This document shows, one piece after another, positions 1 to 64,000 of a stretch of 64,000 nucleotides of DNA. The DNA lies in assembly GCF_025628885.1 (NCBI RefSeq), contig NZ_JAOTIF010000021.1:1-64000 (forward strand), written 5' to 3'. Both the position numbers and the translations under genes were made by a program. This DNA is from Paraflavisolibacter caeni. GTDB taxonomy: Bacteria; Bacteroidota; Bacteroidia; Chitinophagales; Chitinophagaceae. How positions within the stretch are numbered: position 1 is the first letter of the stretch; each line of letters starts with the position of its first letter. The notes under the pieces were generated by a model that was not told the DNA's origin, searched no databases, and saw only the letters and a list, made by a program, of their open reading frames with translations.

Positions 1-795
1 CCCATTGGGGTAGTAGGGGAGATCTGTGTGGGGGGAGCAGGCCTGGCCCGGGGCTACCTGAACCGGGAAGAATTAACCCGGGAGAAGTTTATTGCAAGTC
101 CCTTCAAGGCAGGGGCGCGCTTATACCGGACCGGGGATATGGGCAGATGGCTTCAGGATGGCTCTATAGAATACCTGGGTCGTAGGGATGAGCAGGTCAA
201 GATCCGGGGGTATAGAATAGAGCTGGGCGAGATCGAGAGTGTGGTGCTGCAGCGTGGAGGGGTGAGGCAGTGTGTGGTGGTGGCCAAAGAGGAAGAAGAG
301 GGGAGCCGTAAACGACTGGTGGGTTATGTAGTGGCAGAGGAAGCCTTGAATAAGGAAGCCTTGATTGATTATCTGAAGGCAAGGTTGCCGGAGTACATGG
401 TGCCCCTGCAGTGGGTGCAGTTGGAGCAGCTGCCCCTGACCGCCAATGGCAAGGTGGACAGGAGGGCCCTGCCGCAGGTGGAGGTGGGTGCCACCAGCAG
501 GTATGTAGCCCCTACAAATGAAGTGCAGCAGCAACTGGTGCAGATCTGGCAGCAACTGCTGAAAGTAACCCCCATCGGCATCCACGACAACTTCTTCGAA
601 CTCGGCGGACACTCCCTGATGGCTACCAGGCTTTTATCAGCCATACGTAAAGATTTTAAAATAGATATTTCTATTCGGGAATTTTTTAATAATTCAACTG
701 TTGTTGGTATTGAAGATGAAATAGAAAAGGCCAATTGGGTGGCAGTTAAACCAATTACAGATGATTTTGATAACCTTGAAAAGTTCTCCATATGA
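1..795 (+). CDS. Nonribosomal peptide synthetase, C-terminal fragment (A-PCP), 5' end outside window
   Basis: The frame is open from base 1, so this is the end of a longer synthetase. It begins inside an adenylation domain: core A7 (YRTGD), A8 (RRDEQVKIRGYRIELGE) and A10 (LTANGKVDR) are readable. A peptidyl carrier domain follows, with DNFFELGGHS; the phosphopantetheine serine is encoded at 613-615. There is no thioesterase or epimerase after the carrier, so the chain must pass to the next protein, which starts in an ATGA overlap at 792. The first 630 bases are much richer in G and C than the last 160. Amino-acid specificity cannot be read because the code residues lie upstream of the window. 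Confidence 0.95.
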   Translation, partial: PIGVVGEICVGGAGLARGYLNREELTREKFIASPFKAGARLYRTGDMGRWLQDGSIEYLGRRDEQVKIRGYRIELGEIESVVLQRGGVRQCVVVAKEEEEGSRKRLVGYVVAEEALNKEALIDYLKARLPEYMVPLQWVQLEQLPLTANGKVDRRALPQVEVGATSRYVAPTNEVQQQLVQIWQQLLKVTPIGIHDNFFELGGHSLMATRLLSAIRKDFKIDISIREFFNNSTVVGIEDEIEKANWVAVKPITDDFDNLEKFSI

Positions 796-3700
796 TTACT
801 GAGTTATATAAAAAGATGCAAAGCTTAAATGTTCAAATTGAGCTCGTTGACGGTAAGTTGGATATCAGGGCTCCTAAGGGAACATTAAATGAGCAGCTGA
901 TCAAAGAAATTAGTGATTCAAAGGAGGAAATCGTTTCATTTATTAAGGCATATCAAAAGAAAAACAATGTTCATTCCATTCCTAAAGTTTTGGTAAGGCC
1001 GGAAAATGTCCCACTATCCTTTGCCCAGGAGCGCCTTTGGTTCATCGACCAACTGGAAGGCAGTGTGCAATATAATATGCCAATTGTATTACGCTTGAAA
1101 GGTCAGGTAAATCAGAAAGCTTTAGGATACTCTTTTCAAAGTATTATTGATCGTCATGAAGTGCTTCGGACTGTATTCCGAGAAAAGGAAGGAACAGCTT
1201 ACCAATTCGTCCAGCAAAAGGAAGGATGGCAGTTTGTTCAGGTAGATGGCTTAAAATACAGGGAAGATGCTGTCGCCTTACGTTCCTACATTCAACAGTT
1301 GATCAATGAGCCATTTGACCTTAGTAAAGATTACATGCTCAGGGCTCATCTCATAAAGATAGAAGAACAGGAGTATGTGCTGGTGGTTGCCTTACATCAT
1401 ATTGCCTCTGATGGCTGGTCTCTTTCTATCTTGGTAAAAGAACTAGTTGAACTCTATAGTGCATATACGGAGAATCGTTCTTCATCATTACATCCTTTGG
1501 AGATCCAGTATGCCGACTATGCCCTCTGGCAACGGAACCATTTACAGGGAGGTGTGTTGCAACATAAATTTAAATATTGGCGAGAAAAACTTCGGGGTGC
1601 AGCAGCCCTGCAACTACCCACTGATTATCCCAGGCCTGCCGTACACAGCACCAAAGGTTCTCTTGTAATTTTTAACATTGATCCTTCTCTTTCGGAGCTG
1701 CTCAATGTATTTTCACAAAAACAGGGCACTACTTTGTTTATGACCCTGCTTGCTGCTTTCAAGGTCCTGTTGTACCGATATAGTGGACAAAGCGACATCT
1801 GTGTGGGTTCACCAATTGCAGGCCGGCAGCAGCATGAAGTGGAAGACCTTATTGGCTTTTTTGTCAATACGCTTGCCCTTAGAGATGAACTGTCAGCAGA
1901 AATGTCCTTTATTGAACTGCTGCAACAGGTCAAACAAACCACCCTGGAGGCGTATGAACACCAGGAAGTGCCTTTTGAAAAGATAGTGGAGGAAGTGGTC
2001 AGGGAAAGAGACCTGAGCCGCAGTCCTTTGTTCCAGGCCATGTTGGTGCTGCGCAATACTCCAGATGTGCCTCGACTTCAGTTAGGAGATGTGCAACTTT
2101 CTGGCGAAGCCCCGGCACATAACACTTCAAAGTTTGAGTTGACTTTTTTTGTTTCTGAGACGAAGAATGGTCTACAGGGATCAGTAGAGTTTTCCACCGA
2201 TCTGTACAAAGAAGAGACGATCAGGAATATGATCAGGCATTTTCAACAATTGTTGCGCTCAATTGTAAAACAACCCTGGCTAAGAATCTCTGTTCTGCCA
2301 ATGCTCACAAAGATAGAAGAGCAGCAGTTGCTCTATAATTTCAATAAAACCTCAGTAGAATACCCCGAAGATCATAACATTGTAGATCTGTTTGAACAAC
2401 AGGTTGAAAAGACGCCATACAGTATTGCTGTTGTTTTTGAAGAAAAGCAAATTACTTACCAGCAATTGAACGAAAGAAGTAATCAACTGGCCCATTACCT
2501 CAGAAACAAAGGAATAAAAGCTGAGACCTTAGTACCAGTATGTATCGATCGTTCAATAGAAATGATTGTAGGCGTCTTAGGTATCCTGAAAGCCGGTGGC
2601 ACATATGTGCCCCTGGATCCTGAATATCCCAGGGAAAGAATATCTTACATGCTTAGCGATAGTGGCGCCTCTGTGGTAGTAACTAGTGGCAAATACATTG
2701 ACTTGCTCAATGAACAAGCTACCCCTGTAGAAGCTGTAGATTTGGTAGGTGGTTGGGAATTGATCGCCCAGCAGCCTAAACATAATCCGGAAAAGATCAA
2801 CAAAGCTTGTAACCTGGCCTATGTGATCTATACCTCCGGTTCTACCGGTACCCCCAAAGGTGTTAGAATGCCCGGTAATAGTTTAGTGAATTTATTGACC
2901 TGGCAACAAAAGCAATTTCAGAATAAGTACAGGCGGGTCTTACAGTTTGCAAGCCTGAATTTTGATGTAAGTTTTCAAGACATTTTTTCTACTCTTTGCT
3001 TTGGAAGCAGCTTGTACTTGATTGCTGCTGAACTTAGATATGATATGGCAGAAATTTTAAAAGAAATACTGCACAATGAAATAACACACTTATTCGTGCC
3101 TTTTATTGTTTTGAAGAATCTGGCAGAACATATAAATGTCTCTGGCAATGATTCTTTTAAGTTGGAAGAAATAATTGTAGCTGGTGAGCAATTAAAATTG
3201 ACAGATGATATTCAAAATCTCATAAAGAAAAAAGGCATCAGGCTAATCAATCAGTATGGACCTACGGAAGCGCATGTGGTAAGTAGTTACACCATTAAGC
3301 ATGCTGATTCAGAAATACCGTTGCTTCCGCCAATTGGAAAGCCAATTGATAATATTCAATTATATATATTGAGTGAAACACAGCAGCTGGTCCCCGTTGG
3401 GGTATCAGGCGAAATTTGTATTGGAGGAGTGGGAGTGGCGCGTGGTTATTTGAACCAGGAAAAACTTACAAATACGAAGTTTATTGACAACCCATTCGGG
3501 AATGGTAAATTATATCGTACAGGAGATGTTGGACGCTGGCTGCCTGATGGTAACATAGAATACCTTGGCAGGCGGGATGATCAGGTAAAAATTAGAGGCT
3601 ATCGGATTGAGTTGGGTGAGGTGGAAAGTGCGCTGCATAAAAGTGGTTTGGTCACACAGTGTGTAGTCATGGCTCGCGAAAGTAAGGAAGGGGGCAAACG

Positions 3701-4979
3701 GCTGGTTGCCTATGTGGTTCCCCAGGGTGCATTTAATAAGGATTCACTAAAAAGTTATTTGCATAGCAAGCTGCCCGAGTACATGATACCTAACCAATGG
3801 GTAAGCTTAAATAGCCTTCCTGTAACGGCAAATGGAAAAGTAAACAAGAAAGCTTTGCCGGATGTGGAAATTACTGCAACTAATCAATATGTAGGTCCTC
3901 GCAGTAAAATGGAGGAATTGTTAGTTCAGATCTGGCAAGAACTCCTGGGTGTTGAAAATATAGGCATACAAGATAACTTTTTTGAGCTAGGCGGACATTC
4001 CCTTTTAGCTATGCGGGTTGTATCCAGGATTAAAATGGAAACAGGAAAAAGTTTGCCCGTTGGTTCCTTGTTTGAAAATCAAACAATAGAGACGTTTGCG
4101 AAACTTTTAATGAAAAATAACCAACCGTCTGCAGTTAAGTCCCTTTACTCATTAAATTCCAAAGGGAGTAAAATACCTCTGTACATAGTTTGCAGCATTG
4201 GTGCATCCGCCTTTAGTTTCTACAAGTTCGCAAGTATGTTAGATGATGACCAGCCTATATATGTCTTGCAACAACCAATAAGCTATGAGAAATTAGATGG
4301 GCTTCCGAGAAATATAGAGGAGGTTGCTGCAGGATACGTAGCAGAAATGTTGCAACAGAATCCTGATGGTCCATATGCATTATCTGGGTACTGTGTTGGA
4401 GGAATTATCGCATTTGAAATGGCAAAACAATTAAAAGCGATGGGTAAACAAGTGGTATTCCTCGCAATGTTTGATACTGCAGTTCCGAAAAAAGTAATGG
4501 TTGATCCTTTCTCAAATAAAAAGTTATATCGGTTATATTCGATTGTGTCGAAGTATGTTATTTCATTTTATCTTAAGCTTGATTTTAATATCTATTTATT
4601 AAGGTTCGATAGAGGATTATGGATAAATAAGAAAAAGAATTTACTAAAACGATTAATAAATCAAGTAAAGGAAATTTACCCTTCTAATCCGGAAGATGTG
4701 GAAGCTAAATTTTTCAAACATAAGATTGCTGTTGCAAATTATCTAGCTTCTAATAGCTATCCGATGACACCCTATGATGGAGAAGTAGTTTTATTCCTTG
4801 CTAAAAAAAGTTCAGTTTACAATAAAGGTTTAAAACCTAGCGACTGGAAACCATTTGCAAAGTCAATAAAGGTTTTTAAAATAGATGGAGAACATGCTAC
4901 CATATTTAATCCCCCTGTTCATCTGGATCGTTTTGTGAAATTATTACAGCAATCCCTAAACGAGTGTAAAAAGGAATAG
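792..4979 (+). CDS. Terminating NRPS module: docking-C-A-PCP-TE
   Basis: This 1395-residue enzyme adds the last residue and releases the peptide. Residues 1-58 resemble a TubC-type N-terminal docking domain. The condensation domain follows (about 70-510) with active site HHIASDG at 202-208. The adenylation domain has YTSGSTGTPKG at 680-690. Its binding-pocket residues read D725, V726, Q729, then I or V, I, A, Q, V, V and K. The carrier serine is S1070 in LGGHS. The C-terminal thioesterase has GYCVGG with C1201 as the predicted nucleophile, D1228 27 residues later, and H1368 in GEHATI, the spacing expected of a type I thioesterase triad but with Cys for Ser. The start overlaps the previous NRPS stop (ATGA), so the two are translationally coupled. 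By comparison with known pocket codes the last residue may be proline-like; this is tentative. Confidence 0.95.
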   Translation: MITELYKKMQSLNVQIELVDGKLDIRAPKGTLNEQLIKEISDSKEEIVSFIKAYQKKNNVHSIPKVLVRPENVPLSFAQERLWFIDQLEGSVQYNMPIVLRLKGQVNQKALGYSFQSIIDRHEVLRTVFREKEGTAYQFVQQKEGWQFVQVDGLKYREDAVALRSYIQQLINEPFDLSKDYMLRAHLIKIEEQEYVLVVALHHIASDGWSLSILVKELVELYSAYTENRSSSLHPLEIQYADYALWQRNHLQGGVLQHKFKYWREKLRGAAALQLPTDYPRPAVHSTKGSLVIFNIDPSLSELLNVFSQKQGTTLFMTLLAAFKVLLYRYSGQSDICVGSPIAGRQQHEVEDLIGFFVNTLALRDELSAEMSFIELLQQVKQTTLEAYEHQEVPFEKIVEEVVRERDLSRSPLFQAMLVLRNTPDVPRLQLGDVQLSGEAPAHNTSKFELTFFVSETKNGLQGSVEFSTDLYKEETIRNMIRHFQQLLRSIVKQPWLRISVLPMLTKIEEQQLLYNFNKTSVEYPEDHNIVDLFEQQVEKTPYSIAVVFEEKQITYQQLNERSNQLAHYLRNKGIKAETLVPVCIDRSIEMIVGVLGILKAGGTYVPLDPEYPRERISYMLSDSGASVVVTSGKYIDLLNEQATPVEAVDLVGGWELIAQQPKHNPEKINKACNLAYVIYTSGSTGTPKGVRMPGNSLVNLLTWQQKQFQNKYRRVLQFASLNFDVSFQDIFSTLCFGSSLYLIAAELRYDMAEILKEILHNEITHLFVPFIVLKNLAEHINVSGNDSFKLEEIIVAGEQLKLTDDIQNLIKKKGIRLINQYGPTEAHVVSSYTIKHADSEIPLLPPIGKPIDNIQLYILSETQQLVPVGVSGEICIGGVGVARGYLNQEKLTNTKFIDNPFGNGKLYRTGDVGRWLPDGNIEYLGRRDDQVKIRGYRIELGEVESALHKSGLVTQCVVMARESKEGGKRLVAYVVPQGAFNKDSLKSYLHSKLPEYMIPNQWVSLNSLPVTANGKVNKKALPDVEITATNQYVGPRSKMEELLVQIWQELLGVENIGIQDNFFELGGHSLLAMRVVSRIKMETGKSLPVGSLFENQTIETFAKLLMKNNQPSAVKSLYSLNSKGSKIPLYIVCSIGASAFSFYKFASMLDDDQPIYVLQQPISYEKLDGLPRNIEEVAAGYVAEMLQQNPDGPYALSGYCVGGIIAFEMAKQLKAMGKQVVFLAMFDTAVPKKVMVDPFSNKKLYRLYSIVSKYVISFYLKLDFNIYLLRFDRGLWINKKKNLLKRLINQVKEIYPSNPEDVEAKFFKHKIAVANYLASNSYPMTPYDGEVVLFLAKKSSVYNKGLKPSDWKPFAKSIKVFKIDGEHATIFNPPVHLDRFVKLLQQSLNECKKE

Positions 4980-5004
4980 TTGATGTTAACTAAATTCTAT
5001 TTGG

Positions 5005-6729
5005 ATGAAAACATTCTCCCAACTCAAGAAAAATTTGAAGTTAGATTACTCCGGTTTGGAAGTGATTAAATTAGCCATTCTAGGAGACACTTCCACCCAA
5101 TTTTTGAATCAGGCCTTGAAAGGAGCTGGTTTTGATAAAGGATTTAACCTGGAGATCTGGGAAGCTGATTTTAACCAGATACAGCGTCAGGTTTTTGACT
5201 TAACTTCCGAATTGTATAATTATAAACCCGAAGTGGTTATTGTCTTCCAGTCTGCTCACAAATTACTTGGTAAATACAACAAACTAAAACCGGAAGAGTA
5301 TTGTGCTCTAGCACTTAATGAAATAGATTTGATTAAAGCAATATTTTCTTTTATAACAACTCAGTTAAATGTAAAGGTTATATACTACAACTATACTGAA
5401 ATAGATGATTCCATCTTTGGTAATTATGCGAACAAAATAGAATTTTCCTTTTTGTATCAGCTCCGTAAACTGAACTACGAGTTAATGGAATTGGCTTCTA
5501 AAAATCCTACCTTCTTTATTTGTGATATTTCTTCTATTCAGAACGAGGTCGGTAAACTGAACTTTTTTCAAAGTTCAGTTTATATCAATACAGAAATGGT
5601 ACTGAGTATAGACGTCTTGCCAAAAATTGCAGCTAAAACCATTGATTTAATAAGCGCTTTGAAGGGTAAATTCAAAAAATGTGTGGTTTTGGACCTGGAT
5701 AATGTAACATGGGGGGGCATCATCGGGGATGACGGTATGGAAAATATTCAAATTGGTAATTTAGGAATTGGTAAAGCATTTTCAGAATTTCAATACTGGA
5801 TCAAAAAACTAAAAAACCGGGGAATCATAGTCGCAGTTTGTAGTAAGAACTCGGAAACGGTTGCAAGAGAACCATTTGAAAAACATCCTGACATGGTATT
5901 GCGTATAGATGATGTTTCGGTTTTTATCGCTAACTGGGAAAATAAAGTGGATAATCTGAGACAAATCCAGGCTACTTTAAATATTGGATTTGATTCAATG
6001 GTTTTTCTGGATGATTCTCCATTCGAGAGAAATATAGTTAGAGAAAATATCCCGGATATTACAGTCCCTGAATTACCGGAAGATCCCGCTGATTATTTGG
6101 AGTATCTATATTCATTAAACCTTTTTGAAACTGTTACTTATTCAACCGAAGATGCCGAAAGAGCAAAATTCTATCAAACAGAAGTCCTTAGGAAAACTGC
6201 GTTACAAAAATTTGCAACTGAAGATGATTTCTTGAAAAGTTTGAATATGCAATCATTGGTCGAGCCTTTTAATAAATTTAATATGCCACGGGTTGCACAA
6301 TTGTCATTAAGATCCAACCAGTACAACCTAAGAACAATTAGATATACCGAAGCAGAAATTAGTGAGCTTTCAAAATCGCAGGATCACTTTACATTCACAT
6401 TCACATTGGAAGATAAATTTGGAGATAATGGATTGATATGTGTGGTTGTTTTAACGAAAGAAGATACAAAAACGTTATTTATTGATAATTGGTTCATGAG
6501 CTGCAGAGTGTTAAAACGTGGGATGGAAAACTTTGTATTGAGTACCATAACGGATTGTATGAAAAATAAGGGCTTTGCTTTCTTGAAAGGTGAGTATATA
6601 CCAACAGCTAAGAATGCACTCGTAAAAGAGCATTATCTGAATTTGGGCTTTGAAAAGAATGATGGCTATTGGGTGTATTCTATGAATAGTGGTAGAACAA
6701 AAGAGTGCTACATAAAATTTAAATTGTAA
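5005..6729 (+). CDS. FkbH-like HAD-superfamily protein
   Basis: 574 residues, the usual length and order of FkbH-like proteins: an N-terminal SGNH-like part (about 1-215), a HAD domain with DLDNVTWGG (D230 and D232) and FLDDSPFER, and a C-terminal acetyltransferase-like part (about 400-574). In polyketide pathways FkbH enzymes take a phosphorylated three-carbon unit (1,3-bisphosphoglycerate), dephosphorylate it and load glyceryl on a carrier protein. The gene starts 25 bases after the NRPS and ends 2 bases before a free acyl carrier gene, which is the expected partner. The real acyl group here is not known; glyceryl is the family precedent. Confidence 0.85.
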   Translation: MKTFSQLKKNLKLDYSGLEVIKLAILGDTSTQFLNQALKGAGFDKGFNLEIWEADFNQIQRQVFDLTSELYNYKPEVVIVFQSAHKLLGKYNKLKPEEYCALALNEIDLIKAIFSFITTQLNVKVIYYNYTEIDDSIFGNYANKIEFSFLYQLRKLNYELMELASKNPTFFICDISSIQNEVGKLNFFQSSVYINTEMVLSIDVLPKIAAKTIDLISALKGKFKKCVVLDLDNVTWGGIIGDDGMENIQIGNLGIGKAFSEFQYWIKKLKNRGIIVAVCSKNSETVAREPFEKHPDMVLRIDDVSVFIANWENKVDNLRQIQATLNIGFDSMVFLDDSPFERNIVRENIPDITVPELPEDPADYLEYLYSLNLFETVTYSTEDAERAKFYQTEVLRKTALQKFATEDDFLKSLNMQSLVEPFNKFNMPRVAQLSLRSNQYNLRTIRYTEAEISELSKSQDHFTFTFTLEDKFGDNGLICVVVLTKEDTKTLFIDNWFMSCRVLKRGMENFVLSTITDCMKNKGFAFLKGEYIPTAKNALVKEHYLNLGFEKNDGYWVYSMNSGRTKECYIKFKL

Positions 6730-6731
6730 AA

Positions 6732-6980
6732 ATGGAAAGAGTAGTTATACTTAGCCAGGTCCAGGATATCTTTAAAGATATCCTCGATGATGAAGAAGTA
6801 ATATTAACAGATAAAACACAGGCTCCGGATGTAAAAGGCTGGGATTCTCTGACCCATATACAATTAGTTGTAGGCATTGAAAGACATTTTAAAATTCGTT
6901 TTACCTCAAGAGAAATTCAAAGTTGGAATAATGTGGGGGAAATGGTAGATACGATCCAAAATAGGATACAGAATTCTTGA
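6732..6980 (+). CDS. Free-standing acyl carrier protein
   Basis: 82 residues with GWDSLTHIQL, in which S39 is the predicted phosphopantetheine site, placed at the start of helix II as in carrier proteins. It directly follows the FkbH-like gene and precedes the MBOAT gene, so it probably holds the acyl unit between loading and membrane transfer. It is not the fatty-acid ACP: the acidic helix II is altered and the context is different. Codons 11-18 lie in a perfect 22-bp palindrome (6763-6784). Confidence 0.9.
   Translation: MERVVILSQVQDIFKDILDDEEVILTDKTQAPDVKGWDSLTHIQLVVGIERHFKIRFTSREIQSWNNVGEMVDTIQNRIQNS
6763..6784. repeat. 22-bp perfect palindrome inside the ACP gene
   Basis: The two 11-base halves (AGGATATCTTT and its complement) are exactly symmetric and lie about 30 bases after the ACP start codon. 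In RNA they could pair only as a stem with a tight loop or between two molecules. It may be chance from the codons for VQDIFKDI, or a site that modulates translation of the carrier. Confidence 0.6.
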
Positions 6981-7078
6981 TCTGCAATTCCAAAAAACAT
7001 CCATTACCTATTGAAAACTAAAATCTATTGTATTGTCATTTTAGCTAACCATATTACTTACACCTAAACTTTCAGAAA

Positions 7079-8533
7079 ATGTTATTTACATCTAATGAAT
7101 TTCTGATTTTTTTTACAGCATTCTTTTTGCTGTATTGGTTTGTTTGTGATAAGAATGTAAAACACCAAAATATTCTGGTCCTACTCGGTAGTTATCTGTT
7201 TTATGCCTGGTGGGATTGGCGCTTTCTTTCCATTCTTATCACAACTTCCATTGTAAACTTTATTTTAGGGATTTATATTGAGAAAACTACTGTTCCTAAG
7301 TCCAGAAAATTACTGCTTTGGATTGGATTACTACAAGGTGTTGGCTGCTTGTTGCTATTTAAATATTTTAACTTCTTTGTTGAATCATTTAGTAATTTCT
7401 TTTCCTTTTTCCATTTTAATATTCACATTCAAACCATCAATATCATCATCCCTCTAGGTCTTAGTTATTATACATTTAAAAGTATAAGCTATTTACTGGA
7501 TATTGAAAAGGGAAAGATCAAGGCAACAGCAGAATGGATGGTTTTTTGCTCATACATTGCATTTTTCCCAGCATTACTAGCAGGGCCTATTGATAAAGCA
7601 AGGACATTGATCCCTCAACTGGAACAGAAAAGAGTATTTGATTATAACCTGGCAACTGATGGATTGCGACAAATATTGTGGGGTGTTTTTAAAAAGGTGG
7701 TTATTGCAGATAATTGTGCTTCTATTACCAATCATATATTTGATAATTACCAGCATTTCTCAGGAAGTACATTATTAATAGGGGCTTTCTTATACACCAT
7801 ACAGATGTATGCAGATTTCTCAGGTTATTCTGATATGGCAATAGGCTTTTCTCGATTGATCGGGTTTAACATCACCAGGAATTTCGATTTCCCATTCTTT
7901 TCTCAAAATATAGCCGAGTTTTGGCGTAAATGGCATATATCATTGACAAGCTGGTTAACCGAGTATGTATTTACTCCGCTAAGTATTGCCTTTAGAGATT
8001 TAGGGAAACTGGGATTGATTTTTGCTATCATAATCAATTTTACAATTTGCGGAATTTGGCATGGTGCTAATTGGACTTATGTCCTATTTGGATTGATGCA
8101 TGGCTGTTATTTTATACCTCTTATATTGACTGGAAAAATGAATAAAAGGAGTAAAATAGCTGGAAATAAAATGCTTCCTTCTTTTAGTGAAGCCGCACGC
8201 ATGCTGGCAACATTTGTTTTGGTGATGTTTACATTTATCGTTTTTAGAGCTGAAAATATTACCCAAGCCTTTAATTATTACCAAAGACTTTTTTCCATTT
8301 CTTTAATTTCAATACCTGCTGTGCCTAAGGGCTATTTGACATTTAGAACTTTGCTGCTGTTTATTGGTAGCATGCTCCTTATAGAATGGCTGAATAGAGA
8401 AAAAGAACATGGCTTGCAATTAGGAGTTATAAAAGGTCGGATTTTCAGATGGAGCGTATATGCTTTTATTTTTTTCTTGATCGGAATGTTAATGGAGACT
8501 TCTGAAACACCTTTCATCTACTTCAAATTCTAA
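7079..8533 (+). CDS. MBOAT family membrane O-acyltransferase
   Basis: 484 residues with many hydrophobic segments, of the AlgI/DltB type. The signature FWRKWHISL is followed by GIWHGANWTYVLFGLMHG, with the catalytic histidine at H328 or H341. Such enzymes take an acyl group from a carrier on the cytoplasmic side and pass it to an acceptor across or in the membrane. It lies 98 bases after the ACP gene and 2 bases before an SGNH-type gene, matching the AlgI/AlgJ-like pairing of MBOAT with an SGNH partner. The donor is likely the ACP; the acceptor could be the peptide product or a surface glycan. Confidence 0.9.
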   Translation: MLFTSNEFLIFFTAFFLLYWFVCDKNVKHQNILVLLGSYLFYAWWDWRFLSILITTSIVNFILGIYIEKTTVPKSRKLLLWIGLLQGVGCLLLFKYFNFFVESFSNFFSFFHFNIHIQTINIIIPLGLSYYTFKSISYLLDIEKGKIKATAEWMVFCSYIAFFPALLAGPIDKARTLIPQLEQKRVFDYNLATDGLRQILWGVFKKVVIADNCASITNHIFDNYQHFSGSTLLIGAFLYTIQMYADFSGYSDMAIGFSRLIGFNITRNFDFPFFSQNIAEFWRKWHISLTSWLTEYVFTPLSIAFRDLGKLGLIFAIIINFTICGIWHGANWTYVLFGLMHGCYFIPLILTGKMNKRSKIAGNKMLPSFSEAARMLATFVLVMFTFIVFRAENITQAFNYYQRLFSISLISIPAVPKGYLTFRTLLLFIGSMLLIEWLNREKEHGLQLGVIKGRIFRWSVYAFIFFLIGMLMETSETPFIYFKF

Positions 8534-8535
8534 CC

Positions 8536-9522
8536 ATGAAAAAGTTTCTTGCCAATGTATTGCTGTTTATTCCTTTTTTATTGACTTCTTATTTTATTTT
8601 TCTAATTGCCTGGGGAAGTTTTGCCCCCGGGCATTTAAGGAAAAATTTAATATACGGGATTGGGGGATATGCGAATATGTACTCGCGTATATGCGAAGCA
8701 AAAAAGATGCATAATGTTGATATACTTTTCTTAGGGGCTTCTCATACTTACAGGGGATTTGATCCGCGAATATTCAAGGCATATGGTTATAACACCTTTA
8801 ATCTTGGTTCTCCTAATCAAACGCCCCTTCAAACAGAAATATTGTTAGAGCGTTACTTAAGCAATTTGAATCCCAAATTGATCATCTATGAAGTACATCC
8901 TTGGCCATTTTTATTAGACGGTGTTGAATCTGCTCTTGATCTGCTGGCTAATGATAAAATTGATATGAGTTCAGTAAAAATGGCATTGACCCTCAATAAT
9001 GTAAAAGCCTATAACACATTGATTTATTCATGGTATAGACAGTTATTTGATTTAGATAACGGTTTTAAAGAAGAAATGAAGAAGGAAGATGATACTTATA
9101 TTTCCGGCGGATATGTAGAAAAAAAACTTTCATTCAACAGCCCGGAAGCAGAGAAAAAAGAAGAAATCCCTGTCACACTTGCTCATTGGAAGCCTAAAGC
9201 TTATCAATTGATTGCTTTTGAAAGAATATTGAAAATAATTAAAGATAAAAACATAGAAATGGTTTTTGTCCAGGCCCCGGTGACTAAGATGGTTTTCAAT
9301 GTTTTTGATGGTAATGATAAATTTGATGCTTTTATTTCTTCAAAGACTGATCACTACATTAACTTCAATTACTTAATGAAATTGGATGATAGTTTGGATT
9401 TTTTTGACAGCCATCATTTGAATCAACAGGGAGTACGGGTTTTTAATGAAGCTCTATTAAAAGGCAAAGAGACTCAATTGCATAATAAAGTTTTGATGAC
9501 TCATGCGAGCTTTAAAAAGTAA
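8536..9522 (+). CDS. Membrane-anchored SGNH-like protein, MBOAT partner
   Basis: 328 residues. One N-terminal hydrophobic segment (about 7-26) should anchor it with the rest in the periplasm. FLGASHTYRG holds S69 at the place of the SGNH block I serine, N94 lies in GSPNQTP, and DSHHLNQQG gives D291 and H294 at the C-terminal catalytic position. Proteins of this kind sit next to MBOAT transferases and complete acyl transfer to a polymer, or remove acyl groups. It starts 2 bases after the MBOAT stop, so the two are co-expressed. Overall similarity to characterised SGNH enzymes is weak, so the exact reaction is open. Confidence 0.75.
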   Translation: MKKFLANVLLFIPFLLTSYFIFLIAWGSFAPGHLRKNLIYGIGGYANMYSRICEAKKMHNVDILFLGASHTYRGFDPRIFKAYGYNTFNLGSPNQTPLQTEILLERYLSNLNPKLIIYEVHPWPFLLDGVESALDLLANDKIDMSSVKMALTLNNVKAYNTLIYSWYRQLFDLDNGFKEEMKKEDDTYISGGYVEKKLSFNSPEAEKKEEIPVTLAHWKPKAYQLIAFERILKIIKDKNIEMVFVQAPVTKMVFNVFDGNDKFDAFISSKTDHYINFNYLMKLDDSLDFFDSHHLNQQGVRVFNEALLKGKETQLHNKVLMTHASFKK

Positions 9523-9554
9523 AGCTTCCTGCTAGTATTTTGGCCATAAAACTA

Positions 9555-9618
9555 ATGTGCACAACTTTCTATAATCGCTAATACATATTGATATACAGTA
9601 ACAAAAGATTGTGCACAT
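9555..9618. repeat. Pair of 10-bp inverted repeats with GTGCAC cores
   Basis: ATGTGCACAA (9555-9564) and its exact complement TTGTGCACAT (9609-9618) flank a 44-base AT-rich spacer between the SGNH gene and the FtsK-like gene. Each arm carries the palindrome GTGCAC. It could be the stem of an RNA hairpin after the NRPS operon or two operator half-sites for the next gene. The right arm is followed by a run of T, which would fit a terminator. Confidence 0.5.
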
Positions 9619-9699
9619 CTTTTTTACAATATTTTTCCCTTTTGGTCCGTTTGAAAATTTCGCTAGGTTTACTTTTTATGCCATCAAATTTCTTCCACC

Positions 9700-10476
9700 A
9701 TGACGTTACCATTCATTATTGGTGAAGACAGTGCCAATGAAGTTGTTTTTGTAGATTTCGAACAGTTGCCACATTTGTTTGTTTCATACAATGATGAAGC
9801 CCAGATCCGGGAGTTTATAGGTTCATTGATTAGTTCATTGCAATTGAATAATAATGGTCTCCTGGTTGATTATGCACTTGCAGTATCTGCAAGAAATCAT
9901 CATTTAACTTTGAGAAGGGATTGCAATATTAAATACTGTTTTGTTTCTGACGATTATTTGATGAGTAATGTTGGTAGTAAGTTGAAATTCATGCAAGCGC
10001 TGCTCAAAGAAATGAGGAGCAGGAGCATTTACTTCAGGAAGCTTGCAGAAGGTAAGCCGGAAAAGAAAAAACAAGTACCCCATTTAATCATTTTACTACA
10101 TGATGTTTTTGATATTGTCTTATCTTCTAAAAAATCAATTGGTCAAATCTTCTTGCAGCTTTTATTATTGGGAAAAGCACTAAAAATGCATGTAGTGGCT
10201 GCTTCAGGAAACTCCTACAGGATGTTATTAAAACAATTGGCTAATCTTGATCCTTCCGTAATGAGAAAGTTCCGGAATCAATTTGGTCATGATCATTTAA
10301 ATATTGTTACACCATTAGGCGCAGAGCTGGTGATTACTGCCGAAGACTTTATTTTCTTCAAGAAGGCCAATGCAATAGATTATCAGCGCTTGTACCCGGC
10401 AAGAAAATCCTTACACGAATCACTTTCTTATATTCCAAGGGTAACCACCACCTTACCAATGGTTGCTCCTTGCTGA
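9700..10476 (+). CDS. FtsK/SpoIIIE-like protein without Walker A (probable pseudo-ATPase)
   Basis: 258 residues. The order of segments follows the FtsK motor: LPHLFVS, where FtsK has LPHLLVAG just before its P-loop; EMRSRSIYF, like the EMERRY helix; IILLHDVFDIVL, in the place of Walker B (VVLVDEFADL); GKALKMHVVAASG, like RAAGIHLVLATQ; and a C-terminal PLGAELVI segment. The GxxGSGKS P-loop is absent and the Walker B DE is HD, so ATP hydrolysis is unlikely. The gene stands alone and its 3' end overlaps the convergent oxidoreductase gene by 49 bases. Function unknown; the family link is my reading of the motif order. Confidence 0.65.
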   Translation: MTLPFIIGEDSANEVVFVDFEQLPHLFVSYNDEAQIREFIGSLISSLQLNNNGLLVDYALAVSARNHHLTLRRDCNIKYCFVSDDYLMSNVGSKLKFMQALLKEMRSRSIYFRKLAEGKPEKKKQVPHLIILLHDVFDIVLSSKKSIGQIFLQLLLLGKALKMHVVAASGNSYRMLLKQLANLDPSVMRKFRNQFGHDHLNIVTPLGAELVITAEDFIFFKKANAIDYQRLYPARKSLHESLSYIPRVTTTLPMVAPC

Positions 10477-11456
10477 AATAAATGAATGGCTTTATGCATT
10501 TCTTCAAATGGAAAGACTTGACCTATGTGCTGAGGTTTCAATTGAAGGGATAGTAATCCCTGGAGCATTTCATGCATCAAATCTGTTTGCTCATATAAAA
10601 AGATTAAGTTAAAACCCATGAGTGACTTATTCTGTGAGGGTAAGCGTAGTGGATCAATTTTGGGGCGCTTAAAGTATTTCCAGATCAGTTTTGGATAATT
10701 AGGAGTTGATCCATGTGATGCAAAGCTGGCGCTCCCATACGCCACCATCCTGCCCATAGGAGCCATCGCTTTCCAGCTTTGCTCTAATATTTTGCCGCCA
10801 ATGCATTCCATCACTAGGAGTAGAGGGCGACTGTCAAGAGCATTCACCAATTTGCTATAAAAATGATCATCCCGCACAATGACATCATCATAAGCTTCTT
10901 CATCCAGTAAATATTCAACTTTATGCGACCCGCCTACAGTGCCAATGGTATAAGCATCATATTTCTTGCAAATACGGTTGGCCATGATGCCTACACCACC
11001 AGCAGCGCTATGGATCAGCACAGTCATACCTTTTTTCAGGTTGCCTAAGGCCGTAAGAGCATAATAAGCAGTAAGTCCTTGCACCAGGAATCCTGCACCT
11101 TCTTCAAAACTCCAGTCTTCAGGCAACGGAATAATATATCGGTGGTGAATATTAATATACGATACATAACCACCAAACTTTGTAACACCCATGACTCTGT
11201 CACCCACCTTCCATTCTTGCACACCTGCACCAACAGCTATAATTTCACCCGAAAATTCCAATCCTGGAATGAATGAACCTGGAGGTGTTGCCTTGTAGAG
11301 GCCTTGCATAGAAAAGATATCCGCAAAATTTAAGCCTATAGCCTTCACTTGAATACATACATCTCCTGTCTTGGGATGTTCCAGGACCTCAGTCTGTAGT
11401 TTCAAGTTTTGAATCGAACCTGCTTTCGGCATGCGATAAACCTGGCGTTCCTGCAT
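10428..11456 (-). CDS. Zinc-free MDR oxidoreductase, VAT-1/quinone reductase-like
   Basis: 342 residues of the medium-chain dehydrogenase/reductase superfamily. The GroES-like N-terminal half has NFADIFSMQGLY and PGLEFSGEI; the Rossmann half has HSAAGGVGIMA for NAD(P)H binding. There are no zinc-binding cysteines, as in quinone oxidoreductases and VAT-1 homologues. It probably reduces quinones or enones with NADPH in the cytoplasm. Transcribed towards the FtsK-like gene and ahead of it on the minus strand lies the GreA/Rnk-like gene, 34 bases upstream. Confidence 0.9.
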   Translation of the reverse strand: MQERQVYRMPKAGSIQNLKLQTEVLEHPKTGDVCIQVKAIGLNFADIFSMQGLYKATPPGSFIPGLEFSGEIIAVGAGVQEWKVGDRVMGVTKFGGYVSYINIHHRYIIPLPEDWSFEEGAGFLVQGLTAYYALTALGNLKKGMTVLIHSAAGGVGIMANRICKKYDAYTIGTVGGSHKVEYLLDEEAYDDVIVRDDHFYSKLVNALDSRPLLLVMECIGGKILEQSWKAMAPMGRMVAYGSASFASHGSTPNYPKLIWKYFKRPKIDPLRLPSQNKSLMGFNLIFLYEQTDLMHEMLQGLLSLQLKPQHIGQVFPFEEMHKAIHLFQQGATIGKVVVTLGI

Positions 11457-11490
11457 AAGTTATCTATTTCCTGATAAAAACTTGTTATGG

Positions 11491-11883
11491 CTAATTTGAA
11501 ACTTCTAAAATAGTAAAAGTTTTCTCACCTGATGGTACTTTCCATTGCACTTGTTGTCCCTTCCTGTAACCTATTAGAGCCGTGCCAATAGGTGACATGA
11601 TGGATACCCTTCTTTGTTTGATGTCTGCTCTATGGGGTGTTACCAAGGTTAATTCAAACGTTTTTCCATTATGCTCATCCTGTATTTTCACTTTTGAATT
11701 AAGTCTTACGACATCTCCAGGTAAATCGTCATTTTTGACAAGTGTTGCTTTCTTCAATTCTGCCTTCAATTCTTCTACATTATTTCGGTCAAATGAATTT
11801 CTGGTATGATTTCCTTTTACATAAGATATCATCAGTTGATAATCATCTTGGCTTAGGATAATTTGATTTTTTACCTCTTGCAT
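11491..11883 (-). CDS. GreA/GreB C-terminal domain protein, Rnk-like
   Basis: 130 residues. The C-terminal half (VVRLNSKVKIQDE, then SIMSPIGTALIGYRKGQQVQWKVP) is the FKBP-like domain of GreA, GreB and Rnk; the N-terminal coiled coil of true Gre factors is reduced to a short helical stretch. Members bind RNA polymerase near the secondary channel; in Rnk the short coil cannot stimulate cleavage. This one probably tunes transcription elongation. It is transcribed ahead of the MDR gene. Confidence 0.85.
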   Translation of the reverse strand: MQEVKNQIILSQDDYQLMISYVKGNHTRNSFDRNNVEELKAELKKATLVKNDDLPGDVVRLNSKVKIQDEHNGKTFELTLVTPHRADIKQRRVSIMSPIGTALIGYRKGQQVQWKVPSGEKTFTILEVSN

Positions 11884-11923
11884 AGCACATTATTTTACTA
11901 GTGAGAAAATGCTTTTATTTCTG

Positions 11924-12136
11924 TTATTTGATATTTCTGTTAGTTATTTTTTGAAAATGTTTATTGCTCTTTCTCAGGTACACTATTAAAGTAATGAAGA
12001 GCAACGGTACTGTTACTACCAAAAGCCAATACCATTTGGCATGTACAACAAATCCATTCTTTAATACAATGGCATTTGTTAGGAGTAGTAATACAACAAT
12101 AGTATTACGCTCCCAAAATGTTACATTTTGAGTCAT
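11924..12136 (-). CDS. Small membrane protein, two predicted TM segments
   Basis: 70 residues. Two hydrophobic stretches (about 11-28 and 35-54) are joined by a short charged loop, and the tail is basic (RKSNKHFQKITNRNIK), so both ends are probably cytoplasmic. No family recognised. It lies upstream of the Rnk-like gene on the same strand with a 40-base gap. Confidence 0.55.
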   Translation of the reverse strand: MTQNVTFWERNTIVVLLLLTNAIVLKNGFVVHAKWYWLLVVTVPLLFITLIVYLRKSNKHFQKITNRNIK

Positions 12137-12508
12137 AGCAAAGCAATGATTAGAATTAATAATTAAAAGGGATCACTTAATTCAGGAAGAACCCAAGCCT
12201 GGCAAATATTAGGCTTGGGAATAGGTATTAAAGTCCTTAAAGTTGGAGAAGTAATAAAGTTTACGACAGAAAGGGTTAAATTCTGTAAAAGAACAGGTAT
12301 AGCAATCCCTGGTATCTAGTTCTATATACCAGGAATAAAGCGAACTTTTAATATAAATATCGATACCTGCCATCAATACAAATCTAGTAAAATTTGTTGT
12401 TTAAAATCCTTTTGGAATTAATAGTTCGTTAAAGATGAACATCGCCTTTACTTTGTGTATATTTAAAAATGCTCCATTCGCAAGAAATATTACAAATCAA
12501 CATGACTG
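12137..12508. other. Intergenic region with two hairpins
   Basis: No coding frame is convincing here. Two perfect inverted repeats are present: CCCAAGCCT with AGGCTTGGG (12192-12219) and CCTGGTAT with ATACCAGG (12308-12333). Neither is followed by a T run on either strand, so they are not clear terminators. The region separates two minus-strand genes, so it must hold the promoter of the small membrane protein gene and the 3' end of the DUF2071 transcript. Confidence 0.6.
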
Positions 12509-13249
12509 CTAATCGCTCATCTTCTGCATATTACATGAAATTCTGGTGCCTGCTATTATTTCAATGGCAGATCCCTCTGCAAGCATAACTGAATTTGGTA
12601 TTTGTCCAGTAAGAAAAGAAAACTTGGTACCATAAACATCCTTGAAATCTACATGAATGGAATATTCATTCACTTGATAGATCTTCCATTTTGGATGCTT
12701 TACTTCATATTGAGATGTAAGGGTGTCATTGATTCTGGCATAACCCCAATAGTGTTCTGTGATAAACTCTTCCTCACTACCTTCTGTTATTTGTAAAGGA
12801 ATTGCATCAGCTTGAACAGTAAACCTGTTCCAGCTTTTCTTCCTCCACTTGTATTCAACTTGTAATTTACTTTCGCTTAAAAGCCATTGATGGCTCATGG
12901 ACATTGTTTGGTAGTTTTCTTTGTACACCCTGTTGGCGACCATAGTTATAGCGGGACGTGGTACAATTTCTTTAATGAAAACAACACCTCTTTTCCATAT
13001 GCCATTCTCTTGATACCGAACATAGAATCTTAAATTCACCTCTTCAAAGTTGGCGTGACAGGGAATAGAAAAACCTTTCAGTCTGGTATTTAAAAACATA
13101 AAACCAACTAAACTGATGTAATAGTTGTCCTGCCAAATGTCCAGTTCTGTTCCTGCCGGAAGAAATTCTTCCAGCACCGCTTTGTCTACTGCATAGTTTG
13201 CAATGGCAAGCTTTCTCCATTCTGCTGTTAAAAAAGTTGATACTGCCAT
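12509..13249 (-). CDS. DUF2071 family protein (YqjF-like)
   Basis: 246 residues. EWRKLAIANYAVD near the start, LPAGTELDIWQDNYYISLVGF, and the NLRFYVRY segment are typical of DUF2071, a beta-rich family related in fold to acetoacetate decarboxylase. The biochemical role is not established. Monocistronic in this window; the plus-strand S74/T9SS gene begins 235 bases away in the divergent direction. Confidence 0.9.
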   Translation of the reverse strand: MAVSTFLTAEWRKLAIANYAVDKAVLEEFLPAGTELDIWQDNYYISLVGFMFLNTRLKGFSIPCHANFEEVNLRFYVRYQENGIWKRGVVFIKEIVPRPAITMVANRVYKENYQTMSMSHQWLLSESKLQVEYKWRKKSWNRFTVQADAIPLQITEGSEEEFITEHYWGYARINDTLTSQYEVKHPKWKIYQVNEYSIHVDFKDVYGTKFSFLTGQIPNSVMLAEGSAIEIIAGTRISCNMQKMSD

Positions 13250-13484
13250 ATACGAATTAGGTACTGATGTAAAAATAAAGAATTGAGTCTAACTCATAAC
13301 TGCCGAAATTTGGGTACTCCTACATGAGGTATAAAACAGCGAAGTTTTACTAATTTAGAGTCTAATATTCGTCCCCAGCGATCACTACAATGAACCGGGC
13401 GTATTACACTTTATTCGGCTTTTCTCCCTTCCTCTGGATTCCCACCCTGTGATGCGTTTCTTTCACTCCTTAAACCATCATGGT

Positions 13485-14831
13485 ATGAAACACACATTTA
13501 TTTTCCCGCTCTTCCTTTCTTTTGCACTTGGCACTTCTGCCCAAAACACTTCGCCTTACTGGAGTTTAGCGGGCAATTCCAATGCTACCTTATCCAATAA
13601 GATCGGCAGCACCAATAATGTTTCCCTCAGGTTTGTGACCAATAACATTGAGCGAATGAAGATCCATGCTTCTGGAAATGTGGGTATTGGCACACCTTCG
13701 CCTGTTCAAAAGCTACATGTAGTGGGTAATGGTTACTTTACAGGTCTGGTTGGAATCAATACTAGCCCAAGTTATCCATTACATATACATAATCAATCTT
13801 ATGATTTTGGCTTAAGGGTTTTTAATGCGCCCAGTAACCTTGATATCAATCGCGTTGGAATTTCTGTTTCCTCTGTTATTCAACCTGGTATTGGAGTTGG
13901 TATTGTTGCTTTTGGGGGACTAGAGGGAATAGAAGGAACAGCACTTGGTGGCACATCTAATGTAGACCCTTGTATTGGTGTTGCTGGCTCTTCTAATGGC
14001 TTTGCAGGTTCCCGTATTGGTGTTGATGGCCTTGGTTTTAATTCTGAGGAAAACAATGTAGGCAACATGTATGGTGTTAGAGGTTTTGCTTATGGTGGCG
14101 CTTTTAATGCTGCTGGTTACTTTGAAGGAGATGTTTGGGCTGTGGATTACTTGACGATATCAGACCGGAAATTCAAAACTGGGTTCAATCCTCTTAAGTA
14201 CTCACTGGAGCAACTTATGAAACTCAAGCCCTATGTCTATGAGTTTAAGACAGCCGAATATGCAAAAATGAACCTACCCAAAGGCGAACAAATTGGCTTG
14301 ATAGCCGATGAAGTAAAACTGGTATTTCCCCAGCTGGTAAAGCAGGGAGTGCATCCTGCCCGTTACGACAAGGATAAGAAGACCGTGGTGAGTCCTGAAG
14401 AAAAGTATGAAGGGATAAATTACAAGGGATTCATTCCTGTATTGATTGCTTCAGTGCAAGAGCTGAAAACTGAAAATGATGTATTAAAAGAAGAAATAGC
14501 TGAGCTGAGACAACTGGTGCTGGAATTAAAGAATGGGATGACGGATAACAATTTATCTGCAAATGCTTCTTCTGCTTACTTGGAACAAAATGCACCTAAT
14601 CCTTTTAAAAGTAACACCATTATTCGTTATTATGTTCCTTCCAATGTTTTTATGGCCAGGTTATTAATAACAGATTTAAAAGGAGCAATAATCAAAACGA
14701 TTGAACTGAACACCAAAGGCAGCAGTCAAATAACGCTAAATGCAGGTGCTTTGGCAGCCGGCACTTACAATTACAGTCTTTGGATTGATAACCAACGAGC
14801 AAACACAAAACAATTGATCATAACCAGGTAG
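13485..14831 (+). CDS. Secreted protein with S74 intramolecular chaperone and T9SS sorting domain
   Basis: Starting at the ATG at 13485 gives a clear signal peptide (MKHTFIFPLFLSFALGTSAQ); a GTG at 13449 gives a longer product without a good signal, so the shorter start is chosen (448 residues). The middle has glycine-rich repeats such as GNVGIGTPSP seen in tail-fibre-like surface proteins. SDRKFKTGFNPL to about KGFIPVLIASVQEL is a peptidase S74 chaperone, with the Ser/Lys pair needed for self-cleavage, followed by a short coiled coil. The end (LEQNAPNPFKSNTIIRY to KQLIITR) is a type A C-terminal domain for secretion by the type IX system. It is probably exported and attached to the cell surface. 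Confidence 0.85.
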   Translation: MKHTFIFPLFLSFALGTSAQNTSPYWSLAGNSNATLSNKIGSTNNVSLRFVTNNIERMKIHASGNVGIGTPSPVQKLHVVGNGYFTGLVGINTSPSYPLHIHNQSYDFGLRVFNAPSNLDINRVGISVSSVIQPGIGVGIVAFGGLEGIEGTALGGTSNVDPCIGVAGSSNGFAGSRIGVDGLGFNSEENNVGNMYGVRGFAYGGAFNAAGYFEGDVWAVDYLTISDRKFKTGFNPLKYSLEQLMKLKPYVYEFKTAEYAKMNLPKGEQIGLIADEVKLVFPQLVKQGVHPARYDKDKKTVVSPEEKYEGINYKGFIPVLIASVQELKTENDVLKEEIAELRQLVLELKNGMTDNNLSANASSAYLEQNAPNPFKSNTIIRYYVPSNVFMARLLITDLKGAIIKTIELNTKGSSQITLNAGALAAGTYNYSLWIDNQRANTKQLIITR

Positions 14832-15674
14832 TGCCTCATTTATGTACTGAGTGGATCTAATCATTAGTATTCATTGCATATTCGAATGATTTTGATGTGG
14901 CAATTGGTATTATAGTCTTTATCTGGAGACTGATTCAATTTGAACATTCACTATCGAAGCTTATTTCATTAAACTTTTTTAAAGGTTTTAGAAATGAAGC
15001 CCTGATTCTTTTATTCTTGAATCGGGGCTTCGTGCTTTAAGCAGCTGGGGCAACCTGGGGATTGTGAAGAGCAGCCGACCCAGTGGGGCAGTCCAGATAA
15101 CAAAATCAACCAAAAGAATTGACTCTATAATTCCAAACTGCCGAATTTTTGAACGCTTACAATAATTATCCTTCCTGTAAATTTTTTATTTCATGCAATG
15201 TTTCGCCATCAATTTTTGTCTTGTTTTGTGACTCATTTACTTACCCTTGTCAAACGATAGCCCGTATGAAAGATTACGAATTATTCGACAATTACTCCTC
15301 AATTGTGCCAAAGGAAAAAATTGTCCCAGGCAGCCTACAGGATTTCAGGCAATTAATTCACTACTATTCCAGAGCTATAGTTCAATTTGAATTTTCTTTT
15401 TTTAAGGACCGGAGGGTGCTGCCGTAGAGCTGGCAGAAAGTGTTTTATTAAGCTATGGAAGAAAAAGCAAGGGGCGGTTGTGAAACATGAATGGCCAATG
15501 CTCTGTATTTTCTGAAAAGCTGTGATGAAATGAAAATGGTGTTACGACCTTGATGTTTCAATTGACTTTGGTTATTAAAAAAACAGGAAATACTACGATT
15601 TTCAGAAGGTTGAAAGTACAGACTCATGTAATAAGCGCTGAGGTTTCTGATTATTAAACCCTAAACTAAATACG
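14832..15674. other. Long intergenic region upstream of the SusC gene
   Basis: 843 bases without a secure gene. It contains an inverted repeat at 14996-15031 and a possible small ORF at 15266-15427 (53 codons, reading MKDYELFDNY). The ORF is amphipathic in character but has no recognised family and ends abruptly, so it may be a remnant. The 130 bases before the SusC gene are AT-rich and should contain its promoter; I could not place a convincing TAnnTTTG element there. Confidence 0.6.
14996..15031 (+). terminator. Inverted repeat, possible terminator of the S74/T9SS gene
   Basis: GAAGCCCTGATTC and GAATCGGGGCTTC form a 13-bp stem with one G-U pair and a 10-base loop. The T run after it is poor (GTGCTTTAA), so it may be a weak terminator or an mRNA 3'-end stabiliser. 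It lies 165 bases after the stop codon. Confidence 0.5.
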
Positions 15675-18600
15675 ATGAAAAAAGGTACTTCTTCAGGCAG
15701 GTTTATTCATTTGTCGATAAAGTTTTCAATTCTATTGATGCTGTTCACTGCCTTAAGGGTTCAGGCTAAAGATATTAATGGCCTGACTGTGGCACAAAAT
15801 GCATCAGAAAACCGTGAGATCAGAGTTGCCGGTAAAGTTACCGGTGCCAACGATGAGCCATTGAGCGGCGTTTCTGTGCGCGAAAAAGGCACTTCCAGCG
15901 GGACCTCTACAGACAACAATGGCATGTATGCTTTAACTGTAGACAATAATGCGATATTACAATTCAGTTATATTGGCTATGAAACACAGGAAGTTCCTGT
16001 AAGTGGACAATCGGTTATCAATGTGAAACTAGTGGTGGCTACAAAGCAGATGGAGCAGGTAGTGGTGATTGGGTATGGAACACAAAACCGGAGAAATGTA
16101 ACTGGCTCTATCTCTACTGTTCATGCTGAAGACTTTGAAAACAGGCCAATTTTCTCCACAGCACAGGCCATACAAGGCAAGGCTGCAGGCGTACAGGTCA
16201 CTCAGCCTTCGGGTAAGCCCGGAACAGATTTTTCTGTACGGATAAGGGGTACAAGTTCTATCAATGCCAATAATGATCCTCTCTATGTAATTGACGGAGT
16301 GCAAACTACAGACACCAGAGGCCTGAACACAAATGATATTGAAACAATACAGATACTAAAGGATGCAGCATCTACTGCTATTTATGGCGCACGGGCTGCC
16401 GGTGGCGTAGTGATTATTACTACCAAACGAGGCAGGTCAAACCAATCGTTGGTGAGTTTCAATACCTATGTAGGTTTTTCGAAAGTAGTGAATACAATCG
16501 ATGTTTTAAACACACCTCAGTACCGCGAATTGATGGAAGAAGTATTAGGTCCCGGCACTGTTGACCCTTCCATTACTACCAATACAAACTGGGTCGATGA
16601 AGTGTTTAATACAGGGGTGAACCAGAATTATCAGGCTTCTGTTTCAGGGGGAAGTGATAAAGCGCAATATTTTTTATCAATGGGTTATTTAAAAGATAAA
16701 GGTGTTGTAGAGCCTGCCCGGTTTGATCGTTATTCAGTACGCTTAAACCTGGATAATAAAGTAAAAAGTTGGCTGAAGGTCAATGCAAATTTGAACTATA
16801 TCCGCAGTTCGTTTAGAAATACATTAGACAACCTCAGCTCGGGAAGAGGTGGTGTTATTCTTAGTGCTTTAAATACGCCTCCATTTTTGAATGTTTACAA
16901 AAGTGATGGTAGCGGGCAGTTTGATCCCAATCCTTTTCAGCCTTCCTGGGAAAATCCCGTTGCTTACCAAAGCAGGGATGAACGTTCAAAAGACAACAGG
17001 TTCCTGGGGAACCTGGGCGCAGATATAAGTTTTGCCAGGTTCCTGTCTTATAAGGCGAACTTTGCCGTTGATATTTCCAATACCCAATTTGACTCTTTCA
17101 TTGATCCATTCAGAACCAGTTACGGCCGCCAGCAAAATGGCATAGGAACCGCACGAAGGGATAACCTTTTTACCTGGCTTTGGGAAAATACATTGAACTA
17201 CAATCAAAAATTTGGTTCTCATAATGTAATCGCTTTAGGTGGCATTTCAATTCAGGAAAAAAGGCTTGACAATGCATATGTCGAAGCCCAAGACTACCCC
17301 TCCATTCCTGGTGTTCAAACCATTAATGTAGCCAACCAGATTAATAATGCTGGTACAACTGCATCAGAATCAGCTCTGGCTTCTTTCTTTGGACGGCTGT
17401 TGTATGACTACAATAGTAAATACCTGTTCACAGCTGCTTTCCGCTATGATGGTTCATCCAAACTGGCTGAAGGTAACCAATGGCAGTTTTTCCCTTCTTT
17501 TTCTGGGGGATGGAGGATTTCAAGCGAACCGTTCATGCAGGGCGTTGATTTTATCAATGATCTTAAACTGCGTGTTGGTTGGGGCCAAACCGGTAACCAG
17601 GAAGGCCTGGGTGATTATGCATGGAGAGGATTGTTTAACACGACAAGAAAACCCGTTACTAATCCATTGTCTGGGCCAGCTATTTATAGAAACACAATTG
17701 AGAATCCTGACCTGAAGTGGGAAACCACAACACAAACAAATATTGGGCTTGATGCTGCAATTTTAAATCACAAGGTTAACATTACTGCCGATGCTTACTG
17801 GAAAAAAACAAAAGACCTGTTACTGGCTATTCCGTTGCCTAACACAGTAGGTGTTGGATCGAACGTTTTTGATAGAAATGATGGGGTTTTGGAAAATAAA
17901 GGTTTCGAACTGGCTATTTCAAGTCCAATCATAGACAGGAGTGATCTTAAATGGAATGCCGATTTTAATATTTCTTTCAACGATAATGAAATAAAAGAGT
18001 TGGGTTTGAATAAGATCTATGATTTTGCTACTGTTTACAGTAATAACCAGCAAGTGATCCGTGTAACTCCGGGGCAACCTTTAGGCGCATTTTACGGATA
18101 TATATCAGAAGGTGTAGATCCGGCAACAGGCAAGCTGGTCTTTAGGGATCTGAACGATGATAAAATCATAACACCAGACGATCGTACTTTTATAGGATAT
18201 GCGCTGCCTAAATTTATCTATGGGTTAACCACTGCGCTGACATATAAAAACTTTGACCTGAATGTCTTCTTCCAGGGAGTGCAAGGCAATGATATTTTTA
18301 ATGCCACACGTGTTGACCTTGAAGGCATGTTTGACAGCAAAAACCAATCGACTGTAGTGCTGAACCGTTGGAAAACTCCCGGCCAGGTAACAGATATTCC
18401 GAAAGCGAACGATCCTGATAATTACAAAAACTCAACACGTTTTATCGAGAATGGATCATACCTGCGGTTAAAAAGCCTGACACTCGCCTATAACTTCAAT
18501 AAAGACCTGGTGCAGAAGCTACACCTTCAAAAGTTAATGCTATATGTAACAGGTCAAAACGTCTTCACCATAACCGATTACTCAGGCTTTGATCCCGAAG

Positions 18601-18704
18601 TAAATGCATTTGGTTCCAACAGCAAAGGAACGGAAATAGGCGTTGATTATGGCACGTACCCGCAAACGCGCACTTTTATTTTCGGTTTGAATGTTGATTT
18701 TTAA
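15675..18704 (+). CDS. SusC/RagA-family TonB-dependent outer membrane transporter
   Basis: 1009 residues. A signal region (about 1-32) is followed by a carboxypeptidase-D-like domain (VAGKVTGANDEPLSGVSV), a TonB-box-like stretch with VVVIGYGTQNRRNVTGSIS, the plug domain (about 140-250, VRIRGTSSINANNDPLYVIDG) and a 22-strand barrel ending in the aromatic RTFIFGLNVDF. SusC proteins import oligosaccharides across the outer membrane with energy from TonB, under a SusD lid. It is the first gene of the polysaccharide locus, 12 bases before SusD. Confidence 0.97.
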   Translation: MKKGTSSGRFIHLSIKFSILLMLFTALRVQAKDINGLTVAQNASENREIRVAGKVTGANDEPLSGVSVREKGTSSGTSTDNNGMYALTVDNNAILQFSYIGYETQEVPVSGQSVINVKLVVATKQMEQVVVIGYGTQNRRNVTGSISTVHAEDFENRPIFSTAQAIQGKAAGVQVTQPSGKPGTDFSVRIRGTSSINANNDPLYVIDGVQTTDTRGLNTNDIETIQILKDAASTAIYGARAAGGVVIITTKRGRSNQSLVSFNTYVGFSKVVNTIDVLNTPQYRELMEEVLGPGTVDPSITTNTNWVDEVFNTGVNQNYQASVSGGSDKAQYFLSMGYLKDKGVVEPARFDRYSVRLNLDNKVKSWLKVNANLNYIRSSFRNTLDNLSSGRGGVILSALNTPPFLNVYKSDGSGQFDPNPFQPSWENPVAYQSRDERSKDNRFLGNLGADISFARFLSYKANFAVDISNTQFDSFIDPFRTSYGRQQNGIGTARRDNLFTWLWENTLNYNQKFGSHNVIALGGISIQEKRLDNAYVEAQDYPSIPGVQTINVANQINNAGTTASESALASFFGRLLYDYNSKYLFTAAFRYDGSSKLAEGNQWQFFPSFSGGWRISSEPFMQGVDFINDLKLRVGWGQTGNQEGLGDYAWRGLFNTTRKPVTNPLSGPAIYRNTIENPDLKWETTTQTNIGLDAAILNHKVNITADAYWKKTKDLLLAIPLPNTVGVGSNVFDRNDGVLENKGFELAISSPIIDRSDLKWNADFNISFNDNEIKELGLNKIYDFATVYSNNQQVIRVTPGQPLGAFYGYISEGVDPATGKLVFRDLNDDKIITPDDRTFIGYALPKFIYGLTTALTYKNFDLNVFFQGVQGNDIFNATRVDLEGMFDSKNQSTVVLNRWKTPGQVTDIPKANDPDNYKNSTRFIENGSYLRLKSLTLAYNFNKDLVQKLHLQKLMLYVTGQNVFTITDYSGFDPEVNAFGSNSKGTEIGVDYGTYPQTRTFIFGLNVDF

Positions 18705-18716
18705 AACATTACCATT

Positions 18717-20180
18717 ATGAAAAAAAACATTTTAATAATAGGGTTACTTGCTTTGTTATCAGCAGGTTTTCTCTCCTGTAAAAAGTTTCTGGAAAGAGAT
18801 CCGCTTTCTCAATATACCGATCAGGATCTAGGGTCTACTGATACGGTCAAATACACAACGGCAGGGCAAGCCGAGGCATTGTTGCAGTCTGCATACCAGG
18901 ATTTTAAAAATGAATATTTTATGCTGGACAACTTTGTCAATGGAGATGCACAATCGGATAATGCTTATGCGGGTGCGGATCAAGTACCAAATTTTCAGAT
19001 AGATGAGTTTAGGATCGACGCTACAAATAGCAATGTTTCCAGAGACTGGGCAGATATATATAGCCAGGTCGCAAAAGCCAATACTGTCATTACAAATGTG
19101 CCCCGTATTACTGATCCGGCTTTAACCCAGGAACGCAAGGATCAGATCGTCGGTGAGGCATCATTTATAAGGGCTTATTGTTATTTTGACCTGGTTCGTC
19201 TTTGGGGCGACGTACCACTGGTATTGGAGGAAATCTCATCCATAAGTGCATCCAATATAGAACAGGTATATCCTAAACTTTATCCAAGCCGTTCACCCAA
19301 AGCAGATGTGTATGCACAAATTATTGCAGACCTGCAAACAACTATTGCCAAAGCACCAGCCAGCGGATCAACAAAGTTTATAGGTACGAAAGGAGCAGCA
19401 CATGCGCTACTGGCAAAGGTGTACGCAACCATAGAACCGCATGACTGGACAAAGGTTAATGAACAGGCAGATGCAGTGATTGCAGCTGGGTACAGTTTAT
19501 TGCCACAGTACGATCAGCTTTGGGACAATGCACACGAAAACTCGTCAGAAGCTATTTTTGAAATAGATTGTATTGACTGGAATACCGGCGGCAACTGGGG
19601 AACAGATATGGTTAAGGGAACAGACTGGAAAAAGTTCAACACCCCAACTAATGACCTGGTAAATGCTTTTAATGCAGAAGGCGATAATATAAGAAAGAAT
19701 GCTAGTATCGTATTTGAAGACGTAACCGGCTTATGGACAGACCGTTACTGGCCTGCGACAACCTTTCCTTTCATTAACAAGTACAGAGATCATAGCGGAG
19801 GTCAGAACTTTATTTTGATCCGCCTGGCAGACATTCTTTTATTAAAGGCTGAAGCCTTAACAGAGTTGAATGATTTAACTGGGGCTAAGGCATTACTGAA
19901 CCAGGTACGTAACCGCGCCAAGTTGGGAAATACAACAGCCAATACACAGGCTGACCTAAGGTTAGCGATAGAAAAGGAAAGACGTTTGGAACTTGCCTTT
20001 GAAGGTCACCGTTGGTATGATCTGGTGCGTACCGGCCGGGCCATACCAGTAATGAATGCACAAAAAGATGGAAATGGCGCCAGTCTTGGGTATAATCTTA
20101 CTGAAAACAAATTGATATGGCCTATTCCTCAATCCGAAAGGGATAAGAATACTAATCTTACTCAAAATCCTGGTTACTGA
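18717..20180 (+). CDS. SusD/RagB-family surface glycan-binding lipoprotein
   Basis: 487 residues. Lipoprotein signal with LSC at residues 19-21, so it should be lipidated and exposed on the cell surface. TPR-like helices form the fold; landmarks are EASFIRAYCYFDLVRLWGDVP, RLADILLLKAEAL and ERRLELAFEGHRWYDLVRTG, all hallmark SusD segments. It binds the target glycan and caps the SusC barrel. A strong terminator follows at 20197. Confidence 0.97.
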   Translation: MKKNILIIGLLALLSAGFLSCKKFLERDPLSQYTDQDLGSTDTVKYTTAGQAEALLQSAYQDFKNEYFMLDNFVNGDAQSDNAYAGADQVPNFQIDEFRIDATNSNVSRDWADIYSQVAKANTVITNVPRITDPALTQERKDQIVGEASFIRAYCYFDLVRLWGDVPLVLEEISSISASNIEQVYPKLYPSRSPKADVYAQIIADLQTTIAKAPASGSTKFIGTKGAAHALLAKVYATIEPHDWTKVNEQADAVIAAGYSLLPQYDQLWDNAHENSSEAIFEIDCIDWNTGGNWGTDMVKGTDWKKFNTPTNDLVNAFNAEGDNIRKNASIVFEDVTGLWTDRYWPATTFPFINKYRDHSGGQNFILIRLADILLLKAEALTELNDLTGAKALLNQVRNRAKLGNTTANTQADLRLAIEKERRLELAFEGHRWYDLVRTGRAIPVMNAQKDGNGASLGYNLTENKLIWPIPQSERDKNTNLTQNPGY

Positions 20181-20196
20181 TCCTACTACTATTTAT

Positions 20197-20238
20197 AAAA
20201 GATCCTTTCAATTGTAATATTGGTAGGATCTTTTTTTT
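20197..20238 (+). terminator. Rho-independent terminator after SusD
   Basis: AAAAGATCCT and AGGATCTTTT pair perfectly across an 18-base loop, followed by a run of eight T in all. It should end or weaken transcription between the SusC/SusD pair and the enzyme genes, giving the transporter a higher dose than the hydrolases. Confidence 0.85.
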
Positions 20239-20248
20239 AAATTACTCC

Positions 20249-21640
20249 ATGAATAAAATAACATTTTTTGCACTCATACTTATTCTTTGCATAGGTTGCA
20301 AAAACTCTTCTAAGAGTGACACGGCAATGGAAGTATGGTTAACTGATCCTGTCAAAAACATATTATTTGCAAAGCAGTCTCTAGGCAATATTACTGCAAC
20401 AGGAACAGTGCCGGCAATTGAAGTTAATGAAAAAGAAACCTTCCAAACTATTGATGGCTATGGCCATGCTTTAACTGGCGGCAGTGCGTTTCATTTGTAT
20501 AACATGGATGCCGCTACGCGTGCAGCCCTGCTGAAAGAATTATTTGCTACAGATGGCAACAATATAGGTATAAGTTATTTACGGGTGAGTATAGGTGCTT
20601 CTGATTTGGACGACCATGTTTTTTCTTACGACGATTTGCCGGTAGGACAAACAGATACTGCTATGGAAAAATTCAGCATAGCGGAAGATAAAAAATGGTT
20701 GATCCCTGTTTTAAAAGAAATACTGGCCATTAATCCTGATATAAAAATATTGGGATCGCCCTGGTCGCCACCTGCATGGATGAAAACTAACGACAGCACA
20801 AAAGGTGGTAGTTTAAAACCTGAATATTACAATGCTTATGCGAAGTACTTTGTAAAATACATACAAAGCTTAAAGGCGGAAGGCATCAATATAGATGCCA
20901 TCACTATTCAAAACGAACCCTTGCATCCTGGCAATAACCCCAGCCTGTTAATGTTGGCAGAGCAGCAAGCCGCTTTCCTGAAAAAAAGTTTAGGGCCGGC
21001 ATTCAGGGCAGCAGGCATCACTACAAAAATTATTTTGTACGACCATAATGCGGACAGGCCCGATTATCCCATGAGCATTCTTGCGGATAAAGAAGCAGCG
21101 CAATATGTTGACGGTTCTGCCTTTCACTTGTATGCAGGATCAATAGATACGCTTTCCAAAGTGCACGAGGCTTTTCCTGATAAAAATCTTTACTTCACTG
21201 AGCAATGGGTGGGAGCGCCCGGCAACCTGCCAGAAGATTTAAAATGGAATGTAAAAAATCTACTTATTGGCGGTGCAAGAAACTGGTGCAAAAACTATTT
21301 GCAATGGAACCTGGCAGCCAACTCAAAATGGGAGCCGCACACTCCCGGCGGTTGTACGGAGTGTTTGGGAGCCGTAACCATTGACGGCAACCAGGTAAAA
21401 AGAAATCCAGGGTATTACAACATTGCGCATGCATCAAAATTTGTGCGTCCCGGAAGTGTGCGTATTGCATCTACTATGCCGGAAGGCTTGCCCAATGTGG
21501 CTTTTAAATCACCAGACGGTAAAAAAATTTTGGTAGTATTAAACGAAGCTCCTGCATTAAAATCATTTAAGGTTCTGGATGATGGCAAAAGTTTTTCCAT
21601 TGCATTGAATGCAGGCGCTGTAGCAACATTAGTGTGGTAA
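20249..21640 (+). CDS. GH30-family glycoside hydrolase, lipoprotein
   Basis: 463 residues with a lipobox (LCIGC), so probably lipid-anchored and possibly surface-facing. The GH30 fold shows IDGYGHALTGGSA near the N-terminus, LGSPWSPPAWMKTN, the acid/base E223 in QNEPLHP and the nucleophile E318 in FTEQWVG. A C-terminal beta-sandwich segment follows (KFVRPGSVRIAST). GH30 enzymes of Bacteroidetes cleave beta-1,6-glucans or glucosylceramide-like substrates. It precedes the GH3 gene by 31 bases, suggesting endo plus exo action on one beta-glucan. Confidence 0.93.
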   Translation: MNKITFFALILILCIGCKNSSKSDTAMEVWLTDPVKNILFAKQSLGNITATGTVPAIEVNEKETFQTIDGYGHALTGGSAFHLYNMDAATRAALLKELFATDGNNIGISYLRVSIGASDLDDHVFSYDDLPVGQTDTAMEKFSIAEDKKWLIPVLKEILAINPDIKILGSPWSPPAWMKTNDSTKGGSLKPEYYNAYAKYFVKYIQSLKAEGINIDAITIQNEPLHPGNNPSLLMLAEQQAAFLKKSLGPAFRAAGITTKIILYDHNADRPDYPMSILADKEAAQYVDGSAFHLYAGSIDTLSKVHEAFPDKNLYFTEQWVGAPGNLPEDLKWNVKNLLIGGARNWCKNYLQWNLAANSKWEPHTPGGCTECLGAVTIDGNQVKRNPGYYNIAHASKFVRPGSVRIASTMPEGLPNVAFKSPDGKKILVVLNEAPALKSFKVLDDGKSFSIALNAGAVATLVW

Positions 21641-21671
21641 TCACTCACCAGATAACCGGTAACAGGCAACC

Positions 21672-23903
21672 ATGATAAAACAAATTATAATTATAGTATG
21701 TAGTTTGATATTATGTGCAAACAGCTTTGCCCAACAAAAGAGCATTGAAGAAAAAGTAAATGCGCTGATGAGCAAAATGAATCTAGAAGAAAAAGTGGGA
21801 CAGATGAACCAGTACTCCAGTACCGAAGAACTAACAGGGCCAAAGATGGCATCACCAGATTTGTTAAAAGAAATAAGAGCAGGCAGGTTAGGTTCAGTGC
21901 TCAATATTCGCGGCGTAAAACAAACACGCCAGTTGCAGGAAGCCGCTATGCAAACACGTCTTAAAATACCTTTGCTTTTTGCACATGATGTGATACATGG
22001 CTACCGCGTTACCTTTCCTATACCGCTTGCCGAAGCTGCCAGTTGGGATTTGGATGCAATAGAACTCTCTGCACGTATTGCAGGTAAAGAAGCTGCAGCG
22101 GCAGGCCTGCACTGGACATTTGCACCAATGGTAGATATTTGCCGCGACCCGCGTTGGGGACGGGTTATGGAAGGAGCAGGCGAAGACCCTTATTTAGGTT
22201 CGCTCATTGCAAAGGCTCGTGTGAAAGGTTTTCAGGGCAAAGGCTTTGGCTCTACTGATGCAGTAATGGCATGTGCTAAACACTTTGCAGCATATGGCGC
22301 CGCCATTGGAGGACGCGATTATAACTCTGTTGATATAAGCGGCCGCATGTTGTGGGAAACTTATCTTCCTCCATTCAAAGCTGCTGCTGATGCAGGTGTA
22401 GCTACATTTATGAATTCGTTCAATGACCTGAATGGTGTGCCGGCCAGCGCCAGTACTTATTTACAACGAGATATTCTTAAAGGCAAATGGAATTTCAAAG
22501 GCTTTGTGGTGAGCGACTGGGGCTCTATAGGCGAAATGATACAGCACGGTTATGTAAAAGATAACTATGAGGCTGCCGAAGCCGCTGTTAAAGCCGGTAG
22601 CGATATGGATATGGAAAGCCGCAGTTACATTAACAATTTGGTACAATTGGTAAAAGATAAAAAAGTTCCGGAATCTGTAATAGACGAAGCCGTTAAAAGA
22701 ATACTCACACTGAAATTTAAAATGGGGCTTTTTGATGACCCGTTCCGTTATTGCGATGAAAAACGGGAAGCTGCAACACTTAACACACCCGAACACCAGG
22801 CGGCAGCATTAAGAATGGCGGAGAAAAGTATGGTGTTGCTCAAAAACGAAAATCAATTGCTGCCGCTTAACAAAGAATATAAAACCATTGCACTCATTGG
22901 ACCGATGGCAAAGTCAAATGCCGATATGAAAGGCTTTTGGGCACTCGATTGGGGCAAAGAAGATAATCTTGTATCATTATACGATGGTATGCAGCATAAA
23001 GTAGGCAATACCACGCAACTATTATACTCCAAAGGTTGTGACATTACTGACACCAGCCGCGCTCAATTTACCGAAGCAGTAGCAACCGCACAAAAAGCAG
23101 AGGTGATAATAATGGCCATTGGCGAAGCGCATGATATGAGCGGTGAGGCCAAAAGCCGTGCTAACATTCATTTGCCGGGCGTTCAGGAAGAACTGGTTAA
23201 GGCAATACAAGCCACAGGAAAGCCTTTAATTGTATTAATAATGGCAGGTAGGCCGTTAATATTCAATTGGACGGCTGATAATGCCAATGCTATTTTGTAC
23301 ACATGGTGGTTGGGAAGCCAGGCAGGCAATGCTATGGCCAACGTGTTGTATGGCGATTATAACCCTTCGGGTAAATTGCCAATTACCTTTCCACGGTTTG
23401 AAGGACAAATTCCGCTGTACTATAATTACTTGAATACAGGCCGACCGGCGCAAAATGAAGACATTACATTTTATCGTTCTGGTTATATCGATACGCCCAA
23501 TAGTCCACGTTATCATTTTGGTTACGGCCTTAGTTATACCCAATTCAAATACGAAAATTTGAAACTGAGCGATACGGTAATGAATAAAAACGGAAGTATT
23601 AAAGTTAGTCTTTTGCTTACCAACACAGGCAAATTTGCTGGTGAAGAAGTAGCCCAATTATACCTGCGAGATTATGTTGCAAGTCTCGTGCGTCCTGTAA
23701 AAGAATTGAAAGATTTTAAAAAAGTATACTTGCATCCAGGCGAAACAAAGACCATTGAATTTACTATTGACAAAGAAAAGTTATCGTTTTACAATGCCAG
23801 ATTACTATGGGATTGCGAGCCCGGTACATTTAAGCTGATGATAGGTAGCTCATCAAAGGATATACGCTTGGAAGGTGATTTTGAATTGATGGGCAGCAGA
23901 TAA
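21672..23903 (+). CDS. bglX: GH3 beta-glucosidase (BglX-like)
   Basis: 743 residues, the full length for periplasmic BglX-like enzymes. A signal peptide (about 1-20, ending NSFAQ) is followed by the TIM-barrel domain with KHFAAYGAAIGGRDYN and the nucleophile D282 in VVSDWGS, then the alpha/beta sandwich (GPMAKSNADMKGFW, GEAHDMSGEA) and a fibronectin-III-like domain at the end (LYLRDYVASLVRPVKELK). It probably releases glucose from the non-reducing end of oligosaccharides made by the GH30 enzymes. Confidence 0.95.
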   Translation: MIKQIIIIVCSLILCANSFAQQKSIEEKVNALMSKMNLEEKVGQMNQYSSTEELTGPKMASPDLLKEIRAGRLGSVLNIRGVKQTRQLQEAAMQTRLKIPLLFAHDVIHGYRVTFPIPLAEAASWDLDAIELSARIAGKEAAAAGLHWTFAPMVDICRDPRWGRVMEGAGEDPYLGSLIAKARVKGFQGKGFGSTDAVMACAKHFAAYGAAIGGRDYNSVDISGRMLWETYLPPFKAAADAGVATFMNSFNDLNGVPASASTYLQRDILKGKWNFKGFVVSDWGSIGEMIQHGYVKDNYEAAEAAVKAGSDMDMESRSYINNLVQLVKDKKVPESVIDEAVKRILTLKFKMGLFDDPFRYCDEKREAATLNTPEHQAAALRMAEKSMVLLKNENQLLPLNKEYKTIALIGPMAKSNADMKGFWALDWGKEDNLVSLYDGMQHKVGNTTQLLYSKGCDITDTSRAQFTEAVATAQKAEVIIMAIGEAHDMSGEAKSRANIHLPGVQEELVKAIQATGKPLIVLIMAGRPLIFNWTADNANAILYTWWLGSQAGNAMANVLYGDYNPSGKLPITFPRFEGQIPLYYNYLNTGRPAQNEDITFYRSGYIDTPNSPRYHFGYGLSYTQFKYENLKLSDTVMNKNGSIKVSLLLTNTGKFAGEEVAQLYLRDYVASLVRPVKELKDFKKVYLHPGETKTIEFTIDKEKLSFYNARLLWDCEPGTFKLMIGSSSKDIRLEGDFELMGSR

Positions 23904-23960
23904 TGAGCATGATTTGGAGCTTAAAGGGAATTTGAATAGAAGTTTTATACTCACAACAAT

Positions 23961-24620
23961 ATGATAAAAAATATCATCATACTGTTTATTGCTTTTTTGA
24001 GTGTCACGGATCTTTTCTCACAAGAAAAACCTTTCTGGAATGATATTCAAAAATTCAAAGAGAGTGATAGATTCAATCCGCCTGTGCAAAAAGCCATTGT
24101 GTTTATTGGTAGTTCATCTTTTGCTATGTGGCATGATGTACAGGACTACTTTCCCGGCTATACCATTATCAACAGGAGCTTTGGTGGCTCCACATTGCCC
24201 GATGTGACAGGTTATTTAAATGATATTGTGTTTCCTTATCATCCCAAACAAGTCGTGATATATTGTGGAGATAATGATTTGGCTAATTCGGATACAATTA
24301 CAGCGAACGAGGTATTGCAGAGATTCAAACTTCTATTTCAAAAAATACGCAAGCAACTTCCCTCCATATCCATTGTATATGTTTCTATAAAACCAAGCCC
24401 AAGCAGGAAACATTTAATGACAAAGGCCGCGCAGGCCAATATAATGATACAGAAATACTTAAAGACTCAAAAAAATACCAGCTTTGTTGATGTGTATCAT
24501 AAAATGCTTAATAAAAACGGAAGCATAAGAAGCGATATTTTCTTGCAAGACGAATTGCACATGAATGCAAAAGGATATGCCATCTGGAAACAGGCGATAT
24601 TACCGTATTTAAAAAAATGA
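23961..24620 (+). CDS. Secreted SGNH/GDSL-family hydrolase
   Basis: 219 residues. A signal peptide (about 1-20, ending LFSQ) precedes FIGSSSFAMW (block I serine), NRSFGGS (block II), YCGDNDLAN (block III) and DELHMNAKGY with the catalytic Asp and His. It resembles the lysophospholipase/PAF-acetylhydrolase group, which often serves as carbohydrate esterases in polysaccharide loci. It may remove acyl decorations from the glycan so that the GH enzymes can act. Confidence 0.9.
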   Translation: MIKNIIILFIAFLSVTDLFSQEKPFWNDIQKFKESDRFNPPVQKAIVFIGSSSFAMWHDVQDYFPGYTIINRSFGGSTLPDVTGYLNDIVFPYHPKQVVIYCGDNDLANSDTITANEVLQRFKLLFQKIRKQLPSISIVYVSIKPSPSRKHLMTKAAQANIMIQKYLKTQKNTSFVDVYHKMLNKNGSIRSDIFLQDELHMNAKGYAIWKQAILPYLKK

Positions 24621-24660
24621 ATTTTATCCGTCTTTGTGTGCAACCACAAAACGTAATATT

Positions 24661-26127
24661 ATGAAACATTTTTTATTTACATTGATGATGGGTTTGACAA
24701 CCAACATCATGCTTGCACAAACAAATGAGCAAAACACACAGGCAGAAAGCTCATTTCAACTCCACAACAAAAAGGCCACCGTGTACATGACAGCGAATAA
24801 CACAAATTTTCATTTATCAGTTACCGAAACACTTCAATTTACAGACTTTGTGCAACCTAAGGAAACCGACATTAGTATATTTGTTGACCCTACACACCGT
24901 TTCCAAACTTTTATAGGAATGGGTGGCGCCTTAACAGACGCATCAGCTGAGACATTTGCAAAATTGCCTAAAGACAAGCAACAAGAATTATTGAAAGCAT
25001 ACTACGATCCTAATGCGGGTATAGGCTACACTTTAGCAAGAACTAATATGAACAGTTGCGATTTTTCCAGCGGTAGTTATACATATGTAAAAGATAATGA
25101 TAAAGAGCTAAAAACATTTAGCATAATGCATGACCAACAATACAAAATTCCATTTATAAAACAGGCAATTGCTGCAGCAGGTGGAACGCTAAAACTGTTC
25201 ATCAGTCCATGGAGCCCGCCAGCCTGGATGAAAGATAACAACAATATGCTGCGTGGTGGAAAATTGAAACCTGAATATTATCAGTCATGGGCAAACTATT
25301 ATGTGAAATTTATCAGGGCTTATGAAAAATCAGGTATTCCGGTATGGGGACTCACTGTGCAAAATGAACCTATGGCTACACAAACATGGGAATCGTGCCT
25401 TTACACAGGAGAAGAAGAACGTGACTTCATAAAAAAATACTTAGGGCCTACATTGCAGAAAGAAGGATTAAGCAAAAAAAAATTAATTGCATGGGATCAC
25501 AACAGAGACCTCATGTATCAAAGAGCTTCTACGGTTTTAAACGACCCCGATGCTTCCCAATACGTGTGGGGTATCGGTTATCACTGGTATGAAACCTGGA
25601 CAGGTGCAGGCATGCAATTTGACAATGTGAAAAGAGTAGCAGAAGCATTTCCCGGCAAAAATTTGATTTTTACTGAAGGTTGTATAGAAAAATTTAATAT
25701 AGAAAAAACTAATGATTGGGCTTTGGGTGAAAAATATGGCCGTTCTGTGATAAATGATTTAAACAGTGGTGCATCAGGCTGGACAGATTGGAATGTACTG
25801 CTTGATGAAACAGGTGGCCCAAACCATGTAGGTAACTTTTGTTTTGCACCTGTTCATGCCAATACAAAAACAGGTGAGTTGATTTATACAAATGCTTACC
25901 ACTACTTAGGTCATTTTTCAAAATTCATTCGTCCCGGTGCAAAAAGAATTATATCATCCTCAAGCCGAGACGTGTTGCAAACAACGGCGTTTATCAATGA
26001 ATCAGAACAATTAGTAGTAGTGGTACTAAACTTATCTAATGATAAAATTCCATATTACTTATGGATAAAAGGAAAAGCCGCTAAAACAGAGAGCTTGCCT
26101 CATTCCATAGCAACCATAGTGATATAG
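24661..26127 (+). CDS. GH30-family glycoside hydrolase, secreted
   Basis: 488 residues from the ATG at 24661, which begins a signal peptide (MKHFLFTLMMGLTTNIMLAQ); the upstream ATG at 24634 would put a polar nonapeptide before it. Landmarks are FIGMGGALTDASAE, SPWSPPAWMKDNN, acid/base E236 in QNEPMAT and nucleophile E339 in FTEGCIE. No lipobox, so it should be soluble in the periplasm. It differs strongly from the first GH30 of the locus and is closer to the glucosylceramidase/beta-1,6-glucanase group, so the two probably cut at different places. Confidence 0.93.
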   Translation: MKHFLFTLMMGLTTNIMLAQTNEQNTQAESSFQLHNKKATVYMTANNTNFHLSVTETLQFTDFVQPKETDISIFVDPTHRFQTFIGMGGALTDASAETFAKLPKDKQQELLKAYYDPNAGIGYTLARTNMNSCDFSSGSYTYVKDNDKELKTFSIMHDQQYKIPFIKQAIAAAGGTLKLFISPWSPPAWMKDNNNMLRGGKLKPEYYQSWANYYVKFIRAYEKSGIPVWGLTVQNEPMATQTWESCLYTGEEERDFIKKYLGPTLQKEGLSKKKLIAWDHNRDLMYQRASTVLNDPDASQYVWGIGYHWYETWTGAGMQFDNVKRVAEAFPGKNLIFTEGCIEKFNIEKTNDWALGEKYGRSVINDLNSGASGWTDWNVLLDETGGPNHVGNFCFAPVHANTKTGELIYTNAYHYLGHFSKFIRPGAKRIISSSSRDVLQTTAFINESEQLVVVVLNLSNDKIPYYLWIKGKAAKTESLPHSIATIVI

Positions 26128-26175
26128 AGCTGGCACTTGGTCGACAGACCATATTATTGTATAAACAGAAAGAAT

Positions 26176-28374
26176 ATGAAGCCGTTTTATTGTGTACTAC
26201 TTTTCATTTTTCTTACCATTAACGCCTTCGCTCAGGTTATTTTATTTGATACTAAGTGGCGCTTTACGATGGGCGATAATCCCGAATATAAAAATGAATA
26301 TTACAACGATAGAAATTGGCAACAAGTAGTGGTACCTTCTTCTGCCAAAGGGCGTGAAGGCCTTTGCTGGTACAGGGTGCACTTCAATGTGCCCAAACAT
26401 ATGACTGGCAAAGAACTTGTTTTATTTGCGGGAACCATTGATGCAGCCGATGAAACATTTGTCAATGGAAAGCTGGTAGGAAAAAGCGGCAAATTGCCTC
26501 CAAAAGTGGAAACTGCATGGGATGTGGAAAGGCAATATTCAATTCCTGCAGGAATTGTAAAAGAAAATAATACCATGGCTATTCGCATGTACACGGCACC
26601 GGCCATTGGTGGTATTTACAAGGGAAGACTGGCTTTGATGACAAAAGAAACCTATGAGAAAGAGAAAAAGGAATTAGCGCTTAAAAAGCAATCTTATTTT
26701 CAATTAACTACTTCCAATGGATTAATTTCTGCAGTATATAATAAAGAAACGAATAGAGTGGAAGCAGTATATCCTCACATTTTCAGCGATTATGATTCTG
26801 CAAAATTTGTTGAACCTTTTTTGTACAATGTTGAATTAAAGCAATCTCAGCAACCTGTGTCTGTAAAATATGTTGCCAATACGCATGTCATTGAAGTGAA
26901 GTACAAAAATTTTACTGTAAATTATTTTGCATCTTTTACAACTGGCGAAAAAATATTTTATGCAGTGGTGAAAGGAGTTCCTTCAATTGTTAAAAATATT
27001 TCTTTTAAATACGATGAAGGAAAAGCGCAGGTACAATTAAATGAATGCACTATTATTAAAAATGGTATTGCAGAAAAATATTTTCTATTTGGGTTCACCA
27101 ATGGCTTGCATATTGATGCTACTGTTTTAGAAAAAGAGAGGGCAAGGCTATTACAAAATAATGCATCGTTGTTGACAGAAGAAATACAATATTTGCAATT
27201 GGTGTTTGCACGTTGCCATATACCAGCCAATGCAACTGCTGATGAAAAAAATCTTTTACAACAGTCAGTTTCATTTTTAAAAATGTCGCAGGTGGCAGAA
27301 CAGGAAATATTTCCTTACTCACATGGACAAGTAATTGCTTCTTTGCGTCCGGGTGCATGGTGTATAGCATGGGTGAGGGATGGTTCATTTGCTATTGCTG
27401 CTATGGCAAAACTTGGCATGCATGAAGAAGCAAAAAAAGGATTGGAGTTTATGCTGAAAGCACAGCCCTCTGGGCGTTTCGTGCACTATATTTTCCGTGA
27501 TGGAAAGGATTACGGCATTGGTGTGGATTATCAAATCTCGGCAACACGTTATTTTGGCAATGGCAAAGAAGAATGTGATTTTAATGAAGATGGCCCCAAT
27601 ATTGAAATTGATGACTTTGGACTTTTTCTTTTTGCATTGGATGAGTATATGAAAAATAGTAACGATGTGGAATTCTATAAAAGATGGGAACATGTATTAG
27701 CAACAAAAGTAGCAGATGCAATTGTTCACAATATAGATACCAATGGATTGATACGAAGAGATTCTGGCCCTTGGGAACATCATTTGCCAGGAAGGCAATA
27801 CACCTTTACTTCGGGAGTATGTGCCGAAGGGTTAAAACGCTTTGCTTTATGGCAAAAAAAGCTTGGATACAATTGGCAAAAATATTCTGATGCTGCAGAA
27901 CGACTTTATAATGGCATTGTGCAACACACATTGTATGATAACCGCCTGATAAAAGGCAATGCCAATGACCAATTAGCCACCGACCATTATTTTTATGATG
28001 CAGGTACATTTGAATTATTTGCAAACGGGCTTATCACTAACAAAAAATTATTTGAAACACATATGCAGGCTTATGACAGTGTGTTGAAGGTAAAGGATGA
28101 TATTGGATACATACGCATTTTCAGCAATGATACCTATGAAAATCAGGAATGGCCTTTTGCAGACCTTCGTGTTGCTGTTGCACAAAAATATTTTGGCAAT
28201 AAAACGGTATCAAAAGCTTTGATTGATAAAGTTACAAAGTTGTCAAAAGCTAATTATAACACGATTCCTGAAATTTATAGACTTAAAGATTGTTATTTCC
28301 GCGGCGCTATTCCAATGGTGGGTTATGGTGCAGGAGCTTATGTGCTGGCGTTGCTGGATTATTATGGCAAATAG
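26176..28374 (+). CDS. Secreted GH15-like (alpha/alpha)6-barrel glycoside hydrolase with GH2-like N-terminal domain
   Basis: 732 residues from the ATG at 26176, which starts a signal peptide ending NAFAQ; an in-frame ATG 39 bases upstream gives a polar extension. Residues about 20-160 form a jelly-roll typical of GH2 sugar-binding domains (WYRVHFNVP, FVNGKLVGKSG). The C-terminal two-thirds is an (alpha/alpha)6 barrel with WCIAWVRDGSFAIAAM, IDDFGLFLFAL, RRDSGPWEHH and TFTSGVCAEGL, recalling glucoamylase-type enzymes. The acid residues in WVRDGS and PWEHH are catalytic candidates. Last gene of the polysaccharide locus. The exact family could also be one related to GH15. Confidence 0.8.
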   Translation: MKPFYCVLLFIFLTINAFAQVILFDTKWRFTMGDNPEYKNEYYNDRNWQQVVVPSSAKGREGLCWYRVHFNVPKHMTGKELVLFAGTIDAADETFVNGKLVGKSGKLPPKVETAWDVERQYSIPAGIVKENNTMAIRMYTAPAIGGIYKGRLALMTKETYEKEKKELALKKQSYFQLTTSNGLISAVYNKETNRVEAVYPHIFSDYDSAKFVEPFLYNVELKQSQQPVSVKYVANTHVIEVKYKNFTVNYFASFTTGEKIFYAVVKGVPSIVKNISFKYDEGKAQVQLNECTIIKNGIAEKYFLFGFTNGLHIDATVLEKERARLLQNNASLLTEEIQYLQLVFARCHIPANATADEKNLLQQSVSFLKMSQVAEQEIFPYSHGQVIASLRPGAWCIAWVRDGSFAIAAMAKLGMHEEAKKGLEFMLKAQPSGRFVHYIFRDGKDYGIGVDYQISATRYFGNGKEECDFNEDGPNIEIDDFGLFLFALDEYMKNSNDVEFYKRWEHVLATKVADAIVHNIDTNGLIRRDSGPWEHHLPGRQYTFTSGVCAEGLKRFALWQKKLGYNWQKYSDAAERLYNGIVQHTLYDNRLIKGNANDQLATDHYFYDAGTFELFANGLITNKKLFETHMQAYDSVLKVKDDIGYIRIFSNDTYENQEWPFADLRVAVAQKYFGNKTVSKALIDKVTKLSKANYNTIPEIYRLKDCYFRGAIPMVGYGAGAYVLALLDYYGK

Positions 28375-28977
28375 TTTGGTGATGGTTTCATATGTATGTT
28401 ATATTTCATGTCTCATGCTTCTTCAAACCAACACAGTGAAAGATGTTAGAATGATCTATAAACTGAACTTTTGCCTGAAGCAGAATTCAATAGGAATAAT
28501 TCTTATGAGATTTAAGGGATCTACCTAAATACCTGGGGGATGACGAAGGGGAATTTGAAAATTGGGTGAGGGGAATGATATTAGGAGATTGGTGGGGGAA
28601 AAGTGGTTTTCTAGGCTTTTCCTAGGCTTAGCTATGGATTGAGTAGGGCTTAGGTAGGGCTGAGGAACGAAAGATCAGGGGTAGGATGATGAGAAAGACC
28701 AGGGATTGGCATCTGCCAGAGACGGACACGGGACGAATCAAGAGACGGGGGAGTCTGGGGATGGGAAATAAATGTGCTTTGGAACGAAGGTGGCATACTG
28801 TTGTCCTACTCTAGGTATACTGATGGTATGCTTCAGGTATACTTGAGGTACGAAGGATCCCTACTCGGAAGCTGGAGTTGGGGCGGACAAAAGCGGTCAT
28901 TTCCTGCCATTTGCTGCCAAAACGGCCAGGAGGTTTTTGGTTGTGGATGGGTAGGAGTAGCTTTAGGGGATAAATGG
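28375..28977. other. G-rich spacer after the polysaccharide locus
   Basis: No secure gene. From about 28530 the plus strand is very rich in G (runs such as TGGGGGA, GACGGGGGAG) with short repeated words such as TAGGCTTAGC/TAGGGCTTAGG and GGTATACT. This skew continues into the low-complexity ORF that follows and marks the border between the polysaccharide locus and the decayed mobile patch. Confidence 0.6.
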
Positions 28978-29601
28978 ATGAGCTATATGAATCAGGTCTA
29001 TATCAATAGTAAAGAAAGGGTGGTGATCAAGGATGGCAAAAAGGTACCTAGACTGCTGTTGGGCATGATCCGGGGTACGATTGGGAAGTGTTTTGTGGTG
29101 AAGCATTATAGGGGGAACAAGAAAAAGAAGTGGAAGAAAAGGATCGTGATCACCAAGTACCCGGACATGAGTGGCATAGTGGCCAGTGAAAAGCAGAGAG
29201 TAAGGAGGGATCTGTTTAAGGAGGCAGTGGTGTATGCCCAGTGGGTCCTCTCGGATCCAGAAAGGAAGGAGACATTCAGGAAGACATTACCCAGGAAGAA
29301 GAGGAAGCATGTCTACCAGGCGGCTATCCGGTTGTATATGAGGATGCAGGGGGATAAGCAGTGGCTGAGGAAGCAGCTGGCGGTGAGGGGGATGATGAGC
29401 ACAGGCAGAAGGGAGATGGTGGAGTTTGTGAATGGGCAATGGTCAATGGTGAATATTGGAGGGAGGTGTGCTGGTGGGTTGAATGGTGGGGAGCAGGTGG
29501 GAGCCTGGAGGGTGGTGTGGCAGAAAGAAGAGGCAGTGGGGCTTGAGGTGGGGGATGTTTATAGAAAGGAACCGGAGGGTTTAGAAGTATTGCAGATTTA
29601 G
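28978..29601 (+). CDS. Hypothetical basic protein in a G-rich island
   Basis: 207 residues from the ATG at 28978; the frame is open further upstream (to 28774) but that part looks like translated spacer. The central part (about residues 20-130: GTIGKCFVVKHYR, ITKYPDMSGIVASEKQR, RDLFKEAVVYAQ) is rich in Lys and Arg and has the look of a real, conserved protein; the last 60 residues are Gly/Val/Trp-rich and reflect the G-rich DNA. I recall proteins of similar sequence in several copies in Chitinophagaceae, but no function. The true end may be earlier. Confidence 0.5.
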   Translation: MSYMNQVYINSKERVVIKDGKKVPRLLLGMIRGTIGKCFVVKHYRGNKKKKWKKRIVITKYPDMSGIVASEKQRVRRDLFKEAVVYAQWVLSDPERKETFRKTLPRKKRKHVYQAAIRLYMRMQGDKQWLRKQLAVRGMMSTGRREMVEFVNGQWSMVNIGGRCAGGLNGGEQVGAWRVVWQKEEAVGLEVGDVYRKEPEGLEVLQI

Positions 29602-29864
29602 AAAATGGTGTAGAAGGAAGGAGTTAGTTTTTGTTGTTTTCAGATGAGCACTACGCTGCTTGATACAATGAAGCACCTTTTGCCTCTGATGGGAAGGTCC
29701 TGTATCATCTTTTTTGAAGTGGCGAGTTCAAAATAATTTAAGATGACTTTTATTAGTATGGTTGCAAGTAAATGCCGGTATTGTTCTTCCCAATGTCCAC
29801 TCATTGGTGAACTGCAAAAATCAACATTTAATCCTCATCCCCCAAGTATTTAACTTGATCCCTG

Positions 29865-30074
29865 ATGATTGCTCAGAACATCAGTGGGTTGTGGCTTTCC
29901 AGTGATTTTGAATGGAAGCAGAAGTTGCAGTATTTAGTGTTTCCTGAAGGAGTGGTGTATAGCAAGAAAAATGAGGCAGTTCGAATCGGAAGGATCAATA
30001 GTTTATTTGCTGCCATTGAGCCATTGAAGCGGGATTTGGAGGAAAATGAAAAAGAGGCTGTATCAAAAGTATGA
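29865..30074 (+). pseudogene. C-terminal remnant of a serine recombinase
   Basis: 69 codons: LSSDFEWKQKLQYLVFPEGVVY followed by VRIGRINSLFAAI. This is the usual C-terminal end of Bacteroidota resolvase-type (large serine) recombinases; the catalytic and zinc parts are gone. Its last codons (EKEAVSKV) are made by the left arm of the MITE-like inverted repeat that begins at 30052, so the original C-terminus has been cut by that element. Confidence 0.75.
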
Positions 30075-30164
30075 TATAGCCTCTTTTTATTCGGGTAGGT
30101 GATGGAATCGATTTTCATTTACGCGATTCTCAGTGCCTTCATTTTACTTTTGATACAGCCTCTT
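30052..30164. mobile_element. MITE-like element, 113 bp with perfect 20-bp terminal inverted repeats
   Basis: AAGAGGCTGTATCAAAAGTA at 30052-30071 is exactly complementary to 30145-30164. The inside has no coding capacity. GAGGCTGTNTCAAAAG-like ends are known to me from insertion sequences of Bacteroidota, so this may be a non-autonomous derivative or an internally deleted copy. No clear target duplication is visible on its flanks. Confidence 0.6.
30054..30088 (+). terminator. Hairpin with T run within the MITE-like element
   Basis: GAGGCTGTATC (30054-30064) pairs with GATATAGCCTC (30073-30083) with one G-U pair over an 8-base loop, then TTTTT. The left arm is shared with the terminal repeat of the element. 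It can act as a terminator for plus-strand transcripts reading from the recombinase remnant. Confidence 0.6.
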
Positions 30165-30496
30165 ATATCAAGGTCTGTGCCCAGAACAGGTACAATACTA
30201 TTTAGCTGAAATGCTGTTCTAATAAGGATTTCAGTGTTTTCTTATTGTTGTCAAGGTGTAATTAGGGTGAAAAAACTGTAAAAACTCTATAAAAAGGCAT
30301 CTTGCTTATTATTTATTCTTGTGAGTTTTTATAAACTTTTGCTTGCTTCTTTCAGTGAAGTCGCCAGCTCCCCGCTGCAAAACAAATCGGCGTGTCGGGG
30401 GGTATAAGATACGCAAAAATCGGTAGCAACCCAGCTACAAAAGCGGCTGCAGTCGCGTGTGAAAATGCTTGCAATAATTTTTCATCTCCAATTACA
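30165..30496. other. Spacer between the MITE-like element and the excisionase-like gene
   Basis: 332 bases. The left half is AT-rich; from about 30355 it becomes GC-rich (CGCCAGCTCCCCGCTGC) and continues in frame into the excisionase-like gene, without a family resemblance in that extension. I see no further feature. Confidence 0.5.
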
Positions 30497-30742
30497 ATGG
30501 ACTTTACTAAAAAAGTGCTTACGTTAAGCGAAGCTTGCGCTTATACGAGGTTTGTTAAGAGCTACATGTATAAAAGGACAATGGCCGGAACCATCCCGTG
30601 CAGTAAGCCGAACGGCAAGGCCATATTCTTTGACAGAGAGGAGCTCGAGCGATAGATGCTTAGTAAACCAAAGGTCAGCCTTGCCGAGTCGCAGACACAA
30701 GCAGCCACTTATCTTACGACTAAAGCCGGAGGTTCAAGATGA
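30497..30742 (+). pseudogene. Excisionase-like HTH protein gene with in-frame amber stop
   Basis: The ATG at 30497 opens a small helix-turn-helix protein of the excisionase/MerR type: VLTLSEACAYTRFVKSYMYKRT, then GKAIFFDREELER. At that point, where relatives have Trp (ELExWL), there is TAG at 30653-30655. The frame continues after it with MLSKPKVSLAESQTQAATYL and ends at TGA 30740-30742, which looks like the normal C-terminal part. So one base (TGG to TAG) breaks an 81-codon gene. A 52-residue protein is still possible and would keep the DNA-binding part. Confidence 0.7.
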
Positions 30743-30970
30743 CAGCCCTCCAGCACTTAAACGAGCTTGCCACAAACGCAAAGCGGGCAGAAGTATTCAG
30801 GCGTTCCTGCTAACTGGATACCCATAGCACGATTTAGAGATAAAACCGCTAATGTGCTAACCAGGTCAATCATAGCATTCCTAACGTTTGAAGGCCACCA
30901 CAGCGAAAGAATCAGCATTGTGAGCAGGCAGATTAACGGCAAGTGCACTGCTGCTGATGCCTGCAAATAG
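30739..30970 (+). pseudogene. Frameshifted small mobile-element gene
   Basis: The ATG overlaps the stop of the excisionase-like gene (ATGA). It reads MTALQHLNELATNAKRA and then leaves the frame; dropping one G near 30790 joins it to KYSGVPANWIPIARFRDKTANVLTRSIIAFLTFEGHHSERIS, with a stop at 30968-30970. The segment RDKTANxLTRxIIxFL..GHxxERIS is familiar to me from small proteins of Bacteroidota integrative elements and phages, sometimes continuing into a nuclease domain, which is missing here. Function unknown. Confidence 0.65.
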
Positions 30971-30999
30971 TTGACGATTTATTCATTGTTTCGCCATAG

Positions 31000-31032
31000 C
31001 GGCAAACCCATCTGTTGGCTGCCGTTTTTTTT
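31000..31032 (+). terminator. Possible terminator before the sugar-acid operon
   Basis: CGGCA and TGCCG, with additional AAC/GTT pairing inside, are followed by a run of eight T. The stem is short and imperfect, so activity is uncertain. It would insulate the next operon from the decayed mobile patch. Confidence 0.45.
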
Positions 31033-31226
31033 GCCAACAATGTTTACTGTCAGCAAATTTACCTGTCCAATAAAAGATAGCAAGTATAGCTAGATTATTG
31101 TGATAAGAAACTGATTAAAATCACTTTGGATTAAAATGGATGCCTGCATATTTTTATATCTAGAATACCCCCTGCGTCATGCTTGCTTTTCCATTAAAAG
31201 AAACAACTGAATAAAAAATATAGATA

Positions 31227-32297
31227 ATGAAAATAGGTTTTGGATTATATAGTCATATGCTTACTAATGACTATTACAAAATGGCAAAACAATTGGGAGC
31301 TACTCATATCGTTGCCCATCTTACGGATTACTTTCATCAAAGCGATACAGGTGCCGACGATCAACCTTTAGGAAATGTTCATAAAGGTTGGGGTATAGCT
31401 AAAGAAGCCCAAATATGGTCCTATGAAGAACTGATTGCTTTAAAAAGGGATATTGCCAAGCACGGGTTGATACTTGAAGCCCTTGAGAATTTTAGCCCTG
31501 CTTTTTGGTATGACATTTTACTGGATGGACCAAAGAGAGATGAGCAGTTGTCAAATCTCAAACAATTACTAAAAAACATGGGTAAAGCAGGTATTCCTAT
31601 TATGGGGTATAACTTTTCGCTGGCTGGAGTGGCTGGCAGAACCATAGGCCCATATGCCAGAGGAGAAGCATTGTCTGTAGGGCTTGAGGGCTATTCAGAA
31701 GCATTAGATGTCCCTATTCCAAGCGGGATGATATGGAATATGATTTATGATACCGATGCTCCTAACGAAAATATCGAAACCATAACTCACGTAGAACTTA
31801 TGAAGCGATACAAGCACTTTATAAATGAAATGATACCAGTAGCAGAAGAGGCTGGCGTAAAACTAGCAGTCCACCCAGATGACCCTCCACTTAAAGAAGT
31901 AAGGCGGCAACCAAGATTGGGATATCATCCAGATCATTATAAAGAAGTAATGGAACTTGACCAAAGTTCGAGCCATGTAATGGAACTATGTTTAGGAACC
32001 ATGGCCGAAATGGAGGATTCTAATATATATGAGGCATTGGAATATTTTGCAAAGAACAATAAAATTGGATACATACATTTCCGTAATATCAAAGGAAAGG
32101 TACCCCATTATAAAGAGGCATTCATTGATGACGGTGATATAGATATGGGAAAAATAATTAGGATATTACGAAAGCACAAATTTGAAGGTGTCCTTATTCC
32201 CGACCATGCACCTCAGGTTACAAGCAAAGCTCCCTGGGATGTTGGCATGGCATACGCTATGGGATATATTAAAGCATTAGTGGATACTATAAAATAA
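31227..32297 (+). CDS. Mannonate dehydratase-like TIM-barrel enzyme (UxuA family)
   Basis: 356 residues, somewhat shorter than typical UxuA (about 390). Landmarks are GWGIAKEAQIWSYEEL, the KLAVHPDDPPL motif near residue 215 that is characteristic of UxuA, CLGTMAEM and HFRNIKGKVPHYKEAFIDDGDIDM, which hold metal ligands His and Cys. UxuA removes water from D-mannonate to give 2-keto-3-deoxygluconate. Here it opens an operon of two SDRs, a lactonase, a kinase and an enolase paralogue, so the substrate may be another aldonic acid. Confidence 0.9.
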   Translation: MKIGFGLYSHMLTNDYYKMAKQLGATHIVAHLTDYFHQSDTGADDQPLGNVHKGWGIAKEAQIWSYEELIALKRDIAKHGLILEALENFSPAFWYDILLDGPKRDEQLSNLKQLLKNMGKAGIPIMGYNFSLAGVAGRTIGPYARGEALSVGLEGYSEALDVPIPSGMIWNMIYDTDAPNENIETITHVELMKRYKHFINEMIPVAEEAGVKLAVHPDDPPLKEVRRQPRLGYHPDHYKEVMELDQSSSHVMELCLGTMAEMEDSNIYEALEYFAKNNKIGYIHFRNIKGKVPHYKEAFIDDGDIDMGKIIRILRKHKFEGVLIPDHAPQVTSKAPWDVGMAYAMGYIKALVDTIK

Positions 32298-32301
32298 AAA
32301 T

Positions 32302-33072
32302 ATGATAACAATAGATTTAAAAGACAAGACCATTTTAATGACAGGTGCTTTGAGTGGTATTGCGGATTATGTAATTAAAACTTTGATAGATGCTAATGCA
32401 ACACTCATTTTAACTGATAAGTGCAGTATTGAAGAAGCATATCCTATATTAAAAGCCAGAGGATTGTCAAATGAGAATTATTTCGCTATGGATGTAACAG
32501 ATGCGAATGAGGTTCGTGAAACCATAAAGTTGATTTTTAAGAAATGGCCTGATATAAATGTTGGTCTAGGACATGCTGGAGGTACAGGAATTAAACCTTT
32601 TTTGGAAGCCTCTACACTTGATTTTTATAATTTGGTTAATTTCAACTTTTTAGGTCAGGCTTACTTTGCACATGCCATAGCTAACGAATGGGTGGAGCGG
32701 CAAATTCATGGGCATTTAATTTTTACCTCAAGTTTTGTGAGTAGCATTCCCATGGAAGGGATTACTGCCTATACCTCATCTAAGGCTGGATTGGAAATGC
32801 TTATGAAAAACTTAGCCTTGGAATTTTCCAAATATAAGATTAGGGTAAATGCAGTCTCGCCTGGTAATGTTGCAGTAGGAAAATCCAAAGAATTGTATGA
32901 TAACGTTCCTGATTATAGAGCTTGGGTTGACAGGGTATCCCCTTTAGGAGCACGAAACACACCTGAAGCCATCGCGAACGCCTTTGCGTATCTATGCTCT
33001 CCATTGGCTAATGAATTACATGGACATGCGCTTTTAGTAGATAACGGTGTAGGATTACCTAAATTGGGTTGA
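32302..33072 (+). CDS. SDR-family oxidoreductase (fructuronate/mannonate reductase-like)
   Basis: 256 residues. TGALSGIADYV is the nucleotide-binding glycine motif (normal third Gly present, order TGxxxGI), the active site shows TSSFVSSIP and YTSSK (Ser, Tyr, Lys). The end HALLVDNGVGLPKLG is typical of classical SDRs. Located 4 bases after the dehydratase gene, as in uxuA-uxuB type pairs where the reductase acts before the dehydratase on a keto-acid. Confidence 0.88.
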   Translation: MITIDLKDKTILMTGALSGIADYVIKTLIDANATLILTDKCSIEEAYPILKARGLSNENYFAMDVTDANEVRETIKLIFKKWPDINVGLGHAGGTGIKPFLEASTLDFYNLVNFNFLGQAYFAHAIANEWVERQIHGHLIFTSSFVSSIPMEGITAYTSSKAGLEMLMKNLALEFSKYKIRVNAVSPGNVAVGKSKELYDNVPDYRAWVDRVSPLGARNTPEAIANAFAYLCSPLANELHGHALLVDNGVGLPKLG

Positions 33073-33074
33073 TA

Positions 33075-34133
33075 ATGGAACAGATATTCTATGTAGGATC
33101 ATATTCGAAGAAGGGAGGCTATTTTCCAAGAATTTCTGGAGAGGGCCTAACCAAATGTGCTTTAAATGTAAAAACAGGTGAACTGAAAAAAAAAGAATCA
33201 TATCAGGAAGTGCCAAATGCAACCTATTTGACGAAATATGGGAGTGAAATATTACTTGTGGCTTCGGATGAATATTATAACCCTGGCAATGTTTTATCTG
33301 TTGCTTTACAAAAAGATACATTAGTACCATTGTCATCGCAGAGTACACATGGTGCGGCTACTTGTCATTTGAGTGTGAATGATGTAGTAGATATGGTTTT
33401 TGTTGTTTCATATTTGGATAGTAGGCTTTCAGTGCATGATATGAAAGAAGGGAAACTGTCGCCGGCAAAATATGTTTATCAATATCAAGGTCATGGGCCA
33501 AATAAGGAACGACAAGAGCAGAGTCATGCTCACTGTGCGCAGGTTTCATCTGATGGGAAATGGCTCTATGTCTGTGATCTTGGTAGCGATAAAATATGGA
33601 TACATGATATTGAGAACCTTACTGGTGAGTTTACGGACGTAATAGGGATAACAGTGCCGTCGGGTTATGGTCCCAGACATTTGGTTTTTGGAGAAAAGTT
33701 CACCCATGTATATGTGATCTGCGAACTGAATGCACATGTGCTTACCTACAATAGAAATGAAGAAACGGGAATGTTGACACTAATAGATGATCAGGCAACT
33801 TTACCGGAAAATTATGATGGGATTCCTTCAGCCGCTGCAATTAGGATGCACCCCTCTAAAAACACTCTTTATATATCCAATAGAATTCATAATAGCATTG
33901 CCGTTTTTTCTATAAATAGGTTTACGGGAACATTAACTTTTGAAACCAGGATCGACACAGAAGGAAACGAGCCGAGGGATTTTGATTTTGATCCTAGTGG
34001 AGAATGGTTAGTATGTGCAAATCAGGATTCTGATACAATCGTATCAATTAAATTGGATGCTAATACTGGACTGCCGACTTCAGGCGTTAAATCGGTCTTG
34101 GAATGTGGAACACCGGTTTGCGTGCTTTTTTAA
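33075..34133 (+). CDS. Lactonase-family seven-bladed beta-propeller protein
   Basis: 352 residues; the ATG at 33075 is chosen over an in-frame TTG overlapping the previous stop. It starts FYVGSYSKKGGYFP and has the repeated blades of the 6-phosphogluconolactonase/3-carboxymuconate cyclase family (SHAHCAQVSSDGKWLYVCDLGSDKIW, GYGPRHLVFG, NEPRDFDFDPSGEWLVCANQDSD). Such enzymes hydrolyse sugar lactones to the open acids. No signal peptide, so cytoplasmic. It fits a step between a sugar dehydrogenase and an acid dehydratase. Confidence 0.88.
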   Translation: MEQIFYVGSYSKKGGYFPRISGEGLTKCALNVKTGELKKKESYQEVPNATYLTKYGSEILLVASDEYYNPGNVLSVALQKDTLVPLSSQSTHGAATCHLSVNDVVDMVFVVSYLDSRLSVHDMKEGKLSPAKYVYQYQGHGPNKERQEQSHAHCAQVSSDGKWLYVCDLGSDKIWIHDIENLTGEFTDVIGITVPSGYGPRHLVFGEKFTHVYVICELNAHVLTYNRNEETGMLTLIDDQATLPENYDGIPSAAAIRMHPSKNTLYISNRIHNSIAVFSINRFTGTLTFETRIDTEGNEPRDFDFDPSGEWLVCANQDSDTIVSIKLDANTGLPTSGVKSVLECGTPVCVLF

Positions 34134-34204
34134 TCTGAAATTAAGATATAATAATAACTCAAGACGGTTATATCATATTTAGGTCAATCTTAAAAGAAGT
34201 ATAT

Positions 34205-34981
34205 ATGTTTAGTTTGAAACAAAAAGTTGCCCTGGTGACAGGCGGTGGAGATGGAATTGGGAAGGCTATTTCCGAAACGTTGTCTAAACAAGGGGCAACA
34301 GTTTACGTGTTGGATGTAAATGTGGAAAATGGTGTGAGAACAGCAGAAAAGATTGTTGACAGTGGCTATTTGGCCTACTTTAAGCAATGTGATGTATCTA
34401 ACCAAAAGCAGGTAAAAAATGTGGTTGAAGACATTTATGACAAAGAGGGCAGAATCGATATTTTAATTAACAATGCAGGTATAGCCCATATAGGAACTGC
34501 CCTAACTACCTCGGAAGAAGATTTTAACCGAATCATTAATGTTAATGTAAAAGGGCTTTACAACTGTGTGCACAGCTGTATTCCGTTTATGAAGAAGACT
34601 GGAGGTGGTGTAATTATCAATATGGCATCAGCGGCATCAGTAGTTGGGTTACCCGATCGGTTTGCATATTCTATGAGTAAAGGAGCTGTTACCACGATGA
34701 CCTATTCCATAGCAAGGGATTTTGTTGGTTTTAATATTCGTTGCAATTGCATTTCGCCAGGTAGGGTTCATACTCCTTTTGTGGATGGATATTTAAAAGA
34801 GTACTACCCTGGAAAGGAAACCGAAATGTTTGAAAAATTATCAAAGACCCAGCCCATAGGACGCATGGGCACCCCAATGGAAATAGCAAATTTGGTACTT
34901 TATCTGTGCAGTGATGAAGCCTCGTTCATAACTGGTAGCAATTATCCAATAGACGGAGGATTCGTAACCTTAAATACTTAA
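34205..34981 (+). CDS. SDR-family oxidoreductase
   Basis: 258 residues of the classical SDR group: TGGGDGIGKA for NAD(P), NNAG, active-site Ser in NMASAASVVG and YSMSK. The acidic residue after strand 2 (VLDVNVENG) suggests NAD rather than NADP. It resembles sugar and sorbitol/fucose dehydrogenases. A 71-base gap before it could hold a secondary promoter. In this operon it may oxidise the sugar to its lactone. Confidence 0.9.
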   Translation: MFSLKQKVALVTGGGDGIGKAISETLSKQGATVYVLDVNVENGVRTAEKIVDSGYLAYFKQCDVSNQKQVKNVVEDIYDKEGRIDILINNAGIAHIGTALTTSEEDFNRIINVNVKGLYNCVHSCIPFMKKTGGGVIINMASAASVVGLPDRFAYSMSKGAVTTMTYSIARDFVGFNIRCNCISPGRVHTPFVDGYLKEYYPGKETEMFEKLSKTQPIGRMGTPMEIANLVLYLCSDEASFITGSNYPIDGGFVTLNT

Positions 34982-35056
34982 CAATAAAAAATTTTAATAG
35001 AATGTATTTACTACGATTTGGAGATAAAAACAAGGAAAAACCTTATTTGAGTAGTA

Positions 35057-36049
35057 ATGGGCCAAAATGAATTGATTGACTATTTGGTCAAAAAAAGAAT
35101 TCTTACTTCTTCCTCCGTTGAAGTAATAGCCTTAAGCGGTGGAGTGTCTTGTGAGATTTTGCTAATTAAAGAGGGAGACAACAAATTTGTGCTCAAGCGA
35201 GCATTGGCAAGACTTAAGGTAAAAGACGATTGGTATGCAGATGTAAATCGGAATAAGATTGAACAGAAATACATAAAATATGTTGCCGATTTTTTGCCCA
35301 GTGCGGTGCCAAAAATCCTATACAGCGATGACGAGCATCATTTTTTTTGTATGGAAATGCTTGACAACGGATTGACCAACTGGAAGGATCTGTTGCTAAA
35401 CAAGCAAATTAATTTGGAATATGCCGATACTGCAGGTAAAAATTTGGGCATCATACATAATAAGTCGAATGGAGACCCAATTGCTGAGAAGGATTTTGAT
35501 ACACTGGTTAATTTTAACGAACTGCGCATTGAGCCTTATTTGATCAAAACGGGTAAGCTTCACCCAGACTTAAGTTCCTATTTTTATGATGAGGCAATGC
35601 AATTGGCATCAACAAAGAAGTGCCTTGTGCATGGAGACTTTAGCCCTAAGAACATATTGATCGGCCCAAAACGATTTGTTTTACTTGACAGTGAAGTAGC
35701 TTGGTACGGAGATCCGTTATTCGATATAGCTTTCTTTTTAAATCACTTTTTTTTAAAGTCTTTATATATACCTGGGAAGGCAAATGAATTTATGGAATTG
35801 GCAAGGGTTGCCTTGAAGAGTTATATGTCAAATTCGGGCAATGTTATTGACGAAAGTTTTGAATACAGGTTAGTTCGCTTACTATTACTACTTATGTTGG
35901 CTAGAGTTGATGGCAAATCACCTGTTGAATATTTAAATACGAAACAACAGCAGATAGTGAGGGATTTTGTTTATCAACAATTGCGCAATGGCAGATTTGA
36001 CTTTGATGTTTTGATTACCCACTGGATAGAAACCATATCAAACTATTAA
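35057..36049 (+). CDS. APH-fold small-molecule kinase
   Basis: 330 residues with the aminoglycoside phosphotransferase fold: LSGGVSCEILLI as nucleotide loop, the catalytic HGDFSPKNIL loop (about residue 194), LLDSEVAWYGDPLFDIAFFL with the metal-binding Asp. The family also includes methylthioribose and homoserine kinases. There is no sign of resistance context. It sits 18 bases before the enolase paralogue, so it probably phosphorylates an intermediate that the enolase-like enzyme then dehydrates. Confidence 0.85.
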   Translation: MGQNELIDYLVKKRILTSSSVEVIALSGGVSCEILLIKEGDNKFVLKRALARLKVKDDWYADVNRNKIEQKYIKYVADFLPSAVPKILYSDDEHHFFCMEMLDNGLTNWKDLLLNKQINLEYADTAGKNLGIIHNKSNGDPIAEKDFDTLVNFNELRIEPYLIKTGKLHPDLSSYFYDEAMQLASTKKCLVHGDFSPKNILIGPKRFVLLDSEVAWYGDPLFDIAFFLNHFFLKSLYIPGKANEFMELARVALKSYMSNSGNVIDESFEYRLVRLLLLLMLARVDGKSPVEYLNTKQQQIVRDFVYQQLRNGRFDFDVLITHWIETISNY

Positions 36050-36067
36050 CAACATTAAAAGATAACT

Positions 36068-37351
36068 ATGAAAATAAAGCAAGTTGATGCTTATCAAATA
36101 TTTGATTCGAGGGGAAATCCAACTGTTGAAGTGGAAGTTACCCTCGAAAATGGTATAACGGGTTATGGTTTAGTTCCATCAGGAGCATCTACCGGACAAT
36201 TTGAAGCGCTTGAATTGCGAGACAACGATAAGGCCAAGTTTAGGGGAAAATCTGTTTTCAATGCCTTGACGCATATTAAAACGGAAATCGCGTCCTTGCT
36301 CATTGGTGAATCAGTATTTGATCAAAGCCAAATCGACAGGAAAATGATAGCGTTGGATGGCACTCCCAATAAGTCCCGCTTGGGGGCTAACGCCATTCTT
36401 GGTGTATCTATGGCGGTGTCCAAAGCTGGAGCCAATACAAAAGGAGTTCCTTTGTACGCTTATTTGGGAGAGGATAAAGGAAATTTAATTCCGCTCAATG
36501 AGATTCAAATTCTTGGAGGAGGGGCCCATGCCGATTGGGTTAATGACATTCAAGATTTTTTGGTAATCGCAATTGGTGCCAAAAGTTATGAAGAGACTCT
36601 CGAAATAACCCATAATATTTATCATGCCGCAGGCAAAGTAATGAAGGCATATGGAAAGTGTGTAGGTATTGCAGACGAAGGAGGATGGTGGCCAGACTAC
36701 AAAACAAATGAAGAACCTTTTGAGATTTTATTGGAAGCTATAAATAAGGCAGGATATGTAGCTGGAAAGGATGTGGCAATTTCATTGGATATAGCTGCAA
36801 GTGATCTTTATGATGGTAATAATTATAATTTACCGCTAGATAAAATGTCTTATACTCCCAACGAGTTTTACAAACTAATTAAATCATGGTGTGAAAAATA
36901 TCCGATAATCTCTATTGAAGATCCATTTGCTGATACTGATATTAATAATTGGAAACGTTTTGAAGCCGAGATGGGTACTAAAATCCAAATTATCGGTGAT
37001 GACTTGTTCACGACCAATATAAAGCGTATCGAGTGGGGTATTGAACAAAAATTGGCGAACTCAGTATTAATCAAACTGAACCAAATAGGAACGGTCACCG
37101 AAACAATTGAAGCCATACGTTTGACGCAGGAGGTGGGTTGGCTTCCCGTAATCTCTGCCAGATCGGGTGAAACAGAAGATGCATTTATATCTCACTTGGC
37201 TGTGGCCACTAATGCCGGACAACTAAAAGTTGGTTCATTTGCCAGAAGTGAAAGAATGGTTAAGTGGAACGAAAATATAAGAATTCAACGTCATTTGGGG
37301 AAGCAAGCCAAATTCATTGGTTCAGATATTTATAAAACCATATTGAAATGA
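36068..37351 (+). CDS. Enolase paralogue with altered active-site loop
   Basis: 427 residues, full-length enolase fold. Preserved: DSRGNPTVEVEV, SGASTGQFEA, GGGAHAD with H154, DEGG, LDIAASD and EDPF and GDDLF metal ligands, LIKLNQIGT with the catalytic Lys, and GQLKVGSFARSER. Changed: the usual SHRSGE loop is SARSGE (A364 for the His that contacts the phosphate-bearing substrate), and the Glu of DIQEF is D163. The operon of sugar-acid enzymes and an adjacent kinase suggests that it dehydrates a phosphorylated acid other than, or in addition to, 2-phosphoglycerate. A canonical glycolytic enolase is expected elsewhere in the genome. Confidence 0.92.
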   Translation: MKIKQVDAYQIFDSRGNPTVEVEVTLENGITGYGLVPSGASTGQFEALELRDNDKAKFRGKSVFNALTHIKTEIASLLIGESVFDQSQIDRKMIALDGTPNKSRLGANAILGVSMAVSKAGANTKGVPLYAYLGEDKGNLIPLNEIQILGGGAHADWVNDIQDFLVIAIGAKSYEETLEITHNIYHAAGKVMKAYGKCVGIADEGGWWPDYKTNEEPFEILLEAINKAGYVAGKDVAISLDIAASDLYDGNNYNLPLDKMSYTPNEFYKLIKSWCEKYPIISIEDPFADTDINNWKRFEAEMGTKIQIIGDDLFTTNIKRIEWGIEQKLANSVLIKLNQIGTVTETIEAIRLTQEVGWLPVISARSGETEDAFISHLAVATNAGQLKVGSFARSERMVKWNENIRIQRHLGKQAKFIGSDIYKTILK

Positions 37352-37598
37352 GGTTGATGCGTCGGTAGTTGCATGGAAAATTCAATAGGTTTTTGAGTGA
37401 GTTGGGTTTAACCCTAAATAATTATTAAGAGGCGGGTGGTCGATACAACACAATTTAAATCGTCGCTAAATATAATTACTATTTGGGGCCGCTCATAGCC
37501 GAATCATCCCATTTGCAGCCGCACCCTTGCAAGCAGTTAGGTTTTTCCATGCAGTGGTATAAAATCTTGCAACTATCAATGAGAGTTTACACATTGGC
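37352..37598. other. Spacer after the sugar-acid operon
   Basis: 247 bases with no secure gene or terminator. It is less AT-rich than the operon and shows nothing I can name. Confidence 0.4.
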
Positions 37599-37790
37599 AT
37601 GGTCAATTGGAAAGAGGTGTATCTTCTAAATCCTGGGATTGTTGCACTCTTGGTTGAAGTAGATAGGGGTCGATTAATTTATAGAATGAAAGGAAGCTCA
37701 AGACGGATTAGGTACACAACTCTAAAAAAGGGCTTGATCAAAAAAACAAAATGGATAGAACTTGAAGTTCCTTCCTGGTTGCTTACATAA
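37599..37790 (+). CDS. Small hypothetical protein next to tRNA-Leu
   Basis: 63 residues, basic, reading VEVDRGRLIYRMKGSSRRIRYTTLKKGLIKKT. The composition is protein-like rather than spacer-like and the first half has a beta-rich pattern. No family with known function recognised. It lies between the sugar-acid operon and the tRNA-Leu terminator on the opposite strand and could be a relic of an inserted element. Confidence 0.4.
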   Translation: MVNWKEVYLLNPGIVALLVEVDRGRLIYRMKGSSRRIRYTTLKKGLIKKTKWIELEVPSWLLT

Positions 37791-37810
37791 GACGTCCCCT
37801 GTGGCGTCTC

Positions 37811-37851
37811 CTGAAAAAATAAAGCCTCATAAGTTATTGACTTATAAGGCT
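37811..37851 (-). terminator. Terminator of tRNA-Leu (usable from both sides)
   Basis: AGCCTCATAAGT and ACTTATAAGGCT form a 12-bp stem with one wobble pair and a 5-base loop. On the minus strand it is followed by TTATTTTTTC, directly after the tRNA gene; on the plus strand by CTATTTTTG. Confidence 0.75.
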
Positions 37852-37866
37852 CTATTTTTGTTGTTG

Positions 37867-37950
37867 TGCCCAGGACTGGAATCGAACCAGCACACCCGTG
37901 AAGGCGGCAGATTTTGAGTCTGCTGCGTCTACCAATTCCGCCACCTGGGC
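37867..37950 (-). tRNA. tRNA-Leu (anticodon CAA)
   Basis: 84 bases on the minus strand. The acceptor arm GCCCAGG pairs with CCTGGGC, the anticodon loop CTCAAAA gives CAA and so reads UUG, a long variable arm typical of leucine tRNA is present, and the T arm contains GGTTCGATTCC. CCA is not encoded. tRNA genes are usual targets of integrases, but no repeated 3' end of this gene was seen elsewhere in the window. Confidence 0.95.
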
Positions 37951-38300
37951 TTCTGCACTCTGGATATACTAGCTGGTAGTGCTTTTCGTACATCCGTGTT
38001 TCAAAGAGGGTGCAATATTACAACTTTCCTCCTAATTGTTGTGCTAACCACCACAATTTTTTTTCTAAAAATCCTAAACCCTTACCGACAGCAGCTTTTC
38101 TTTGGAAGGAATACCTTCTTCAATATCCTCAATATGGATTGTAACAGTTTCATAGATCATATTCCTAATCCGAAAGTAAATACTTTCCTCGTTAAAACCG
38201 GCCCTATTATCTCATCTGAACTGTTAAAGGTTTTATCTTTAAGGAACAACTATCTGCAGCTTGCTCAAGTTGCTTCATAGCCACCCTCAACCATTCATAC
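37951..38300. other. Spacer between tRNA-Leu and the saccharopine dehydrogenase-like gene
   Basis: 350 bases. An open frame of 94 codons exists at 37996-38280 but has the Phe/Leu/Asn bias of translated AT-rich spacer and no family resemblance, so I do not call it. Promoters of the tRNA (minus strand) and the next gene (plus strand) must lie here. Confidence 0.5.
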
Positions 38301-39503
38301 ATGAAAACAATCGGATTAATTAGAGAAGGCAAAATTCCCGCCGACAACCGTGTAGCCTTAACGCCCGTCCAATGTAAATGGCTCATGAAGCATTATCCGG
38401 AATTGAAAATTGTGGCTCAACGTTCTCCCAATCGCTGCTTTACCGAAAACGAATACAAAAGGGCAGGAGTAGATATCGTTGAAGGCATCAGCAATTGCGA
38501 TATCCTCTTGGGCATAAAAGAAGTTCCTGTTCAGGACCTTGTTCCTCAAAAGATCTATCTGTTTTTTTCTCATACAAAAAAGAAACAGCCCCACAACCAA
38601 CATTTAATGCGGGCTATTGTGCAAAAAGGGATCACGCTGATCGATTATGAATGCTTGGAGCATGAAGATGGACAGCGGATCATTGGCTTTGGTTTCTTTG
38701 CCGGTGTGGTAGGTGCTCACAATGGCATGATGGCCTACGGAAACCGCACGGGAACTTTTCACCTGGAAAGGGTCTACCAGCAAAAAAGTTTCCAGGAGTT
38801 GATCCATACTTATTTTGGACTGAAAATTCCTAACGTAAAAATTGCCGTTACCGGCTCCGGCAGGGTGGCGCATGGTATTCTGGAGATCATGAACCTGATG
38901 GGGATTATTGAAGTGGAAAAGGATGAATACCTGGATCGTGAATTTTCCTATCCGGTTTATGTGCAACTGAAAGGAAGTGACCTCTACCAGCATACAAAAG
39001 ACGGTTCTTACAACCGCGAGCATTTTCATCTCTTTCCAGAACAATACAGCAGTTTGTTTCCAATCTATACAGCGCAAACAGACATACTGATGAATGGTGT
39101 TTATTGGGAGCCCGGCATACCCCAGTTGTTTCAAATGGAAGCTGTTTCCAAACCTGGCTTCCGGATACAGGTGATCGCCGATATCACAGATGACAAAAAT
39201 GGGTCTGTGCCAATCAACCTGGGCGACCAGTCCATAGAAGATCCGGTATATGGGGTAGACCGTCTTACTTTGACGAAAACGGCTCCTTATTTAACCGGTT
39301 CCATTGATTTGATGGCGGTAGGCAATTTGCCAAATGAATTGCCCAGGGATGCCTCCCGCTATTTTGGGGAACAATTGATTAAACATGTCTTGCCAGATTT
39401 ACTGGTTGGCGGTTCACCAATTATTGAAAGGGCCACAATTGTTCAGAATGGAAAGCTTACGGGTGGGTATGCTTATCTGGAAGATTATGCATTTGGAAAT
39501 TAA
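38301..39503 (+). CDS. Saccharopine dehydrogenase-like NAD(P)-dependent oxidoreductase
   Basis: 400 residues. The N-terminal part (LIREGKIPADNRVALTP, then GIKEVP) is the alanine dehydrogenase/transhydrogenase N-terminal domain as found in lysine-forming saccharopine dehydrogenase; VTGSGRVAHGILEIMN is the Rossmann glycine motif. The end region ITDDKNGSVPINL binds the substrate in the family. It probably acts in lysine or a related amino acid metabolism. Monocistronic; the regulator gene is convergent 18 bases away. Confidence 0.85.
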   Translation: MKTIGLIREGKIPADNRVALTPVQCKWLMKHYPELKIVAQRSPNRCFTENEYKRAGVDIVEGISNCDILLGIKEVPVQDLVPQKIYLFFSHTKKKQPHNQHLMRAIVQKGITLIDYECLEHEDGQRIIGFGFFAGVVGAHNGMMAYGNRTGTFHLERVYQQKSFQELIHTYFGLKIPNVKIAVTGSGRVAHGILEIMNLMGIIEVEKDEYLDREFSYPVYVQLKGSDLYQHTKDGSYNREHFHLFPEQYSSLFPIYTAQTDILMNGVYWEPGIPQLFQMEAVSKPGFRIQVIADITDDKNGSVPINLGDQSIEDPVYGVDRLTLTKTAPYLTGSIDLMAVGNLPNELPRDASRYFGEQLIKHVLPDLLVGGSPIIERATIVQNGKLTGGYAYLEDYAFGN

Positions 39504-39521
39504 GTTGTATTTAATAAATGG

Positions 39522-40397
39522 TCACGAGTGGTGAGTAATGAAATCAATGATTTCCTGATCTGATTTGAGGAGTATGAGATTGGTGAAGGGCCTGTGCACG
39601 TTCATCACAATAGTGCCGGTGACAACGATATTTTTACCAGGAAATGTTTTGATCAGGATTTCCAAATAATCATCTGCATCATAGTGTGTAAAATTGGTGA
39701 TCTGGTGCAGAAATAGGTACTGCAGGTTGGGATTGCTGGTAAACTGCTGTAAGATGTCCCGCTTTGCATTTATGCCTAGGTAAACAACACCCCAGCCGTT
39801 TTTGCGCAGCAGGTAATTGATATAGAGAAGTGGAAGCTCATGAAATTCTCCTTGGGGAGAAAACAAGAGCAGTTCTGGTGATTGCGGAGGCTTGTTCAGC
39901 TTTTCCGTTTCTGCAATGATTTTATTTTGAATGATATAACTGGAAAAATGCTCCTGTGCCGGGATAACCCTGTTGGTAACCCATAGTAAACCCACTCTTT
40001 GCAGGTAAGGATAACAAAGATCAGTGATGCACTTTTCAAATCCCATCCTCTCAATAAACTCTTCTAATAGGCTAGTGAAAGCTTTTTCATTAAAGTCAAT
40101 AGCAGCTTCAATTAGTTGCAACACGTATTGCTTGTAATTGCTTTCTTCGGGTTCTGCCTTGCTCACTTCTTCCAAAATTGCCTGGGCGTTCAATTGTGCA
40201 ATTTTGGAAACCTTCCAGCCATTGTGATATAAAAAAGCAATTCGCAACAACTGCTTCAGATCTTCATTATCATAAACACGGTGTAAGCTTTCCTTACGTT
40301 TTGCATGGAAAATAGGAAATCGCTGCTCCCAGATACGCCATGTATGAGCTTTGATACCGGTCAGGTTTTCTATATCTCGAATAGTGAACGATTGCAT
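39522..40397 (-). CDS. MerR-family regulator with CarH-like cobalamin-binding domain
   Basis: 291 residues. The N-terminal MerR winged helix (FTIRDIENLTGIKAHTWRIWEQRF) is followed by a four-helix cap and a B12-binding Rossmann-like domain. The cap has W139 and E149-H150, an interval of 11 as in the light-sensing CarH (W131, H142), and GEFH supplies H186 at the place of the lower cobalt ligand. These residues let CarH sense light through adenosylcobalamin. It is divergent from lepB, with a 188-base AT-rich spacer between them. Its targets are not visible; no carotenoid gene lies in the window. Confidence 0.88.
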   Translation of the reverse strand: MQSFTIRDIENLTGIKAHTWRIWEQRFPIFHAKRKESLHRVYDNEDLKQLLRIAFLYHNGWKVSKIAQLNAQAILEEVSKAEPEESNYKQYVLQLIEAAIDFNEKAFTSLLEEFIERMGFEKCITDLCYPYLQRVGLLWVTNRVIPAQEHFSSYIIQNKIIAETEKLNKPPQSPELLLFSPQGEFHELPLLYINYLLRKNGWGVVYLGINAKRDILQQFTSNPNLQYLFLHQITNFTHYDADDYLEILIKTFPGKNIVVTGTIVMNVHRPFTNLILLKSDQEIIDFITHHS

Positions 40398-40585
40398 CCG
40401 CCGTGAAATTAATTAATTAGCGAATTAACCAATTTGGTAATGTGATAATAAAGAATATATAGGAAAAATTGTAAAATGAAGGTAAATAGAGCGTAAGGAT
40501 GCTATACTTTAGCAAAAACTTTTGTTGTTTACTGTTGGACTACATGTTTATTATAATAAATTTGACCGCTTTTAAAAACTAATTC

Positions 40586-42127
40586 ATGCCGTTTTCGCAT
40601 ATTCTGACTGTTTACTTGATTTCGTTTCTGCTCGTTTTTCTTCCTTCGTTTGGAATTGCTAAGATGTTTCAAAAGGCTGGTGTTGCTCAGTGGAAGGCAT
40701 ATGTCCCTTTTTACAATACCTGGGTCATGCAGGAGCTTGCAAGAAGGCCTACACACTGGGTGTTCTGGCAGTTTATCCCTGTGGTTGGCTGGTTTATTAC
40801 ACCTGGTATTTTCATTGAGTTTGTAAAGGTCTTTGGTCGTTTTTCTTTTATTGATCATACATTGGCTGCTTTATTTGCTCCATTTTATTTTCCTTACCTG
40901 GGAACCTCCAAAATGGTTCGATATATTGGTACCGAAGGCGTAAAGCACTACCGAAAACCGGCTTGGCGCGAGTGGGTGGATGCTGCCATTTTTGCAATTG
41001 TGGCCGCTACACTCATCCGTACATTCGTTTTTGAGGCTTATACCATTCCTTCTGGTTCAATGGAAAAGACCTTACTGATCAACGACTTTTTGTTTGTGAG
41101 TAAGTTCAGCTATGGCCCCCGGATTCCGAATACACCGTTATCAATTCCTTTTGTTCATAACTACATTCCCGGAAGCAGTGCCAAGTCTTATTCCGAATTG
41201 GTCAAAATCCCATATATCCGCTGGTTTGCTGCTCCTGTGAAGAGAGGTGATGTAGTAGTGTTTAACTTTCCTGCTGGCGATACTGTGATCAATCGTCCTG
41301 ATTTCCAATCATTCCGGCCTTATTACCAATTCATCAAAGAAGTAGGAGAAGGTGATGCCGCAAGGGGTCGTCAATATGTATTGTCTCATCCTGAGGAATA
41401 TCCCTTGGCTATTCATCCTGCTGATAAATCTGATAACTACATTAAGAGATGTGTTGCAGTTTCCGGCGATACATTATCAATCAGGAAGGGACAGGTATTG
41501 ATTAATAGTGTAGCCCAGGTACCGCCGCCATTTTCGGTAATGCCCTACGTAGTTCAAACGAATGGGCAGATGCTGGATGAAGAAGTAATGAAGGAAGAGT
41601 ATAACGTAGATATTACCAATCCCGATCAATTCCAGGTGGGTGCCAATAATCTTTATTTAATGTCGCTGACCAATGAGGCTGTTGAGAAAATGAAGAAAAG
41701 TCCCTGGGTGAAGTCTATGGAAGCGAGATTGATCGATACTGCATATTATGATCCTTCATTTGCTGATTTCGTGATCCAGCATGGTTGGAGCATCGATAAT
41801 TACGGACCGATTTGGATACCTAAAAAAGGTGCTACCTTACAACTAAAGCCTGATAATTATTCTATTTACGAAAGAGCCATTCGCACCTATGAAGGAAATG
41901 ACTTTACCATGCGTGACGGCAAGTTCTATTTAAATGGAAAAGAAGTGAATTCATATACTTTCAAAATGAATTATTACTGGATGATGGGTGATAACCGCCA
42001 TGGTTCACAGGATTCTCGCTTCTGGGGATTTGTGCCTGAAGATAGAGTAGTGGGTAAGGCTTGGATGATCTGGTTTAGCTGGGACAAAGGTCCGCGCTGG
42101 AATCGTTTGTTCAAGATCGTTAAATAG
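40586..42127 (+). CDS. lepB: Signal peptidase I with DUF5684-like membrane extension
   Basis: 513 residues, longer than the E. coli enzyme. About 120 residues at the N-terminus form several membrane segments (PFYNTWVMQELARRP). The catalytic Ser is S158 in IPSGSM and the general base K287 in IKRCVAV; the box MMGDNRHGSQDSR is near the end. It removes signal peptides on the outer face of the inner membrane. An insertion of about 100 residues separates boxes D and E, as is common in Bacteroidota. Confidence 0.96.
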   Translation: MPFSHILTVYLISFLLVFLPSFGIAKMFQKAGVAQWKAYVPFYNTWVMQELARRPTHWVFWQFIPVVGWFITPGIFIEFVKVFGRFSFIDHTLAALFAPFYFPYLGTSKMVRYIGTEGVKHYRKPAWREWVDAAIFAIVAATLIRTFVFEAYTIPSGSMEKTLLINDFLFVSKFSYGPRIPNTPLSIPFVHNYIPGSSAKSYSELVKIPYIRWFAAPVKRGDVVVFNFPAGDTVINRPDFQSFRPYYQFIKEVGEGDAARGRQYVLSHPEEYPLAIHPADKSDNYIKRCVAVSGDTLSIRKGQVLINSVAQVPPPFSVMPYVVQTNGQMLDEEVMKEEYNVDITNPDQFQVGANNLYLMSLTNEAVEKMKKSPWVKSMEARLIDTAYYDPSFADFVIQHGWSIDNYGPIWIPKKGATLQLKPDNYSIYERAIRTYEGNDFTMRDGKFYLNGKEVNSYTFKMNYYWMMGDNRHGSQDSRFWGFVPEDRVVGKAWMIWFSWDKGPRWNRLFKIVK

Positions 42128-42190
42128 AATGCTTTAGAAACGGAATGGTCGACTTTTGAATATAACCCCGGTTGTCATCGGGTGTAAAAA

Positions 42191-42201
42191 GGAGGGAGGA
42201 G
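42191..42201 (+). promoter_or_regulatory. Strong ribosome binding site of cdd
   Basis: GGAGGGAGGAG lies directly upstream of the ATG at 42202. Such long purine matches to the anti-Shine-Dalgarno are rare in this window, where most genes have none, so it is useful for fixing the start. Confidence 0.6.
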
Positions 42202-42705
42202 ATGAAAGAGCATAAATTCGAGTTTTCGTATAAAGTATACAATCGCATTGAAGAATTGCCTGCAGAGCAGAAGTTATTGTTGGAAAAAGCAAGAGAAGCT
42301 ACAAACTTGGCGTATGCACCTTATTCAAGTTTTTTTGTAGGTGCTGCTGCCCGGCTGGCAAACGGGGAAATTGTGAAAGGCAGCAATCAGGAAAATGCTT
42401 CTTTTCCGGTAGGTCTCTGTGCTGAGCGTGTACTCTTAGGCTCCATATCCTCTCTCTTTCCTCAGGTTCCGGTACATGCAATGGCCGTAAGCTATCATAA
42501 CCAGAACCCTGATGCAGAAAGCGATCGCCCCATTTCTCCTTGCGGGCTATGCAGGCAGACGATCCAGGAATATGAAAACCGCTTTCATCATCCCATTCAG
42601 ATCATTCTTGGAGGCTGGGAAGGAGTGGTTTATGTAATTGAAAGTGCCAGCCATCTATTGCCATTCGCCTTTACCAGTAATGATTTGACGACTCACCACC
42701 CCTGA
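42202..42705 (+). CDS. cdd: Cytidine deaminase
   Basis: 167 residues from the ATG at 42202, chosen because it follows an unusually good ribosome binding site (AGGAGGGAGGAG) and because an upstream in-frame TTG only adds a polar decapeptide. Zinc ligands are C73 with E75 (CAE) and C114 and C117 (PCGLC). It turns cytidine or deoxycytidine into uridine forms in nucleotide salvage. Its 3' end overlaps the convergent ogt gene by 13 bases. Confidence 0.94.
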   Translation: MKEHKFEFSYKVYNRIEELPAEQKLLLEKAREATNLAYAPYSSFFVGAAARLANGEIVKGSNQENASFPVGLCAERVLLGSISSLFPQVPVHAMAVSYHNQNPDAESDRPISPCGLCRQTIQEYENRFHHPIQIILGGWEGVVYVIESASHLLPFAFTSNDLTTHHP

Positions 42706-43208
42706 TCCAACATTTGAACACCTGAGTAATACTTCGCTTCAAGTTCAAGCAGGTATTTTTTCCGCCAAAGGCCTCCGGCATATCCGGTCAGACTCCGGTT
42801 GGAGCCGATCACCCGGTGGCAGGGTATGATGATGGCGATACAATTTTTACCATTGGCGGCGGCAACTGCTCTTATTGCTTTTACATCTCCATATTGTTTG
42901 GCCAGGTCCTGGTAGCTGACCGTTTTGCCAAAGGGGATCTGGTACAAAAGTTCCCACACTTTCTGTTGAAAAGCCGTTCCTTCCTGCTGTAGGGGCAGAT
43001 CAAATATTTTTCGTTTACCTGCAAAATATTCATCCAATTGCTGCGAACATTGCCTGATCAACTCAGGGGATTCACTTTGGATTACTTCCTTTTGATCTGG
43101 CAACTCATGCTTCTGATCACTAAACAGGACAGAAGTAATATGGTTGGAAGTGCTTTGAATTTGAAGCCATCCCAAAGGAGAGGAATAATATCCGGTAAAT
43201 GTGTCCAT
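42693..43208 (-). CDS. ogt: Methylated-DNA-protein-cysteine methyltransferase
   Basis: 171 residues. The acceptor cysteine is C130 in PCHRVIGSNRSLTGYAGG; helix-turn-helix and arginine finger segments (FQQKVWELLYQIPFGKTVSYQDLA, AIRAVAAANGKN) precede it. It repairs O6-methylguanine by a suicide transfer. Start overlaps the stop region of the CsaA-like gene by one base, so the two are translationally linked. Confidence 0.95.
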   Translation of the reverse strand: MDTFTGYYSSPLGWLQIQSTSNHITSVLFSDQKHELPDQKEVIQSESPELIRQCSQQLDEYFAGKRKIFDLPLQQEGTAFQQKVWELLYQIPFGKTVSYQDLAKQYGDVKAIRAVAAANGKNCIAIIIPCHRVIGSNRSLTGYAGGLWRKKYLLELEAKYYSGVQMLDQGW

Positions 43209-43543
43209 CAGCCTATTTTTAAACCATTGGAAACTTGTTTTTGTGGCTGCAGCAATACAACGCTGCCATTTTCATCATAAATACCCAGCACAAGGCACTC
43301 ACTTGTAAATGAAGCGATCTTCTTCGGCGGAAAGTTGGTAACAGCAATGACTTGCTGTCCCACTAAGCTTTGTACGTTATAATGATTGGTGATCTGTGCC
43401 GAGGATTTCCTGGTTCCTAGTTCCCCAAAATCTATCGTAAGCTGGTACGCAGGTTTCCTGGCTTCAGGAAATTCTTCTGCCTTGATAATTGTTCCTACTC
43501 TGATATCGATCTTTTCAAAATCATTCCAGGTAATGGTGCTCAT
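43208..43543 (-). CDS. tRNA-binding domain protein, CsaA-like
   Basis: 111 residues forming a single OB fold of the EMAP-II/MetRS C-terminal type: DIRVGTIIKAEEFPEARKPAYQL, then QITNHY, NFPPKKIASFTSECLVLG. In Bacillus CsaA assists protein export; related domains bind tRNA. It sits ahead of ogt on the minus strand. Confidence 0.9.
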   Translation of the reverse strand: MSTITWNDFEKIDIRVGTIIKAEEFPEARKPAYQLTIDFGELGTRKSSAQITNHYNVQSLVGQQVIAVTNFPPKKIASFTSECLVLGIYDENGSVVLLQPQKQVSNGLKIG

Positions 43544-43566
43544 GAGTTAAAGGTATAAAGGCCGTA

Positions 43567-44430
43567 CTAATCTAGCATATTAGCCAGTTTCAATAGCTCT
43601 TCTTTCTTGTAATGTTCTTTATCGTTGTCGAAGCAATTGGCCAATTCTTCCAATAAGTATTGAATGATCTTTTTATTGGATAACGGTTTGAAATAGGATG
43701 GAAGAGCGGGTACAGATATTCTTTTAAAATAACTTTCAATGTCTTTATGGGAGAAAACTTGTCCGCTGGCAGGTTCAATATAGAATTCGATCTTGGATGC
43801 AAAATCAGCTTCCTCTGTAGAATACCCTGGCTTCTGAAAAGCAAGTACAAATTGTTTGGGAATGCTGATCGCTTTAACTGGGATATCAAGCAAATCGCAA
43901 ATGATCAGGTACAGTATGCCATTGCTAAGCTGGTTACCCCTTTTGGTCTCCAAGACTTTGTTCAGCAAAAAGTCATTGATGTTTGTATAAGAAACTTCCG
44001 TTCCTTTCAATCCATAATAACCGTAAATGATGCCTGTAATAATGCGGATCTGCTCCAGCGGCGTTAAATAGTTGTTCAGTTCCAGCCATACATTTCTCCG
44101 GAGTTTTTCTATTTCATGCAGCACTGGTGCTGTAGACAGGTCTGGGTATTGAAACTTGGCAACAAGCAGTGAGCCCACCATCAGGTCAAAATGCCCTGCA
44201 ACATTCCATTGCCGGAAGTCCTCAGCGAGGTCTGTAAATTGAAGCTTATGGATAATGAGCTCTATACGGCTTTGAATAGTTTCATTAGGTGTATTCTCCC
44301 ACAGATCTTCCAGGTTGGGAATAATAGGTTTGCCATATTCCACAATCTTTTCCGATACAGCCCCAAACACCTCTTCATCCGGGTCATCAATCAATTGCAA
44401 TAAGGCCGATATTTCTTTCGTTTGCTCCAT
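43567..44430 (-). CDS. Transglutaminase-like (SirB1-type) protein
   Basis: 287 residues. Helical N-terminal repeats (about 1-100) precede a transglutaminase-like core with KRGNQLSNGILYLIICDLLDIPVKAI, resembling the SirB1 family; the usual Cys of that motif is not evident (RGNQLSNG), so it may lack catalytic activity. Function unknown. It is transcribed ahead of the CsaA-like gene with a 23-base gap. Confidence 0.75.
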   Translation of the reverse strand: MEQTKEISALLQLIDDPDEEVFGAVSEKIVEYGKPIIPNLEDLWENTPNETIQSRIELIIHKLQFTDLAEDFRQWNVAGHFDLMVGSLLVAKFQYPDLSTAPVLHEIEKLRRNVWLELNNYLTPLEQIRIITGIIYGYYGLKGTEVSYTNINDFLLNKVLETKRGNQLSNGILYLIICDLLDIPVKAISIPKQFVLAFQKPGYSTEEADFASKIEFYIEPASGQVFSHKDIESYFKRISVPALPSYFKPLSNKKIIQYLLEELANCFDNDKEHYKKEELLKLANMLD

Positions 44431-44633
44431 CTATATTATAATTTATTCCCACCGCTATCGCATCCGATAGTCTAATTCCCCGCCTTCACCTCCAACTCCC
44501 ACCAAATCGCACCCCAACTCTGCACCAATTCCCCAAATCCCTCTAGCCCTCAATCCTCCATTCTGTCCCCACTTCCCAACCTCCCTTCAATCATCTATCA
44601 TCTTCTCCCCCCATTCGTCATTCGTCACTCAAA
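44431..44633. other. C-rich low-complexity spacer downstream of topA
   Basis: The plus strand from about 44450 is almost a pure C/T/A tract (CCCCGCCTTCACCTCCAACTC and similar), so the minus strand, the coding strand of topA, is G-rich. It resembles the G-rich spacers at 28530-28770 and 29390-29570. No gene and no standard terminator. Confidence 0.7.
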
Positions 44634-46979
44634 TCATCCCTTCTTCTTCCTCGCCGGCGCCTTCTTCGGCGGATTCGCCTTTGCCTCTTCAATTATTTTC
44701 TTTACTTCTTCTATCGCAAGGTCTGCAGCTCTTTCCTGTTGCTCCTTGCTCAGTTTATAGTTGCGCAACCCAACTTTGATGTAAGGACCATAAGGACCTC
44801 TCAAAATCTGGATCTTTTCCTTTTCAAAAACCTTGATCGTCCGCTCATCTTTTGCTTTCCTCTTTTCTTCTATGATGGGGGCTGCTTCCTCGAGGGTTAT
44901 ACTGTATGGATCAAATTCTTTACCCAAAGAATAGAACTTTTTATCATGTGCAATGTAAGGGCCAAATCGTCCAATGCTGACCGCTACATCCGAACCCTCA
45001 AACGCACCAAGCACCCTTGGTAACCTGAAGAGCTCCATCGCCTCATCCACGGTAATGGTTTCAATACTTTGAGTGGATTTCAACTTGGCAAAGCGTGGCT
45101 TTTCCTCACCTTCTGCTGTGCCAATCTGAACCATCGGCCCATAGCGTCCCATACGGGCGATTACCGGTTTGCCGCTCTCTGGATCAAGACCCAGTTCTCT
45201 TTCACCTTTTATACGTTCTGCCGTCTCAATGGTTTTTTCTACGTCCTTTTTAAAAGGGTTATAAAACTCATCGATCATTTTATTCCAACGCAGCTTTCCT
45301 CGGGCTACCTCGTCAAAATCACCTTCGATCCTGGCGGTAAAGCCATAATCCATTATGTCATCAAAATACTGCTTTAAGAAGTCAGTTACAACTAGTCCAA
45401 GGTCTGTGGGGAAAAGTTTTGCTTTTTCTGCTCCTATATTTTCCGTTTCCGTTTTTTTGGTAATATGGTCCTTGCTGAGGGTCAATACCTTGTAATGCCT
45501 TGGAGTGCCTTCCTTATCACGTTTTTCAACATAGCCTCTTTTGAGAATAGTTGAAATGGTAGGAGCATAAGTAGATGGACGGCCAATACCTAGTTCCTCG
45601 AGTTTCTTCACCAGCGAAGCTTCCGTGTAGCGGGGCAGTGGACGGGTGTTGCGCTCAATGGCCTTCATTTCCTTCAAGGGCAACTGCTGGCCAACGGTTA
45701 ACGGTGGCAGCATGCCTTCCGCTGTTTCTTCGCCTTCTTTATCCTCATCGTCCACATCTTCCCTATATACTTTAATAAAGCCATCGAATTTCAGCACTTC
45801 ACCGGTTGCCGCCAATTCAGCTTTATTTGTAGAAACTTCAATTTTAGCAACGGTCTTTTCCAGCTCAGCATCTGCCATTTGCGATGCCATTGTACGCTTC
45901 CAGATCAATTCGTAGAGGCGTTTGGCATCAGCATCTGGTACTGTCGTATTTGACATGTAGGTAGGACGGATGGCTTCGTGAGCTTCCTGCGCCGACTCAT
46001 TTTTGTTTTTATACTTCCTTGACTGGTAATACCTGTTACCATAAGATGCTTGTACTGTGTTCCGGACATCATCCATGGCTGTTTCGCTCAGGTTCACACT
46101 GTCCGTACGCATATAGGTAATGTGACCATTTTCATACAGCTTTTGCGCCACCAACATGGTCCGGCTAACACTGTAACCTAATTTACGGCTCGCTTCCTGT
46201 TGCAGGGTAGACGTGGTAAAAGGAGCTGCGGGAGAACGGCGCGTCGGCTTTACCTGGATATCTTTTACTTTATAATTGGCACCAATACATTGATGTAAGA
46301 ATTGTTCAGCTGTGGCCACATCAGGGTATTTGCTCCCTTCTGCCTTAAAGCTGATGGGCTTACCTGCCACATCATTTGCCGTGAACATAGCTTCAACCTT
46401 AAAGCTGCTCTGCGGTTTAAATGCATTGATTTCCCTTTCGCGCTCAGCAACGAGTCGCACAGCAACGCTCTGAACCCTTCCTGCGCTCAGGTTGTTCTTC
46501 ATGCTCATCTTCCGCCACAACACCGGGCTGAGCTCGAAACCTACAATTCTGTCTAGCACCCGGCGGGCCTGCTGGGCATTCACCAGGTTCATATCTACAG
46601 TACGAGGCCTGCCAACAGCCTGCTTGATCGCAGGTTTGGTGATCTCGTGAAAAACGATCCGTTTAGTACTTCCCGGGTCAAGTCCCAGCACCTCGCATAA
46701 ATGCCAGCTGATAGCTTCCCCTTCACGGTCCTCATCCGTTGCCAGCCACACTTCATCGCTTTTTTTAGCGAGCTGTTTTAATTCTTTGACAACCTTTTGC
46801 TTGTCTTCAGGAACAATGTATCTGGGCTTGTAATTATTTTTAATATCAATACCCATATCGTCTTTCTCAAGGTCCCGGATATGCCCATAGCAGCTCTTAA
46901 CCTCAAAGTCACTTCCTAATATTTTTTCAATCGTTTTGGCCTTTGCAGGAGACTCAACGATCAGTAAGTTCTTAGCCAT
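44634..46979 (-). CDS. topA: DNA topoisomerase I
   Basis: 781 residues, type IA. The TOPRIM domain (LLIVESPAKAKTIEKIL, ATDEDREGEAISWHL) is followed by the active-site tyrosine Y289 in ITYMRTDS. The C-terminal part has three topoisomerase repeats (RMGRYGPMVQIG, SIGRFGPYIA, RGPYGPYIKVG) and a lysine-rich tail (KKAPARKKKG), with no zinc-ribbon cysteines, unlike E. coli TopA. It relaxes negative supercoils. Confidence 0.97.
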   Translation of the reverse strand: MAKNLLIVESPAKAKTIEKILGSDFEVKSCYGHIRDLEKDDMGIDIKNNYKPRYIVPEDKQKVVKELKQLAKKSDEVWLATDEDREGEAISWHLCEVLGLDPGSTKRIVFHEITKPAIKQAVGRPRTVDMNLVNAQQARRVLDRIVGFELSPVLWRKMSMKNNLSAGRVQSVAVRLVAEREREINAFKPQSSFKVEAMFTANDVAGKPISFKAEGSKYPDVATAEQFLHQCIGANYKVKDIQVKPTRRSPAAPFTTSTLQQEASRKLGYSVSRTMLVAQKLYENGHITYMRTDSVNLSETAMDDVRNTVQASYGNRYYQSRKYKNKNESAQEAHEAIRPTYMSNTTVPDADAKRLYELIWKRTMASQMADAELEKTVAKIEVSTNKAELAATGEVLKFDGFIKVYREDVDDEDKEGEETAEGMLPPLTVGQQLPLKEMKAIERNTRPLPRYTEASLVKKLEELGIGRPSTYAPTISTILKRGYVEKRDKEGTPRHYKVLTLSKDHITKKTETENIGAEKAKLFPTDLGLVVTDFLKQYFDDIMDYGFTARIEGDFDEVARGKLRWNKMIDEFYNPFKKDVEKTIETAERIKGERELGLDPESGKPVIARMGRYGPMVQIGTAEGEEKPRFAKLKSTQSIETITVDEAMELFRLPRVLGAFEGSDVAVSIGRFGPYIAHDKKFYSLGKEFDPYSITLEEAAPIIEEKRKAKDERTIKVFEKEKIQILRGPYGPYIKVGLRNYKLSKEQQERAADLAIEEVKKIIEEAKANPPKKAPARKKKG

Positions 46980-47114
46980 ATGTCTCGTATCGTTTAAATA
47001 TATACGCGGATAAATTCGTTCAAGTTTAGGGCAAGAATAAGAATTTTTTAGCTAGGGTTAGTTTTTTTCAGCGGGAAAGGTCGGAGAGAGACCCCTGAAA
47101 GTGGCTGATTCTCA

Positions 47115-47738
47115 CTATGATACGCTCTCTGCTTTTAATAAATTATACACCTGCCGTCCCAGCATTGACGCCCATTTGGTATATACTTTTTCGGAGGGAT
47201 GCAATCCGTCTGCCGCTGTCATACTGGCATCTTGAGTTACTTCTCTTGAAAATGTAGTTATATCCACATACTGAACGCCGAATGAATCGGATATCCTTTT
47301 ATTTACCTCGTTGTACTGATCAATCTCCGAGGAAATTTTATCAGAGTCCAAGTCCTTGGCAAATGTTGTTTTGCTATAATCTGGTATGGAAAGCACAAAA
47401 ACATGTTCCGGTGTTTTGTTGGCAAGAAGGATAGCTCTCGAAAGCAGTATGGCAAATTCCTTTTCGTAAGCTTCAATAGCATAACCCCGGTATTGATTAT
47501 TCACCCCGATGAGTAAAGTCACAAAGTCATAAGTATACAGAAAGCTGTATTCTTCAATCGCATTTTTTAATTCACCCGAAGTCCATCCTGTTTGAGCAAC
47601 TATTTCCGGGGCAATGAAATTAAAGCCCTTCTTTCTTAATAATTGAATGGTCTGATAAGGAAAGCTTTTATGAAGGGGCACTGATTCACCTATCGTATAT
47701 GAATCTCCAAGAGCTAAAAAAGAAAAATTCGTTTCCAT
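47115..47738 (-). CDS. SGNH/GDSL-family hydrolase
   Basis: 207 residues with LALGDSYTIGESV (block I), GVNNQY (block III) and DGLHPSEKVY (Asp and His). There is no signal peptide, so it is probably cytoplasmic, a lysophospholipase or arylesterase-like enzyme. Between it and the alpha/beta hydrolase gene is a repeat-containing spacer. Confidence 0.9.
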   Translation of the reverse strand: METNFSFLALGDSYTIGESVPLHKSFPYQTIQLLRKKGFNFIAPEIVAQTGWTSGELKNAIEEYSFLYTYDFVTLLIGVNNQYRGYAIEAYEKEFAILLSRAILLANKTPEHVFVLSIPDYSKTTFAKDLDSDKISSEIDQYNEVNKRISDSFGVQYVDITTFSREVTQDASMTAADGLHPSEKVYTKWASMLGRQVYNLLKAESVS

Positions 47739-47883
47739 GGCAATCTATCTGGTTTTTATAAATTTTAAATATTGATAATATTATGCGGATATACTTTATT
47801 CAGTTCACCACAATAACGCTATTCATCCCTTTTCAATCCTGCAAATATGCATTTTAATCTTTCAACTGGCCGCATTGTCTCCC

Positions 47884-47930
47884 TAAATTCCGAAATCCGA
47901 AATCCCAAATCCGAAATTCCCAATCCCGGT
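47884..47930. repeat. Degenerate tandem repeat of the heptamer CCGAAAT
   Basis: The plus strand reads TTCCGAAAT, CCGAAAT, CCCAAAT, CCGAAAT, TCCC. The pattern resembles short intergenic tandem repeats with phrases of CGAAATC that I know from Chitinophagaceae genomes. It sits in the spacer between two minus-strand hydrolase genes. Confidence 0.7.
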
Positions 47931-47980
47931 TCAAGCATTCTTGTTTCAAAAGTTCCTTTCTGAAATAATCAGGGCAAAGT

Positions 47981-48865
47981 TCAAACAGATGAATGAAAAA
48001 AATCAATAATAGCCTTATAAGAGTTATTGTCCCTGTAAATACGTCTATGCCCCAGGCCCTGCGAAATAAGGAATTGAAAATTTGGATACTCCTTTTCAAT
48101 GATTGGTTTTACATCCCTCATCGGTGTCATTTGATCATCTTCGTCTTGAAGCCATAAAACTTTAGCTTTAATATTTTGTGCAGCCCTCGCAATGGAAAAC
48201 CATTCCGGCGGATGGCCACCTTCCTGCTTGATTACATCATCGAATTCCCTACGAACCTCTCCGTCCAATTGAAGAAATTTAAAAAAAGAGTCGATGGCTG
48301 TTGTTGTTTCAGTGGCTGGTGCAATAAGTGTAACTTGATAGGTCTCGTCATGTTTCATTTCTTCTAAGGCAAGTGCGATAGCAAGACCACCCAAAGAATG
48401 GGCAATAAAGTTTTTGATCGGTCCGTAATGTTTATCGATGTACAGGATAAATTCTTTATATAATACTGCATTGATCTGTTTGCCCATGCTCCGGCCATGG
48501 GCAGGTGCGTCAAAAGCTAATACCTCATAGCCTTTTTTGATCAATGGCTTTACATAACGGTCAAAGTTTATGACACTGGATTCATAGCCGTGTAGGATCA
48601 ATAATTTATTTTCTGATGGATGATTCCATCTGTAACCACTGATCTTATGATGATGAAAGGCGAATTGGATATTCTCTGCCTCTTCAAATATGTGTGGAAG
48701 CTTTTTTCGGTTCCTGTATTGGGGAGTACAAAATAATTGAAATGCTTTTTCTGCAGTCTTTCTTTTGGATATCGAAGAAAGAATTGCAAATTTTGCTCTT
48801 ATATAATTGATAACCAACTTTTGACTGACACTCATTAGGTATATTGGTTTAATTGTTATTGGCAC
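47981..48865 (-). CDS. Alpha/beta-fold hydrolase
   Basis: 294 residues. AHSLGGLAIAL carries the nucleophile serine, LQDEDDQMTP the acid, and GLGHRRIYRD the histidine, forming the triad. An N-terminal segment with several basic residues precedes the core (ILHGYESS oxyanion region). Likely a serine esterase or lipase of the cytoplasm. Confidence 0.9.
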   Translation of the reverse strand: MPITIKPIYLMSVSQKLVINYIRAKFAILSSISKRKTAEKAFQLFCTPQYRNRKKLPHIFEEAENIQFAFHHHKISGYRWNHPSENKLLILHGYESSVINFDRYVKPLIKKGYEVLAFDAPAHGRSMGKQINAVLYKEFILYIDKHYGPIKNFIAHSLGGLAIALALEEMKHDETYQVTLIAPATETTTAIDSFFKFLQLDGEVRREFDDVIKQEGGHPPEWFSIARAAQNIKAKVLWLQDEDDQMTPMRDVKPIIEKEYPNFQFLISQGLGHRRIYRDNNSYKAIIDFFHSSV

Positions 48866-48931
48866 AAACTATGATCGCAAAAACAGGCGAAATAACAAAT
48901 AAACCATCAAACCATAAACCACATACCTTTC

Positions 48932-49684
48932 ATGGACATTGTTTTAATTGGAACAGGTAACACAGCTTCTGTTCTTGGCAGAAAGCTGAAAGCGGCTGGG
49001 CACCAGATTGTGCAAATTTTTGGCCGCAATGCAAAAGCAGCCAGCGACCTGGCTTACGAACTGGATACAGAATCGACAAATTACTGGAGTGTGGTGACCC
49101 GGGATGCCGATATTTATATAATAGCCGTTTCTGATATTGCAATCCAGGAGGTTTTGAAAGAACTTAAATTGCCCAATAAGACAATCGTGCATACTGCAGC
49201 CTCAGTTTCAAAAGAAGTATTGCACGAGGCAACGCATTATGGGGTCTTTTATCCCCTGCAAAGTTTGAAAAAGGAAAATGCTTACCTGCCTGATATCCCG
49301 ATCATTATAGATGCCAGTGATGAAAAAACCTTAAACGAGCTGGAATTACTTGCTGCCAGCATTTCTGGAAAAGTCATGAAGGGTAATGATTTTAGCCGGC
49401 TAAAATTGCACCTGGCAGCTGTTTTTTGCAACAACTTTGTCAACCACCTGTATCGGTTAACCGAAGATTATTGTAAAAAAGAAGGCTTGGATTTCCAACT
49501 GCTGTTTCCTTTGATTAAAGAAACTGCATTGCGCATCGAGCACCTTTCTTCTTCAAAAGCACAAACTGGTCCGGCTATAAGACATGACTATAATACAATT
49601 GAAAAGCACAAGGGACTCTTGAAAGATCACCCGGAATTGCTGCAGTTTTATGAACTGTTTACTGATAGCATTATGAAGCAATGA
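48932..49684 (+). CDS. DUF2520 Rossmann-fold oxidoreductase-like protein
   Basis: 250 residues. VLIGTGNTASVLGRKLKAAGH is a NAD(P)-binding fold; the C-terminal helical domain (HLAAVFCNNFVNHLYRL, GPAIRHDYNTIEKHKGLL) is DUF2520, related to 6-phosphogluconate dehydrogenase-like proteins. Starts an apparent run with kdsC, UbiA, maf and DUF2851 genes on the plus strand. Confidence 0.88.
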   Translation: MDIVLIGTGNTASVLGRKLKAAGHQIVQIFGRNAKAASDLAYELDTESTNYWSVVTRDADIYIIAVSDIAIQEVLKELKLPNKTIVHTAASVSKEVLHEATHYGVFYPLQSLKKENAYLPDIPIIIDASDEKTLNELELLAASISGKVMKGNDFSRLKLHLAAVFCNNFVNHLYRLTEDYCKKEGLDFQLLFPLIKETALRIEHLSSSKAQTGPAIRHDYNTIEKHKGLLKDHPELLQFYELFTDSIMKQ

Positions 49685-49707
49685 GCTGAAGGGCAGTTTT
49701 TTCCCGA

Positions 49708-49715
49708 TATATTTG
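49708..49715 (+). promoter_or_regulatory. Candidate -7 element upstream of kdsC
   Basis: TATATTTG followed by CAG matches the Bacteroidota TAnnTTTG box and lies 24 bases before the kdsC start. The -33 TTG is not well placed, so the call rests on one element. Confidence 0.4.
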
Positions 49716-49738
49716 CAGCTGAGCTTATAGTTTAGGTT

Positions 49739-50260
49739 ATGAACGTTTTAGAATATTTTACCAGCGTAACTACATTTATCTTTGATCTTGATGGCGTTCT
49801 GACCGACGGAACTGTTTTAGTATTGAATGATGGTTTACAGGCCCGCCAAATGCACGTAAAGGATGGCCTGGCGTTGCAGATGGCATTAAAGAACGGCTAT
49901 AATGTAGTGATTGTTTCAGGAGGTTATTCTGAACCCGTGATTGGCAGGTTGAACAAGCTTGGCGTACAGGAAGTATACCTCAATATTAAAAACAAACTGG
50001 AATTTTTAAATAATTACCTGGACCAAAATAATATCGGCTGGGAAGAGGTGTTATTCATGGGAGATGACCTACCCGATGTTGATGTATTAAAAAAAGTAGG
50101 TATGCCGTGTTGTCCTGCCGACGCTGTAATGGAAGTTAAAAGAATTAGTAAATATATTTCACCTATCAAAGGCGGCTTTGGCTGTGCCAGGGACGTCATT
50201 GAAAAAGTGCTCAAGCTTAATGACCACTGGAACTTTGACACCAGCGTTACCTCCAGGTAA
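49739..50260 (+). CDS. kdsC: KDO 8-phosphate phosphatase (KdsC-type HAD)
   Basis: 173 residues, the standard KdsC length. DLDGVLTDG is HAD motif I, VSGG motif II, GDDLPDVDVL motif IV. It hydrolyses 3-deoxy-D-manno-octulosonate 8-phosphate on the way to the lipopolysaccharide core. A candidate TAnnTTTG box lies upstream at 49708. Confidence 0.93.
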   Translation: MNVLEYFTSVTTFIFDLDGVLTDGTVLVLNDGLQARQMHVKDGLALQMALKNGYNVVIVSGGYSEPVIGRLNKLGVQEVYLNIKNKLEFLNNYLDQNNIGWEEVLFMGDDLPDVDVLKKVGMPCCPADAVMEVKRISKYISPIKGGFGCARDVIEKVLKLNDHWNFDTSVTSR

Positions 50261-50347
50261 CACATACATTAGTTTCTTGTTATAGAAGCTTAGGATTCCT
50301 GCTTGCCTCAGTACGAAAATCAATTTTGAACATTTTAAATCATTCTA

Positions 50348-51259
50348 ATGAGATTAGTTGCTGCATTTTTACGCCTGGTCCGATGGCCTAATCTCGTGTT
50401 TATTATAATTACCCAGTTACTATTCTATTTTTGTATTTACCAGCCTCTTTTCCAAACGCAGGAAATCTATCAGCTACTCTGGCTGATCGTAGCATCGGTT
50501 TTTATTGCTGCGGCCGGGTATATAATTAATGACTACTTTGATCTCAATATCGATCAGATTAACAAACCGGGCAAAAATGTAATTAATTCCATTATTAATA
50601 GACGCTGGGCAATTATTTGGCACATCGGGTTAAGTACGGCTGGTATCATTGCTACAGCTATTGCTGTTTCTTTTCATAAATGGTATTTGATTATAGCAAA
50701 TATTGTTGTTGTCTCACTCCTTTGGCTTTACTCAACTTCTTTCAAAAGACAACTGTTAATTGGTAATATCGTTATTTCCCTGCTGACTTCCTGGACTGTT
50801 TTGATTCTGTTTTTCGCAAAAGTTCCTTTTAATGCTGTATATGGCAACAATGATCCGAATATTACAAAATATTTCAAGATATCTTTCCTTTATGCTGGGT
50901 TTGCATTTGTTATTTCACTGGTCCGGGAAGCCATTAAAGATATCGAAGACCTGAAAGGGGATTTGCGTTATGAATGCCGGACCTTGCCCATAGTTACCGG
51001 TATTCGTACTGCGAAAGTATATGTTGCTGTATGGCTTGTGGTATTGATTGGCGCTCTATTGCTCCTGCAGCTCTATTTATTACTGATTGGTTGGGCATGG
51101 GCTGTTATTTATAGCATCCTGTTTGTCATTGTTCCATCCATTATTCTTTTAAGCAGGCTTTTGAAGGCGCGCACTACACAGGAATTTTCCAAATTGAGTG
51201 CCCTTACAAAATTGATTATGTTCACTGGTATACTATCAATGATCTTCTTCAGACTGTAA
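50348..51259 (+). CDS. UbiA-family prenyltransferase (geranylgeranylglycerol-phosphate synthase-like)
   Basis: 303 residues with about eight membrane helices. First Asp-rich motif NDYFDLNID and second DIEDLKGD bind prenyl diphosphate through Mg. The length and motifs fit the Bacteroidota UbiA group annotated as geranylgeranylglycerol-phosphate geranylgeranyltransferase, but menaquinone-type prenylation cannot be excluded. Maf follows 26 bases after it. Confidence 0.88.
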   Translation: MRLVAAFLRLVRWPNLVFIIITQLLFYFCIYQPLFQTQEIYQLLWLIVASVFIAAAGYIINDYFDLNIDQINKPGKNVINSIINRRWAIIWHIGLSTAGIIATAIAVSFHKWYLIIANIVVVSLLWLYSTSFKRQLLIGNIVISLLTSWTVLILFFAKVPFNAVYGNNDPNITKYFKISFLYAGFAFVISLVREAIKDIEDLKGDLRYECRTLPIVTGIRTAKVYVAVWLVVLIGALLLLQLYLLLIGWAWAVIYSILFVIVPSIILLSRLLKARTTQEFSKLSALTKLIMFTGILSMIFFRL

Positions 51260-51285
51260 TTTTGAGCACCTTTTCAAATGAACAC

Positions 51286-51852
51286 ATGATCCCAAAGACA
51301 AAATATATTCTGGCATCACAGTCACCAAGGCGCAAGCAGTTATTAGAATGGGCTGAAATAGATTTTGAAGTAGTTGTTTCTAATACTGATGAGTCATTTC
51401 CATCTCATCTTACTCCAGTGGAGGCGGCTGTCTTCATCGCTCGGCAAAAGGCTGAAGCCGTAAGTGCTCAGGTAAAAGACAACCGGGTGGTGATTGCTGC
51501 CGATACGATCGTAGTGTTGAATAATGAGATCATTGGGAAGCCAAAAGACCGGGAAGATGCATTGAAAATATTAGCGAAACTCAGCGGGAATATTCATCAG
51601 GTCATTACAGGTGTGGCAATAACAAATGGGATGGAGCACTATTTTGCAGATACCACGGAAGTGGAATTCCATACTTTAACTCCTCAACAAATTGAGTTTT
51701 ACGTTGATAAGTATCAGCCGTACGACAAAGCAGGTGCTTATGCAATACAGGAATGGATTGGAGTGGTAGGCATCAAACGAATCGATGGAGATTTTTATAA
51801 TGTGATGGGATTACCGGTAAGTAGGGTAGTGCAGGCCCTGAACAGCCGTTAA
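51286..51852 (+). CDS. maf: Maf-family nucleotide pyrophosphatase
   Basis: 188 residues from the ATG at 51286; an in-frame TTG at 51262 would only add eight residues. ILASQSPRRKQLLEW is the hallmark N-terminus, AADTIVVLNNEIIGKP the active site. Maf proteins hydrolyse dTTP, UTP or modified nucleotides. Confidence 0.94.
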   Translation: MIPKTKYILASQSPRRKQLLEWAEIDFEVVVSNTDESFPSHLTPVEAAVFIARQKAEAVSAQVKDNRVVIAADTIVVLNNEIIGKPKDREDALKILAKLSGNIHQVITGVAITNGMEHYFADTTEVEFHTLTPQQIEFYVDKYQPYDKAGAYAIQEWIGVVGIKRIDGDFYNVMGLPVSRVVQALNSR

Positions 51853-51912
51853 TTTAGGATCTGCTCTTTTAAAAGTTGGCGACAATGAGTATCTTTTGGG
51901 AAAAGATATGAT

Positions 51913-53232
51913 ATGTCCGACCTTTTCACCCTGCATGAGGGTGGGTTAATTACCGAAAAACTGCTTCATTATATTTGGCGCTTTCAATATTTTAACCGTA
52001 CACAACTCCTGTCTTCTGATGGAGAAAAAGTGGAGGTGGTCTTCCCCGGAATCATCAACTACAATCAAGGGCCCGATTTCAAAGGTGCGAAAATCAGGAT
52101 TGGAACTACTTTATTCGCCGGAAGTGTAGAACTTCATTTGAAGACTTCTGACTGGCACAAGCACGGGCATCAGGGAGATAGTAATTATGGTAATGTGATC
52201 CTTCATGTCGTTTATCAGCATGATGCTGACCCCGGTAATAATATCCCTGTCTTGGAATTGGAACCCCACATCTCTGGTATCCTGCTGAATAAGTACCAAT
52301 TTTTGATGAACGCATCTGCATTTATTCCCTGTTCAAATACTATTGCACAAGTGCCTGGTATTACCTGGTTATCATGGAAAGAAAGACTGTTGGCAGAGCG
52401 ATTGGAAAGAAAAGCCGTAATCATTATCTCTTTTTTAAAAGAAAACAATACACACTGGGAGGAAGCATTTTGGTGGCTTCTGGCCCGCAACTTTGGCAGT
52501 AAAGTAAATGTTGAAGCTTTTGAAGCAATAGCGCGATCTATACCTATTAATATATTAGCAAAACAAAAGGCGCAAATACATCAATTGGAGGGTTTGTTGT
52601 TGGGACAAGCAAATTTGCTGCAGAAAGATTTTTCTGAAGAATACCCTAAACTACTCAAGCGGGAATATGAGTTTTTAAAGAAGAAATATCACTTGGTACC
52701 CATTTCAATTCCTGTCCACTTTCTGCGAATGAGACCCAGGAATTTTCCAACAATCCGTCTGGCACAACTGGCTATGCTGGTACATACTTCGGTGCACTTG
52801 TTTTCAAAGTTCCTGGAAACAGAAAATATGAAGGATGTGACCAATAGTCTTTATGTCACGGCTAATGATTACTGGCATTATCATTATTTATTAGATGAGC
52901 CTGCTTCATTCAAAAAGAAAACGATCGGAGCCGGTATGATAGAAAATATAATCATCAATACGGTGGCGCCGGCATTATTCGCATATGGTCTCTATCACAA
53001 AGAGGAAAAGTATAAAACAAAGGCTATACAGTGGATGGAACAATTACCGGCAGAAAAGAATTCAATTATTGGGGGATTTGCTGCATTGAAGATTTCCAGT
53101 AAGAAAGCCTGTGATTCACAGGCCCTACTGGAATTAAAAAATGAATACTGCTCTAATAAGCGTTGCTTGGAGTGTAGTGTTGGAAATTACTACCTGAAAA
53201 GTATTACCAGTTCCACTCCACATGCACTTTGA
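51913..53232 (+). CDS. DUF2851 family protein
   Basis: 439 residues, typical of DUF2851 in Bacteroidota: LLHYIWRFQYFN, NYNQGPDFKGAKIRIG, HKHGHQGDSNYGNVILHVVY near the start, and a C-terminal CSNKRCLECSVGNYYL with cysteines that could bind metal. The biochemical role is unknown. Its 3' end overlaps the convergent OsmC gene by 29 bases. Confidence 0.9.
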   Translation: MSDLFTLHEGGLITEKLLHYIWRFQYFNRTQLLSSDGEKVEVVFPGIINYNQGPDFKGAKIRIGTTLFAGSVELHLKTSDWHKHGHQGDSNYGNVILHVVYQHDADPGNNIPVLELEPHISGILLNKYQFLMNASAFIPCSNTIAQVPGITWLSWKERLLAERLERKAVIIISFLKENNTHWEEAFWWLLARNFGSKVNVEAFEAIARSIPINILAKQKAQIHQLEGLLLGQANLLQKDFSEEYPKLLKREYEFLKKKYHLVPISIPVHFLRMRPRNFPTIRLAQLAMLVHTSVHLFSKFLETENMKDVTNSLYVTANDYWHYHYLLDEPASFKKKTIGAGMIENIIINTVAPALFAYGLYHKEEKYKTKAIQWMEQLPAEKNSIIGGFAALKISSKKACDSQALLELKNEYCSNKRCLECSVGNYYLKSITSSTPHAL

Positions 53233-53611
53233 TATCTGGGTGGATACTTTGTGCAACAGGGCAGGTGTGTGCTACATGCCTCAGAATATCTTTCGACTTT
53301 TCTTCAATACCTTTTAAATGGTCTGGAATATGAAATTTAAGATTGATACCTCCAACTCTTCTAGGCTCGGCCTTCATGATTTTCTCCACATCCACTTGAA
53401 TACCTTTAAGATCAATATTCATTGATCTGGCTTTTATGCCCATCACAGTAACCATACAGGTTGCCAGGGAGGTGGCCATTAAATCGGTAGGAGAGAACCT
53501 TTCCCCTTTGCCATGGTTGTCCGGCGGTGCATCAGTTTCAATGGCAGATGAAGATTTCAAATGAGTACAGGTTGTCCTTAGATCACCATCATAAACTACA
53601 ACAGATGTCAT
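53204..53611 (-). CDS. OsmC-family peroxiredoxin-like protein
   Basis: 135 residues from the ATG at 53611, chosen because the in-frame extension MFKRKFSQKS is not part of the family. Both peroxidatic cysteines are present (ATCMVTVMG and HTCPVAQS). It reduces organic hydroperoxides. Divergent from the beta-barrel gene, with a shared 45-base promoter region. Confidence 0.93.
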   Translation of the reverse strand: MTSVVVYDGDLRTTCTHLKSSSAIETDAPPDNHGKGERFSPTDLMATSLATCMVTVMGIKARSMNIDLKGIQVDVEKIMKAEPRRVGGINLKFHIPDHLKGIEEKSKDILRHVAHTCPVAQSIHPDIKVHVEWNW

Positions 53612-53628
53612 ACTTTTTTGACTAAATT

Positions 53629-53636
53629 TACGTTTG
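53629..53636 (+). promoter_or_regulatory. Candidate -7 element upstream of the beta-barrel gene
   Basis: TACGTTTG in the short divergent spacer fits TAnnTTTG and lies 20 bases before the GTG start at 53657. The -33 position is not clearly matched. Confidence 0.35.
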
Positions 53637-53656
53637 AACAATATATTTTAAACTTT

Positions 53657-54460
53657 GTGAAGAAAATATTCATCATTATTGGCCTATTGACAGGCTTTAT
53701 TGTATTGACGGAAGACGCTACAGCCCAGAAAACTGCTAAAGAAAGCCGCCGCGAAGAAAAGAAAAAACGCGCTAATGCCATTACCAAGCAGGAAGAAGAA
53801 GGTGTGCTCAACTATGTAAAGGAAAATGCTTTTGGTCTGCAGTTGCGAACAAATGGTTATGGGCTATTCTATGAAATCGGTCGAATGAGATCCCCTCGGT
53901 TTACGAATATTTACTCTTTGGAGTTGACCGAAATCCAGGACCCTAAAGAAGAAAAAGTGAGCAGTGGTACGGGATTTCTGCTGGGTAACTCTTATAAATT
54001 TGGAAAAATTAATAACTTCTACGCTGCCAAATTGGGTTTTGGCCAACAATATATTTTCGGGCAAAAAGGGAATAAAAATGGTATCGCCGTAATTGGCTCT
54101 TTTCAGGGAGGCTTTTCTATGGGATTCCTGAAGCCATATTACTTACAGATAGTGGACAATGGTGCCAATCGGGAAATTAAGTACACGCCTGAAGACTCAG
54201 AATTATTTTTAGATTATAGCAGTATCCAGGGTAGTGCTGGGTTTACAAAAGGGTGGAGCGAAGTGAAATTGAAACCTGGAGCCTATGCCAAAACAGCCCT
54301 TCGTTTTGATTTTGGTGGTTATAATGAGTCAATTACCGCTGTAGAATTAGGTATGTCGGTAGAGGGTTATGCTGATAAAATTGAGATGATGGCCCTTAAA
54401 AGCTCGCATAGTTTATTTTTTCAGGCGCATTTTGCCATGGTTTTTGGCGGACGAAAGTGA
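53657..54460 (+). CDS. Secreted outer-membrane beta-barrel-like protein
   Basis: 267 residues from a GTG at 53657, which begins a signal peptide (VKKIFIIIGLLTGFIVL, ending DATAQK). A charged linker (ESRREEKKKRAN) follows, then alternating strands rich in Gly and aromatic residues (GFLLGNSYKFGKINNFYAAKLGFGQQYIFG) and a C-terminal FFQAHFAMVFGGRK. No specific family recognised; it is likely an outer membrane protein of unknown role. A terminator follows at 54498. Confidence 0.75.
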   Translation: MKKIFIIIGLLTGFIVLTEDATAQKTAKESRREEKKKRANAITKQEEEGVLNYVKENAFGLQLRTNGYGLFYEIGRMRSPRFTNIYSLELTEIQDPKEEKVSSGTGFLLGNSYKFGKINNFYAAKLGFGQQYIFGQKGNKNGIAVIGSFQGGFSMGFLKPYYLQIVDNGANREIKYTPEDSELFLDYSSIQGSAGFTKGWSEVKLKPGAYAKTALRFDFGGYNESITAVELGMSVEGYADKIEMMALKSSHSLFFQAHFAMVFGGRK

Positions 54461-54497
54461 ATATCAGACAAATCGGGTTATATTTGTATATAATCGA

Positions 54498-54522
54498 AAG
54501 CTGGCCTGTGAGCCAGCTTTTT
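54498..54522 (+). terminator. Rho-independent terminator after the beta-barrel gene
   Basis: AAGCTGGC and GCCAGCTT form a perfect 8-bp stem with a 6-base loop (CTGTGA), then five T. It ends the beta-barrel transcript 37 bases after the stop. Confidence 0.85.
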
Positions 54523-54566
54523 GTTAATGAATAATTGCCGGCTCATTTTTGAAAATCATTGTAGTT

Positions 54567-54574
54567 TAACTTTG
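54567..54574 (+). promoter_or_regulatory. Candidate promoter of lipA
   Basis: TAACTTTG followed by CACC matches TAnnTTTG, 67 bases before the ATG; TTG at 54549 is a possible -33 but the 15-base spacing is short. It lies after the terminator at 54498, so lipA must have its own promoter near here. Confidence 0.5.
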
Positions 54575-54641
54575 CACCCTTATTCCTGTTTTCAGTACAA
54601 AAGAACTGGAGCATGAATGGTGAACATTTGAATTGAAAATT

Positions 54642-55559
54642 ATGATTGAACTTCCTGTAGTACCTGATGTTTCTGCGGAAAATAAATTGAAAAAACCTAA
54701 TTGGCTCCGCGTAAAGCTTCCTATCGGTGAAAGCTATAAACACGTGCGTGGCTTGGTTGATACACATAAATTGCATACCATTTGCGAGAGTGGCAATTGT
54801 CCAAACATGGGTGAGTGCTGGGGCGCTGGTACCGCTACTTTTATGATCCTTGGAAATATTTGTACCCGCAGCTGCGGTTTTTGTGCCGTAGCCACAGGTC
54901 GCCCGGAAGCAGTTGATTGGGACGAACCCCAAAGGGTTGCAGAAGCCATCCATCTGATGAAGGTGAAACATGCTGTGATTACTTCGGTTGACCGGGACGA
55001 GCTGAAAGACGGCGGTTCTACTATTTGGCATAACACCATTAAAGCGGTAAAAGCTTTAAACCCAAATACAACCTTGGAAACGCTAATTCCCGACTTTAAG
55101 GGGAAAAAAGAAGATATTCAAAGAATTATTGATGCCGCACCAGAAGTGGTTTCTCATAACATTGAAACTGTTGAACGTCTGAGCCGGCAGGTAAGGATTC
55201 AGGCCAAATATTGGCGCAGCATGGACGTGATCAGGACCTTGAAGGAAGGTGGCATGCGTACGAAAAGCGGCATAATGCTGGGTTTGGGTGAAACCAAGGA
55301 AGAAGTCGTACAAACATTAAAAGATTTATTCAATGCAGGCTGTGACGTAGTTACTATTGGCCAGTATTTGCAGCCTTCTAAAAAACATTTGCCTGTTCAG
55401 CGTTTTGTTCACCCGGACGAATTTGCAGAATACCGGGAAGTTGGTTATAGTTTAGGTTTGGATTATGTTGAAAGCGGTCCCTTAGTTCGCTCTTCATATC
55501 ATAGCGAGAAACATGTGATTGCCGGTTTAGGACAAAAAGAATGGAAAAAGCAGGACTAG
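54642..55559 (+). CDS. lipA: Lipoyl synthase
   Basis: 305 residues from ATG 54642. The auxiliary cluster cysteines are C48, C53 and C59 ([12 protein letters not shown]), the radical SAM cluster cysteines C74, C78 and C81 (CTRSCGFC). It inserts sulphur into octanoyl groups on lipoyl domains. Single gene with its own candidate promoter and a strong terminator. Confidence 0.97.
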
Positions 55560-55612
55560 CCCTTAGGTATTTACCTGAACAGCACTATTAAATATTATTA
55601 TTTTAAGTTATA

Positions 55613-55647
55613 ATAACCAGTAGATAGACCTACTGGTTATTTTTTTA
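55613..55647 (+). terminator. Rho-independent terminator after lipA
   Basis: AATAACCAGTAG and CTACTGGTTATT form a perfect 12-bp stem with a 6-base loop, then a run of T. Confidence 0.9.
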
Positions 55648-55743
55648 ATATAATACCGATGCTGTTGGTATACTGATTTGAGTAGACAGGCCAAAGCAAC
55701 CAAAGTGGTTTACAAACGTATTATAGTTATGTAAACACATGTT

Positions 55744-56121
55744 ATGAAAACACATATTATTCGGCCTTGGCTGAATGCCGTTTTAATAATCTTTTTTATT
55801 ATTTCAGCCTGCAGTAAAAGTGGTGATGGATATGGTGGAGGTAGCAATAATCCGCCCAGCAATAATAACAATAATACTTCTTCTGTAAGCATGGGAAGCT
55901 CAAGCTTTTCGCCTGCCTCTATAACAGTGAAGACCGGTACTACTGTTACCTGGACCAATAATAATGATATGCTACATACTGTAACCGCAGATGACGGTAG
56001 TTTCAATAGCGGAGATTTGGCATATACTAAAACCTATTCTCATACTTTCAGCCAGGCAGGTACATTCCACTATCATTGCGCCTATCATGCAAACATGAAA
56101 GGAACAGTTATGGTTAATTAA
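55744..56121 (+). CDS. Cupredoxin (plastocyanin/azurin-like) lipoprotein
   Basis: 125 residues. Lipobox near ISAC, then a Gly/Asn-rich linker, then a blue-copper domain: MLHTVT and the C-terminal HYHCAYHANM supply His, Cys, His and Met for a type 1 copper site. It is a small periplasmic or surface electron carrier. Co-directional with the next lipoprotein gene, 25 bases away. Confidence 0.92.
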   Translation: MKTHIIRPWLNAVLIIFFIISACSKSGDGYGGGSNNPPSNNNNNTSSVSMGSSSFSPASITVKTGTTVTWTNNNDMLHTVTADDGSFNSGDLAYTKTYSHTFSQAGTFHYHCAYHANMKGTVMVN

Positions 56122-56146
56122 TAAAACTAATTACACATTAAGCTTT

Positions 56147-56551
56147 ATGAAAATAGTTAAACTAAACTTCTGCTTAAATCTCTTTTTTGTACTCGCCATT
56201 GTTTTCTCTTCCTGTTCTCGCCAGAATGATGAAGATCCTTTACCCCAGGCGGGTATTCAAATTACAACACCTGTTGAAAATGCATTGGTGCGATTTGGCG
56301 AAACACTTTTAATTAAAGGAACGGCAACTGGAAATGCAGAATTGCACGGTTATGAAATAGCAATCCGTAAATTAGGTGGAACTAACCTTTACTTTCAGCA
56401 TTATCATGGCCATGATCATACTATAAATATTGATGAAAGCTGGAAAAATACACTTAATGAAACTGCGGATATGGAAATTGTTGTGAGTGCAATTCTGGAT
56501 CATGAACAACATAAACAGAACAAAATTGTTCGATTTAAGATTCAGAATTAA
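56147..56551 (+). CDS. Small lipoprotein, DUF4625-like
   Basis: 134 residues with lipobox FSSC at about residue 22-25. The following beta-rich domain (ITTPVENALVRFGETLLIKGTATGNAELHGYEIAI) resembles DUF4625 or an Ig-like fold. A His-rich loop (HYHGHDH, DHEQHKQ) could bind metal; together with the cupredoxin upstream this hints at a link with copper or another metal. Function unknown. Confidence 0.75.
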   Translation: MKIVKLNFCLNLFFVLAIVFSSCSRQNDEDPLPQAGIQITTPVENALVRFGETLLIKGTATGNAELHGYEIAIRKLGGTNLYFQHYHGHDHTINIDESWKNTLNETADMEIVVSAILDHEQHKQNKIVRFKIQN

Positions 56552-56558
56552 TTCACTA

Positions 56559-56628
56559 AAAAGGCACCAGGTGAAAGAAACAATGATCATATAGTAATTG
56601 ATCACAGTTATTTCACCTGGTGCCTTTT
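56559..56628. terminator. Long bidirectional terminator between DUF4625-like gene and mqnE
   Basis: AAAAGGCACCAGGTGAAA (56559-56576) and TTTCACCTGGTGCCTTTT (56611-56628) pair perfectly over 18 bp. The 34-base loop holds a second palindrome, TGATCAT to ATTGATCA. It stands between convergent genes and has A and T on either end, so it can stop both. Confidence 0.85.
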
Positions 56629-56652
56629 GGTTGTAGATAATCAGGTTGTATA

Positions 56653-57786
56653 CTAAAACTCCTGTATCACATTATATAAGGTATCGCGTTCTACTGGTTT
56701 ACGGGATACCTGTTTGATCAGGGTTACTATTTCTTCTGTAGTCATGGATGGTGTTTGCTCTTCTGCACCGGCCATGGAATAAATTTTAGTTGTATCATCT
56801 ATAGTTCCATCAATATCATCTACACCAAAAGCAAGTGAAAGTTGTGCATTCTTACGCCCAAGCATAGGCCAGTATGCTTTCAGGTGTGGAAAGTTATCCA
56901 GGTATAAACGGGCAATGGCATACATCTTCAGATCTTCGACAAGACTTATTTCCTGAACATGGCTCATGTCATTATCACCATTGCGGAACTTAAGCGGTAT
57001 GAAAGTATTGAAACCTCCGGTTTTGTCCTGCAGGTCACGCAAGCGGCGCATGTGGTCTACCCGTTGACTGTAATTTTCAATATGCCCGTATAGAATAGTG
57101 GCGTTACTATGCATTCCTAACTGATGAACAGTTTCATGAATATGAAGCCATCCCTCTGCATCTACTTTATCAGCACAAATTTGTTGGCGGATCTCTGCGT
57201 CAAATATTTCAGCGCCTCCACCTGGAATTGATTGCAAGCCTGCTTCCTGTAATATCTTCAAACCTTCTTCAACACTTACTTTTGCTTTGCGGAACATATA
57301 GTCCAATTCAACAGCAGTAAATGCTTTGATGTGCAGGTCTGGGCGAAGTTCTTTAATTCTGCGCAGGAGATCGGCAAAGTAACTAAGGTTCATTTTGGGA
57401 TGCACCCCGCCAACTATATGCACCTCTGTTTCTGGTTTACCTTCATATTTCCTCACGATGTCCAACATTTGCTCGATGCTGAGTTCCCAACCTTCTTCTC
57501 GGTGAGCATATAGTCGCGAATAAGAACAAAAGTTGCAGGTAAACAGGCAAACATTTGTTGGTTCAATATGAAAGTTGCGGTTAAAATAAGTGTTATGGCC
57601 ATGTAATCGCTCTCTTACATAATTGGCCAGTGTTCCAACGTATCCGAGACTAGCTTTTTCAAATAGGAGTAGGGCATCTTCATCGGTTAACCTTACGTTA
57701 TTGATTACTTTTTGGCCTATTGCTTTTAATTCTGAAGGCTGATTTTCCACTAAGACTTCAACAGGTTCTGTACTTATTGATACCAT
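56653..57786 (-). CDS. mqnE: Aminofutalosine synthase (menaquinone biosynthesis)
   Basis: 377 residues, radical SAM. Cluster cysteines C80, C84 and C87 in CLFTCNFC. VHIVGGVHPKMNLSYF, IKAFTAVELDYMFRKA and SIPGGGAEIFDAEIRQQICADK are characteristic of MqnE rather than MqnC. It makes aminofutalosine from 3-[(1-carboxyvinyl)oxy]benzoate and SAM. Shows that this organism uses the futalosine route to menaquinone. Confidence 0.93.
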   Translation of the reverse strand: MVSISTEPVEVLVENQPSELKAIGQKVINNVRLTDEDALLLFEKASLGYVGTLANYVRERLHGHNTYFNRNFHIEPTNVCLFTCNFCSYSRLYAHREEGWELSIEQMLDIVRKYEGKPETEVHIVGGVHPKMNLSYFADLLRRIKELRPDLHIKAFTAVELDYMFRKAKVSVEEGLKILQEAGLQSIPGGGAEIFDAEIRQQICADKVDAEGWLHIHETVHQLGMHSNATILYGHIENYSQRVDHMRRLRDLQDKTGGFNTFIPLKFRNGDNDMSHVQEISLVEDLKMYAIARLYLDNFPHLKAYWPMLGRKNAQLSLAFGVDDIDGTIDDTTKIYSMAGAEEQTPSMTTEEIVTLIKQVSRKPVERDTLYNVIQEF

Positions 57787-57855
57787 ATTAAAAAGTAAAA
57801 TATTGCAGGATTGGTTCTAATGAATTGAAAGTCCTGCTCTTGTACAATAATCCGG

Positions 57856-57863
57856 CAAAATTA
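57856..57863 (-). promoter_or_regulatory. Candidate -7 element of mqnE
   Basis: On the minus strand TAATTTTG followed by CC, 70 bases before the start codon, matches TAnnTTTG. No good -33 box is evident. Confidence 0.4.
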
Positions 57864-58032
57864 CTGGAATAACATTAAAAGGCCTTTTTAATCTCTATTG
57901 ATTATTATCACTTCCTATTTCTTTAAATAAGAGCATAAACTTAGCATTTCTGGATTTGATCTAAAGCTTGGAGGCTCAATACCTAAAATCCTTATCTTAA
58001 CGCACCTTAAATAATCTTAAAAGTAAAAAATA

Positions 58033-59316
58033 ATGGATATTAAAAAACGCCTCACTATAATGAACTTTATGGAGTTCTTTGTCTGGGGGGCTTGGTTGAT
58101 TACAATTGGTGCTTATTGGTTTCAGAATAAGCAATGGAAAGGCGATGACTTTGGGAGTATTTTTTCTACAATGGGCGTTTCTGCTATTTTTATGCCTGCC
58201 GTTATGGGCATAATAGCCGACCGGTGGATAAATGCTGAAAGGCTTTTAGGATTATGTCATTTAATAGGTGCTGTTATCCTTTACTTTATTCCTCAGGTAA
58301 ATGACCCTGGAACCTTCTACTGGGTTCTGCTGTTATATATGCTTTTTTACATGCCTACTATTTCCCTGGCAAATACTGTTTCTTATACAGCTTTGGTAAA
58401 AAGAGAAAGAAATATTGTAAAAGACTTTCCTCCAATTAGAGTGTGGGGTACAATTGGATTTATTGCTGCTATGTGGACTGTAAGCCTATTGCATATTGAA
58501 ACATCGGCAAAACAGTTTTATGTCGCAGCAGCCGTATCATTTTTATTGGGCATCTATTCTTTTACACTTCCAAAATGTCCGCCTGCTGAAAGAAGAGAGG
58601 CTAATCAATCCTGGATTGATATATTTGGTTTGCGTGCGTTCTCTTTATTCAAGGATTATAAAATGGCTTTGTTTTTCATTTTTGCAATGTTGCTGGGAGC
58701 AGCTCTGCAGTTAACAAATGCCTATGGTGATACTTTTTTACACGACTTTGCCAAAATAGATATTTATAAAGATACAATTGCAGTGAAGTATCCCGCCATC
58801 ATAATGTCTATTTCTCAGATTTCTGAAACTCTATTTATCCTTGCCATCCCATTCTTTCTCCGGCGATTTGGCATCAAGCAAGTAATGCTCATAAGCATGT
58901 TTGCATGGGTGCTAAGGTTTGGGCTATTTGCCTATAGCAATCCCGCTGATGGCTTATGGATGATCATATTATCCTGTATAGTTTATGGGATGGCGTTTGA
59001 CTTTTTCAATATTTCTGGTTCTCTGTTTGTTGATACGCAGGTGAAGCCTGAGATCAGGGCAAGCGCTCAAGGCATTTATATGATGATGACCAATGGCTTT
59101 GGAGCTTGGCTCGGAAGTAGGTTAAGCGGTATCGCTATTGCCAAATACTTTACGAATAGTAACAATGAATTGAACTGGCAAGGCATTTGGACAGCTTTTG
59201 CCATATATTCATTGTTAGTCGCCTTGTTATTTGCCATATTATTCCGGTATAAACATAAGCGCCCTTCTGACAAGGAGATAGAATTAGCAGAAGCCTTGGA
59301 GATGACACCACGTTAA
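58033..59316 (+). CDS. Nucleoside permease of the NupG/MFS type
   Basis: 427 residues with twelve predicted membrane helices. The N-terminus (MNFMEFFVWGAWLITIG) and the segments LPTISLANTVSYTALV-like and GIIADRWI mark the nucleoside:H+ symporter family. It probably imports nucleosides, in line with cytidine deaminase elsewhere in the window. A symmetric terminator follows. Confidence 0.9.
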   Translation: MDIKKRLTIMNFMEFFVWGAWLITIGAYWFQNKQWKGDDFGSIFSTMGVSAIFMPAVMGIIADRWINAERLLGLCHLIGAVILYFIPQVNDPGTFYWVLLLYMLFYMPTISLANTVSYTALVKRERNIVKDFPPIRVWGTIGFIAAMWTVSLLHIETSAKQFYVAAAVSFLLGIYSFTLPKCPPAERREANQSWIDIFGLRAFSLFKDYKMALFFIFAMLLGAALQLTNAYGDTFLHDFAKIDIYKDTIAVKYPAIIMSISQISETLFILAIPFFLRRFGIKQVMLISMFAWVLRFGLFAYSNPADGLWMIILSCIVYGMAFDFFNISGSLFVDTQVKPEIRASAQGIYMMMTNGFGAWLGSRLSGIAIAKYFTNSNNELNWQGIWTAFAIYSLLVALLFAILFRYKHKRPSDKEIELAEALEMTPR

Positions 59317-59330
59317 TTAAATAATGAATA

Positions 59331-59373
59331 AATAAAAAAGTCCCGGTTCTCATATATCCAGGACTTTTTTATT
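59331..59373. terminator. Bidirectional terminator after the permease gene
   Basis: AATAAAAAAGTCC (59331-59343) pairs with GGACTTTTTTATT (59361-59373). The permease gene and the converging lipoprotein gene both end here. Confidence 0.85.
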
Positions 59374-59423
59374 TATTATTATCGTAGAAAGACAGTCTCT
59401 TTGAGACGGACTTGTATTAACAA

Positions 59424-61191
59424 TTAATTGGTCCGTTTAATTCGAAAATTACAAGTAATTGGGAATAACCTGTTTAAGGAGTCCCTTTTCAAATTACCAG
59501 TAAAGTTTCCTGAGACATAAGCCCCCTTTGCTCCATATTCTGTGACATTCACAAAAATGGAATCTTGCATTGTATATTGTTTCCCTTCAACTGAAATACC
59601 TGAGGTATAGATGTAATACCTGCCAGTAGTGGCAGTGCCGTTAAATTTAAAATAAAAGTCCTGCCAACCTGGAGTACCGCTTGTAAAGGATTCTACATAG
59701 GTAATATTGCTATTGCGGTAGCAAGCTAAACTATCCCCTGGCCTTACTAAAGTATAGTTGGTTCCATCCAAATTGTATTTAATAAATTCACTGGCAGTGG
59801 CGCCGCAAGCCTTCAGTGATACCGTATGGTTTGATCCTCCGGATAGCGAAACTTTAACCGAATCTGTGAGTATGCTCGTACTGTTGTCAAAACCGGAAAT
59901 CGTTGCCTGGCCTAAATTGTTGCTACAGGTTATTACAGATGTTGAATAATTTCCGTTGGTCACTTTGGTTCTGTAATTAGCCCCATTGATGAAAATATTG
60001 ACAAATCCTTCTGTTACTGGTTCGTCATTACAGTTCTTCATAGTTCCGGAGAAATTGATAACTGTATTTCCCTTACTTGGAACCGTGATCGTTTCAAAGT
60101 TGGTGTTGCCGCTGAATGGTCCAATGGGAAGGCTTTGAACTATCTGGTTGCATTTATTATAAATATTTAATTGCAGCTTTTGATTGGCTGGTATTTTACC
60201 CGAAACTTTTCCGTTTATATCTGTATACCCCGAACCGGAAGTTGAAGCTGAATCACCCTGCATTCTAATCTCCACTTTTGTTTGGGGAAGAAGTTGTTCA
60301 TTTTCATCCATAATGACGGCTTCAAAATTTATAAGGGGATATGGTTTGTCTACATTCCAGAATGAAAAGTGAGAAACCTTACCTATATAATTATTGCCTT
60401 GTTTGGTTGCAGATCCTTCTTCAGCCCATAGACCTTTTGCCTCATCAAAATACCAAAGGGGTATTGTTGGTGAAGCCTGGGCCAGGAGAGAAGCTGGGAT
60501 TGGGAAAGTTAAAGTAGCCGTTTTACCTGCTGCTAATTGAAGCTGCTCTCCTCCGGAACCAGACAGTTCCACCACCAGCATTCCAAATGATTGTAATGCA
60601 CTTTCCTGGTTATTGGTGGTGATGCCACGAAGGTCTCCTGGCATAGTAGCAGAAAAATTTACAGCAGAAGGATTGATAAAATGTGCTGCAACTGTCACTT
60701 CGCCTGCGTATGCAATTTGGGTGGCACCATTGATAATGCTGTTGGTTTCAAATAAAACCGATCCACCATTGGGAACCGTAATTGTCCCTCCGGCAGCAGC
60801 TACAAACTTGCCTGCAGTTTTTTTGGGAATGAGCTCAATTTCTGCAAAATGAGTGCTATTGGGTTTAGTAGCTATTGTTCGCGAACCTAAAAAGTACCCC
60901 TGTTTAACCACCTTTATATATCCGGTACTGCTATTCAACCTGATGTTCGTAAAATGAAAATTACCATCGATATCAGTTACAGTATTAGATTCACCTGCAG
61001 TTACTGATGCTCCTTTTACTGGAAGCCCATTTTCATCTAGCACTCGGCCTGAAACATTCGTGGTAATTATTTCTGCAGTTTTGGGAAAGTGGATTTCTTG
61101 CTGGCAGGAATAAATAATACTGGCAGGAATAAATAATAAATAAGCAGATGCTTAGCATCAATCCAATAGTATAGGCAAGTCTTTGTTTCAT
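59424..61191 (-). pseudogene. Lipoprotein with carboxypeptidase-regulatory-like domain, frameshifted by a 19-bp duplication
   Basis: An intact frame of 539 codons runs from 61043 to 59424, starting MLDENGLPVKGASVTAG in the middle of a carboxypeptidase-D-like domain and carrying further beta-sandwich domains (GGSVLFETNSI, SHFSFWNVDKP). It lacks a signal. The missing start is at 61191: MKQRLAYTIGLMLSICLFIIYSC, a lipoprotein signal with lipobox YSC. Between them an exact 19-bp tandem repeat (61101-61119 and 61120-61138) shifts the frame. Removing one copy gives 582 codons with QQEIHFP after the Cys and the domain start NVSGRVLDENG in frame. The present sequence is off unless a slip restores it. 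Surface protein of unknown ligand. Confidence 0.85.
61101..61138. repeat. Exact 19-bp tandem duplication
   Basis: CTGGCAGGAATAAATAATA occurs twice in a row without mismatch. It lies just after the lipobox codon of the pseudogenised lipoprotein gene and is not a multiple of three. Loss of one copy by strand slippage would restore the gene. Confidence 0.95.
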
Positions 61192-61230
61192 AAACAGTGG
61201 AATTGGCTTTTTGTAGATACCACAAAATAA

Positions 61231-61261
61231 AAAAACTGTTTCGCAATAGAAACAGTTTTTT
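61231..61261 (-). terminator. Terminator after trxA
   Basis: AAAAACTGTTTC and GAAACAGTTTTT form a perfect 12-bp stem with a 6-base loop; on the minus strand the run of T follows 22 bases after the trxA stop. Confidence 0.85.
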
Positions 61262-61282
61262 ATAAAAATGATCCGTTATTGA

Positions 61283-61603
61283 TTAGGACATATGTGATTC
61301 TATTTTCTTAACAAAGTTTGACTTTGGCTGTGCTCCTACCAATTTGTCCACAACCTGGCCGTCTTTAATGAAAAGAATAGCAGGAATGCTAGTGATACCA
61401 TAGTTCATGCTTAACTGGGGGTTTTCATCAACATTTACCTTACCGATATTCACTTTGCCTTCATATTCTTTCGATAATTCCTCAATTACTGGACCTATTG
61501 CACGACAAGGACCGCACCATTCTGCCCAAAAGTCAATAACGGTTAGTTTATCGGAACTCAATACTTCATTCTGAAAATTAGTGTCTGTGAATGCTTTTGC
61601 CAT
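61283..61603 (-). CDS. trxA: Thioredoxin
   Basis: 106 residues. Redox site C30-G-P-C33 in WAEWCGPC, cis-Pro in TSIPAILFI. It reduces disulphides in the cytoplasm and supplies ribonucleotide reductase and peroxidases. No signal peptide. Preceded by a candidate TAnnTTTG box at 61643. Confidence 0.96.
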
Positions 61604-61642
61604 GATTATACAGTTTTAATGTTCAAACTTGATTTCTGCCTG

Positions 61643-61650
61643 CAAATATA
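61643..61650 (-). promoter_or_regulatory. Candidate -7 element of trxA
   Basis: TATATTTG on the minus strand, followed by CAGG, matches TAnnTTTG and lies 40 bases before the start codon. It sits between dnaE and trxA, so trxA can be transcribed on its own. Confidence 0.5.
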
Positions 61651-61727
61651 AATCCAACAATCGGTTTATGCTTTGTTGGCAGTTTTAGCGTTCAGTGTGT
61701 CAGTTGTACTTTAACTATTTTACCAAT

Positions 61728-64000
61728 TTAAACAGTTGTTACGCTGACACTTACCTCGGGCGTTTTGTCGAGGTAATCAATAAGTTCGTGGTTCATTTCA
61801 AATCCACTTTCCAGTGAGGAAAGGCTGATCTTCAGGTCTTCCTTCGGTTCTGTCAATACTACTTTTATACCGGCCTTACCAGGATGCGTTTTGAGGTTTT
61901 GTTCCAGGAAATCAATAACTCCTGGTTGTAGACTTCTTACATCCATTTCAAGTACCAACTGGCGAAGCAGCAGGCTTTTGGCATTTTCGGCTAGTGTAAT
62001 TCCTGTCATACCAAATTCCAGTTCATCACGGTACTTGTGTTTATTGAAGGTTCCTGTTATGAATACGGTCTGCCCCTGTTGCAGGTAATTACTGAAGCGA
62101 ACATAATTGTCACCAAAGAGGGTTACTTCTGCTTTGCCTGAATAATCCTCAATGGTAAATATGCCGAATTTATTCCCTTGCTTCGACAATCGATGGTTGG
62201 CGCCAGCAACTAGGCAAAGCAATTTCATAGCTTTGCCGGCCAGGTTGGGCGTGTTGGCTTCTTTTATTTCATTGTATTCTATAATCGTATTAATGCCGTA
62301 ATGCCTGATCTCAAATTTATAATGATCCAGTGGATGCCCACTCAGGTAAATTCCTGTGATTTCTTTTTCTTTATCCAATTGTTCTACCAAAGGCCATGGC
62401 GCACAAGGGGCTATCACAGGTGGCTTGATCTCCATCACGGTAGGCATATCTCCAAATAAAGTGTTGGCCGCAGAACTAGCTTCTACTTGTACCATATTAC
62501 CATATTTGACGATTTTTTCAAGTCCCGTAACGCTTTCCCCGTCAGCAACACTGAAATATTGTGCACGTTGCAACTCTGTAAAGCAGTCAAATCCACCAGC
62601 CAATGCCAAACTTTCCAGTGTTTTTTTATTGACAGTACGTTGGTTGATTCGGCGGATGAAATCATAAATATTTACAAATGGTCCGGACTTCATCCTTTCC
62701 TCAATAATACTTTCAACAGCAGCTTCACCTACACCCTTTAAGCCGCCAAGGCCAAAGCGGATTTCACCCTTCGAGTTTACTGCAAAACCTTTCAATGATT
62801 CATTAATATCTGGACCCAACACCTTAATACCCATCTTTTTACACTCTTCCATAAAGAAAGTCAGCTTTTCAATGGCATTGGCGTTGTTCAGTACCGCAGA
62901 CATATATTCCCCGGGGTAGTGGGCTTTCAGGTAAGCAGTTTGATAAGCTACAAAAGCATAACAGGTAGAGTGTGATTTGTTGAACGCATATTGGGCAAAT
63001 GCCTCCCAGTCGGTCCAGATCTTTTCCAGCTTTTCCTTGGGGTGACCTTTGGTCATAGCGCCTTCAACAAACTTGCCTTTCATCTTATCCAGCGTCTTCC
63101 GGTCTTTTTTACCCATGGCTTTACGCAGTACGTCCGCATCACCTTTACTAAAGCCGGCAAGTTTTTGAGCCAGCAACATCACCTGCTCCTGGTATACGGT
63201 AATACCGTAGGTCTCCTCAAGGTATTCTCCCATTTCCTCCAGGTCAAAGGATACTTCTTCCCGGCCGTGTTTACGGTCAACGTATTGTGGGATATAAGCC
63301 ATTGGACCAGGTCGGTACAGGGCGTTCATCGCAATCAGGTCGGCAAACTGGTCAGGCTTCAGTTCTTTCAGGTATTTCTGCATACCCGGACTTTCAAACT
63401 GGAATGTTCCTATGGTTTCGCCACGTTGGTACAGTTGGTAAGACTTTTCATCATCTAATGGAATGTTATCAATGGTGATATCAACGCCATGGTTCTGCTT
63501 GATCATTTCCAGGGCATTTTTGATAATGGTGAGGGTCTTCAGACCCAAAAAGTCCATCTTGATGACGCCGGCATCCTCAATGATCTTTCCTTCAATCTGT
63601 GTTACTAAGAGATCTGAATCTTTTGCCGTACAAACCGGGATGATATTCATAAGGTCATCCGGCGCAATGATGATACCGGCAGCATGAATACCTGTATTCC
63701 GGACAGAACCTTCCAAACGTTCCGCTTCATGAAGTACAGTACTTCGAAGATCGTTTCCGTCGTAAATAGCTCGGAGCTGTTTTACGTTTTCCAGGTCGTC
63801 TGCTCCTAAGCCTTCTTTTTCTTCCAGCGATTTTTCGCCATCTTTTGCAGTGAGTGGCGCATGTAAAACTCTATCTAGTTCAATACCTGGTTTGTCTGGC
63901 ACCAGCTTCGCCATTCCGTTAGATTCAATCAACGGTAGGTCCATCACCCGTGCCACGTCCTTGATACTCATTTTGGCAGCCATCGTACCATAGGTGACAA
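61728..64000 (-). CDS. dnaE: DNA polymerase III alpha subunit, C-terminal part (5' end outside window)
   Basis: The frame is open to the window edge; the sequence just before the first in-frame Met reads VTYGT, as in DnaE, so the true start lies upstream. Present are the fingers and the end of the palm (IKMDFLGLKTL with a catalytic Asp), LYRPGPMAYIPQYVDRKHG, YQEQVMLLAQKLAGFSKGDADVLRKAMGKK, a helix-hairpin-helix part and a C-terminal OB domain (FTIEDYSGKAEVTLFGDNY). It carries out chromosome replication. Confidence 0.97.
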   Translation of the reverse strand, partial: VTYGTMAAKMSIKDVARVMDLPLIESNGMAKLVPDKPGIELDRVLHAPLTAKDGEKSLEEKEGLGADDLENVKQLRAIYDGNDLRSTVLHEAERLEGSVRNTGIHAAGIIIAPDDLMNIIPVCTAKDSDLLVTQIEGKIIEDAGVIKMDFLGLKTLTIIKNALEMIKQNHGVDITIDNIPLDDEKSYQLYQRGETIGTFQFESPGMQKYLKELKPDQFADLIAMNALYRPGPMAYIPQYVDRKHGREEVSFDLEEMGEYLEETYGITVYQEQVMLLAQKLAGFSKGDADVLRKAMGKKDRKTLDKMKGKFVEGAMTKGHPKEKLEKIWTDWEAFAQYAFNKSHSTCYAFVAYQTAYLKAHYPGEYMSAVLNNANAIEKLTFFMEECKKMGIKVLGPDINESLKGFAVNSKGEIRFGLGGLKGVGEAAVESIIEERMKSGPFVNIYDFIRRINQRTVNKKTLESLALAGGFDCFTELQRAQYFSVADGESVTGLEKIVKYGNMVQVEASSAANTLFGDMPTVMEIKPPVIAPCAPWPLVEQLDKEKEITGIYLSGHPLDHYKFEIRHYGINTIIEYNEIKEANTPNLAGKAMKLLCLVAGANHRLSKQGNKFGIFTIEDYSGKAEVTLFGDNYVRFSNYLQQGQTVFITGTFNKHKYRDELEFGMTGITLAENAKSLLLRQLVLEMDVRSLQPGVIDFLEQNLKTHPGKAGIKVVLTEPKEDLKISLSSLESGFEMNHELIDYLDKTPEVSVSVTTV

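Follow-up and report, generated by a model that had tools for sequence, protein, structure and literature searches.

Enolase is among the most conserved of enzymes, and its genes are by default annotated as glycolytic. In the GarL–GarR–GarK route for glucarate and galactarate, and in the lower branch of the non-phosphorylative Entner–Doudoroff pathway, carbon passes through an aldolase, a C3 acid, glycerate kinase and 2-phosphoglycerate to PEP. The part of PMC2063504 that deals with glycerate kinases describes their roles in such routes and sorts the known enzymes into classes I (PF02595), II (MOFRL) and III (P-loop fold). In the non-phosphorylating route 3 for L-fucose and L-rhamnose, L-fuconate is converted to pyruvate and L-lactate according to the sections of PMC11199699 devoted to it, through which we also matched the PDB codes of the hydrolase and 4-dehydrogenase of that route to their enzymes; glycerate formation from L-galactose in mammals is the subject of a 1979 reference, going by its title as quoted in PMC13406643. 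For enolase itself, the CSA list, in the excerpt given by PMC4922564, names E168, E211, K345 and K396 as catalytic residues, and a passage of PMC4450660 identifies E211 as the general acid for hydroxide loss.

We analyzed a 64,000-nucleotide stretch of the Paraflavisolibacter caeni genome (hereafter, the window), in whose ORF list six tandem plus-strand ORFs occupy positions 31227–37351. The ORFs, together with Pfam matches to all six products, confirmed the gene order given in the original prediction, and the gene families supported its reading of the locus as a sugar-acid operon:

31227..32297, + strand: UxuA-like (mannonate dehydratase family) sugar-acid dehydratase, 356 aa; PF03786, 160.7 bits (cut-off 23.7)
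32302..33072, + strand: SDR 1, candidate sugar dehydrogenase, 256 aa; adh_short_C2, 138.2 bits
33069..34133, + strand: 7-bladed beta-propeller lactonase; PF10282, 312.6 bits
34205..34981, + strand: SDR 2, candidate 2-keto-3-deoxy-acid dehydrogenase or keto-acid reductase, 258 aa; adh_short_C2, 217 bits
35057..36049, + strand: APH-fold small-molecule kinase, proposed glycerate 2-kinase, 330 aa; APH, 42.3 bits (cut-off 23.2)
36068..37351, + strand: enolase paralogue with D163 (yeast E168), A202 and A364 (yeast H373), 427 aa; Enolase_C, 302.2 bits, and Enolase_N, 182.3 bits

The gaps between successive genes are 4, −4, 71, 75 and 18 bp, and the plus strand between the six genes leaves no ORF of at least 100 aa for a transporter, aldolase or regulator, in agreement with the predicted lack of all three. 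By ORF list and Pfam, the operon contains no aldolase, hydrolase or aldehyde dehydrogenase, and a search of the P. caeni genome found no HpcH/HpaI aldolase. Scans for promoters and terminators gave no more matches than in shuffles. We do not claim a genomic island at the tRNA-Leu gene (37866–37950), the end of which is not copied elsewhere in the window.

The conserved core of the operon is its last two genes, the kinase and the enolase paralogue. A same-strand enolase lies within 400 bp of the kinase in 77 of 88 kinase loci, so the predicted association of this kinase with an enolase-like enzyme extends well beyond the window, and the proposed search for conserved neighborhoods found the pair in several bacterial phyla and also on haloarchaeal plasmids. 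The distance matrices of kinase and enolase correlate (Mantel r 0.70 over 76 loci, with 0 of 2000 permutations as high), a value inflated by shared ancestry. Annotated plasmid copies of the enolase bear the name phosphopyruvate hydratase or enolase, and in the open-licence PMC literature we found no description of the pair or of an enolase for L-2-phosphoglycerate.

The paralogue passes the NCBI enolase equivalog TIGR01060 (534 bits against a cut-off of 300), and its AF2 model (pLDDT 92.0) superimposes on the 50 solved enolases listed with TMq 0.90–0.97. From kinase loci, 76 full-length enolases, that of the window among them, were compared with 31 housekeeping enolases. At the position of yeast E168 all 76 have D and all 31 controls have E; the G that precedes DEGG is A in 76 of 76 and in 0 of 31; and yeast H373 is replaced by A in 75 of 76 (by G in L089) and in 0 of 31. 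When the best (housekeeping) enolase match was retrieved from pair-bearing genomes, the 19 readable sequences showed none of the three changes. Five additional pairs on plasmids, including two from haloarchaea, all carry the three changes. Eleven other checked residues are kept, among them E211 (76 of 76), K345, K396 and the metal ligands, as are the R374 and S375 positions, while S39 is invariant and S36 is S or A. Of the catalytic set E168/E211/K345/K396 the paralogue thus keeps the latter three and has D for E168, and because E211, K345, K396 and the metal ligands remain, elimination of OH is still expected. The kinase-locus enolases form one clade (SH-aLRT 100), which, with its changed catalytic residues, upholds the original view of the enzyme as a true paralogue. 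It resembles phosphopyruvate hydratase (TIGR01060) in its fold, its metal ligands and its E211, K345, R374, S375 and K396 positions, but differs in the E168-to-D, G-to-A and H373-to-A changes, in its separate clade, in its usual APH-kinase neighbor and in being an extra copy in most genomes. The conserved K345 and phosphate residues show no obvious preference for an L substrate.

The original prediction had allowed that the enzyme would be the glycolytic one, placed here by accident, if its relatives were the only enolases of their genomes. Instead, P. caeni has a second enolase (G000:C15:132921-133769) that scores 438.6 bits, compared with 303.3 for the operon copy, and at least two enolase matches were obtained in 46 of the 48 other genomes with the pair, which argues that the paralogue is not the glycolytic enzyme; in the remaining two, the metagenome assemblies G439 and G451, no other enolase was found. 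A glycerate kinase of a known class is encoded in 18 of 21 pair-bearing genomes; among 98 genomes sampled from the family of the window, a control that is not phylum-matched, the figure is 40, and of the five pair-bearing genomes within that family only three have one.

Across 20 aligned kinases, the motif HGDxSPKN and residues D211, E213, R65, K110, R157 and R283 are invariant. The best PDB matches of the AF2 model of the window kinase (pLDDT 93.8) are 5-methylthioribose kinases (TMq 0.71–0.80, 14–16% identity), with which it shares the fold while scoring 58.3 bits on the MtnK model TIGR01767, below the cut-off of 275. APH is its only Pfam match, and it has neither PF02595, nor MOFRL, nor the class III P-loop fold. 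The proposed reaction, glycerate to 2-phosphoglycerate, is that of classes I–III, but the fold is of the APH/methylthioribose-kinase type, and if confirmed as a glycerate kinase the enzyme would represent a fourth class.

We propose, with belief and doubt in nearly equal measure, that the kinase and enolase are a mobile two-enzyme module that converts a C3 2,3-dihydroxy acid, perhaps L-glycerate, to PEP. The kinase would phosphorylate the C2 hydroxyl of glycerate to give 2-phosphoglycerate, whose dehydration by the altered enolase, with loss of the C2 hydrogen and the C3 hydroxyl, would yield PEP. The acid is probably L-glycerate, and the enolase substrate would then be 2-phospho-L-glycerate, which ordinary enolase would not be expected to accept; the L form is favored because D-glycerate is already handled by the known classes of glycerate kinase together with ordinary enolase, and it reconciles most of the evidence. 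L-glycerate might derive from L-configured or otherwise unusual sugars, either through L-glyceraldehyde oxidation or when a 2,4-diketo-3-deoxy acid is hydrolyzed into pyruvate and glycerate. In the window operon, SDR 1, the lactonase and the UxuA-like dehydratase could carry a sugar to its lactone, its acid and a 2-keto-3-deoxy acid, and the C3 acid would then be set free by SDR 2 and by an aldolase or hydrolase whose gene lies outside the operon. The gene set, the conservation of the pair, the clade, the residue changes and the neighborhoods are observed; the substrate, its handedness, the product and, in P. caeni, this cleavage step are what we infer. The fuller claim, that across bacteria and haloarchaea an enolase subfamily dehydrates 2-phospho-L-glycerate to PEP and is fed by an L-specific, APH-fold glycerate kinase of a fourth class, is a tentative one that we think somewhat more apt to fail than to hold. 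If true, L-glycerate (or a close analogue) gains a route to PEP, and on the L-specific reading L-glycerate, and hence L-sugars, have a dedicated entry into central metabolism. An enolase subfamily that is this widespread, altered at its active site and regularly accompanied by a kinase would also show clearly how enolase can acquire a second function, in which event many genomes carry a mis-named enolase gene.

Several kinds of gene found beside the pair elsewhere, encoding ALDH, 2-hydroxyacid dehydrogenase, GarL-like aldolase, or keto-acid dehydrogenase together with diketo-acid hydrolase, lead to a C3 hydroxy acid. Using tblastn over 93 loci, we distinguished genes near the pair (within 3 kb; 0.50 Mb) from those found only far from it (0.82 Mb); the near counts are lower bounds, as matches sharing >200 bp with an over-long kinase ORF were discarded, so that HIBADH in L070 and ALDH in L048 went uncounted. 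The commonest neighbor was 2-hydroxyacid dehydrogenase (near in 19 loci, only far in 3), followed by ALDH (9 and 2), HpcH/GarL-type aldolase (8 and 0) and FAH hydrolase (5 and 3). No supply-type gene lay within 3 kb in 55 of the 93 loci, an upper bound given contig ends and over-long ORF calls; this counts against our main reading, as does the lack of aldolase, hydrolase and aldehyde dehydrogenase genes in the window operon and of an HpcH/HpaI aldolase in the genome. At three loci (L042–L044) the operon consists only of ALDH, kinase and enolase, so its product is expected to be one that housekeeping metabolism uses, such as PEP. The Vibrio hannami locus (L063) has an ABC transporter (identified by eye), a distant sulfoquinovose isomerase relative, a PfkB-type kinase, a class II aldolase, ALDH, the kinase and the enolase; this is a gene set that would split a hexose into DHAP and a C3 aldehyde, with family matches all below equivalog cut-offs.

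In Paracoccus (L171) and Roseibium (L174) the order is kinase-enolase-FAH-SDR. On NF053535 (cut-off 500) the FAH proteins reach only 352 and 342 bits, respectively, and that of Roseibium is nearest to the L-2,4-diketo-3-deoxyrhamnonate hydrolase 8gsr (E 5e-79); the Roseibium SDR is nearest to human DHRS6 (BDH2) and then to L-2-keto-3-deoxyfuconate 4-dehydrogenase. Relatives of the route 3 diketo-acid hydrolase thus adjoin the pair in both genera, and one of its 4-dehydrogenase does so in Roseibium. Route 3 shares the functions of sugar dehydrogenase, lactonase and dehydratase, but it ends in pyruvate and L-lactate, whereas the pair loci add a kinase and an enolase, implying a 3-hydroxylated C3 acid, and the window operon has an SDR but lacks a hydrolase. 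The GarL–GarR–GarK and non-phosphorylative Entner–Doudoroff routes share the whole progression from aldolase and C3 acid through glycerate kinase and 2-phosphoglycerate to PEP, and differ from the pair in kinase family and in lacking a modified enolase alongside. In Paracoccus, a gene for a putative sulfate exporter is located ~14 kb away from the pair, and a TauE-like ORF, read by eye, follows the enolase of L088 by ~1.2 kb.

The 2-hydroxyacid dehydrogenase family is usually D-specific, so D-glycerate or another D-hydroxy acid is favored at the 19 of 93 loci with such neighbors (PGDH/glyoxylate-reductase-like). These loci accord with salvage of D-glycerate by a fourth, APH-fold D-glycerate 2-kinase and a dedicated enolase that makes PEP from D-2-phosphoglycerate, its changes tuning only kinetics or regulation, as do the GarL-like aldolases (8 of 93), an ORF of the 3-hydroxyisobutyrate dehydrogenase family that precedes the L070 kinase, and a PEP carboxylase gene located two genes upstream of the kinase in Rhizobium L041. 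We nonetheless regard this explanation as unlikely, because most pair-bearing genomes already have a further enolase and a known glycerate kinase, and because it leaves unexplained the three fixed active-site changes and an enolase that travels with the kinase. The conversion of glycerate to PEP, which the original prediction offered as its conservative alternative, accounts better for the wider neighborhoods than does a second dehydration step on a long sugar acid; its plain D-glycerate version is nevertheless unsatisfying given the altered active site and the additional glycerate kinases. Equally improbable in our estimation is the principal pathway of the original prediction, here taken to mean that the kinase acts at C2 of C4–C6 aldonates and that the enolase, widened by H373A and E168D, forms the enol phosphate of a 2-keto-3-deoxy acid. 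In its favor, the E168 position contacts 2-PGA directly and that of H373 precedes the substrate-binding Arg-Ser, and some pairs have a sugar-acid dehydratase nearby, from one of three families (UxuA-like in the window; IlvD/Edd in L137 and L139; MR-type in L170 and L175), with a UxuA-like gene in three of five pair-bearing genomes of the family. The enolase step would, however, duplicate those dehydratases, the ALDH-only clusters offer no use for an enol phosphate other than PEP, and the aldolase and diketo-hydrolase neighbors would deliver C3 units from hexoses.

A different C3 leaving group would turn the reaction into one known in reverse: loss of sulfite giving PEP is the reverse of phosphosulfolactate synthase (ComA). 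That the pair phosphorylates 3-sulfolactate, for example, and then expels sulfite to form PEP is very unlikely. The V. hannami gene set presumably resembles sulfo-EMP operons, and its isomerase matches a single NCBIfam model at E 1e-10, SftI, at 99 bits, far under the cut-off of 700; the exporter near the Paracoccus pair and the TauE-like ORF of L088 would also suit this chemistry. Against it stand the retention of the hydroxide-loss acid E211 in all 76 enolases, the absence of a new Lys or Arg among the listed discriminating columns (at least 85% conserved in the altered set), and the diketo-hydrolase route, which would not yield sulfolactate from ordinary sugars. That a glycolytic enolase, or a spare copy in decay, has come to lie next to a sugar operon by chance is scarcely credible to us. 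The TIGR01060 score of the paralogue and the two assemblies with no other enolase would suit such a case, but we rejected an accidental context on the enolase counts and the separate clade, and the pairing is conserved across phyla and domains, with uniform residue changes in an intact frame and metal site.

Returning to the module of kinase and enolase, the four other genes of the operon look like its sugar-oxidising front end. The UxuA-like protein matches its Pfam family but scores below the UxuA equivalog cut-off (91.8 bits against 199.55), and in alignment with 3ban_A keeps HPDDPP, the Cys-x-Gly stretch, H-x-RN and PDH, which we take to hold the metal ligands. None of the 25 NCBIfam models listed of 220 reaches its cut-off on SDR 1, whose best PDB matches are two gluconate (5-)dehydrogenases and one SDR. 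The lactonase, of uncertain start (354 aa from TTG 33069 or 352 aa from the in-frame ATG 33075), matches Pfam Lactonase but falls short on 6-phosphogluconolactonase models such as NF008258 (118.9 bits; cut-off 370), and has the PDB relatives 3hfq, 3fgb and 3scy. For SDR 2, only the subfamily model NF005559 (glucose 1-dehydrogenase) reaches its cut-off among the 25 listed of 235 (243.8 bits against 215). The fixed, linear six-gene pathway originally predicted was not supported, as neither a UxuA-like nor a PF10282 lactonase gene lies within 3 kb of the pair at any of the 93 other loci, and nine stretches in the family and genome of the window carry the UxuA-like family without an adjoining pair. 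A functional link between the UxuA-like gene and the pair is still possible: a close UxuA-like gene is found in only nine of 394 family genomes; five of the 394 bear the pair, and three of these five (the window genome, G315 and G412, two of the three being congeners) have both. SDR 2 sits directly before the kinase gene and is 34% identical to the pair-linked Roseibium SDR; an SDR directly precedes the pair at L060 as well. At L146, a UxuA-like relative adjoins KdgK- and Eda-like ORFs, the latter two read by eye.

The six genes at 31227–37351 (+ strand) were separated by short gaps and stood in the order originally predicted (UxuA-like dehydratase, SDR 1, PF10282 lactonase, SDR 2, APH-type kinase and enolase paralogue), and Pfam assignments upheld the domain identity proposed for each. 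To follow the last two genes beyond the window, we examined 88 kinase loci, comprising four from the family genomes (394 Chitinophagaceae), four plasmids and the best 80 of at least 564 confirmed relatives obtained by scanning genomes with an alignment of nine kinases. The neighbourhood search suggested with the original prediction found the pairing kept, with a same-strand enolase no more than 400 bp away in 77 of the 88; the kinase–enolase pair is a conserved unit. The enolase was more distant or on the opposite strand at four loci (L041, L076, L108 and L113) and was not found within the stretch at seven (L036, L046, L064, L078, L083, L087 and L105), three of which (L036, L064 and L083) had none because their stretches end just past the kinase. 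The closest partner pairs were those of Flavivirga (78% identity for the enolase and 58% for the kinase), Flammeovirga, Persicobacter and Microbulbifer. Plasmids of rhizobia, Rhodococcus, Persicobacter, haloarchaea and others also carried kinase relatives (37 records), the weakest of which are annotated as methylthioribose kinase. The module is real and widespread, is a variant of known enzyme kinds, and had no description that we found in the open-access literature.

An Enterobacter kinase relative (31%), with no annotated enolase within 8 kb in an incomplete gene table, is probably something other than the pair kinase. On Enterobacter plasmid stretch L173 (7884–16906), a distant kinase relative without an annotated enolase stands first in a gene run that may be a small biosynthetic cluster; the run encodes a U32 peptidase, an oxidoreductase, an aminotransferase, an iron-containing redox enzyme and an MFS protein.

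Three alignment columns split 76 full-length enolases of kinase loci (the window's included) from 31 canonical enolases. The position of yeast E168 was D in 76/76, the G preceding DEGG was A in 76/76, and the third position, which we take to be H373 in yeast numbering, was A in 75/76, the L089 enolase having G instead. Invariant in both sets were S39, H159, Q167, E211, D246, E295, D320, K345, R374, S375 and K396. The altered residues recurred in five further plasmid pairs, two of them haloarchaeal. Canonical residues were found in the three closest PDB sequences and in 19 readable enolases that were the best-scoring matches of pair-bearing genomes. PMC4922564 names E168, E211, K345 and K396 as catalytic, and PMC4450660 has 2-PGA held in the Chloroflexus enolase by Glu165, Glu206, Lys338, Arg367 and Ser368, which places the E168 change at a substrate contact and the H373 change just before the substrate-binding Arg-Ser. 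In a tree of 42 altered and 35 canonical enolases, built by a quick method without bootstrap and containing one long branch (L074), a branch supported at SH-aLRT 100 separated the altered enolases from the canonical ones. An AF2 model of the window enolase was enolase-like along its whole length.

The window enolase is a second copy, and the genome's other enolase scored higher on the family model and had canonical active-site residues. Because a kinase relative (E 1e-10) was present in five of the 394 family genomes, counting the window genome, and each of 17 congeners had one strong enolase match (with an additional match below cut-off in G007), the pair was probably gained by lateral transfer. 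A tRNA-Leu(CAA) gene at 37866–37950 (−), 515 bp downstream of the enolase with its 3′ end toward the operon, is a possible integration site; no repeat of that 3′ end was found within the window.

If relatives of this enolase were the sole enolases of their genomes, it would be the glycolytic enzyme in an accidental context, as stated with the original prediction. Instead, 46 of 48 pair-bearing genomes had a further enolase (in two pieces in G431); the other two, G439 and G451, are assembled from metagenomes. Known glycerate kinases occurred in 18 of 21 pair-bearing genomes (PF02595 in nine and MOFRL in nine, with no overlap) and in 40 of 98 genomes of a family sample that is not phylum-matched (22 and 18, with no overlap). 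With these kinases and further enolases, D-glycerate is already served in those pair-bearing genomes. Because one dehydrogenase is the pair's sole companion in several clusters, the pair is expected to make a housekeeping metabolite, PEP; the enolase substrate would then be a 2-phospho-3-X-propanoate, with X = OH favoured because E211 is kept. The supply genes point to a hydroxy acid of three carbons. Keeping an altered enolase for this purpose is best explained if the ordinary enolase cannot use the kinase product, which points to L-2-phosphoglycerate as the putative substrate. The main evidence against L-2-phosphoglycerate is the presence of neighbours from the D-2-hydroxyacid dehydrogenase family. 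We predict, with moderate confidence, that the pair converts glycerate, probably the L form, to PEP.

Neighbours of the pair at 93 other loci (tblastn with queries drawn from the same loci, excluding overlaps with over-long ORFs; near, within 3 kb, 0.50 Mb; farther, only beyond, 0.82 Mb)
2-hydroxyacid dehydrogenase: 19 near, 3 only farther
SDR: 13 near, 10 only farther
ALDH: 9 near, 2 only farther
HpcH-type aldolase: 8 near, 0 only farther
FAH hydrolase: 5 near, 3 only farther
IlvD/Edd dehydratase: 2 near, 0 only farther
MR-type dehydratase: 2 near, 1 only farther
RraA: 1 near, 1 only farther
SMP30-like: 1 near, 2 only farther

At least one supply-type gene lay within 3 kb of the pair at 38 of these loci and none at 55, and the near and far counts make SDR, RraA and SMP30 uninformative. 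The clearest clusters were those of Vibrio hannami (L063; ABC transporter, fucose-isomerase-like, PfkB, class II aldolase, epimerase-like, ALDH, kinase and enolase, partly by eye) and Paracoccus/Roseibium (transporters, LacI, kinase, enolase, FAH and SDR). With 352 and 342 bits on the NCBI 2,4-didehydro-3-deoxy-L-rhamnonate hydrolase model (cut-off 500), the Paracoccus and Roseibium FAH proteins score as relatives, not members, of that family; the Roseibium FAH matched 8gsr at 5e-79, and the Roseibium SDR matched DHRS6/BDH2 first and then L-KDF 4-dehydrogenase structures, whose codes and pathway appear in PMC11199699. In two Chitinophagaceae of one genus (L137 and L139), the pair is followed by an IlvD/Edd-type dehydratase, an SDR and an SMP30-like ORF (by eye), so that unrelated enzymes follow the logic of the window operon. 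Neighbours of the haloarchaeal pairs included a GarL-like aldolase, MR-type dehydratases, a DapA-family protein, a C-terminal-binding-type dehydrogenase and RraA. At L049, L052 and L070, from Opitutaceae and a further verrucomicrobial MAG, ORFs near the pair, read mostly by eye except the L070 dehydrogenase, were MlrC-, aminotransferase-, RraA-like or of the 3-hydroxyisobutyrate-dehydrogenase family.

The UxuA-like protein matched 13 of 394 family genomes at E 1e-30; eight family genomes besides the window's have 54–55% relatives, and the window genome itself has a second copy. None of the nine stretches fetched around these relatives contained the kinase or enolase, and two of the genomes (G315 and G412) hold the pair elsewhere. 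The relatives have SDRs, RraA-like ORFs and transporters as neighbours, and KdgK- and Eda-like ORFs (by eye) accompany the one at L146. The front end is thus a dehydratase cassette for sugar acids, placed in this operon ahead of the pair. The second copy (L149, G000:C24:54000-71000) lies with a PF10282 lactonase, RraA, an SDR and an MFS-like transporter; this cluster lacks both the kinase and the enolase and may act jointly with the window operon.

Upstream of the operon, 28500–31200 looks like mobile-element remains, with strong GC skew (0.47 at 28500–29499), an ORF without a Pfam match (28774–29601) and, around 30499–30655, a short reading frame for an excisionase-like HTH (by eye). Farther upstream are:
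15675–28374, polysaccharide utilisation cluster: SusC-like TonB-dependent receptor, SusD-like protein (by eye), two GH30, one GH3, SGNH-like protein (by eye)
26137–28374, 745-aa protein of that cluster, no Pfam match
28–9522, candidate natural-product cluster: NRPS genes (by eye), then an FkbH-type protein (PF21211; 5005–6729) and an MBOAT-like ORF (by eye)
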